DNA of 35,314 nucleotides from Methanosarcinales archaeon (lineage in GTDB: Archaea > Halobacteriota > Syntropharchaeia > Alkanophagales > Methanospirareceae). The notes beneath the pieces are model-generated. The model was not told where the DNA came from. It did not search any database and saw only the letters and a list, made by a program, of their open reading frames with translations. Both the position numbers and the translations under genes were made by a program. The DNA lies in contig JAUWQN010000010.1 in NCBI GenBank assembly GCA_030611045.1, positions 1 through 35,314 of the forward strand, read 5' to 3'. The number at the start of each line of letters is the position of its first letter. Within the stretch, counting starts at the first letter, position 1. Of the stretch, positions 1 to 35,314 are shown piece after piece.

Positions 1-138
1 TCTTTGCATCAATATACTGGTAGAAGTGTTGAAAAGAGAGTGTGTCGTACCTTCCATTTAGCTTTCTACCTCATACATCTGGCGGGAGGCATGGGGATCG
101 GTGTGAGAGAGCTTGTTTATTGGTGACTGGCGAGGGGG

Positions 139-609
139 TTAAACCTCTGTATCTGTGACGTTTGTTATAGTGCCTACCTGCCCCCGAGTAGTAACAATCT
201 TCTGCCCGACTACAGGAGTAATACCCGCAGCAGTCAATTCTTCAATCGGGCTGGTTATTAGCATATCCTCACGATAGGCGCCGTATGCTTCTTCGGACGG
301 GATGGTTAAAGTCTTATTTTCTCCCACAGCCATACCTACAACACCCTTATCAAATCCCCCTATCATCTCACCAGCACCAACCGTAAATTCAAGCGGCTGG
401 TAATCCCTTTTCTGGGTGTATATTCCTGCTTCAATCGCAACGTCTTTTACAGACGTGTCAAAAACAGTACCGTCTTCCAGTTTCCCGACGTACTCTACCT
501 GAACGTAGTCGCCGTCTTCAACCACTTTTACTGGATTATCAGTACTTAAACATCCGCTCACTAAAATGGCGCCCACCAGCAACAAAAGCAAAGCTTCTTT
601 TCTTCTCAT
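139..609 (-). CDS. FKBP-type peptidyl-prolyl isomerase, lipoprotein, C-terminally truncated
   Basis: Peptidyl-prolyl cis-trans isomerase of the FKBP/SlyD type, predicted outside the membrane as a lipoprotein. Residues 1-20 form a short basic and hydrophobic signal ending in a lipobox (LVSGC, Cys20). FKBP core motifs follow: VQVEYVGKLEDGTVFDTS, then the FTVGAGEMIGGFDKGVVGM stretch, then TLTIPSEEAYG. After that the chain enters what looks like the inserted flap (IF) domain of archaeal long FKBPs and stops at residue 156, just where the family continues with a DFNHPLAG-type strand that closes the FKBP fold. I see no continuation of that strand between the stop codon and the window edge. The family assignment is firm. 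Whether the product folds is uncertain, and it may be a recent pseudogene. Confidence 0.8.
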   Translation of the reverse strand: MRRKEALLLLLVGAILVSGCLSTDNPVKVVEDGDYVQVEYVGKLEDGTVFDTSVKDVAIEAGIYTQKRDYQPLEFTVGAGEMIGGFDKGVVGMAVGENKTLTIPSEEAYGAYREDMLITSPIEELTAAGITPVVGQKIVTTRGQVGTITNVTDTEV

Positions 610-839
610 TTTTTTCCTATCGCGTGCACTCGCAATCTCCAGTCAGTGACAAACAAATCAGGCTACACACATACCTTCCTTCCTTCAGAAGCTTTTCAAC
701 TCCCAAAAGAGAATGTAGCCCTTGTCTTATGTCTATAAGTTACTTCTTAAACTATGGCCCGTTAAACATTTCGCGTAATTCCCTCGTTGCGCATTTATAG
801 TTAGGATAAAGTTGATAGTACGACTAAACTTCACAAAAA
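610..839. promoter_or_regulatory. Divergent intergenic region between FKBP and XPD genes
   Basis: The stretch separates two diverging genes and must hold both promoters. On the plus strand a TATA-like AT-rich block (TTTATAGTT) lies near 795-803, about 40 bases before the helicase ATG. The start at 840 follows an AAAAA run without a clear Shine-Dalgarno, so the helicase mRNA may have a short leader. No RNA gene or strong dyad is visible. Confidence 0.35.
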
Positions 840-2855
840 ATGACTGAGCCAAACGCCTCAAACTTCCCCTTCCCGGCGATACGAGCAGGGCAACGGGAGT
901 TTATGGAAGATGTAAGAGATTCGGTAGAGTCCGAAAAAATCCTTATCGCGCATGCGCCAACAGGGATAGGGAAAACCGTTGCGGCACTCGTTCCCGCCTT
1001 GCAGTACGCACTGGGAAACGAAAAGACTGTCTTTTTCCTTACTTCCAAACGCAGCCAGCACAAAATAGCTATTGACACACTCAGATTGATAAAACAGCAT
1101 GCCAAACTCAATTTCGTGGCGGTTGACGTTACGTCGAAGCAATCCATGTGCCCACGCGTGACGAGCCCCCTATATCAGGAATATTATTCGTTATTCAACG
1201 AGTTTTGCAAGTCCGAGCAGAAGAATAAACGATGTCGGTATTCCCTTAAGAACGATGAAGAAGCACTGCGGCGGATACGAGATGACATACTGCATGTAGA
1301 GGAGTTATATGGCTGGTGCACAGGTAGAGGAGTATGCCCGTATAAGGCAGCTTTGGAGGTGGCTGAACGTGCTGATGTGGTCGTGTGCGACTATAATTAT
1401 CTCTTTTCCCCGGACATTGCAGAAATGGTGTTAGAGAAGATAGAAGCGGGTTTGGACGACCTCATTGTAATTGTTGACGAAGCCCATAACCTGCCAGACC
1501 GTATACGAAACAATCTAAGCAACACCTTGCGAATGAGCACGGTAACCAGTGCAGCGCGGGAGATCAGGTATATAGATCGTGAAATGTACGGCAATCTCAT
1601 GGAATTGGAAAAAATCTTCACGAAATTGGCTCTGGAAGCGAGTAAAAACAAAGCGGTAGAGATAGCGGTGGAGCGGGATTTTCTGCTGGAAGAGATGGAG
1701 AAGGTGTTGCGGCGGAGAATAGAAGCAATAAGTTATGATGATTTCGTTAACACGCTTCAATCTATTGCCGAAAAGTTTGAGACTGCTGGAGAGGCTAAAA
1801 CCACGGAGAGCACAAAAGATGTATTCTCCGCAGAAGAGAAACGCATACTCAAAACCTTGAAAAAGAGCCGTTATAGCGTGTCTGGAACTACCGGAAGTCC
1901 AAGATATAAAAAAGAGAAAGAGGCTGCACAGCGGAATATTGTCAGCGTGGCGGAGTTCTTAGACGGGTGGAGAACACGAGAGAAATGTGTAAGGATATTT
2001 TCGCTTGTGCAGCGAGAGAATCCAATGCTTTACTTCAAACTGCTTGACCCTTCGGTGATAAGCGCACCAATATTCGCACGGGTGCATGCAACCATAATGA
2101 TGAGCGGCACGTTATGCCCCACAGAGATGTATGCCGATGTGCTCGGCGCCACTCCAGCACGAATCAAAGGAAAAGAGATAGTCATGCGGGAGTACAGGTC
2201 GCCGTTTCCAGAGGAGAACCGACAGATTGTGGTTACGAAAGAACTCACCACGAAATATACAGAACGGGGCGAAGAGATGTATATGAAGGTAGCCGAGAAG
2301 ATTGGTGAAGTAGCTCAATACGTAAAAGGTGGCATGGCGGTCTTTTTTCCTTCTTATGCGCTTCTAAAAAGCATTGCTGCGCATTTACCTGAGGATGTGA
2401 GCAGCCGGGCGCTGGTGGAGCGGAGGAAGATGAATAAGGGGGAGAAAAATAGGCTTTATGAGTCGTTACGGGATACTACTGGGGGAATATTACTCGCCGT
2501 GCAGGGCGGGTCGTTCTCCGAAGGCTTGGATTATGAATCCAACACGCTAAAAGCGATTATCGTCGTGGGAGTGCCGTTGAGCCCACCAACGCTGGATGTA
2601 AAAACGATAGAAGGCTATTATACGGGGAAATACGGATCTGAAAAAGGTCGGCTGTATGGTTATCTCTACCCTGCGGTTACGAAGGTGCTGCAAGCGGCTG
2701 GCAGAGGTATAAGAAGCGAGCAAGACCGATGCATCATCGTTCTGATGGATTACCGATTTGCCCAGTTTCCGTATAAAAACTGCCTACCTTCGGATTACAA
2801 TGTTACCTTTACCGATCGAGCAGAAGTGCTGTGTAGAAACTTCTTTCTTACATGA
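840..2855 (+). CDS. XPD/Rad3-family ATP-dependent DNA helicase with Fe-S cluster domain
   Basis: Superfamily 2 helicase of the XPD/Rad3/DinG group, expected to unwind DNA 5'-3' in repair. Walker A is APTGIGKT at residues 39-46 and the Walker B box is VDEAH at 212-216. Between them, Cys104, Cys132 (or Cys123), Cys160 and Cys166 match the four-cysteine 4Fe-4S domain typical of XPD. The C-terminal RecA-like half carries motifs such as QGGSFSEGLDY and QAAGRGIRSEQDR (motif VI). The length of 671 residues is normal for archaeal XPD homologues. It stands alone, with its own promoter region, upstream of the convergent 2893-3255 gene. The family is certain; whether the role is XPD-like repair or DinG-like is inferred. 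Confidence 0.92.
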   Translation: MTEPNASNFPFPAIRAGQREFMEDVRDSVESEKILIAHAPTGIGKTVAALVPALQYALGNEKTVFFLTSKRSQHKIAIDTLRLIKQHAKLNFVAVDVTSKQSMCPRVTSPLYQEYYSLFNEFCKSEQKNKRCRYSLKNDEEALRRIRDDILHVEELYGWCTGRGVCPYKAALEVAERADVVVCDYNYLFSPDIAEMVLEKIEAGLDDLIVIVDEAHNLPDRIRNNLSNTLRMSTVTSAAREIRYIDREMYGNLMELEKIFTKLALEASKNKAVEIAVERDFLLEEMEKVLRRRIEAISYDDFVNTLQSIAEKFETAGEAKTTESTKDVFSAEEKRILKTLKKSRYSVSGTTGSPRYKKEKEAAQRNIVSVAEFLDGWRTREKCVRIFSLVQRENPMLYFKLLDPSVISAPIFARVHATIMMSGTLCPTEMYADVLGATPARIKGKEIVMREYRSPFPEENRQIVVTKELTTKYTERGEEMYMKVAEKIGEVAQYVKGGMAVFFPSYALLKSIAAHLPEDVSSRALVERRKMNKGEKNRLYESLRDTTGGILLAVQGGSFSEGLDYESNTLKAIIVVGVPLSPPTLDVKTIEGYYTGKYGSEKGRLYGYLYPAVTKVLQAAGRGIRSEQDRCIIVLMDYRFAQFPYKNCLPSDYNVTFTDRAEVLCRNFFLT

Positions 2856-2892
2856 AACGTGCCGTGCAACTAACTGCCCTTATAGTATCAAA

Positions 2893-3255
2893 CTACAAAT
2901 CCTCCTCAATTCCCTCGAGTTCCTCACCGAATTCCTCTTCTACTTCTTTCTCAAGATCAGCGCTCGCACTGGCGCCTAAAGCCTCTTTTAGTAACTCTCC
3001 TACGATATTCAACGTTGCAAGTGCCTTTTCATTATCATAAGAGAAATTAAAAGACTTCCTTGCCCACTCGCTTTCTACTATCTTTTCGCCTTCCATCTTC
3101 CGCACCCAACGCTGCTCTATCGAGATGAACTTACCATATTGCCCTTCTTTGATAGAACACATCCATACTAACCTCGGGCTACCATCCTCATTTTTAAGAA
3201 TCACCCTGTACCCAACATCTTTTAATGTCTTTATACCCGGTCTTATTTCGCTCAT
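2893..3255 (-). CDS. Conserved-looking hypothetical protein with acidic C-terminus
   Basis: I do not recognise this 120-residue protein. The N-terminal two thirds look like a compact beta-rich fold (GYRVILKNEDGSPRLVWMCS, GQYGKFISIEQRWVRKMEG). A short helical part (LNIVGELLKEAL) follows, and the end is a very acidic tail (EKEVEEEFGEELEGIEEDL). There is no signal peptide or membrane segment. It lies 54 bases downstream of secF on the same strand, so the two may be cotranscribed, and it converges on the helicase gene. The acidic tail suggests a soluble, possibly nucleic-acid- or ribosome-adjacent protein, but that is a guess. Its clear codon structure and distinct gene boundaries support a real gene. 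Confidence 0.65.
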   Translation of the reverse strand: MSEIRPGIKTLKDVGYRVILKNEDGSPRLVWMCSIKEGQYGKFISIEQRWVRKMEGEKIVESEWARKSFNFSYDNEKALATLNIVGELLKEALGASASADLEKEVEEEFGEELEGIEEDL

Positions 3256-3309
3256 GGTTTTTCTTTCACCTACTCCCTATCTTATTTAGATTTTCTATCG
3301 GTATACATA

Positions 3310-4287
3310 TTAGACGGTGCTGCTTTTACTTTTATTCTTTGCTTTCTTTTTATTCACCCCGCTCTTCACACTGCGCTTCCCATATTTCTTCATCTCCTTC
3401 TTCTCCATATACCACCGTAACACCCCTGCATTAAAGAGCCAGGTGTTCAGTAAATCCATCGTGAGACCGAAAAAGAGCACGAGCGAGATGTCCCTTAACA
3501 TGGGAATAGGAGCGAAATGCGATGAGAATAAATGAATAGAAGAGGAAACGAGGAACATTGCGAATACCGCGGACAGGGTGGAGAAGGTCATCGTTATGCC
3601 TGTTTTCATTGCATTTCTTACCTTCTCGTTTAAGTCTCCCTTTTTACGAAGCAGATTCGTCGTCAGTAAGATATTAGAGTCCACAGAATAGCCGATGAGC
3701 ATAAGCAACGCTGCGACCGTGCTAAGCGATAATTCCAGCCCTATTATGTCCATACAGGCAACTGCAATTACGATGTCAGAAAAAGCGGCAAAAATTACTG
3801 CTAACGGTGGAATAACTGTTCTAAATACCACGAAAACAACAATTGCCATCAACGTAAAAGCGAGGATCACGGCACGCACTGCCTGACTTTGCGATTCCTG
3901 ACCAAACAACGGACTTATGTCCCGCAGTTCATACGACCCGTATTCTCCTTTAAACATAGCTATCAATTCATCTTTTTGTAATTCGCTCATTTGTCCGAAT
4001 TCTATACTCTTCTCGTTCACGCCACCAGTATCCCTTATGTGGGCGATTGGATAAGCAGCGAATTTCGCAGTAAGCGCTTCTTTTGTCTCGTCAGTTGTTA
4101 TCTTTATCACTGTTCCGCCTTTGAAATCCGTTCCTAAACGAACCGGTGAGTCTACGGTTACTTGCGTGTACGTGATTATAGCGAAAGCGATGATTAAGAT
4201 GATTAACGGTATCGCAACCATTTTTTTCACCGGATATTTTGTAATATCCACTTTTTCAAACAGGCGGTCTATATCGGGTATACGCAT
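3310..4287 (-). CDS. secF: Protein translocase subunit SecF
   Basis: SecF of the SecDF complex, which aids protein export through the SecYE channel in the cytoplasmic membrane. The order of features fits the family: a first membrane segment (residues ~23-43), a periplasm-facing domain beginning with the signature LGTDFKGGT, then five further membrane helices including the SecF motif LMLIGYSVDSNILLTTNLLR and the loop REVRN-like EKVRNAMKTGITMT. The C-terminus is unusually lysine-rich (KKKAKNKSKSS). It is 325 residues, slightly above the archaeal norm. The reverse-strand start has an AAGGATG ribosome site nearby. The partner secD, usually next to secF, is not in the window on either side. Identification is secure. 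Confidence 0.93.
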   Translation of the reverse strand: MRIPDIDRLFEKVDITKYPVKKMVAIPLIILIIAFAIITYTQVTVDSPVRLGTDFKGGTVIKITTDETKEALTAKFAAYPIAHIRDTGGVNEKSIEFGQMSELQKDELIAMFKGEYGSYELRDISPLFGQESQSQAVRAVILAFTLMAIVVFVVFRTVIPPLAVIFAAFSDIVIAVACMDIIGLELSLSTVAALLMLIGYSVDSNILLTTNLLRKKGDLNEKVRNAMKTGITMTFSTLSAVFAMFLVSSSIHLFSSHFAPIPMLRDISLVLFFGLTMDLLNTWLFNAGVLRWYMEKKEMKKYGKRSVKSGVNKKKAKNKSKSSTV

Positions 4288-4345
4288 GCAACATCCTTTC
4301 TATTTATTTTAATAAAAACCTTCATCTTTTGCCAATCACCCATAA

Positions 4346-5366
4346 ATGATAGCTGGAACCTTTATATTAACATATTCCCCAGATACAGAATATGGCAATT
4401 CGATGTTGCTGCATGAAACAATGAGGGTGTTCAAACCTCTATTGAAAGAAGGTTTCCCTGAATGTTGGGCTGAGATCTGTGCTATTGCTATGGTGCGCGT
4501 CACCGGCAATGTACCTTTGAAACGTGTAAAAGACGCTTGGGAGAAGCTCTACAACGCAGAAAACATCAATCCACATCTAAATCCGAAGAATCTCACCAGA
4601 GTATTGCGAGAAGTAGGTGTAAACCGGGTTGGCCAGGATGTTATCTTCAATGAACTTGCAGATCTGAGCAAACAGCTTGTTTATGACCTGACCTCCGTCT
4701 TCTAACGCGCTATGAACATCATTCAGGCTGAGAAGGGCTACAACAAGGATAAAATACCGGTGCCCCAGATCAATCTCGCACTTCTCTGCAGCGCTGATAC
4801 GGGATTGCCAACAATGGTACGATCTCTGCCCGGTAGTGTGAAGGATATAAGAACGCTGTATTACTCGATTAATGAACTCGATCTCGGTGGAAAGATACTC
4901 GTGCTCGATCGAGGTTTCTTCTCTGACGATGTTGTGGAGTTCCTGGATGATAAGAATATCTCATACATACTTCCAACGAGGAGAAATAGCCATTTTTATG
5001 ATACGCGCATCCATCTCAATGGTCACTTCTACTATCACGACCGCTTGATTCGGTGCGGGAAACGAGAGTGTGGCAACTTCTTCCTGTATTTATTCGAGGA
5101 TCAGGAACTCATGCTGGAAGAACGCAAGACGCTGTATAAAAAAATGAGAAGAGCAAAAGAAGAAGTTCGAAAGATGCATGAGCTGATCCCGGATGACTCG
5201 TCGTTCTAAGATATCCAGTATCATATCTACGTGCGAGAGAAGATTGAGCGAAGAATGAGCAAATGGCTCGGAAAGTAAATATATTATCGGTTTTGTTCAT
5301 GGTGCACGTAATCTGCGAGCACTCTGGGAACGAGAAGGACGAGTACCACCTGAAGACATCGGCTAA
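4346..5366 (+). pseudogene. Degraded DDE transposase (IS4/IS1634-like)
   Basis: Remnant of an insertion-sequence transposase. An N-terminal piece (4346-4705) and a catalytic-domain piece (4712-5209) are in the same frame and separated by a single TAA at 4703-4705 (LTSVF-stop-RAMNIIQ). The frame then runs through a second stop at 5207-5209 and ends at a third near 5276. A last piece in another frame (about 5300-5366, ending RVPPEDIG) looks like the transposase C-terminus, so the middle of the C-terminal domain has been deleted. The motif ILVLDRGFFSDDVVEFL resembles the second catalytic Asp region of IS4-type DDE enzymes. No terminal inverted repeats could be confirmed. The remnant's last bases overlap the hemL stop codon. 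The exact IS family is a best guess. Confidence 0.75.
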
Positions 5367-6640
5367 CTGTGTGAATTGTCAATATTCTCCTTATACTCCT
5401 CTATCGTCCTTTCTATATCCTCTTCAGTATGTGCAGAACTGATAAAATTCGTTTCGAACTGCGAAGGCGGCAAAAACACGCCTGAATCGAGCATTTTGTG
5501 GAATAACACCATATATTTGTTTTTATCGCAACGCAAAGCATCAGCATAATTCTTTACCTCTTTTCCCGAAGGACTGAAAAACACCTTGAACATCGAGCCA
5601 ACACCGGAAACGTAACTTTCAACTCCTGAATCCCTCACTATTTCGCTTAAAGCAGCCCTCATTCTTTCACCAAGTTTGTTTATTCTTTGTGGTACCCGTT
5701 CTCGCGCTATTATTTCTATCGTTTTCAAGCCCGCGGTAATGGAAACAGGGTTGCCACTAAAAGTTCCTGCGTGATATACCGCTCCAGAGGGAGCTATGAG
5801 TTCCATGAGCTCTCTTCTGCCACCGAACACACCAATAGGAAAACCTCCACCAACAATCTTACCTAAAATCGTTAAGTCCGCATCTATACCGTAGAATTCC
5901 TGCGCACCGCCCAAAGCGAGCCGGAAACCGGTGATTACCTCGTCAAGAATGAGTAAAACATCGTTCTCCTTCGTTATTTCCCGCACGTCGCTCAAATAGT
6001 TATCTTGAGGCGGTATCGGTCCCACATTCCCCATAACAGGCTCTATTATAACTGCGGCAACCTCACCTGAATTCTTCTCCAGCATAGTGGAAAGTGCCGC
6101 GGCATCATTAAACGGAACTTGAAGCGTGTTTTTCACCGAGTCCTTTGGTATCCCTTTAGAGTCCGGAATGCCAAAGGTAGTGGCTCCGGAACCCGCTTTG
6201 ACTAACACCGAATCATGTGCGCCATGAAACCCACCTTCAATTTTAACTATTTTATCACGTTCCTTGAAACCTCGTGCAAGCCTTATCCCAGCCATCGTTG
6301 CTTCGCTCCCTGTATTAACAAACCGGACCATCTCAACCGAAGGATAATGTGCTATTATCTTCTTCGCAAGCTCTATCTCCTTCTCATGCGGCGTGCCGTA
6401 GAGCCATCCTTTTTCAAGCTGTTCTCTAACTGCGGTCTTCACCTCTTCGTTGCCGTGCCCTAAGACGAGTGGCCCGTATGCTAAACAGTAATCAATGTAT
6501 TCTCTGCCATCTACATCGTATATCTTCGAGCCTTTTGCATGCTCCACAAAAAACGGATACGGTTTGTATGCACGCACCGGACTACTAACCCCGCCGGGCA
6601 TGTATCTCGATGCGAGTGCAAAAAGCTTCTCGGCTTTCAT
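5363..6640 (-). CDS. hemL: Glutamate-1-semialdehyde 2,1-aminomutase
   Basis: PLP-dependent enzyme converting glutamate-1-semialdehyde to 5-aminolevulinate, the second step of the C5 tetrapyrrole route. The N-terminus [18 protein letters not shown], the cofactor region [16 protein letters not shown], the [10 protein letters not shown] motif and the PLP lysine in [13 protein letters not shown] (Lys261) are all in place. I start it at the ATG at 6640 (MKAEKLF), preceded by AGGGAAA and giving 425 residues. An upstream in-frame ATG at 6664 would add eight poorly conserved residues. It diverges from cobA across about 60 bases, so both promoters must share that gap. The enzyme is cytosolic and feeds HemB encoded at 8706-9677. 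Confidence 0.96.
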
Positions 6641-6704
6641 TTTCCCTAAGATTATAATGCACACAGAGGATAACTAATAAGTATTAAAAAGGTGGCGTTT
6701 AAAA

Positions 6705-7430
6705 ATGGGGATAGTATATCTTGTTGGTGCTGGACCTGGAGACCCTGAACTGGTAAGTCTGAAAGCTTATAGGCTTATAAAAGACGCTGACGTGATATTG
6801 GTTGACAATTTAGTTTTAGGCGTGAAGACGCTGATACCAAAGGGAAAACGAGTTATTGCTATTGGTAAAACTGCGGAGGAACACAAATTCTCGCAGGATG
6901 CGATAAACCACCTCCTGGTTGAACTGTCGGAGAAGTACGAGAAAGTTGTGCGTTTGAAAGGTGGAGACCCGTACATCTTCGGTAGAGGAGGCGAGGAAGC
7001 AGTGTATCTTAAGGAAAGAGGCATTGAGTTTGAAGTGGTGCCGGGAATAACATCCGCAATTGCAGTTCCTGCTTTATTCTCCATTCCACTTACATACCGC
7101 GGTGTTTCTTCTTCTGTTACAATAATCACGGGCCATGAGATGGATGAGAAGGAAGAAAGCATTAGCTGGGAAGCGATAGCAAATTTAAAGGGCACTCTTG
7201 TTATATTGATGGGTGTAGGGAATCTCGTCAGGAATGTTGATAACCTTTTGCAGAACGGAATGCCTGCAGAAACACCAGTCGCGGTGATTGAGAAGGGATT
7301 CACAGAAGATGAGCGGATTGTGTGCGGAACGCTTGGGAACATAGTGGAAGTGGTGACGAAAGAAGAGGTGAAGCCGCCTGCGGTGATTGTGGTTGGCGAT
7401 GCGGTTCGTGTGAGGGAAAGGTTGATGTGA
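6705..7430 (+). CDS. cobA: Uroporphyrinogen-III C-methyltransferase (SUMT)
   Basis: SAM-dependent methylase that adds methyl groups at C2 and C7 of uroporphyrinogen III to make precorrin-2, the branch point to siroheme, cobalamin and F430. Family marks are the N-terminal VYLVGAGPGDPELVSLKA, the loop KGGDPYIFGRGGEE and VPGITSAIAVPALFSIPLTYR. At 241 residues it is a stand-alone SUMT without the CysG dehydrogenase domain, which is encoded separately at 11295-11945. The ATG follows AAAGGTGG. It is followed by hemD after 31 bases, and an intervening T-rich run (7431-7447) may weaken or end some transcripts. It is equivalent to the gene also called sumT in archaea. Confidence 0.95.
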   Translation: MGIVYLVGAGPGDPELVSLKAYRLIKDADVILVDNLVLGVKTLIPKGKRVIAIGKTAEEHKFSQDAINHLLVELSEKYEKVVRLKGGDPYIFGRGGEEAVYLKERGIEFEVVPGITSAIAVPALFSIPLTYRGVSSSVTIITGHEMDEKEESISWEAIANLKGTLVILMGVGNLVRNVDNLLQNGMPAETPVAVIEKGFTEDERIVCGTLGNIVEVVTKEEVKPPAVIVVGDAVRVRERLM

Positions 7431-7461
7431 TTTTTTTAAAATTTTTAGGGGGTTACAAAAA

Positions 7462-8232
7462 TTGAGAACAAAGATAGCAGCTTTTCGACCTGAGATTTTA
7501 CTGCCTCGTACAAGGGAGAGAGCAGAGAGGCACGGATTTGATTTTTTCGGCTTTCCAGTATTTGAACTCGTGGAGAGGAAGGATGCTTTAGGCGAGATAG
7601 CGGCTGCTTTTGAAGAAGGCGTTGACATCGCCGTGTTCACCAGTGTGAACGGTGTTAAAAGTTCGTTTGAGCTATGCGAGGGTAAATTTGATTTGAAGAA
7701 GAAGCTTTTAGACGCTGATATCGAGATTTGTGCTATTGGCCCTGTAACGAGAGAAGAGCTTGAAAAAAGAGGATTGAGCGTGGATTTAATGCCGGTGGAG
7801 TACAGCTCAGAGGGCCTAAAAGAGCTGTTTAACGCAATCAGGGTAAAAGATAGGCGAATTGTATTCCTCAGAAGTTCTGAGGGGAATAAGGAGATTGTAG
7901 AATTTTTTGATAACAAAGGAGCTGTTGTGACTGATATAGAGATATATAAGATAAAGAAGAAGGATTTGAGTGAGTTTAAGAAACTTTTTGAAGATTTAGT
8001 GAAGTATAAGCCGGACTATGTCATCTTTACTAGTTCTATGACTGTTAAAATCTTCTTTGAACTTGTAAAAGAGTTGGGGAGGGATGGGGAAATCTTTAGA
8101 GACGCGAAAATCGCGGCGATTGGTGATTTGACCGCAGAAACTATAACCGGAGAAGGAATGAATGTGGATTTGGTTGCGGAGAAGAGCACTTTTGAGGGTC
8201 TTTTGAATGCGATAAAGGAACAGGCTCAATAA
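7462..8232 (+). CDS. hemD: Uroporphyrinogen-III synthase
   Basis: Closes hydroxymethylbilane to uroporphyrinogen III with ring D inversion. The sequence is divergent, as usual in this family, but shows the two alternating alpha/beta domains, the motif DIAVFTSVNGVKSSF near residues 54-68, AIGPVTREELEKRG, and a second-domain VIFTSSMTVKIFFELV followed by IAAIGDLTAETITGEGMNVD. The start is TTG at 7462, supported by an AGGGGG ribosome site about ten bases upstream. The 256-residue length fits the family. It is placed behind cobA in an apparent two-gene operon. No hemC, which would make its substrate, is found in the window. Confidence 0.9.
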   Translation: MRTKIAAFRPEILLPRTRERAERHGFDFFGFPVFELVERKDALGEIAAAFEEGVDIAVFTSVNGVKSSFELCEGKFDLKKKLLDADIEICAIGPVTREELEKRGLSVDLMPVEYSSEGLKELFNAIRVKDRRIVFLRSSEGNKEIVEFFDNKGAVVTDIEIYKIKKKDLSEFKKLFEDLVKYKPDYVIFTSSMTVKIFFELVKELGRDGEIFRDAKIAAIGDLTAETITGEGMNVDLVAEKSTFEGLLNAIKEQAQ

Positions 8233-8240
8233 GAACTGGA

Positions 8241-8288
8241 AAATCCTAAATCCTAATATCTAAACTCTAAACAATACCGAAATCCAAA
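8241..8288. repeat. Left imperfect inverted repeat flanking the four-helix-bundle gene
   Basis: An AT-rich block built of degenerate seven-base units (AAATCCT, AAATCCT, AATATCT, AAACTCT). Its segment 8260-8271 (CTAAACTCTAAA) is the exact reverse complement of 8691-8702 on the other side of the gene, and 8280-8288 (AAATCCAAA) is the exact reverse complement of 8667-8675. The arrangement looks like the terminal repeats of a small mobile cassette around the 8305-8667 gene. Confidence 0.6.
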
Positions 8289-8304
8289 ATCACAATATCA
8301 AAAC

Positions 8305-8667
8305 TTATTTCGTCTTCTCCAGTATGGCACCGAAGATCTTCATAAGCTCAGTCGCTTCCTGAATCAATAATTGCCTTTGTTTTTCAGCACCTTCGCCATT
8401 TACTTCAATAAGTTTCAGCCAATACCTGCTTTCTTTAGCTTCTTTTCGACAAATCTTGACCCGCATGACAAAATCTTTTTTGCTCAAAGCCTCATTCGCT
8501 TCGATATAATTTGCTCCGACAGACCCGGAAGCTCGGACAAGTTGTTTTATTATCTCAATGTTGGCGATTGTCCTTGGAAGGGTTCTGACGAGTTTTATCA
8601 CATCCTTTGCGGATTTTAGCGTTCGTTCTTCTAAATCATACTGTTTTGAATTTCTTATTTCGGTCAT
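8305..8667 (-). CDS. Four-helix-bundle protein (23S rRNA intervening-sequence / S23 family)
   Basis: A 120-residue all-helical protein of the family often called four helix bundle or 23S rRNA-intervening-sequence protein. Typical marks are DLEERTLKSAKDVIKLVRTLP, then the signature RASGSVGANYIEANEALSKKDFVMRVKICRKEAKESRYWLKLI. Family members are small, probably oligomeric proteins of unclear function, frequently found as isolated cassettes and inside rRNA intervening sequences. Here it lies on the same strand as hemB, 38 bases downstream, but its flanks carry matching inverted repeats at 8260-8288 and 8667-8702. It is therefore more likely an inserted unit than a heme-operon member. Its right-hand repeat begins at the very start codon. 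Confidence 0.88.
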   Translation of the reverse strand: MTEIRNSKQYDLEERTLKSAKDVIKLVRTLPRTIANIEIIKQLVRASGSVGANYIEANEALSKKDFVMRVKICRKEAKESRYWLKLIEVNGEGAEKQRQLLIQEATELMKIFGAILEKTK

Positions 8668-8702
8668 TTGGATTTGTTTAGTATTTCGAATTTAGAGTTT
8701 AG
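8667..8702. repeat. Right imperfect inverted repeat flanking the four-helix-bundle gene
   Basis: Counterpart of the repeat at 8241-8288. TTTGGATTT at 8667-8675 and TTTAGAGTTTAG at 8691-8702 are exact reverse complements of 8280-8288 and 8260-8271. The spacing between the two blocks differs on the two sides and extra TTTAGTATTT-like units fill the gap, so the repeat is imperfect. It occupies almost all of the gap up to the hemB stop codon at 8706. Confidence 0.6.
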
Positions 8703-8705
8703 TAT

Positions 8706-9677
8706 TTACTTTAAAAGCGTTGCAATATCTTTCGCAAAATAAGTGATTATCAAATCCGCACCCGCCCGCTTTATCGCGGTTAATCCTTCCATTATCACTT
8801 CTTCTCGATTTAAATAACCGTTTTCCGAAGCCGCAGTTATCATTGAATACTCGCCACTGACGCTATAAGCAACAAGTGGAACATTAAAGCTCGCACGCAC
8901 CTTGGAAATTATGTCAAGATAAAAAATAGCGGGTTTTACCATCACGATGTCCGCACCCTCTTGTATGTCAAGTTCTACTTCCCTGAGCGCTTCCCTTGCA
9001 TTAGAAAAGTCCATCTGATAGCCGCTCCGGTCACCGAATTTGTAGCCGGAATCCGCCGCCTCTCGGAAAGGCCCGTATAAAGCGGAATTGTATTTTGCAG
9101 CGTAAGACATAATAGCGATATCTGTGAAGCCCTCGTTATCGAGTTTCTCCCTTATCGCTTTCACCATCCCATCCATCATCCCGGAAGGTGCTACAATATC
9201 CGCACCTGCTTCCGCCTGACTCACTGCTATTCTTCCCAATACACCCAGTGTAGGGTCATTGACCACTCTGCCGTTCTCTATAAGTCCACAATGCCCGTGA
9301 GTTGTATACTCACAAAGACACAAATCGGTGATGATAATGACGTCTTCAACCTCCTTTTTTATCTTTCTAACCGCTCGTTGTATTACTCCATCTTTATTGA
9401 ATGCTTCACTTCCTATCGCATCTTTCCTTGCCGGTATTCCGAACAGCAGCACTGATTTGATACCCAGCGAACGAGCTTCTAAAACCTCTTTTACTGCCCC
9501 TTCTATCGAAAATCTATACTGCCCGGGCATGGAATTAATCGGTTTTTTATTTCTTCCTTCTATGTTCTCGTCAATAAATAATGGGAGAATCAGGTCGTCT
9601 ATGGACAATCGAGTTTCTTGTATCAGTTTCAGCCCTCTCAAACGCCTCATTCTAACGGTTGGGAACATTTCGTCCAT
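8706..9677 (-). CDS. hemB: Porphobilinogen synthase (5-aminolevulinate dehydratase)
   Basis: Condenses two 5-aminolevulinate molecules into porphobilinogen. Counting from the chosen start, the zinc-type cysteine cluster [14 protein letters not shown] gives Cys120, Cys122 and Cys130, and the two active-site lysines are Lys195 (SYAAKYNS) and Lys248 (MVKPAIFY). I start it at the ATG at 9677 (MDEMFPT) because AAGGTG lies six bases upstream; the longer GTG start at 9686 overlaps that ribosome site. This gives 323 residues, normal for the family. It follows hemA in a minus-strand run, separated by a broken ygiT-like gene. The cysteine-rich site indicates a zinc-dependent rather than magnesium-only enzyme. 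Confidence 0.96.
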
Positions 9678-9786
9678 TTTTATCACCTTATTCCCTCATC
9701 CCTGAAGTTGCACTCTTAGCTATTGCGCTAACTCTGTATAAGTTTTTCGGTTTTGCGATTTTCAGGTTGTGGAAGACGCTAACAAA

Positions 9787-10034
9787 TCATAAAGATACCA
9801 CCGCCACCTTCCTCACCTCTATCGGCTTTATCATCCTGTTCTTTATCTTCTCTCTTACTTTCTCAATCCGCCGCATTTCATCCAATGAATACATCCTCTC
9901 ACCACACTGCACGCAAACCTCTGCCTTCACCCCTCTAAATTTATAATATATGCCACCCCTTCAATCACCTCTTGCACCTCTACAACATCTTCTTTCGTAT
10001 CACCACCACAAATTGGGCACTTTCCTACTCTCAT
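9787..10034 (-). pseudogene. Frameshifted YgiT-type zinc-finger protein
   Basis: Too short and broken to appear as a single ORF. From the ATG at 10034 the frame reads MRVGKCPICGGDTKEDVVEV and then EVIEGVAY, and stops at about 9935 after INLEG. A shifted frame continues with YKFRGVKAEVCVQCGERMYS, then a helical tail ending at the TGA at 9787-9789. Joined, the two parts give the CxxC...CxxC pattern and the F-x-G-V-x-A-E-V-C core of YgiT-type (MqsA N-terminal-like) zinc fingers, about 80 residues. The break lies in an ATATAT run, so a two-base gain or one-base loss explains it. It starts two bases past the hemA stop. No MqsR or DUF4258 partner is visible. A sequencing error in the AT run would also explain it. 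Confidence 0.7.
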
Positions 10035-10036
10035 GG

Positions 10037-11302
10037 TCACTGATTTTTTTTTGCTTTCTTCTTTTTATATTTTCTACGTTCATTATGACCATCAAACTCC
10101 TTCTCAAATTGCAATATCAGTAAATCTATAAAATTAGCATCGGTGTAATTCCTGAATATCTTGGTTGGTGTATGAAGGGTTTTAGCTAAAATTGCATGCG
10201 AGAAACCTTCCAATACCTCTTTCCGATCTCGCCCTTTCTCTAAATAACGGAGTGCTTTCTTTTTCTCCTCCTCCATTACCTGATACCCGTGCTTATAAAG
10301 CATGGTGACAAGTATTTCGGTCTTTTGGCGATTTAAAATATAGTTAAAGATTTCTATCTCTTCCTCTATCATCCGTTCAACTTTACTAACCTCGGAAAGC
10401 CTTCTTTTCAGGTTCTCCTCACTTATTTCGTATAAACTGTCCAGGTCATACAGCTCAATTCCCTTTATCTCGCTCACTCTTTCCTCCACATCCTTAGGAT
10501 TCGCTATGTCTATAATAAGAAGCTCGTTATCCGTTCTACGATGTTCCATCACTCTCGCCATTAACTTGAAATCCAGAATGTAATGCGGTGCTGATGTCGT
10601 GCAGATAGCAATATCACAAGCAGAGAGATACCGCTCTTTATCATCCAGTTTGACCACTTCACAACAAAGTTCTTCTGCAAGTTTCTTCGCTTTTTCATAC
10701 GTGCGATTGGCAATGAACATAGCCTTCAGTGATTTTTTTGAGATCGCTTTTGCTACCAGTGTCCCCATATCCCCAGCACCAATTACAAGAATGCTTTTTC
10801 CTTCCAAGCCCCCGCTTATAACATCTGCGAACGCAACCGCCGCAGACCCGATAGAAACTGAGCCCTCGTTTATTTTTGTCTCACTTCTCGCCCTCTTCGC
10901 TGCTTTTATCGCTCTTTCGAATGCCATGTCCAGGAGACTGTCTGTCGTCCCTTCTTTCCTGCTATCTAAGTGACACTTCTTTATCTGCCCCAAGATCTGG
11001 TCTTCTCCTACTATCATCGCTTCCAGCCCGCAAGAGACCCGCATAAGATGTTCTACCGCATCTTTGCCCACGAAAATCCCGCGTTTTTCTAATTTCAGCC
11101 TCTTAGCAACATCCTCTAAAACCTCTCTCGGGTATTCCGAAGTGATATACGCCTCTACGCGATTACACGTTTTTATAATCGCATAGCCGCTCACGCGCTG
11201 GTCTTCTGAGAATAGTTCTGGATTCAAGCGATCAGCCACCTCTTCAAGTTCCAGGACATCACAGTTTTTATGCGAAAGCCATAAAGCGCCAATTTTATGC
11301 AT
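10037..11302 (-). CDS. hemA: Glutamyl-tRNA reductase
   Basis: NADPH-dependent reduction of glutamyl-tRNA(Glu) to glutamate-1-semialdehyde, the first committed tetrapyrrole step. The catalytic cysteine is Cys46 in IIKTCNRVEAY. The region CGLEAMIVGEDQILGQ (91-106) and the nucleotide fold VIGAGDMGTLVAKAI (173-187) follow, and the C-terminal helical dimerisation domain begins near residue 305. The length of 421 is typical, with a lysine-rich tail (RRKYKKKKAKKNQ). Its start overlaps the end of the precorrin-2 dehydrogenase gene by eight bases, so translation is probably coupled. The product hands its unstable aldehyde to HemL, encoded at 5363-6640 on the same strand but outside this operon. Confidence 0.96.
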   Translation of the reverse strand: MHKIGALWLSHKNCDVLELEEVADRLNPELFSEDQRVSGYAIIKTCNRVEAYITSEYPREVLEDVAKRLKLEKRGIFVGKDAVEHLMRVSCGLEAMIVGEDQILGQIKKCHLDSRKEGTTDSLLDMAFERAIKAAKRARSETKINEGSVSIGSAAVAFADVISGGLEGKSILVIGAGDMGTLVAKAISKKSLKAMFIANRTYEKAKKLAEELCCEVVKLDDKERYLSACDIAICTTSAPHYILDFKLMARVMEHRRTDNELLIIDIANPKDVEERVSEIKGIELYDLDSLYEISEENLKRRLSEVSKVERMIEEEIEIFNYILNRQKTEILVTMLYKHGYQVMEEEKKKALRYLEKGRDRKEVLEGFSHAILAKTLHTPTKIFRNYTDANFIDLLILQFEKEFDGHNERRKYKKKKAKKNQ

Positions 11303-11945
11303 ATCTATCCTCTACAATTCTGAATATACGTCTTTTAGCAACCTCGACAGGCTCGTCAAGAGCGGCCCAGCAGTCCGGGTCGCTCAAAACGTAGTTTAAA
11401 ATCTCTTTCCTTTGCCCTTCATCTTTGATCTTCTCTTTTAAATATTCTCTAAGGTGCGTCTGGATATACAGCATCTTTTCCTCTTTTTCCCCTATAAGTG
11501 ACGCAATCTTTCCCTTCATATACCTTGCCATTGCAGGTCCTTTACCCTCTGTAGAAACAGAAATCAGAAACCCTCCCTTGTTTACAACTGAAGACATAAA
11601 CGCATTTCCCTTATCCTTATAATTGATAAGCACATCGCTTTTCGCCGCCTCGGTAAAGAGATGCTCATTGAGTGTGACGTCACTGGTGCAAATGAGGATT
11701 AAAAAAGCCCCTTTTATAAGCGCTTCCAAGTTCTGATCCCATAAATCGTATCTGAAACACTGAATTTCTCCCTTTTCACATAGCTCTTCTATGTGAGGTG
11801 TGAAATCCAAGCTATAAACTTCCAGATTTACCTTCCCCCCATCCTTATCCGTATCCAAAATCTGGCATATCTTCCTCTCTGCAACGTCTCCTCCGCCAAA
11901 TACAATTATTCTTTTATCAGAGACATTAACATAGAGGGGAAGCAT
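11295..11945 (-). CDS. Precorrin-2 dehydrogenase (Met8/CysG N-terminal type)
   Basis: NAD-dependent oxidation of precorrin-2 to sirohydrochlorin, the substrate of the nickel chelatase CfbA. The N-terminus MLPLYVNVSDKRIIVFGGGDVAERK shows the dinucleotide-binding GGGDVAERK loop. Further marks are LILICTSDVTLNEHLF and ISVSTEGKGPAMARYMKGKI, the siroheme-synthase middle domain. The 216-residue length matches archaeal stand-alone enzymes that lack the methylase half. Some Met8 homologues also chelate metal, but with a dedicated CfbA encoded nearby the dehydrogenase role is the main expectation. It lies 39 bases after cfbB and overlaps hemA. Confidence 0.93.
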   Translation of the reverse strand: MLPLYVNVSDKRIIVFGGGDVAERKICQILDTDKDGGKVNLEVYSLDFTPHIEELCEKGEIQCFRYDLWDQNLEALIKGAFLILICTSDVTLNEHLFTEAAKSDVLINYKDKGNAFMSSVVNKGGFLISVSTEGKGPAMARYMKGKIASLIGEKEEKMLYIQTHLREYLKEKIKDEGQRKEILNYVLSDPDCWAALDEPVEVAKRRIFRIVEDRYA

Positions 11946-11984
11946 GGTATCTGTTTGTTCTTGGTAAGAACAATATTCTTTCTC

Positions 11985-13394
11985 CTAATTTTTAAAGTTT
12001 TTGATTCTCGATATTCTTGCACTCTTGACAAAATTTTCAGCAAACCCGGTATAAGAAGCTGCATGCAGATGTGCAAAGGAAGCGAGGCAGTTCTTTGATA
12101 TAATGCCATCCATTCCATCCATTATACCCTTGCCTCGGAGGATTTTATAAGCAAAATCAACATTTGCCTGATTTTCAAGCAATATATTAGAATGATGGAA
12201 TTCATGCCCCTTAAACCTGCTGCCTTTTTTACCTAAGATACAATCCTTCTGAAATTCGCCTTCTACATAGTTGATGACTCTCTTTTCTCCAAATCTCACT
12301 GATCCTTTCATCACACTGCAGAGCTCAAAATTGTTGTTTTTATACCCGAGTTGTTCCATCAAATACATCAACCCGCCACATTCCGCATATATAACCCCAT
12401 ATTGATCATAAAAATCTTTTACTGCGTTGAGCATTGACCTGTTCGAGGAAAGCTCCTCTGCATACAGCTCTGGGAAGCCACCGCCAATATATAAAGCCCT
12501 CACACCTTCTGGAAGTTTTTTGTCCCTTATAGGACTGAAATATACGAGTTCTGCACCTTCCAAAGCAAGCAAATCCAATGTATCCTGATAGTAAAAATTG
12601 AACGCCTCATCAAAAGCCACCGCAATTCTGACTTTTGCTTTTTCGCTCCTATCCGCATGAAAAATCATTGATTTCGACTTTTTCAGTGTGTGTGCTGACT
12701 TTGCAACATCTAAAAGCGATTTTATATCAACATTCTCCTCCACCGAGTTTTTTATTTTATCCAAAACGCTGTTAAAATCGTTCCCTCTACTTTTACACTC
12801 GGTTGCGGTGATCAAACCGAGGTGTCGCATAGAGATTTTCAGGTCGCTCTTGCGAGGGATCTTACCGATAACATTTATACCGCAATACTTCTCCACCGCT
12901 TTCTGCGCCTTCTCCCCATGTCTCTCGCTCCCAATATTGTTTAAAATAGCCCCTGAAATCTGTACTTCAGGATCAAAACATTTATATCCGTTAACCAACG
13001 CTGCAACACTCCTCGTGATGCTACTCGCATCAATTACAAGTATAACCGGGCAGTCTAAAATCTTGGCTATCTGTGCAGTGCTTCCTACATCATCGGAATA
13101 ATTTAAACCTTCGTAGAGCCCCCGTACCCCTTCTATCACAGCAATATCCGCACCTTTACTGCCCCTTATAAATATCTCCTTCACCACCTCGGGAGACATT
13201 AAAAAACCGTCCAGATTCCTCGAAGGTCTACCAGAAACTAAGGTATGAAAGCCCGGATCAATATAGTCGAGTCCTACCTTGAACCCCTGAACCTCAAGTC
13301 CTCTCTCTCGCAAAGCACCCAATAACCCAATACAAACAGTAGTCTTACCTGCTGAACTCCTGTCCCCTGCAATCACCACCCTCGGGATGTTCAT
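11985..13394 (-). CDS. cfbB: Ni-sirohydrochlorin a,c-diamide synthase
   Basis: ATP- and glutamine-dependent amidation of the a and c acetate side chains of Ni-sirohydrochlorin, the second dedicated F430 step. It is a CobB/CbiA-type enzyme of 469 residues: an N-terminal P-loop domain ([10 protein letters not shown], residues 10-19), [13 protein letters not shown] near 147, and a class I glutamine amidotransferase domain with nucleophile Cys339 in [10 protein letters not shown] and catalytic His442 in SFAHLHAA. Sequence alone does not separate CfbB from CbiA of cobalamin synthesis. The neighbours cfbC and cfbA, and the absence of other cob/cbi genes, favour CfbB. It starts a minus-strand run with the dehydrogenase gene, hemA and hemB and diverges from cfbC. 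Confidence 0.93.
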
Positions 13395-13457
13395 ATTTAT
13401 TCTAAAAATTTTTATTTCACTTTAAGATACTTGAGTGAAGTTAAAAGAGGAGCAAAT
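13395..13457. promoter_or_regulatory. Divergent promoter region between cfbB and cfbC with a dyad
   Basis: This 63-base AT-rich gap serves two diverging F430 genes. It contains an imperfect dyad at 13417-13438 with outer arms TCACT and AGTGA around TTTAAGATACTT. The eight bases TTTAAGAT also occur at the cfbA promoter (14481-14488), so a common TATA element or regulator is possible. AGGAG at 13449-13453 is the cfbC ribosome site. Confidence 0.4.
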
Positions 13458-14360
13458 TTGAAATTTTTGGCGAAAATGAGACAGATAGCATTTTATGGTA
13501 AAGGAGGCGTTGGAAAATCCACAGTAAGCTCGAACATCGCTGCTGCGTTAGCTGAGCATGGTCTTGTAGTGATGATGATTGGCTGCGACCCAAAGTGCGA
13601 CTGTACGAGAAACTTACGAGGCGAGGTTGAAATACCAACTATTCTTGACACGTCAAGAGACAAAGGTATAGAGCAGTTGGGTCTTGATGGTGTGGTGAAA
13701 GGAAATAAAATCAGACTTGATGAAGTCATCTACAAAGGTTATAGGGGTGTTTATTGCGCCGAATGCGGAGGGCCAAGACCAGGTGTTGGATGCGCGGGTA
13801 GAGGAGTCATCGTTGCGATTGATCTGCTTAAGAGGCTGAATGCCTTTGATGAACTTAAGCCGGACGTGGTGATCTACGACGTACCTGGCGATGTTGTGTG
13901 TGGTGGTTTTGCAATGCCCCTGAGGCGGGGCTTGGCTGACGAGGTCTATATTGTAACATCAGCGGATTATCTTGCTCTTTACGCCGCAAACAATATTTGC
14001 AAGGGTATCAGCGAGTTCGCTACCAAAGGCGGGTCTCCATTGGGGGGTATCGTTTATAACGTTAGAGGTATGCTTGATGACGATAATGTCGTTCACGATT
14101 TCGCTGAAACGGTTGGGTCACACGTTATTGGGCATATCCCTAACGCACATCAGATTGCAGAAGCCGAGATTGCAGGTAATACCGTAATTGAATATGAACC
14201 TAATAGTGGTGTTGCCGATTTGTTCCGGGAGCTGGCTCTGAGAATCTATACCAACACGCGGACCTCAGTCCCTGAGCCTTTACCGCCAAAAGAGATGATC
14301 AGGATAGGTCAAGTAATAAGAAGGAGGACAAAGGAGAAGTATGAGGGAGGCCAAGTGTGA
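13458..14360 (+). CDS. cfbC: Ni-sirohydrochlorin a,c-diamide reductive cyclase, NifH-like subunit
   Basis: ATP-driven reductase component that passes electrons to CfbD for the six-electron reduction and ring cyclisation of the F430 precursor. It is a nitrogenase-iron-protein homologue: P-loop GKGGVGKST (residues 14-22), and the two cysteines that bridge the shared 4Fe-4S cluster in the dimer, Cys112 (GVGCAGRGV) and Cys148 ([10 protein letters not shown]). I place the start at TTG 13458 because AGGAG lies five bases upstream; the first ATG is at 13476 and an upstream TTG is at 13431. The result is 300 residues. No nifD/K/E/N is present, and cfbA, cfbB, cfbD and cfbE are in the window, so nitrogenase is unlikely. 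Confidence 0.95.
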
Positions 14361-14470
14361 GTTTTTCAATCTGTGCTCTCCAGTCCCACTTATCCTCTTT
14401 TTTCTTACCCGGTCTTTCTTCTCTTACGAAAGACCCCTATATTTGAACATCAACGAGCCACATTAAAAAA

Positions 14471-14501
14471 ACGAAAATTATTTAAGATGCCCACATCTTA
14501 A
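14471..14501 (+). promoter_or_regulatory. cfbA promoter overlapped by a 20-base palindrome
   Basis: A BRE-like ACGAAAA at 14471-14477 is followed by a TATA-like TTATTTAAGA at 14478-14487. A perfect palindrome with eight-base arms, TTAAGATG (14482-14489) and CATCTTAA (14494-14501), separated by CCCA, overlaps the downstream half of the TATA element. A dimeric repressor bound here would block transcription of cfbA. Which protein binds is not shown. Confidence 0.5.
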
Positions 14502-14548
14502 GGAGTTAGGATCGTTTGATAGCACGTAAAATAAAGAAGGTGACGAAA

Positions 14549-14977
14549 ATGGCAAAAGAAGAAGATAGAGACGTAGGCGGAGATGGAGAAGGCGTTGCGG
14601 TCGTTTTAATAGGACATGGAAGCACATTACCGTATAACAAGGAAGTATTGGAAGAGTTAGGAAGGCGAATGGAACTGCGAGGGGTATTTAAGGTGGTACG
14701 GGTAGCCTTCATGCAATTGAACTCGCCGAGCATTGAAGAAGTACTGAGAACCCTTGCTAAGGACGGAATGAAGAAGATAGTGGCACTGCCAGTTTTTTTG
14801 GCAGACGGGGCGCATACCACAGAGGATATTCCAGAGAAGTTGAAAATCGCTTTCGAGGAAGCTTGGGAGGAATTAGGTAGAGATGTTACGCTTACTTACG
14901 CAAAGCCAATAGGAGTGGATGACCGGATTGTGGATATATTACTGGATCGAGTAAACGAGGCGATGAAAAGTAGATGA
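14549..14977 (+). CDS. cfbA: Sirohydrochlorin nickelochelatase
   Basis: Inserts Ni2+ into sirohydrochlorin, the first dedicated F430 step. It is a short-form CbiX/CfbA chelatase of 143 residues that works as a homodimer in the family. Metal-binding histidines are His23 in VVLIGHGSTLPYN and His89 in FLADGAHTTEDIP. The start is the ATG at 14549 (MAKEED), preceded by AAGGTGA; a TTG at 14516 would add 11 basic residues but sits close to the predicted transcription start. An acidic leader (EEDRDVGGDGEG) precedes the fold. The same family also inserts cobalt, so the nickel role rests on the adjoining cfbB and cfbC genes. It is monocistronic, with a palindromic promoter. Confidence 0.94.
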   Translation: MAKEEDRDVGGDGEGVAVVLIGHGSTLPYNKEVLEELGRRMELRGVFKVVRVAFMQLNSPSIEEVLRTLAKDGMKKIVALPVFLADGAHTTEDIPEKLKIAFEEAWEELGRDVTLTYAKPIGVDDRIVDILLDRVNEAMKSR

Positions 14978-15181
14978 ATTAAAAAAGTCATAGATTGAAT
15001 CATTCAGATAGAGGATTTGGATAAGACCCCTTAGTTTTCACTTTTTGGAGTTTTTTTTCGATTCCTTTTTCGCAACCATTAAGCGAGAGCATAATTGACT
15101 GCCGATTAAAGAGGTGGTGCTGCCGTAGCGAGTGGAAGTGTAACAATTTTTTCATAATATTGAGTTTAGTAATACCAAAAC

Positions 15182-15245
15182 ATATTTAAATAGTATAAAA
15201 TATCTCTATTATAAAATCAGGTATTAAAAAACAGAAGGAGGTAAA
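15182..15245 (+). promoter_or_regulatory. Promoter/operator block of the secreted FmdE gene (copy 1)
   Basis: The block holds TATA-like ATATTTAAATA, the inverted repeat AATAG-N12-CTATT (15189-15210) and an AAGGAGGT ribosome site eight bases before the ATG. Almost the same 60 bases recur before nikK at 19340-19399, with the same order, spacing and inverted repeat. The conservation exceeds what a bare TATA box and ribosome site need, which suggests a common regulator. The remaining gap from 14978 shows only T-rich runs (15051-15075) that could end cfbA transcripts. Confidence 0.6.
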
Positions 15246-15249
15246 AAAT

Positions 15250-16617
15250 ATGATAAATAGAAAAGCGGCTGTGGTGGTTTTAGCAATATTCTTGTGCAGT
15301 GTATTCACTGTAACGGGTTCGGCACAAGGGAGTATCGTCAGCGATTATCCGGGATTAAAGCCGGTAGTTGACCTTGTTGGAGAAGAAGATCTCTCAGTGA
15401 TGAATTTAGTAGGGTATAAAGCGGCGAAAAAGGCAGTGGAGGAGTTAGGATTTAGCAAAGGCGATCCCAACATTCTGGTACTGACAGACGCGGGATATAT
15501 TGCTAACATCGGCAAGTATAGCTCAGAAGGAGCCCTTAACGGTGTGATGATGACCGCTGGCGTCTCACGAGGTGAGGGGAATTTGGTGAATGTGCATAGA
15601 GGGTGTGATAAACCGCTTTGGTTTGCTTTCTTTGACAAAGAGACAGGCGATTGCATCTACCTTGAGGTAAACAAGGGCAACCTTAGGTCATGGTTAGACA
15701 AGGAAGCTGCAGGGACAGTTGATTTTTCAAAGTTCATGGAGGTCGGTGCAGATGCTTTGTTCTCGAAGATTTCCAGGGAGAATATAGACCCGGACAAACT
15801 CATCACCGAGGAAGGGGCAAAGGCATGGAATCACAATTTCGATGAGAAAACGTTTGGCGGAAATGAGTTCAGCATTCTCACCATAAGCGCCGTCTGGAGC
15901 ACGGGGATAAGCAATGAATTCTTACGGAGTGCGGAATTCCACAATCATATTTGTCCCGGGCTCACCAGTGGTTACTTTATGACACAATACCTGAGAGAAA
16001 ACTATCCACTGGAAGAAGGTGAGGAGTGGGTTGTTTGGTCCGTTCCCCCATGGTGTAAGGACGATGCCTTTCAGCAGATATTTGACTGCACCGTGGGAAA
16101 GAGAGGCATGGCCGTAATGTATGTCCCGGGCAGTGTCAGCGAAAAGCTTGCTCCAGAGTACAAGAACATAGCAGGGATATACATAAAAATGGGTAAGACG
16201 GGTGAGGCAAAAGCAATAGTTTTAGGTTGGGACTGGGGTAAAGCTCAATCTGACTGCGGAATAAGCGGAGCAGATATGAAGGGATTTGACAGCCACAAAT
16301 GGTGGTGGGCCAGGCTCAGGTCGGATGTAGTGCTCATGGATCATGAGCCGGAAGAATATATCTCCGAGTTGATGGTAAAAGATCTGGGAAATCAGGTCTC
16401 GGTTAAAGTGATGAATGCCAAGTGGATGGCAGTAGGCGCAAATCCTCTGGTTGAGCTTGGCATTATGCCAGAACCTGAAACTACAGCGGCACCAGCATCG
16501 ACACCAGTACCGACACCCGCAGAAGAAACGCCATCAATCCCCGGACTTGGAGTCATAGCAGCTATAGCCATAGCTGGTACGCTTGTGTACGTAGCGAAGC
16601 GAAGGAAGCAGGGATAG
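15250..16617 (+). CDS. Secreted FmdE-family protein with PGF-CTERM-like anchor
   Basis: A 455-residue exported protein. Residues 1-25 are a signal peptide (cleavage near GSAQG). Residues ~30-200 form an N-terminal domain with VNVHRGCDKPLWFAFF. An FmdE domain starts at about 220 with the signature EFHNHICPGL (229-238). A Thr/Pro/Ala-rich linker (~409-429) leads to PGLG, a membrane helix and KRRK, which resembles the PGF-CTERM sorting tail cut by archaeosortase A. Histidines and cysteines (Cys119, 135, 235, 269, 280, 336) could bind metal. FmdE was named for the molybdenum formylmethanofuran dehydrogenase operon and its function is unsettled. The location beside cfbA and the ECF importer, plus the promoter shared with nikK, suggests extracytoplasmic nickel binding; that is inference. 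Confidence 0.85.
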   Translation: MINRKAAVVVLAIFLCSVFTVTGSAQGSIVSDYPGLKPVVDLVGEEDLSVMNLVGYKAAKKAVEELGFSKGDPNILVLTDAGYIANIGKYSSEGALNGVMMTAGVSRGEGNLVNVHRGCDKPLWFAFFDKETGDCIYLEVNKGNLRSWLDKEAAGTVDFSKFMEVGADALFSKISRENIDPDKLITEEGAKAWNHNFDEKTFGGNEFSILTISAVWSTGISNEFLRSAEFHNHICPGLTSGYFMTQYLRENYPLEEGEEWVVWSVPPWCKDDAFQQIFDCTVGKRGMAVMYVPGSVSEKLAPEYKNIAGIYIKMGKTGEAKAIVLGWDWGKAQSDCGISGADMKGFDSHKWWWARLRSDVVLMDHEPEEYISELMVKDLGNQVSVKVMNAKWMAVGANPLVELGIMPEPETTAAPASTPVPTPAEETPSIPGLGVIAAIAIAGTLVYVAKRRKQG

Positions 16618-16788
16618 GATAGATAGACACACACATACACATATAACCCGCTAAGAAAATTTAAAACTCGGGGAAGCAGGGGGGGTAAACGTAACGTCGC
16701 CGTTCACCTCTTTCCTTCCCTCCTCCCTTCTTTTTCTTTCGGAAAAGAGTGAATTGTATAACATGTAACTACAAAAGTGAGGTGAAAA

Positions 16789-17469
16789 ATGAAAGGGCAG
16801 AGTGAAAAGGAGCCATTAAGAAAAAATATAGAAAAGTTAATAGAAAAAGAAGACCTAAAAGGATTGCTTGAGAATACTGGAGAATTACACGGACATTTCT
16901 GCGCCTATTCAGCATGTGGCGTCAAGGCTGGCTATATTGCCATGCGTGAACTGGGGATAAAAAATATGGGTATGAGAGATTTTGTGGCGATTGTTGAGAC
17001 TAACAATTGCTTTAGTGATGGTATTCAACTCGTAACTGGCTGTACTTTTGGAAACAGAGCTCTTATATTCAAAGATTACGGAAAAACTGCGGTAACCGTG
17101 GCAAAAAGAGATGGCACGGCAATAAGAATCGCTATTAATCCCGATTTTGTGGACTCTCTTACTGAGAAATATCCTGAAGCTTGGTCATTGTTTGAAAAAA
17201 TTGTTGTCAGGAGAGAAAAAACAACAAAGGAGGAAATTGGGAGATTAACGCAGTTGTTCAATAGGATGACCTTTGAGATGCTGGATGTGCCAGAGGAGGA
17301 AATGTTCAGAATTGAGCGCAAAACGATAAAGGTGCCTGAGTCTGCTCCGATGTCCCATCCGATATTCTCAGCAACAAAATGCCCTGTTTGTGGTGAAAAA
17401 GTCCTGGAGACGCATGTGAGAGTAAAGGATGGTAGGACAGTATGCATTCCATGCTCTGGTGAGGAGTGA
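16789..17469 (+). CDS. FmdE-family protein with C-terminal zinc ribbon
   Basis: A 226-residue cytoplasmic FmdE protein. The family signature is GELHGHFCAYSACGVKAGY (His33, His35, Cys38, Cys43), followed by ETNNCFSDGIQLVTGCTFGNRAL, whose Cys74 and Cys85 belong to the conserved core. The C-terminal domain has CPVC (198-201) and CIPC (219-222), a typical treble-clef or zinc-ribbon pair. There is no signal peptide, unlike the FmdE protein just upstream. The ATG follows GTGAGGTGAA. It lies about 170 bases after the secreted FmdE gene, with a poly-G/poly-pyrimidine stretch between them. Likely a metal- or cofactor-handling protein acting inside the cell. The pairing with an exported paralogue is suggestive of a relay but unproven. 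Confidence 0.85.
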   Translation: MKGQSEKEPLRKNIEKLIEKEDLKGLLENTGELHGHFCAYSACGVKAGYIAMRELGIKNMGMRDFVAIVETNNCFSDGIQLVTGCTFGNRALIFKDYGKTAVTVAKRDGTAIRIAINPDFVDSLTEKYPEAWSLFEKIVVRREKTTKEEIGRLTQLFNRMTFEMLDVPEEEMFRIERKTIKVPESAPMSHPIFSATKCPVCGEKVLETHVRVKDGRTVCIPCSGEE

Positions 17470-17472
17470 AAT

Positions 17473-17526
17473 AGCATCATAGCCGTAGCTGGTGCCGTTG
17501 TGTATATGAAAAAGATAAAAAGTAAC
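17473..17526 (+). pseudogene. Remnant of a PGF-CTERM-like membrane anchor
   Basis: Four bases past the stop of the cytoplasmic FmdE gene an open stretch reads SIIAVAGAVVYMKKIKSN. It mirrors the C-terminal anchors of the 15250-16617 protein (IAIAGTLVYVAKRRK) and the 19411-20448 protein (LLTVVYLVKRRK). It has no start codon of its own. It is best read as the leftover 3' end of another anchored protein gene, lost by deletion or recombination. The stretch is short, so chance resemblance cannot be excluded. Confidence 0.45.
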
Positions 17527-17555
17527 ACTTTCTCAAAAATAAGATAAAGATATAA

Positions 17556-17572
17556 ACCGAAAGTATTATATA
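17556..17572 (+). promoter_or_regulatory. TATA/BRE promoter of the 52-residue membrane protein gene
   Basis: BRE-like ACCGAAAG is followed by TATTATATA, about 40 bases before the ATG at 17613. GTGAGGTG at 17594-17601 could act as the ribosome site, although its 11-base distance from the ATG is long. Confidence 0.5.
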
Positions 17573-17612
17573 TATCTAAAATATGAGTACAAAGTGAGGT
17601 GAAATAAAAAAT

Positions 17613-17771
17613 ATGTGCGCACCAATAACTGTAGCGGCAGTGGGTGGAGTGGTCGCAGTTCAAGCGATAATAGCGACTAAAATGATAGGTGCTGTCGTTC
17701 TCGGCAGTGTCTTTGTCGCGAACTACCTTCACCCGCTAAAAAAGCTAAACCTTAGAAAGGTGGAGGAGTAA
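17613..17771 (+). CDS. Small single-helix membrane protein, unknown
   Basis: A 52-residue ORF: MCAPITVAAVGGVVAVQAII, then ATKMIGAVVLGSVFVANYL, then a basic cytoplasmic-looking tail (HPLKKLNLRKVEE). It has its own TATA/BRE promoter, a GAGGTG ribosome site and a strong hairpin plus T-run at its end, so it looks like a free-standing small gene. The hydrophobic part (residues ~4-38) could form one long or two short membrane helices. I do not recognise a family. It is too short and lacks features to be called CbiN. It sits between the FmdE gene and the radical SAM gene, in a nickel/F430 context. It could be an accessory subunit of an importer. Confidence 0.6.
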   Translation: MCAPITVAAVGGVVAVQAIIATKMIGAVVLGSVFVANYLHPLKKLNLRKVEE

Positions 17772-17811
17772 GCGGAACCCCGCTTTCTACTTCCTCCCTT
17801 TTTTATTTTTC
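17762..17811 (+). terminator. Hairpin plus T-run terminator
   Basis: GGAGGA...AGCGG pairs with CCGCTT...TTCCTCC around an AACC loop, with a small bulge in the 3' arm, and is followed by CTTTTTTATTTTT. The 5' arm overlaps the last codons of the small membrane protein gene. It has the form of a rho-independent terminator, and the T-run alone would suffice in archaea. The radical SAM gene starts seven bases further on, so it may partly depend on read-through. Confidence 0.65.
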
Positions 17812-17817
17812 CCAAAA

Positions 17818-18672
17818 ATGCTCAAGCGAATATTCAGTTATCTGACGCTGCAAATCGAGCCTACCAAGGAATGCAACTTAAACTGTAAAATGTGCATGAG
17901 AAGAAATCTTGAAGGATCGGTTGGTTCCCTCTCCTTGGATAATTTCAAGAAAATATTGGATTCATATAACTTTCGTTACGTTGCTTTACACGGCTGGGGC
18001 GAGCCTCTTATGAACCCGGAGTTATTGGGAATGATAAAATATGCAGAGTCTAAAGGCGTGCATACAAATCTCACTACTAATGGAACGCTGATAGATGAAA
18101 ATATCGGTAATATTTTTGACTCCGGTCTAAGAGAAATCGCTTTTGGGATATACGATAAAGGGGTCTTACTGAAAACCATACCTGAGCTGGAGAAGCTGAT
18201 AAGCGAAAAGGCGCAATTGGGTTTTAAAAAGCCAAAAACGTATCTTGACATCACTATATACGAGGATAATTACGATGAAATCCTGGACATGGTAAAACTT
18301 GCTAAAGAAGCGGGAATAGAAGCAGTTATCCTTCACAGGCTTTTCAACGTTTATAACGTGGACACTGATATAAACTATATTTCGGAAAAAGAAGAGGAAA
18401 ATTTATTCCGGGAGTTGAATAAATTGAAAAAAGAGTTGAAATTTGAGATTTATTTACCCCGGAGGCATTCTTTACCCTGTAGAATCGTTAAGTATAGCGT
18501 GTTTGTCACCTGTGATGGCAAAGTAACCCCGTGCTGTTTCCTGCCAGAGTTCTACATGGGGAACGTGCTTGAGAGTGAAGATAGAATCGGTGACATTCTG
18601 AGGTCACGAGAGTATAGGGAGTTTATTAAAAACATGAAGGAGCATCCTGTATGCAGCAAATGTAGGTGGTGA
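17818..18672 (+). CDS. Radical SAM protein with SPASM-like C-terminal cysteines
   Basis: Binds SAM at a 4Fe-4S cluster held by Cys19, Cys23 and Cys26 (CNLNCKMC). GWGEPLMNP (60-67) is the GGE-type SAM-binding motif, and the core beta/alpha barrel runs to about residue 215. The C-terminal cysteines Cys221, Cys232, Cys239, Cys240, Cys279 and Cys282, with CDGKVTPCCF and CSKCRW at the very end, match SPASM/Twitch domains that carry auxiliary clusters. At 284 residues it is short for a SPASM enzyme. It lacks the UPF0004 and TRAM domains of MiaB-type methylthiotransferases. No peptide substrate gene is obvious, unless it is the 52-residue ORF upstream. The reaction is unknown. The position among F430 and nickel genes makes a cofactor-modifying role possible. 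There is no clear ribosome site before the ATG. Confidence 0.85.
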   Translation: MLKRIFSYLTLQIEPTKECNLNCKMCMRRNLEGSVGSLSLDNFKKILDSYNFRYVALHGWGEPLMNPELLGMIKYAESKGVHTNLTTNGTLIDENIGNIFDSGLREIAFGIYDKGVLLKTIPELEKLISEKAQLGFKKPKTYLDITIYEDNYDEILDMVKLAKEAGIEAVILHRLFNVYNVDTDINYISEKEEENLFRELNKLKKELKFEIYLPRRHSLPCRIVKYSVFVTCDGKVTPCCFLPEFYMGNVLESEDRIGDILRSREYREFIKNMKEHPVCSKCRW

Positions 18673-18682
18673 AGATGAAAAG

Positions 18683-19246
18683 ATGAAAGAGGGAAAGTCT
18701 TATTTCGATGTGTATGAACTCGGAATGATAGCCTTGTTTGCTCTTGGTAGCGCTCTACTAAATACCTATCTTCCAATAAAAACGTTTACGGAATATCTTG
18801 GCATACCGGGACCTGCGGCTGGAATGGCGGTATTAGGAGGATTTATTTTTGTGCTCTGGATAGCTTTGGCGCATGCGATTATAAAAAAGAGATATGCCGG
18901 GGTCGTCACGTCACTTTTAATCGCTTCTTTTTGCCTGCTTATAGCTCCGTGGTATGGAGTTGTTTCACCAATCTGGTTTGGCATTTACGGGGTTATAGCT
19001 CTGCTTTCAATGGGTATTTTTGTAGAGCTAACAGCGTCTAAGTCCGTATTTAAAGGTGCAATTGGGGGAGGTCTGGGGAATTTAGCGTGTTTGGGAATTA
19101 CATGGATAGCTATAGGAGTTCATGCTGGGGTATGGGTACCGTCAAAATTCGCACCAATTCTTATGCTTGCCGCTTTTGTTTCTGGTACTATTGGTGCGTT
19201 AATAGCATATTGGATTACAAAAGTGAGAAGAAAAGAGCAAATCTAA
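18683..19246 (+). CDS. Multi-spanning membrane protein, ECF S-component-like
   Basis: A 187-residue integral membrane protein with about five to six hydrophobic helices (roughly residues 11-30, 43-65, 72-92, 95-118, 123-145, 153-178) and small glycine-rich loops (IPGPAAGMAVLGG, GAIGGGLGNLACLG). The pattern resembles substrate-binding S-components of energy-coupling factor transporters, but I cannot name the subfamily. The gene starts ten bases after the radical SAM stop and ends about 90 bases before the nikK promoter block. It therefore probably forms an operon with the radical SAM gene, and could share the CbiQ/CbiO energy unit encoded downstream. Substrate unknown; a vitamin, metal or tetrapyrrole-related compound would fit the context. 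Confidence 0.6.
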   Translation: MKEGKSYFDVYELGMIALFALGSALLNTYLPIKTFTEYLGIPGPAAGMAVLGGFIFVLWIALAHAIIKKRYAGVVTSLLIASFCLLIAPWYGVVSPIWFGIYGVIALLSMGIFVELTASKSVFKGAIGGGLGNLACLGITWIAIGVHAGVWVPSKFAPILMLAAFVSGTIGALIAYWITKVRRKEQI

Positions 19247-19339
19247 CTTCGAGATCCGAGGTTTGTGTGAATAATAAGAGTTTTTGGGTAGTATTGTAAA
19301 CCAAATCCCTCGAAATTGAAGATGATATAATATTAAATT

Positions 19340-19402
19340 ATATTTAAATAGCATTGAATACTTCTATTATGAGATTAAGTATAAAAAACAAAAGGAGGTG
19401 AA
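19340..19402 (+). promoter_or_regulatory. Promoter/operator block of nikK (copy 2)
   Basis: The block holds ATATTTAAATAG, the inverted repeat AATAG-N12-CTATT at 19347-19368, a GATTAAGTAT stretch, A-rich spacer and AAAGGAGGTG. It aligns base for base, with one single-base gap and few mismatches, to 15182-15241 before the secreted FmdE gene. It probably drives the nikKMLQO operon under the same control. Confidence 0.6.
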
Positions 19403-19410
19403 AAAAGAAG

Positions 19411-20448
19411 ATGATAAAAAGAAGAAAAAAGGTGACTACGATAGCGACTATTCTCCTGGCAGGGATACTCCTTGCAAGTGCTGTGGGGATGGCGAGCGCG
19501 CATTTTACGATGGTCTTCCCCAGCGATAATGCGGCTACCGTTTGGGATGTGACACCTGAAGACTACATTGCAGATGAGGGCGAGACCAAGACCGTATATA
19601 TGATGTGGGGGCACCCCTACGAGCATATACTCTTTGACATGGGGTCTGTACCCGAGGTCTCGGTCATGAAACCCGACGGCACGGTTCTGCAACTTACGAC
19701 GGAAGAGATCACCGTTGATGGAATGGACGAAGACGGAAATCTCGGAACCTTCAAGGCATACAAGGCATCGTTCACTATTGATCAAATGGGCGATTCCGTT
19801 GTCTTTGTGAAATATGAGGACGAAGGGGAGAATTTGATAGACTACACCAAAGCCGTCATCCACTGCGGTGAAGAGACATGGTTTGGCTGGGATGCCGAGG
19901 TCGGACAGCAGACCGAGATCATCCCGTACATGCGACCCTACGGCATGGAGGCGGGCTTTGTCTTCGCTGGAAAGGCACTGTACAACGGCAAGGTGCTTGC
20001 AGGCGCGCCAGTAGAGGTTGAGATATACCACACATTAGATGCTGGTAAAGAGGTAGTAGAAACCGCAGAGACAATGTTCCCGTACGACCCTGCGATGGTC
20101 TTCACACGACTCACCATGTCCAATGAGAACGGAGAGTTCGTGTACACGCTTGACGAGCCAGGGATATGGTTTGTCGGTGCTACAATGGAGCCTGAGACCG
20201 GGCAAAACATAAGGGGCGTTTTCATCGTTCCAGTGATCGAGGAGTTCCCCGCGCAAGAATCAGCAGAGGCTGCTGCGTCCCCTGCTGGACTCGAAGAACT
20301 AAATAGCCGTGTAAAATCGTTGGAAGACAAAGTGGCAACACAGGAACTGGAAACACCTGCGGGAGAAGGATTACCTGGATTTGGTGTGATAGCTGCGATG
20401 GCTGGGTTGTTAACCGTAGTGTATTTGGTAAAAAGAAGAAAGAGATAA
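19411..20448 (+). CDS. NikK-like extracytoplasmic nickel-binding protein (DUF4198), PGF-CTERM anchored
   Basis: A DUF4198-type component of ECF nickel transporters, 345 residues. Residues 1-30 are a signal peptide ending ASA, so the mature protein would begin at His31 (HFTMVFPSD), as common for metal-binding proteins of this family. Further histidines and acidic residues lie in MMWGHPYEHILFDMG. A predicted coiled coil (LEELNSRVKSLEDKVATQE) precedes the tail GLPGFGVIAAMAG...KRRK, a good PGF-CTERM sorting signal. It is followed 12 bases later by nikM. The GC is slightly higher than its neighbours. The role as a metal-capturing surface protein for the importer follows from the NikK-M-L-Q-O gene order; the cobalt-versus-nickel choice is inferred from the F430 context. 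Confidence 0.85.
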   Translation: MIKRRKKVTTIATILLAGILLASAVGMASAHFTMVFPSDNAATVWDVTPEDYIADEGETKTVYMMWGHPYEHILFDMGSVPEVSVMKPDGTVLQLTTEEITVDGMDEDGNLGTFKAYKASFTIDQMGDSVVFVKYEDEGENLIDYTKAVIHCGEETWFGWDAEVGQQTEIIPYMRPYGMEAGFVFAGKALYNGKVLAGAPVEVEIYHTLDAGKEVVETAETMFPYDPAMVFTRLTMSNENGEFVYTLDEPGIWFVGATMEPETGQNIRGVFIVPVIEEFPAQESAEAAASPAGLEELNSRVKSLEDKVATQELETPAGEGLPGFGVIAAMAGLLTVVYLVKRRKR

Positions 20449-20460
20449 GCAAGAACAAAA

Positions 20461-21105
20461 ATGGTGCATATATCTGATGGAGTATTATCTCTGCCAGTAT
20501 TGGCAGCGGGATGGGCAATAACCGGAGTTTTGATCGCGGTAACGCTCTGGTGGAGTAAAAGGAAGGGCAGTATAATAGAGGAGATACCACGCTTATCGGT
20601 GATGACCTCCGCATTTTTTGTCGCCTCTCTTCTCCATATAGCCATAGGACCGACAAGCGTGCATCTCATACTTTCTGGCTTAGTGGGTGTAATACTTGGA
20701 ATACTTGCCTATCCCGCCATTTTTATTGGTCTTATCCTACAAGCTTTTCTCTTCGGTCATGGCGGCGTAACGACTATCGGGATAAACACGGTAGTCATGG
20801 GGATACCCGCATTGATTGCATATGGCATCTTCAAAGCAGGGAGCAGGTTAGACTTCTTAAGAAAAGGCGTATCAGAAGCGATATTCGGTGCTATTGCAGG
20901 AGGAGTTGCGGTTGCTCTCGCTGTTCTTTTCCTCGTGATATGCTTGCTCACAACCGGGAAGGAGTTCTCAGGCGTGGCAAGCCTCGTTGCCGTGGCACAT
21001 ATCCCGATAATCATAATAGAAGCGGTGATTGTGGGCTCTGTGGTTGCCTTTCTGGCGAGGGTTAAACCTGAGTTAATAGGAAGTTTAGGAGGTGATAGGA
21101 AATGA
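20461..21105 (+). CDS. ECF transporter S-component for nickel/cobalt (NikM/CbiM)
   Basis: Membrane substrate-binding subunit, 214 residues with about six to seven helices. The family N-terminus HISDG, the LHIAIGPTSVHLILSGLVGV motif and the FGHGGVTTIGINTVVMG motif are present. In NikM the metal is held by the N-terminal amine, His2 and a later histidine. The ATG here gives Met-Val-His, whereas the adjacent GTG at 20464 would give the usual Met-His. With ATG, removal of Met before Val would also leave His as residue 2. The gene overlaps nikL by four bases. Identification is firm; the metal is inferred. Confidence 0.93.
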   Translation: MVHISDGVLSLPVLAAGWAITGVLIAVTLWWSKRKGSIIEEIPRLSVMTSAFFVASLLHIAIGPTSVHLILSGLVGVILGILAYPAIFIGLILQAFLFGHGGVTTIGINTVVMGIPALIAYGIFKAGSRLDFLRKGVSEAIFGAIAGGVAVALAVLFLVICLLTTGKEFSGVASLVAVAHIPIIIIEAVIVGSVVAFLARVKPELIGSLGGDRK

Positions 21106-21569
21106 ACGGAAAATTGGTTTTTGCTGTTTTTGCAATGCTTCTGGTGTTATCGTGCTTGAGCATAAGCGCGGTGAGCGCCCACAGGGTATATGTGAAAGGT
21201 GAAATATGGGAGATAGGAGTAAAAGCCTGGTTTGGTGGTGGAGAACCAATGAGAGACGCCGATGTGGAAGTATATGCCATTAAAGAGGGGAAAGAGGAAC
21301 TATACGGGGAAGGGAAAACTGATGAGAACGGTAAATTCGGCTTCGCTCCAAAAATAGGTGTTGAAGAGTATAAAGTGGTAGTGGAATCACCAGGAGGTCA
21401 TAAAGGAGAAACCGTGGTAAACTTGACACAAGCAGCTTCACCTGGAGAAGGAACGGAAATGCCTTTATACACAAGAACTATCGCAGGATTTGGATACTTA
21501 ATCGGTTTAGCAGGAGCTGCAATGGCGTACATGGGCTGGAAGATGAAGAAGAAATACGAAAATCTGTGA
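21102..21569 (+). CDS. NikL-like accessory protein of the ECF nickel transporter
   Basis: A 155-residue exported protein with signal peptide (residues 1-26, ending VSA), a mature N-terminus predicted at His27 (HRVYVKGE), one carboxypeptidase-regulatory-like beta-sandwich (GGEPMRDADVEVYA, GKTDENGKFGFAP) and a C-terminal membrane helix (~131-148) with a KKKY tail. This architecture and the place between nikM and nikQ match NikL of NikKMLQO systems, which replaces CbiN. The mature amino-terminal histidine may help bind Ni2+, as in NikK. Its start overlaps the nikM stop (ATGA), so translation is coupled. Confidence 0.85.
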   Translation: MNGKLVFAVFAMLLVLSCLSISAVSAHRVYVKGEIWEIGVKAWFGGGEPMRDADVEVYAIKEGKEELYGEGKTDENGKFGFAPKIGVEEYKVVVESPGGHKGETVVNLTQAASPGEGTEMPLYTRTIAGFGYLIGLAGAAMAYMGWKMKKKYENL

Positions 21570-21591
21570 AAAACTTTTCTTTTAGTGCAGG

Positions 21592-21613
21592 TTTTCTTTT
21601 TGTAAAAAGAAAA
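21592..21613 (+). other. Perfect 10-bp hairpin before nikQ
   Basis: TTTTCTTTTT (21592-21601) and AAAAAGAAAA (21604-21613) are exact reverse complements with a two-base gap, ending six bases before the probable nikQ ATG. In RNA it could fold (with a slightly opened loop) and hide the initiation region or slow transcription. If nikQ instead starts at the GTG at 21566, the repeat is coding. Confidence 0.4.
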
Positions 21614-21619
21614 AGTGCA

Positions 21620-22390
21620 ATGATAGAATATCCAGAGATTGATAGGTATGCATCGCTTGATTCGCCAATGCATCGGTTTGACCCGAGGGCGAAGATAATC
21701 GCATTTCTTTTTCTTATCTTCTCCGTAGTTCTTATACCAGATTTAAAGATAGCTTTCATTGGGTTGTTTTTTGCTATTTTTCTTCTTCTTCTGTCCAGAA
21801 TCCCAATCTCCTTTGTGTTAAGCTATATGAAATGGGTTGCTATGTTCGTTTTGTCCTTTTTCGTCATTCTGGCATTCACATTTCCAGGTGAAGAACTCGC
21901 CAAATTTTATTTCCTGAGTATTACGGCTGAGGGTGTATATACTGGGTCTTTGATTACCATAAGGGCTTTTTCTGCCATCATCCTCATTTTTCCGATGATT
22001 GGAACCATGAGATTTGACACGACGATTAAAGCGTTGGATAGGTTAAAAGTTCCTAATTCGCTGGTTCAAATGCTTATGTTCACGTATCGCTACATCTTTG
22101 TGTTTGTGGATGAGTTTCAAAGGATATGGACGGCAATGGAATCAAGAGGGTTCAAACTGAGGACTACTTTATATGCGCTCAGGACGATAGGAAAAGCGAT
22201 GGGAATGCTTTTTGTCCGAAGTTACGAAAGAGCAGAGCGGGTGTATCAGGCAATGCGTTCGCGAGGATATACCGGCAATCCGAAAACGCTGGTTGAGTTT
22301 GAGATTCACATGAAGGACTACCTATTAGCTGTTTTTATCATAGGGTTTGCTATTTCTTTGCATGTGATTTCTTTTGTGGGTGTGTTCTGA
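21620..22390 (+). CDS. ECF transporter T-component (CbiQ/NikQ)
   Basis: Transmembrane coupling subunit. The N-terminus IDRYASLDSPMHRFDPRAKI is the CbiQ signature. Five or so helices follow, and the two cytoplasmic coupling helices carry Ala-Arg-Gly-type motifs (AMESRGFKL and AMRSRGYTG), which contact the ATPase. I prefer the ATG at 21620 (MIEYPEIDRY, 256 residues), since the family starts near this point. A GTG at 21566, overlapping the nikL stop codon, would add 18 residues. It is followed six bases later by the ATPase gene. Confidence 0.92.
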   Translation: MIEYPEIDRYASLDSPMHRFDPRAKIIAFLFLIFSVVLIPDLKIAFIGLFFAIFLLLLSRIPISFVLSYMKWVAMFVLSFFVILAFTFPGEELAKFYFLSITAEGVYTGSLITIRAFSAIILIFPMIGTMRFDTTIKALDRLKVPNSLVQMLMFTYRYIFVFVDEFQRIWTAMESRGFKLRTTLYALRTIGKAMGMLFVRSYERAERVYQAMRSRGYTGNPKTLVEFEIHMKDYLLAVFIIGFAISLHVISFVGVF

Positions 22391-22396
22391 AGAAAA

Positions 22397-23311
22397 ATGA
22401 GAGACGCAATAATAGTGAGAAACCTCAGTTACACGTATCCCGACGGTACAGAGGCGTTGGAAGATGTGAACATGGCGGTGTATGAAGGAGAGAAGATCGC
22501 GATAGTTGGACCAAACGGTGCTGGTAAAACGACTTTTTTGCTACATCTTAATGGAATTCTCCACGGTACCAATGGACAAGTAGAAGTATTCGGCAAGAGC
22601 GTGGACAAGGGGAAAAGAGAAGAAATAATAAAAGAAGTAGGGATTGTTTTTCAAGACCCAGATGACCAATTGTTCATGCCCACGATTTTCGATGACCTCG
22701 CTTTTGGTCCGATAAATCTGGGGCTAAAAGAAGAGGAAGTGCGGGAAAGGGTAGAAAACGCTCTTCTAACACTTGGACTTTCTGATTATGAAAACAGGTG
22801 TCCTCATCATCTCAGTTATGGTGAGAAGAAGAAAGCAGCCCTGGCGGCGGTTATGTCTATGGAGCCTAAGATATTAGTGCTTGACGAGCCTACCGCTAAT
22901 CTTGACCCAAGGAGCAGAGCTGAATTGATAGATATTATAAAGGGATTAAATGAACGGGAAGGAATTACCATTGTGACCGCAACACATGACGTAAATGCTG
23001 TTCCTGAGCTTGCAGACCGGGTATACGTGCTGAACAAGCGGATAATCGCGGAAGGCACTTCGCAGAAGATATTTTCTGATGTTGAACTGCTAAATGAGAC
23101 CAATCTGGAAGTGCCGGAAGTATTCAAGCTTTTTGAAGTCTTACAATGTTTTGGTTACAACTGCGAAGAGCTACCTCTGTCCGTAGACGAAGCGATTGAG
23201 CACCTGACGAGGACGGTAGAAAATGAAGGTGGGCACATACATCTACACATTCATAAGCACACTCATGACGAGGTGAAGAAATTGAAAACTAAGTATGAGC
23301 ATCATAAATAA
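22397..23311 (+). CDS. ECF transporter ATPase (CbiO/NikO) with histidine-rich tail
   Basis: Energy-coupling ATPase. Walker A is GPNGAGKT (38-45), the Q-loop Gln is at 86 (VFQDPDDQLF), the signature is LSYGE (139-143), Walker B is ILVLDEP (159-165) and the H-loop His is at 197. After the usual domain, a tail of about 30 residues carries alternating histidines at 280, 282, 284, 286, 288 and 290 plus His302 and His303. Such a tail can bind nickel or cobalt and could act as a store or sensor. At 304 residues it is slightly longer than typical. It is the last gene of the nikKMLQO operon. Confidence 0.94.
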   Translation: MRDAIIVRNLSYTYPDGTEALEDVNMAVYEGEKIAIVGPNGAGKTTFLLHLNGILHGTNGQVEVFGKSVDKGKREEIIKEVGIVFQDPDDQLFMPTIFDDLAFGPINLGLKEEEVRERVENALLTLGLSDYENRCPHHLSYGEKKKAALAAVMSMEPKILVLDEPTANLDPRSRAELIDIIKGLNEREGITIVTATHDVNAVPELADRVYVLNKRIIAEGTSQKIFSDVELLNETNLEVPEVFKLFEVLQCFGYNCEELPLSVDEAIEHLTRTVENEGGHIHLHIHKHTHDEVKKLKTKYEHHK

Positions 23312-23348
23312 GTGCCTGTTAGCGAGTTAGCTCAGACACAAGGTTTAA

Positions 23349-23534
23349 AAAGGGCCGGAACAACGAGGAAAAAGGTACAAACGCAAAGCAGCTTATTTTG
23401 ACTCACAGGTCCAAGCACCCTGGGCGGACGAGGAGTACGGTCCGGATGAGATGGACAAGTTGGATCGACTGTTCGCCGAAACAGGGCCTCTCGACGGACT
23501 GACAATTCTGGAACCGGGATGCGGCACATATTGA
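23349..23534 (+). pseudogene. Fragment of a SAM-dependent methyltransferase
   Basis: An open stretch without start codon, bounded by stops at 23346 and 23532. It encodes about 61 residues, including KAAYFDSQVQAPWADEEYG, then DEMDKLDRLFAETGPLDG, then LTILEPGCGTY. The last part is motif I of class I SAM methyltransferases (LEPGCGTG), so only the N-terminal portion survives. The GC is higher than the surroundings, which suggests origin from another genomic site. In the 430-base gap between nikO and the DUF364 gene I see nothing else besides this fragment and a promoter at 23578-23596. Confidence 0.6.
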
Positions 23535-23577
23535 AGTTTGAAGTAATTAAATTATCGTAGCCTTAAGTACGAAAAAA

Positions 23578-23596
23578 ATCGGAAGCTTTAAATATA
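23578..23596 (+). promoter_or_regulatory. TATA/BRE promoter of the DUF364-ABC transporter operon
   Basis: BRE-like ATCGGAAGC (23578-23586) followed directly by TTTAAATATA (23587-23596). Transcription would start near 23620, ahead of the 30-residue leader ORF and the DUF364 gene. The AATAG inverted repeat of the nikK promoter is not present here. Confidence 0.6.
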
Positions 23597-23658
23597 TCGT
23601 CAACAATAAAATCATAACGTATTATCTCTGGGGTAAAAATAAATAGAAAGGTGTGAAA

Positions 23659-23751
23659 ATGAAAGCCGAAAGCTTAGAATTAGTAACAGCATCCTTTGAG
23701 TTGTGCGAATCTATGAAGGGATTAAAAAGGGGGCAGTGTAGATGGACATAA
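23659..23751 (+). CDS. 30-residue leader ORF overlapping the DUF364 gene
   Basis: Short ORF MKAESLELVTASFELCESMK followed by GLKRGQCRWT. It has an AAAGGTG ribosome site and ends ten bases inside the downstream gene, so ribosomes finishing it could re-initiate at 23742. The DUF364 start has the GGGGGCAG stretch as its own weak ribosome site. It may be a leader peptide, or the remnant of a longer gene. I do not recognise a family. Confidence 0.4.
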   Translation: MKAESLELVTASFELCESMKGLKRGQCRWT

Positions 23752-24602
23752 TAAAAGACACAATAAAAGAGGTAGAAAATCTTGGTATAGAAGCATCGCT
23801 TTCAAACGTGGTTATCACAAGACTCGGCCCGTGGACATTGAGCCATGTGAGATACGATGATGGGGAACTCGGGTGTGGGTGCGCAAACAACGAAGCGGAA
23901 CGAGGAGGGATTCCCAAAGATGTATCGTTTATAAAAGCTCTGCTCGATTTGAATGCTTATGAGGTCTTAGACAAATTGGAGAGTTTTGAGAACAGCGTAT
24001 TCATAAACTCGCTCAGAGCATCAATAGTTTCAGCGCTCTCTTACAGGCTAATGAACGGTGGAAGCGAATTGAAAAAAGAAGGATACGATGTCGAAACCTT
24101 CTCTGCCCCAAACACCCCCCTTTTAAACCCGTCAAAATTCGTGCGAACCTCGGATAAAGTAGCAATGGTTGGTTTTCACATGACGGCTACACCTCTGTGT
24201 GCAGAAGTTGCAAAGGAGGTGCATGTTACCGAGCTCATGGATTTGAAGCAGCTATCGGTCATCGATTTCGATGCTGATGAGGATTCCAGGATGAAAATAT
24301 TTCCCGCAGATAAGAGCAGGGACGTTCTAAGCGGCGCTGATGTTGTTTACATCACTGGTGAGACCGTGGTGAATGGCACATTAGATGAACTTCTCGAATC
24401 TTCACAAAATGCCAGAACACGAATAATCTACGGTCCTACCTCGGCTTTTTATCCCAAAGTGCTTTTTGAACACGGTGTGGACGTTTCTTTGCCGATAATC
24501 TTTCCAAATACTTCTGATTTTCGGAGACGATTCGCACTAAGCCGGGGTTATTGGTATTCGATGCGGGATGTGAAACAGATGTTAATAAAAAGGAGGCAAT
24601 AG
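23742..24602 (+). CDS. DUF4213/DUF364 putative heavy-metal-chelation protein
   Basis: A 286-residue cytosolic protein. The N-terminal part fits DUF4213 (WTLSHVRYDDGELGCGCANN, then SALSYRLMNGG). The C-terminal part fits DUF364, a Rossmann-like fold described as putative heavy-metal chelation, with VAMVGFHMTATPLC and the characteristic VVYITGETVVNGTLDELLESS. Cys45 and Cys47, in GCGC, could bind a metal. Members are often encoded near metal transporters and cofactor genes, but the biochemical role is unproven. It is the first full gene of an operon with the NikA/DppA-type lipoprotein, one base separating them. Confidence 0.85.
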   Translation: MDIIKDTIKEVENLGIEASLSNVVITRLGPWTLSHVRYDDGELGCGCANNEAERGGIPKDVSFIKALLDLNAYEVLDKLESFENSVFINSLRASIVSALSYRLMNGGSELKKEGYDVETFSAPNTPLLNPSKFVRTSDKVAMVGFHMTATPLCAEVAKEVHVTELMDLKQLSVIDFDADEDSRMKIFPADKSRDVLSGADVVYITGETVVNGTLDELLESSQNARTRIIYGPTSAFYPKVLFEHGVDVSLPIIFPNTSDFRRRFALSRGYWYSMRDVKQMLIKRRQ

Positions 24603-24603
24603 A

Positions 24604-26193
24604 ATGGAAAAGAAGTTGAAAAATGCTTTGTTGGGTTGCATAATTGTGGTGGGGATCCTCGGAGGCGGTATGATGGCTGGCTGTATAGCCCCACAGGAAG
24701 AAGCTTCGAACGAGTCACCTCAAGAGATGGTTATTGGGATAGGTGAAGATATAAAAGGGTTGGAGCCTGTTTGTGGGTGTCCTTGGGGAGCACCACTTCG
24801 CCCGATTTATGAAACATTGGTAGTAGAAGATGCGGATCTTAAAATTCAACCTTTGCTGGCAGAGTCATGGGAAGTATCAGAAGACGGTAAAGTATGGACT
24901 TTTCACCTGAGAACGGGAATAAAATTCCACGATGATACTCCATTTGATGCTTCTGCGGTGAAATTTTCTTTTGAATATAACCCTGCCCCATACCGTGCTC
25001 TCACGCGCTACACAGAATCAATAGAGACACCAGATGAATACACGGTTAAATTCGTTTTAAATGAGCCTTATGCACCCCTGTTAAGGGATCTCAGTATGGA
25101 CCCCATAATGAGCCCTACTTGTGTGGATGAGATGGGAGAGTTCGTAAAACCGATCGGGACAGGACCATTCAAACTCGATGAGTGGGTCAAAGGGCAAAAA
25201 ATTGTGCTGGTACAGAATGAAAAATATTGGAGAGGGGCACCAAAATTAGAAGTAGTAACCTTTAAAATAATCCCTGATGCCTCCGCAAGAGCTATGGCTT
25301 TAGAAACCGGAGAAATAGACCTGACAGGTCATCGAGCAGGTAGAGGAGTATTATACGTTTCAGACATCCCGAGGCTGAGAGAAGAACCAGAAATAAAAAT
25401 AGTTGAAGGATATACGCAGCCCTGCGTGAATTGGATTCAGTTCAATACTGAAAAAGAACCATTCCGCGATTTAAAAGTGAGACAAGCTGTTTACTACGCT
25501 CTTGACACTCAAAAAATGGTCGCCTCTATAATGGGTGAGACCGCCGCACCATTATTGAAAGGACCTTTGTCAATACCATCCACCGAACATCTCTTAAACC
25601 AGAATCTAACGTGGTATCCATACAACCCAGAGATAGCAAAAGAGTTATTAACAGAAGCTGGATGGGAAGATACCGATGGAGATGGTATTCGAGATAGAAA
25701 TGGGGAACAACTAAAAGTTACATTTGTTCTCTCTGCTTTCTCTCCAGAATTACCAAAAATCGCAGAGATAGCCCAAGCACAATTGAAAGAGATTGGAATG
25801 GATGTGAAATTGCAAATGGTCGAGTATGGAGCTCAGCAAATGCTGTTTGAAAAGGGGCAATATGACATGATGATGCAAATGGGCGTTTGTGGACATGGTG
25901 ATCCCTCTCTCTGGTTTAATTACTTCTTCCATTCAAAACGGGGGGTTCGCTGCGCTTTCAAAGACAACCAGCTAACTACCCTAATAGACCGTCTGTACAC
26001 CACGGTAGACCCGAAAGACAGTCTTGAGGTATTTTACGAAATCCAGGAGATAATGGAGGAGAGCGCCCCGGGAACTTTCTTATACACCGATCCAAATATC
26101 GTCGCTATGAATAAGCGGGTCAAAGACTACGAGCTGCAAGGAGGAATACACGGGGCATATCTCAGCCTGTGGAAGGTGTACATCGAAGAATAG
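24604..26193 (+). CDS. NikA/DppA-type ABC transporter substrate-binding lipoprotein
   Basis: Family 5 solute-binding protein, 529 residues, that captures peptides, nickel complexes or similar ligands outside the membrane. The signal ends in the lipobox MAGC (Cys27). A Ser/Glu/Gln-rich linker follows, then the family core: RPIYETLVVEDADLKIQPLL, AESWEVSEDGKVWTFHLRTG, GTGPFKLDEW, and the late NPEIAKELLTEAGW segment. A CGHGDPSLWFNYFFHSK stretch near 433 is rich in Cys/His. The AGGAGGCAAT before the ATG overlaps the DUF364 stop. The two permeases and two ATPases lie downstream, after two inserted enzyme genes. The substrate cannot be read from sequence; nickel or a nickel chelate is suggested by the cfb context. 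Confidence 0.92.
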   Translation: MEKKLKNALLGCIIVVGILGGGMMAGCIAPQEEASNESPQEMVIGIGEDIKGLEPVCGCPWGAPLRPIYETLVVEDADLKIQPLLAESWEVSEDGKVWTFHLRTGIKFHDDTPFDASAVKFSFEYNPAPYRALTRYTESIETPDEYTVKFVLNEPYAPLLRDLSMDPIMSPTCVDEMGEFVKPIGTGPFKLDEWVKGQKIVLVQNEKYWRGAPKLEVVTFKIIPDASARAMALETGEIDLTGHRAGRGVLYVSDIPRLREEPEIKIVEGYTQPCVNWIQFNTEKEPFRDLKVRQAVYYALDTQKMVASIMGETAAPLLKGPLSIPSTEHLLNQNLTWYPYNPEIAKELLTEAGWEDTDGDGIRDRNGEQLKVTFVLSAFSPELPKIAEIAQAQLKEIGMDVKLQMVEYGAQQMLFEKGQYDMMMQMGVCGHGDPSLWFNYFFHSKRGVRCAFKDNQLTTLIDRLYTTVDPKDSLEVFYEIQEIMEESAPGTFLYTDPNIVAMNKRVKDYELQGGIHGAYLSLWKVYIEE

Positions 26194-26211
26194 GACAGGA
26201 GGTAAAAAAAC

Positions 26212-26673
26212 ATGGAAATGAGTGATGATGTGAAGAGAGTAATAAACAACAATGTTGTCCATTTAGCGACTTCTTCAAGAGACGGAAAGCCGAATGTGGT
26301 CCCAGTGGGGCTTTGCAGAGCGATCAGCAACCATGAACTGCTGATTGTAGATGTGTATTTCAAAAAGACGAGAAAAAACCTGGAGGAAAATTCACAGGTT
26401 GCAATTGCAGTTGAAGCGCTGGAAGAACTGAGAGCGTATCAGCTTAAAGGGAAAGCAAAGATTTTCACGCAGGGGGAATTATATGAGAGAGCGATGGAAA
26501 TAATGAAAGAGCAGGACAAAGTGCGAGAGAGAAAGATCTCGGCATGGAGAGAAAAGAGACCTGATCTGGCAGAGAGATTTGAAAAACTTGCTGAACGGCA
26601 TCACAAACTAAGACCGAAAGCTGTTGTACTGGTAGATGTGAGGGAGATATATTCGACAATGCATAATGCATAG
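26212..26673 (+). CDS. Pyridoxamine 5'-phosphate oxidase-fold flavoprotein
   Basis: Small split-barrel protein of the PPOX/flavin-binding superfamily, 153 residues. Core strands read VVHLATSSRDGKPNVVPVGL, then LLIVDVYFKKTRKNLEENSQVAIAV, then AYQLKGKAKIFTQG. A charged helical tail follows. Members bind FMN, F420 or heme and reduce small molecules; this one's cofactor is unknown. It is translated from an AGGAGGT site and sits between the substrate-binding protein and a methyltransferase, inside the transporter operon. Its conservation there would suggest processing of the imported compound or of a tetrapyrrole. Confidence 0.85.
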   Translation: MEMSDDVKRVINNNVVHLATSSRDGKPNVVPVGLCRAISNHELLIVDVYFKKTRKNLEENSQVAIAVEALEELRAYQLKGKAKIFTQGELYERAMEIMKEQDKVRERKISAWREKRPDLAERFEKLAERHHKLRPKAVVLVDVREIYSTMHNA

Positions 26674-26689
26674 GAGGGGAGGTAACGAA

Positions 26690-27697
26690 ATGGATAAAAT
26701 AGTATATAGGATACCCGAATTAGATTTTGGGTTTATAGATGAAATAACAAAAGGAAACGAAAAAGCAAATATTCTATTTACTGCCGTGGATTACGGAATT
26801 TTTGATCTACTCACCCAACCAAAGACGGCGGATCAGGTTTCAGAGGCAATCAAAACCGACCCTTACTTGACTGAGAAGTTCTTGAATACGCTGGTGGCTT
26901 TGAATCTTCTCCACAAAATAGAGAACAGATACTTAAATACCAAACTTGCAGAGACGTTTCTTGTGAAGAAAAGCCCTTTTTATCAAGGCACTTTATTTGG
27001 GATGAAGAGGAGAGGATCAACAGATTGGCAAAGAATAAGTAAAGCACTAAAGAACGGCGGTATTCAAACAGGAACAGGAAATAAGAGCATTATTGACCGA
27101 ACATTTATTATAGGGCATGCTGAAATAGCCATTACAGGTGCTTTGCAAAGGGCAGTGGACGTTATTTCAACACTTCCAGAATTTGGAAATGCAAAAAAGA
27201 TCCTTGACCTCGGTGGTGGTCATGGGCTGTATTCTATTGCCTTCCAGCAATTGAAGCCCGACCTTGAAGTCGTTTTATTTGATCTGCCTCACGTTACAGA
27301 AATTGCAAAGGAATATCTCGAGCAATATGGAATGCAAGGCAAAATAAAAATTGTTGCTGGTGATTTTACCAAAGATGACATTGGCAATGGCTATGACATT
27401 GTTTTTGTATCCGATGTGACGATATCCGGTATCCTAAAGAAGATATATGATGCTCTGAACGAGAATGGTGCCCTGATCTACCGACGATGGACAATTAACG
27501 ATAATAGAACGTCACCCTTGACTTCTGTTCTATTTGATTTCATGCTGGCAATGAGGAGAAGTGAGCACCGAGTGTACACATTGGGAGAATACATCCGTCT
27601 TTTGGATGCTGCGGGATTTTCTATCACACGAATCCTGGATATATCCTACCCACAAGACCCAACAAAAATCCTCATCGCAAAGAAGGAGAGATGTTGA
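26690..27697 (+). CDS. O-methyltransferase-like protein (acetylserotonin/hydroxyneurosporene type)
   Basis: Class I SAM methyltransferase of 335 residues with an N-terminal winged-helix dimerisation domain (AVDYGIFDLLTQPKTADQVSEAI, then LTEKFLNTLVALNLL) and a catalytic domain with motif I ILDLGGGHGLYS near 166-177, and VVLFDLPHV. This is the architecture of plant-type O-methyltransferases and bacterial C/O-methylases acting on aromatic or tetrapyrrole substrates. I start it at the ATG at 26690, which follows GGAGGTAACGAA; an earlier ATG at 26666 lies inside the PPOX gene. Its stop overlaps the start of the permease gene. The substrate is not identifiable. No catalytic His could be assigned with certainty, so it may act on an N, S or C atom, or be regulatory. 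Confidence 0.85.
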   Translation: MDKIVYRIPELDFGFIDEITKGNEKANILFTAVDYGIFDLLTQPKTADQVSEAIKTDPYLTEKFLNTLVALNLLHKIENRYLNTKLAETFLVKKSPFYQGTLFGMKRRGSTDWQRISKALKNGGIQTGTGNKSIIDRTFIIGHAEIAITGALQRAVDVISTLPEFGNAKKILDLGGGHGLYSIAFQQLKPDLEVVLFDLPHVTEIAKEYLEQYGMQGKIKIVAGDFTKDDIGNGYDIVFVSDVTISGILKKIYDALNENGALIYRRWTINDNRTSPLTSVLFDFMLAMRRSEHRVYTLGEYIRLLDAAGFSITRILDISYPQDPTKILIAKKERC

Positions 27698-28632
27698 AAT
27701 ATCTATTAAGACGGTTTCTTTTGGTATTTGTGGTGGTTCTTGGTGTAACAGTGGTTACTTTCTCCGTTATGCACTTCACCCCCGGTGATCCAGCGGAGAT
27801 GATCGCGATAGGCCGATATGGCGAGGATTTAACACAGAAGGAAATAGAATGGGTAAGAACCACAGAGGGGTTAGATGCCCCAATATATGTCCAATACGGT
27901 ATATGGTTAAACCATCTTTTGCATGGTGATCTTGGTAACTCCTTGATAACAGGTGATCCGGTCTTATCGGAAATTTTAACGAGAGTTCCGGCCACGATGG
28001 AATTGGCAATCCTCAGCATGATACTATCGCTATTAATTGCAATTCCAATTGGTATCATCGCAGCGATAAAACAGTATTCCATCATAGATAATTTCAGCAT
28101 GATCGGAGCATTGGTCGGGGTTTCTATGCCAAATTTCTGGCTCGGTCTGCTGCTCATATTATTTTTCTCAGTATATCTCGGTTGGCTCCCGGTTTGCGGT
28201 TACGGTGGATTTGAGCACATAATATTACCTGCGATAACGCTTGGAACTGGAATGGCCGCCATTACAACCAGACTTACCCGATCGAGCATGTTAGAGGTGC
28301 TCAGCCAGGATTATATCAGGACTGCAAGAGCGAAAGGTTTGAGCGAAAAACTTGTGATAAGCAGACACGCATTAAAAAATGCTTTTATTCCGGTGATTAC
28401 CGTCATTGGCCTGCAGTTCGGTTATCTCCTCGAAGGAGTGGTCATTGTTGAAACGATATTCGCATGGCCCGGTGTGGGCAGACTTTTAGTGGACTCTATA
28501 TTTGCACGGGATTTCTTCATGATCCAAGGATGTGTATTATTCATAGTCATAATATTTGCCTTCACAAATCTACTCGTCGATATTTCATACGCCTACCTGG
28601 ACCCGAGAATAAGATATCAGAGGAGGGATTGA
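27691..28632 (+). CDS. NikB/DppB-type ABC transporter permease
   Basis: First membrane subunit of a nickel/dipeptide-type importer, 313 residues. The N-terminal helix MLKYLLRRFLLVFVVVLGVT leads to FTPGDPAEMI. The binding-protein-dependent permease motif (EAA loop) is RTARAKGLSEKLVISRHALKNAFIPVI, which contacts the ATPases. Six membrane segments are visible. It overlaps the methyltransferase stop by seven bases and is followed by the second permease after two bases. Confidence 0.93.
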   Translation: MLKYLLRRFLLVFVVVLGVTVVTFSVMHFTPGDPAEMIAIGRYGEDLTQKEIEWVRTTEGLDAPIYVQYGIWLNHLLHGDLGNSLITGDPVLSEILTRVPATMELAILSMILSLLIAIPIGIIAAIKQYSIIDNFSMIGALVGVSMPNFWLGLLLILFFSVYLGWLPVCGYGGFEHIILPAITLGTGMAAITTRLTRSSMLEVLSQDYIRTARAKGLSEKLVISRHALKNAFIPVITVIGLQFGYLLEGVVIVETIFAWPGVGRLLVDSIFARDFFMIQGCVLFIVIIFAFTNLLVDISYAYLDPRIRYQRRD

Positions 28633-28634
28633 TA

Positions 28635-29513
28635 ATGCACGACATCGTGATAAGAATCATACAAAGTAGGACATCCTTTACAGACTTTTTCCGATATCTT
28701 AAAAAGAATAAGTTGGCTGTAATGGGTTTGACGATTATTCTTTCACTTATACTCATCGCATTTATAGCTCCCTTTATAGCTCCGCATGACCCCCTCGAAC
28801 TAAACCTAAATAACCGTTTGTTACAGCCATGCGAGGGATATCCTTTAGGGACGGATGATCTTGGTCGTTGTATTTTAAGCAGAATCATATACGGTACCAT
28901 GATTTCTTTGGAGATAGGAATAGTCGTAGTTGGGATAACTTCGAGCATTGGGCTGGTACTTGGAGGATTTGCTGGCTACTATGGAGGTATCCTTGATGAG
29001 ATCATCATGCGTGTGGTGGACATTATGCTCTCGTTCCCTGGAATTATATTGGCGTTGACCATTGCCGGGGTATTAGGTCCAAGTTTATTCAATGTCATGC
29101 TGGCGTTGACGCTCGTACACTGGACGAGCTATGCCAGGGTTGTACGTGGGTCTGTTCTCTCTGTGAAAGAAAAAGAGTTTGTAGAATCGGCAAGAGCGCT
29201 TGGTGCAAGTAATCTCTATATCATGGTCCATCATATTCTACCGAATGTGATAGCACCAGTTATCGTGATGGCCACGCTTGGCATGGGACATGTCATCCTA
29301 TCGGCTGCGGCACTAAGTTTTCTTGGGCTTGGAGCGCAGCCACCAATACCGGAATGGGGCGCGATGTTGAATAGTGGCAGAGCTTTCATGCGAACAGCAC
29401 CATCTCTAACGATCTTTCCGGGGTTGGCAATTATGATCACTGTATTGGCATTTAACTTCCTTGGAGATGGATTAAGGGATGCTTTGGATCCGAGAAGAGA
29501 GGCGGTAACATGA
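28635..29513 (+). CDS. NikC/DppC-type ABC transporter permease
   Basis: Second membrane subunit, 292 residues from the ATG at 28635, which is preceded by AGGAGGGATTGATA. The longer in-frame opening from 28464 lies inside the upstream permease gene and is not used. Family marks are the N-terminal FFRYLKKNKLAVMGL, PLGTDDLGRCILSRIIYG, and the EAA loop ESARALGASNLYIMVHHILPNVIAPV. The end DGLRDALDPR is typical of DppC. It overlaps the next ATPase gene by four bases. Confidence 0.94.
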   Translation: MHDIVIRIIQSRTSFTDFFRYLKKNKLAVMGLTIILSLILIAFIAPFIAPHDPLELNLNNRLLQPCEGYPLGTDDLGRCILSRIIYGTMISLEIGIVVVGITSSIGLVLGGFAGYYGGILDEIIMRVVDIMLSFPGIILALTIAGVLGPSLFNVMLALTLVHWTSYARVVRGSVLSVKEKEFVESARALGASNLYIMVHHILPNVIAPVIVMATLGMGHVILSAAALSFLGLGAQPPIPEWGAMLNSGRAFMRTAPSLTIFPGLAIMITVLAFNFLGDGLRDALDPRREAVT

Positions 29514-30445
29514 GTTTATTGCAGATAACCAACCTAAGAACCTGGATCCCAACCCGGGACGGGATTGTAAAAGCGGTGAATGCTGTTGACCTTGAGATAG
29601 AAGATAATGAGAAATTGGGGCTAATAGGCGAAACAGGCTGCGGTAAAAGTATTTTAGGAATGAGCATAACACGACTGCTCCAGCCAAGCACGAAGATCGC
29701 AGGAGAAATCGTGTATAAAGGCAAAGACCTTCTAAGGCTGAACGAAGAAGAGATGAGAAAGATAAGGGGTAAGGAAATCGCGATGATCCTTCAGAATCCT
29801 ACAACATCATTGAATCCCGTTTTGAAAGTGGGAGACCAGATAGCAGAGGCGATTCGCTTGCATCAAGGATTGGATAAAAGAACGGCGAGAAAAGAAGCAA
29901 TTGAAATGCTCGAATCCGTGAAAATACCTTTGCCTGAGAAAAGGGCAAATGAGTATCCGCATGAGTTCAGTGGAGGAATGAAGGAAAGGGTAATGATCGC
30001 AATGGGACTTGCATGCGACCCCTCTTTGATTATCGCAGATGAACCAACAAAAGGTTTGGACATCACAATAAAAATGCAGATAGTGAAGCTCATGAAAGAA
30101 GTGACAAAACAGAGGTCAATGCTATTCATAACGCATGATTTAGGAGTTGCAGCAAAGATTTGTGATAATATCGCAGTGATGTATGCGGGAGAATTAGTCG
30201 AATATGCGAAAACAGATGAGATATTCAAGAAACCGATGCACCCCTATACACAGGGATTTCTTAATTCACTTCCAAATATGGGCTTAAAACCAATAAGAGG
30301 CCTGAGTCCTTCTTTGATTGACCCACCATCTGGTTGCAGGTTCCATCCAAGATGTGACTATGCAGAAGAGAGATGTAAAAATAGGCATCCAGAAATGTTA
30401 ATCATAGGAAATGGGCATTATGTGAGGTGTTTCTTGTATGATTGA
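29510..30445 (+). CDS. NikD/DppD-type ABC transporter ATPase
   Basis: First ATPase of the importer, 311 residues. Walker A is GETGCGKS (about 42-49), the Q-loop is ILQNPTTSLNPV, the signature is FSGGMKERV, Walker B is LIIADEPTKGLD, and the H-loop is FITHDLG. The C-terminal oligopeptide-transporter domain PPSGCRFHPRCDYAEERC has the spaced cysteines seen in the Dpp/Opp group. It overlaps the second ATPase gene by eight bases, which suggests equal expression of the pair. Confidence 0.94.
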   Translation: MSLLQITNLRTWIPTRDGIVKAVNAVDLEIEDNEKLGLIGETGCGKSILGMSITRLLQPSTKIAGEIVYKGKDLLRLNEEEMRKIRGKEIAMILQNPTTSLNPVLKVGDQIAEAIRLHQGLDKRTARKEAIEMLESVKIPLPEKRANEYPHEFSGGMKERVMIAMGLACDPSLIIADEPTKGLDITIKMQIVKLMKEVTKQRSMLFITHDLGVAAKICDNIAVMYAGELVEYAKTDEIFKKPMHPYTQGFLNSLPNMGLKPIRGLSPSLIDPPSGCRFHPRCDYAEERCKNRHPEMLIIGNGHYVRCFLYD

Positions 30446-31358
30446 AGTTGAACATCTGTGTAAATATTTCTTCAGCGGGATGTTGAGAACGCGATGTGTG
30501 AAGGCTGTGGATGGCGTATCATTCCATATCGAGAAAGGAGAAACATTAGGACTTGTTGGAGAGAGTGGATGTGGAAAGACGACAATTGGGAAGTCACTCT
30601 TACGATTGATTGAACCAACCTCGGGCAAAGTTATTTTTGATGGCGTTGATTTGATGCAGTTGAATAAGAAGGAACTGAGAAGGCTCAGACCTCGCATGCA
30701 GATGATATTTCAAGATCCAGACGCATCGCTCAATCCAAGAATGAAGATGGGCGCCAGTATTGCAGAACCTCTGAAATTGAAGCTACGAGGGAAGATAGAT
30801 AAAAAAGAGCTAAAAGAAAGGGTTTTGGAATTAATAGAAATGGTGGGATTGAATCCAGAACACGGCAATCGTTATCCTTATCAGCTCAGCGGTGGGCAGA
30901 ATCAAAGGGTTGTGCTCGCAAGGGTTCTTTCGCTCAATCCTGACTTTATTGTTGCTGATGAGCCCACCTCTTCTTTAGATGTCTCCGTTCAGGCGCAGAT
31001 ACTAAATTTAATGAAGGATTTGAAACGGGAATTGCATTTGACACTTCTGTTCATATCGCATGATTTAGAAGTTGTGCGGCATGTAAGCGATCGGATAGCG
31101 GTAATGTATCTCGGTAAAATCGTGGAAATAGGTAATACAAACGAGATACTTGGTTATGAAAGGCATCCATACACTAATGAACTGATTTCTCCAGTATCTG
31201 AATTAGACGGAAATATGAATATGAAAAATGGGAGTGATTATCCATCAGGGTGCGTGTTTTATCAGAAATGCCCTTTTGCAGCGGAAATTTGTAAGAAAAA
31301 AGAGCCGATGATGGTTGAACTTGGAAATGGACATTGGGTAGCCTGTCATTTTGTTTAA
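30438..31358 (+). CDS. NikE/DppF-type ABC transporter ATPase
   Basis: Second ATPase, 306 residues. Walker A is GESGCGKTT, the Q-loop is IFQDPDASLNPR, the signature is LSGGQNQRV, Walker B is FIVADEPTSSLD, and the C-terminal GCVFYQKCPFAAEIC cysteine motif is present. It closes the operon that began at 23659. A hairpin with a T-run follows at 31399-31420, in the 105-base gap before cfbE. Confidence 0.94.
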   Translation: MIEVEHLCKYFFSGMLRTRCVKAVDGVSFHIEKGETLGLVGESGCGKTTIGKSLLRLIEPTSGKVIFDGVDLMQLNKKELRRLRPRMQMIFQDPDASLNPRMKMGASIAEPLKLKLRGKIDKKELKERVLELIEMVGLNPEHGNRYPYQLSGGQNQRVVLARVLSLNPDFIVADEPTSSLDVSVQAQILNLMKDLKRELHLTLLFISHDLEVVRHVSDRIAVMYLGKIVEIGNTNEILGYERHPYTNELISPVSELDGNMNMKNGSDYPSGCVFYQKCPFAAEICKKKEPMMVELGNGHWVACHFV

Positions 31359-31398
31359 ACGTCCACAATTTTTTACCGTTCGGAGTGACGTATGTGGT

Positions 31399-31420
31399 AT
31401 TCAGAATTGCTGAATTTTTT
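31399..31420 (+). terminator. Hairpin with T-run between the transporter operon and cfbE
   Basis: ATTCAG (31399-31404) and CTGAAT (31410-31415) form a perfect six-pair stem with an AATTG loop, and six T residues follow immediately. This fits a terminator for the importer operon. A TATA-like TTTATAAAC (31428-31436) just downstream could be the cfbE promoter. Confidence 0.5.
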
Positions 31421-31463
31421 AAAGATTTTATAAACGAAAAGTCAATAAAGGAGCACCAGATAA

Positions 31464-32762
31464 ATGAACGTAAACGAAGCATCCAGAATATTAGTTTTAG
31501 ACCCCATTCACGGGGCAGAAGTTATTGCGGAAGAGCTAAAAGGACTTGGAAAGGACGTTGAGATATTCAATCCATATCGAAACCCTTTTTTGGATCAAAC
31601 CTTTTTAAAAGGTTTGAGTTTTGATCTGGTTATCGCACCGGTTCACCTGAATCCGAACTTTGAAATTGTAAAGCACGCTCTAAAGAATAACATACCTTTT
31701 ATGACTCATCACGAGGCTGTAAAAGAGATTGTAGGCATAAAGAACCTTTTTACAGATATAAAAGTAGTAGAAGTGACAGGAACGATTGGGAAAACCACGG
31801 TCTGCGAGCTGATCTCTCAGTTGTTAAAAAACAAGAAGGTTCTTTCGCATACCAGTTCTTCTACAAGGTTCGTATCACTTGAGGATACAGTAATATTCCA
31901 AAAATTGGGCGGAGCACCTGCAAATGTGTTAAAAGTGATGGAAATAGCGAGGGAAAAGATTTTGAAGCCAGATATAGCACTGTTTGAAATTTCGCTTGGT
32001 TTAACCGGAATAGGCGATGTGGGAGTGATAACGAGCTTAAAGGAAGATTATAGAATTGCAGGTGGCACAAAAGATGCCTCTGCCGCGAAAAAGGCTTCAA
32101 TAAAGAACTTTGATGACAGAAGTATCATTGTCCATCAGGGTTTATCCGATGTAAACATGAGCGGGAATACGTTCGGTGACAAAGATAAAACTCTGTGGAT
32201 TAAGGAAAACAAAGTCATTTTTAACCAGTTGGGAACCATAAACGGCGATTTTATGAGTGGCGAGATAGCATTCAAACCCCTTGATTCCTATATTGGCACA
32301 GCGTTTTACAGGGATCCTTTGGAAGCGGCTTTTTGCGCTGTGTTAAGTCTCGGCATACCCCCAAAGGAGATCAATACTACCATTTCAGCGGTAGGTGGCA
32401 GGATGAAACTGGAGGAGCTAAAAGGGCGGTTTTTGATTGACAATTCCAATTCAGGCACAAGATTGAAGTTTATCGGCGAGATGACGGAGATGGCACGAAG
32501 ATTATCCGAAAAGATGATTTTAATCGTTGGAGAAGAGTCAGAATATGTGTGTGAGGGTGTGAGTATGGAGGAACTCCAGAAAGTGGTTGCGCAGAGAGCA
32601 TCTGATTTCGTTGAGATACTCATTGTGGGTGAGAAGTTTAAGGGACAAATCAGAGGAAAGAACGTGCTTTTTGCTCCTAATTTAGAGGTAGCATTAGAAA
32701 ACGCCATTAACGATTCGAAAGAAGGTTCTGTGATTGTTTCTAATGTTAAGATGTGGCGGTGA
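31464..32762 (+). CDS. cfbE: Coenzyme F430 synthetase (Mur-ligase homologue)
   Basis: ATP-dependent closure of the carbocyclic six-membered ring from the g-propionate of seco-F430, the final step to F430. The 432-residue protein is a divergent Mur ligase: the P-loop is VEVTGTIGKTTVCEL (GTIGKTT at 106-112), a central domain holds DIALFEISLGLTGIGDVGVITS, and a C-terminal domain holds MILIVGEESEYVCEG. Mur genes for peptidoglycan are not expected here, and cfbD follows after 66 bases, so the F430 role is well supported. AAGGAG lies ten bases before the ATG. Confidence 0.94.
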   Translation: MNVNEASRILVLDPIHGAEVIAEELKGLGKDVEIFNPYRNPFLDQTFLKGLSFDLVIAPVHLNPNFEIVKHALKNNIPFMTHHEAVKEIVGIKNLFTDIKVVEVTGTIGKTTVCELISQLLKNKKVLSHTSSSTRFVSLEDTVIFQKLGGAPANVLKVMEIAREKILKPDIALFEISLGLTGIGDVGVITSLKEDYRIAGGTKDASAAKKASIKNFDDRSIIVHQGLSDVNMSGNTFGDKDKTLWIKENKVIFNQLGTINGDFMSGEIAFKPLDSYIGTAFYRDPLEAAFCAVLSLGIPPKEINTTISAVGGRMKLEELKGRFLIDNSNSGTRLKFIGEMTEMARRLSEKMILIVGEESEYVCEGVSMEELQKVVAQRASDFVEILIVGEKFKGQIRGKNVLFAPNLEVALENAINDSKEGSVIVSNVKMWR

Positions 32763-32828
32763 TTTTTGCTTTGCAAATTAAAAAATGTTTTAAATTAAAT
32801 TATAATATAATGAGAGGAAGACAAGAGC

Positions 32829-33932
32829 ATGAGCGAGGAAATAGAGATGGAGATGATACTACATCCAAGACCGAATGCGATTGTAGCTGCACTTTATACG
32901 CTTCGCGATTTAGACGTTGACGTTGCAGTTCTGCATGGTCCCGCAGGATGCAGTTTCAAGCACAGCCGACTGCTTGAAGAGGACGGGATGCGTGTTTTAA
33001 CCTCTGCAATGAACGAAAGCAACTTTGTGTTCGGCGGGCAGGATGCACTCGTGAAGGTGCTGAGAAAAGCGGAAGAGATGTTTCATCCGGAATTGATGGG
33101 CGTGGTAGGCACCTGTTCGAGCATGATAATTGGGGAAGACCTGCATCAGGCAGTAGAGGAGAGCGGAATAGGAGGTAAGGTAATAGCGGTGAACGTGCAT
33201 GCTGGATACAGGGACAACACTGTGGGCGTCATCTTAACCCTTGAATCTGCATATAAATTAGGTATAATTAGCAGTGAGGAATTTGAGCGGCAGAAGAGCA
33301 TGCTCGAAGCTGCAACGAAATTGGAAAAAGAAGTTGGAGCTGCCTGCAAAAGCTATATCCCACCATCTAAAGGTGATTCTAAGATAGACGTTGCAAACAG
33401 GCTGCTTGAGCTTATTGGTAACGGTAAAAAGGGGATATGCGTTTTAAACGCAAAGAAAGAGACAGCTTTCATGTTTGCAGACATAATAAGAGCTGTGAAT
33501 AAGGTCGCAGAGCCATCGCAAATTATCAATATCGCTAATCTTGATAAAGGGGTGGGCTTGAAAAAGATTAGGGGATACTCGGAGACGATTCTTGACGAAT
33601 TAGCGGCTGACGGTATCGCAATAGACCACATAATCGGCGGGTTGGACGAATATCCGGTTGCAGGGGAGAAAGCTGCTGCTTTAATCCGGGACCTTTACTC
33701 GTCGTACGATTTTGCAGTTTTGCTGGGTATTCCGCACGGAGTGCCTTTAGAAAAGTATGGCATAAAAATGGAGATATTTTCGGTTACTAACGGTCCAAGA
33801 ACAATCGAGCCGTTAAAATGGCTTGGACACGACCACGCAGTGCTTGAAATTGACCTTCATCCGAAAACAATGGGCGCTACCGGCATTATTCCTTCGGAAT
33901 TCGGTGATACGTTGTTGAAGCTGATGCACTAA
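32829..33932 (+). CDS. cfbD: Ni-sirohydrochlorin a,c-diamide reductive cyclase, NifD-like subunit
   Basis: Catalytic component that, with CfbC, reduces Ni-sirohydrochlorin a,c-diamide and forms the lactam ring, giving seco-F430. The 367-residue protein is a small nitrogenase-component-1 homologue. Cys41 in [15 protein letters not shown] and Cys96 in [15 protein letters not shown] are the probable 4Fe-4S ligands, in the positions of the P-cluster cysteines. Its C-terminal motif [18 protein letters not shown] is typical of the family. It is separated from cfbC by about 18 kb, although the two products must act together. The gap before it is AT-rich and holds a TATA-like stretch, and GAGAGGAAG near 32812-32820 serves as ribosome site. 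Confidence 0.95.
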
Positions 33933-33989
33933 CAAACTTTTCTCTAAAAAGTTTTTATCACCGCTTTTCCTAAAAGGAGTGAGACGAGA

Positions 33990-34970
33990 ATGAAAGACAG
34001 CGAACCACTGAAGATTTTGGAACGGAACGTGGAGGAGATAATAACACGGGAAGAATTAGAGGATGTATTGGCGTCACTCTCAAAGTCTGAGCGAGAATTA
34101 AGAGCGTATGTAGGATTTGAGCCGAGTGGGAGTGTGCACATCGGGCATTTGCCTATACTAAACACCTTGAGGGAACTGCAGCGTCTTGGCGTTCATGTCA
34201 TTGTGCTTCTCGCTGATTTGCATGCGTATCTGAATGAGAAGGGTAGTTTTGAGCAGATAAGGGAGACCGCAGAGTACAACAAGCGCTGTTTTGAAGCGTC
34301 AGGGTTAAGCGAAGAGACTGAGTTCATTTTTGGCTCGTCTTATCAAATGGACGAAGAATATATGATGAATGTACTACGGCTTGCAACGATAACCACGGAA
34401 AAGAGAGCGAGAAGGAGCATGGACGAAGTCTCGCGTAGCACGGAGGACAGAAAAGTCTCACAAGCGATCTATCCGCTGATGCAAGCGGTGGATATTGCGT
34501 ATCTCAATATAGACATTGCAGTAGGCGGGATAGACCAACGGAAGATCCACATGCTCGCGCGGGATAACCTCCCGAAACTGGGCTTTAAAGCTCCTATCTG
34601 TATTCATACTCCGTTATTAATAGGGTTAGATGGCGATAAGATGTCATCATCCCTGAGAAATTATATAGCGGTGGACGAGCCTGAAGAGAGCGTGGAACAG
34701 AAGCTAATGAGTGCTTTTTGTCCACCTAAAATCGCAGAGGGCAATCCGATACTGCAGATCTTTAAGCATACGATATTCACGAGTCCCGAACAGAGTGGCG
34801 AAGTGACGATGGAGCGAAGTGCTAAATACGGTGGAAATGTCAGTTACGAGCGCTACGAAGAGCTCGAACTCGATTATGTGCAGGGGAAGTTACATCCGGC
34901 TGATGTGAAAAGTAACACTTCAAGCTGTTTAAATGAGGTGCTGGAGCCTATTAGAAAGAGATTGCGGTAG
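33990..34970 (+). CDS. tyrS: Tyrosyl-tRNA synthetase, archaeal type
   Basis: Class I aminoacyl-tRNA synthetase charging tRNA(Tyr), cytosolic. The HIGH motif is HIGH at residues 50-53 in GFEPSGSVHIGHLPI, and the KMSKS loop is KMSSS in GLDGDKMSSSLRNY. Tyrosine recognition elements such as YPLMQAVDIAYLNIDIAVGG-like sequence are present. The 326-residue length fits the short archaeal/eukaryotic form without the bacterial S4-like tail. AAGGAG precedes the ATG. It marks the end of the cofactor locus. Confidence 0.96.
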   Translation: MKDSEPLKILERNVEEIITREELEDVLASLSKSERELRAYVGFEPSGSVHIGHLPILNTLRELQRLGVHVIVLLADLHAYLNEKGSFEQIRETAEYNKRCFEASGLSEETEFIFGSSYQMDEEYMMNVLRLATITTEKRARRSMDEVSRSTEDRKVSQAIYPLMQAVDIAYLNIDIAVGGIDQRKIHMLARDNLPKLGFKAPICIHTPLLIGLDGDKMSSSLRNYIAVDEPEESVEQKLMSAFCPPKIAEGNPILQIFKHTIFTSPEQSGEVTMERSAKYGGNVSYERYEELELDYVQGKLHPADVKSNTSSCLNEVLEPIRKRLR

Positions 34971-35214
34971 TTGTACGGATATCCTAAAAAATCGGTAATG
35001 TCCCGCAAACCATGATCTTTATAAACACCCGATCTAATAACTTACTCCATGGCTGGAGCAAATTCAAAAGATTAGATATGTTTGAATCCCGATTGTCCCG
35101 ACTGCCGAAAGAGAAACACTGGCAACAAACATCATTAAAAAAAACAATGATGAGAAAGTAGCGAAAAAGATACGTTATCCATAAATACACTAATAAAAGA
35201 AGCGTTAAAAATAC

Positions 35215-35314
35215 TTATATCCCAAACCTCAATATCGCAGCAATCCCGCCCAAAGCGTTGAGCCGCTTCCCCGGCTCGAACTCCGTGCTGACGATTACCA
35301 CCTCGCCCCGTTTC
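35215..35314 (-). CDS. C-terminus of a pelota/aRF1-family protein (partial)
   Basis: Only the last 33 codons are inside the window, read on the minus strand: KRGEVVIVSTEFEPGKRLNA then LGGIAAILRFGI and a TAA stop at 35215-35217. The end GGIAAILRF with the preceding VIVST-x-x-x-x-G-x-x-L is the C-terminal (eRF1 domain 3) strand of pelota and release factor aRF1. The ALGGIAA form and the spacing favour pelota, an mRNA-surveillance factor, but aRF1 cannot be excluded. The 244 bases between it and tyrS contain only a weak inverted repeat (CATCATT/AATGATG at 35130-35152). Confidence 0.7.
   Translation of the reverse strand, partial: KRGEVVIVSTEFEPGKRLNALGGIAAILRFGI

Follow-up and report, generated by a model that had tools for sequence, protein, structure and literature searches.

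A predicted radical SAM maturase, an N-terminal-cysteine membrane peptide and an S-component-like protein form a putative RiPP-like module within an ANME-1 cfb/nickel locus

The DNA analysed here, called the window, is a stretch of 35,314 nucleotides. At 17613-19246 it carries three genes that most likely belong to an uncharacterised RiPP-like module modifying membrane-anchored peptides with an N-terminal cysteine. The best overall explanation, which we consider likely, is a radical SAM/SPASM maturase of a membrane MCxP peptide, placed in a metal-handling module. That this peptide is the substrate of the enzyme is highly probable. For the modified residue, we lean towards Cys2. The three genes would be part of a mobile-looking module that stands outside F430 biosynthesis. 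ANME-1 has the module in common with another archaeal family and several phyla of bacteria, and the predicted substrate is narrowed to a seven-residue motif. The prediction of peptide modification can be tested directly in standard hosts. We found no description of the module in the open-licence literature. To our knowledge, radical SAM modification of the N-terminal cysteine on a leaderless, membrane-anchored peptide is undescribed.

The source organism is an ANME-1 archaeon (Methanophagales), since homologous contigs are titled Methanophagales or ANME-1 and the source genome has mcrA. This agrees with the type of organism supposed in the initial annotation. Likewise, the three open reading frames that it reported at 17613-19246 are present, all on the plus strand. 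The first one encodes the 52-aa MCxP peptide (17613-17771; small-ORF, profile and dN/dS evidence). A hairpin, AAGCGG-AACC-CCGCTT, and a T-rich run follow in the sequence (17770-17810, plus strand). Next are the 284-aa radical SAM enzyme with a predicted reduced SPASM/twitch domain (17818-18672; Pfam, NCBIfam, alignment and fold) and a 187-aa membrane protein with a predicted ECF S-component-like fold (18683-19246; AlphaFold2, Foldseek and gene order). NCBIfam and Pfam also confirm that the radical SAM gene lies between cfbA and the nickel importer.

Upstream of the module, NCBIfam identifies cfbB (11985-13394), a cfbC-like gene (13431-14360; 334 bits with the CfbC model, below its cut-off of 402) and cfbA (14516-14977). 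Downstream, it identifies cfbE (31464-32762) and cfbD (32829-33932). Two FmdE genes, missing from the initial annotation, are placed between cfbA and the peptide, both on the plus strand. The first encodes an exported FmdE-domain protein of 455 aa (15250-16617; Pfam PF02663, 5.3e-21) and the second an FmdE protein with a C-terminal zinc finger (16789-17469; PF02663, 5.9e-37). After the membrane protein, on the same strand, come a DUF4198 exported protein with PGF-CTERM (19411-20448; Pfam PF10670, 6.7e-29) and the CbiM, NikL, CbiQ and CbiO genes of a nickel/cobalt ECF importer (20461-23311; Pfam, NCBIfam). The DUF4198 gene adjoins the module in L042 and L035 as well. The cfb cluster is interrupted at 23742-31358 by a block encoding DUF364 ('putative heavy-metal chelation'), a family-5 solute-binding protein, PPOX, an O-methyltransferase and DppBCDF. 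In the nearest relative, L035, cfbE comes directly after cbiO.

The window peptide starts with Met-Cys-Ala-Pro and continues with one membrane helix (about residues 18-36) and a basic C-terminal tail. Its ATG is preceded by a Shine-Dalgarno-like GAGGTGA, and an in-frame TAA lies three codons ahead. The conserved N-terminus of the family is M-C-x-P-[VIL]-[ST]-[VI], followed by the membrane helix and the basic tail. We gathered 63 distinct peptides with a pattern that requires M-C-x-P, so the invariance of MCxP is built into this set. At position 6, 57 of them have S, A or T, and at position 7, 59 have V or I. Cys2 is the sole cysteine in 43, and the bacterial class carries an extra C-[TQ]-G-x-C. 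With a profile lacking its first four columns, 50 small ORFs were found, and 46 have MCxP at the predicted position. Of the remaining four, two are real MCAP peptides caught in a shifted register, one is masked and one reads VCTP. The MCxP end is a true N-terminus, because 36 of the 63 peptides lack any other start upstream and a Shine-Dalgarno-like sequence precedes 59. In the nine peptides examined for charge, the hydrophobic core is preceded by almost none and followed by the basic tail. Considering this pattern and the positive-inside rule, a topology with the N-terminus outside and the C-terminus inside is likely.

In genome G313, two large proteins of 539 and 576 aa, at L094 and L095, start with MCGP[VI][VI]YPP. 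They show the same N-terminal Cys-x-Pro tip and adjoin divergent relatives of the enzyme. More precisely, the gene lies about 2937-1207 nt before the enzyme at L094 and 1742-3361 nt after it at L095, on the minus strand in each case.

The peptide is closely linked to the enzyme. For 39 of the 43 enzyme homologues, an ORF of 45-60 aa beginning MC[AVST]P lies upstream at a distance of at most 450 nt. Among the exceptions, L047 and L050 have the peptide just downstream, and L115 begins at a contig edge. The background was taken from 203 other genes of the same loci. Only four have such an upstream ORF. Each of these is an MCxP peptide from one of the same modules, which leaves 0/203 outside the modules. 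This recurrence at the enzyme loci, together with dN/dS values mostly between 0.05 and 0.4 among ANME-1 relatives, indicates that the window peptide is not a chance ORF. By these values, the peptide is under purifying selection.

We also searched 51 genomes of the ANME-1 family with the peptide profile, counting a match at E≤1e-10 as a clear peptide. It is present in all 21 genomes with the enzyme and in two of the 30 without it (Fisher p = 2e-12, a value that overstates the association, given that the genomes are related). Judged from this gene content, the peptide is a constant partner of the radical SAM enzyme. Maturation of the 52-residue peptide by this enzyme, which the initial annotation offered as an alternative, is a prediction from sequence and is strongly supported by the upstream linkage and by the co-occurrence in genomes. 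At L044, which is the same as L028 (ANME-1 GoMg1), a frameshift breaks the enzyme gene, and the genes for the peptide and the membrane protein appear intact.

The number of peptides per enzyme can be high. Genomes G025 and G028 each combine a single enzyme with about six or seven peptides. The hairpin and T-run between peptide and enzyme are also found in most ANME-1 loci of the FmdE type. They are possibly a partial terminator, which would give an excess of peptide over enzyme. Several short precursors per maturase are a RiPP-like layout, and the hairpin and T-run separate precursor from enzyme. These features, and the TonB receptors and FecCD-type importers of several loci, would also suit a secreted RiPP (metallophore, bacteriocin or signal). 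Its N-terminal part would be cut from the hydrophobic follower and released. However, a dedicated peptidase or exporter is not a recurring feature of the module neighbourhoods. Moreover, the N-terminal tip is conserved and the variable part is the membrane helix with the basic tail, which suggests retention in the membrane. We regard release as unlikely. The name 'metallophore', used in the initial annotation, is at most tentative: metal-transport neighbours recur at some loci and are missing at others, and the peptide has the appearance of one held in the membrane, not released. At L050 and L105, pairs of an exported TPR protein and an MCxP peptide stand in tandem, with up to four repeats, around one enzyme or without one.

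The enzyme matches Radical_SAM (PF04055, 9.5e-16) and SPASM (PF13186, 5.8e-14) in Pfam. Its CX3CX2C motif (C19/C23/C26) is invariant in the family. The initial annotation had counted six C-terminal cysteines, and the window protein does have them all (221, 231, 239, 240, 279 and 282). Nevertheless, only C221, C239, C279 and C282 are invariant. Because four C-terminal cysteines are invariant, the alignment predicts one auxiliary Fe-S cluster, in a reduced SPASM form. Also among the invariant residues are LHGWGEP, H-R-L-F-N and a Trp at the C-terminus. At the head of the fold matches for the enzyme model are BlsE and the peptide maturases SuiB, SkfB, PqqE and CteB. Four of these five neighbours act on peptides.

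The enzyme resembles SuiB, SkfB, PqqE and CteB in its CX3CX2C core, its SPASM-type C-terminal domain, the short peptide gene beside it and the best fold matches. On the other hand, it is 284 aa long, with four conserved C-terminal cysteines (one predicted auxiliary cluster). RRE/PqqD domains are common, not universal, in radical SAM/SPASM RiPP maturases. We found no recognition domain of this type in the enzyme, where Pfam and NCBIfam give radical SAM/SPASM and Fer4_12 matches only. The predicted substrate differs too. It would span the membrane and bear its motif at the extreme N-terminus, and the lack of a classical leader, like the missing recognition domain, counts against the maturase reading. 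A read-through fusion of enzyme and peptide (L024) was modelled for docking. The tail is badly placed, and the model gives only a weak hint of docking, with a pLDDT of about 55 for peptide residues 1-9 versus about 33 elsewhere in the tail. Two other identities were rejected. Weak PADLOC pVip matches (4e-13) reflect general radical SAM similarity and not Viperin or defence. Likewise, a viral scan yielded one distant partial match only, and a viral origin was discarded.

The best-scoring NCBIfam model is TIGR04317, a maturase of a tungsten cofactor oxidoreductase (E 3.4e-37), with an alignment across most of both lengths. A relation to metalloenzyme maturases would favour another target. In that case, the peptide would be a small structural subunit, and the enzyme would modify the FmdE or TPR protein, the S-component-like protein or its ligand. 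The peptide and the membrane protein do occur without an adjacent enzyme at three loci (L103, L047 and L106). However, TIGR04317 scores 128 bits, far under its cut-off of 380, and the present module has peptides and an S-component-like protein. Two of these three loci belong to genomes with the enzyme elsewhere. Finally, the exported partner switches between FmdE, TPR and beta-helix proteins, while the peptide is constant. We find another target improbable, and the peptide is kept as the predicted substrate.

The membrane protein is the immediate downstream neighbour of the enzyme in most loci; at L103, L047 and L106 it follows a peptide without an adjacent enzyme. None of 29 members of its family has a significant Pfam match, and a PDB sequence search with the family profile found nothing. 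An AlphaFold2 model based on 29 homologues has a pLDDT of 87. In Foldseek against the PDB, the top match is an ECF S-component (5edl; probability 1.00, TM 0.57 and a moderate E of 7.5e-3). The third and fifth matches are PanT S-components (6zg3, 0.92; 4rfs, 0.89), with moderate E-values. A fold like that of the six-helix ECF S-components is supported by this model, which backs the 'S-component-like' label of the initial annotation.

Besides three of the top five PDB matches, the likeness to ECF S-components includes the nearby ECF T/A genes of the window. In contrast, ECF T/A genes do not adjoin the module in most loci, and the protein, which belongs to no Pfam family, is partnered with a small candidate for peptide modification. 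For AxxxA in helix 1, an important docking motif of ECF S-components (PMC4820897), the picture is mixed: most ANME-1 and bacterial members have A20-x-x-x-A24, and the members from the archaeal family f10 have no AxxxA. In the TPR-type loci, a SpoIIM-family membrane protein or none replaces it. The CbiMN and NikMN transporters offer a comparison. In them, a small membrane subunit helps the S-component, and an N-terminal motif on the outer face binds the metal. The MCxP peptides differ from CbiN and NikN in motif, the radical SAM enzyme is additional here, and the S-component-like protein does not start with the Met-His metal site of NikM type.

The exported FmdE protein has an N-terminal signal and a PGF-CTERM-like C-terminus, and it keeps the HxHxCPG and PPWC ligands. 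Relatives lie no more than about 3.3 kb upstream of most enzyme homologues, in archaea and in bacteria. The HxHxC motif is present in 22 of 22 of these partners and PxWC in 21. Solved FmdE structures bind Zn or Ni at the HxHxC...C site, and the family PF02663 is commonly beside metal transporters (PMC2954224). The partners share the domain and these ligands with the family. They differ in being exported, membrane- or lipid-anchored, and tied to the radical SAM/peptide pair. The second FmdE protein has no signal sequence. At L026, an 81% relative of it has an MCxP peptide just downstream, and its membership of the module is uncertain. The upstream exported partner varies among loci between FmdE, an exported TPR protein and a beta-helix surface protein. 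At L026 (1601-5395), a beta-helix/CBM96 surface protein of 1264 aa stands between two MCxP peptides.

Metal transport recurs around the module in several forms. The nickel/cobalt ECF importer adjoins it in the window and in L035, and CbiM/CbiQ are found at the distant locus L100. Other neighbours are FecCD permeases (L038, L051), Dpp-type transporters (L032, L052), TonB-dependent receptors (L033, L115, L116, L117, L118) and FeoA/FeoB (L117). These several unrelated arrangements are suggestive of a metal role. Many loci show no metal transporter nearby in the available sequence, and some of these contigs are short, so that the role would not hold for every locus. We put it forward tentatively, as somewhat short of an even chance. 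If true, it would mean a new route to nickel or iron for microbes in metal-poor sulfidic seeps.

We propose the following mechanism. The cytoplasmic enzyme would use SAM and one auxiliary Fe-S cluster on the extreme N-terminus of the peptide (M-C-x-P-x-[ST]-[VI]). The simplest chemistry would be a thioether formed by Cys2. The modified peptide would sit in the membrane, with its N-terminus out and its basic tail in. It would work with the S-component-like protein and an exported partner (FmdE here, TPR or beta-helix elsewhere). The most economical role would be to capture a metal or a metal complex at the surface and pass it on. In the window, the metal would probably be nickel, for the neighbouring ECF importer. 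More speculative, and on present evidence rather unlikely, is a new importer of metals or metal complexes. There, the radical-SAM-altered cysteine peptide would be the metal-binding tip of the S-component-like protein, fed by the exported FmdE.

The initial annotation considered the enzyme, perhaps with the O-methyltransferase, as a candidate for the modification of F430. The product would be 17-2-methylthio-F430 or another modified F430 for the MCR of ANME-1. In favour of this, the enzyme gene does lie among the cfb and nickel genes of an ANME-1 archaeon, and the ANME-1 MTTase that was tested did not make methylthio-F430 (PMC10702137). However, our enzyme has no sulfur-inserting MTTase domains. 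Neither the MTTase N-terminal nor the TRAM domain is matched in Pfam or among the 25 best NCBIfam matches, and an MTTase identity was rejected.

The distribution of the enzyme points the same way. Contigs with the titles Deltaproteobacteria, Desulfobacteraceae, Actinomycetes and Dehalococcoidia carry homologues with 53-60% identity, and a further 3 of 395 genomes from a single bacterial phylum also have homologues. Eleven genomes of the family f10 have relatives of the enzyme with the same neighbours. No mcrA match was found in any of the 17 enzyme-bearing genomes outside ANME-1 (six bacterial and 11 of f10), and completeness is 95% or more for seven of those from f10. Homologues in lineages lacking mcr, which the initial annotation itself had named, if widespread, as a finding against its proposal, thus exist with the same partners. 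Within the ANME-1 family, the enzyme is present in 18 and missing from 14 of the 32 mcrA-bearing genomes, where MAG gaps may contribute. Conversely, G007, G009 and G011 have the enzyme and no mcrA match, again with a possible contribution of MAG gaps. Outside the genus of the window, only one module, at L051, is near a cfb-like gene, about 5 kb away. Because of this distribution we reject the modification of F430, which seems very improbable, and a tempting wrong candidate is eliminated from the question of 17-2-methylthio-F430 synthesis.

The O-methyltransferase (26666-27697) was likewise rejected as a partner. It is part of the DUF364/SBP/PPOX/OMT/Dpp block, which is absent from L035, and it does not accompany the module in other loci. 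In the genus g4 of the ANME-1 family, six of seven genomes (G007-G012) have no mcrA match, and several of them are 89-96% complete. Gaps in the MAGs may explain this, or the lineage may be one that has no MCR.

The enzyme tree has three ANME-1 groups. Two of them are partnered with FmdE, and one, mostly partnered with TPR proteins, groups with f10. The bacteria stand apart. Since the tree separates bacteria from ANME-1, the sharing of the module between domains appears to be old, and we reject the idea that ANME-1 and its bacterial partners exchanged it recently within seep consortia. Mis-binned ANME contigs are an unlikely source of the bacterial matches, because the bacterial loci have TonB receptors, FmdE of lipoprotein type and a distinct CTGxC class of peptides.
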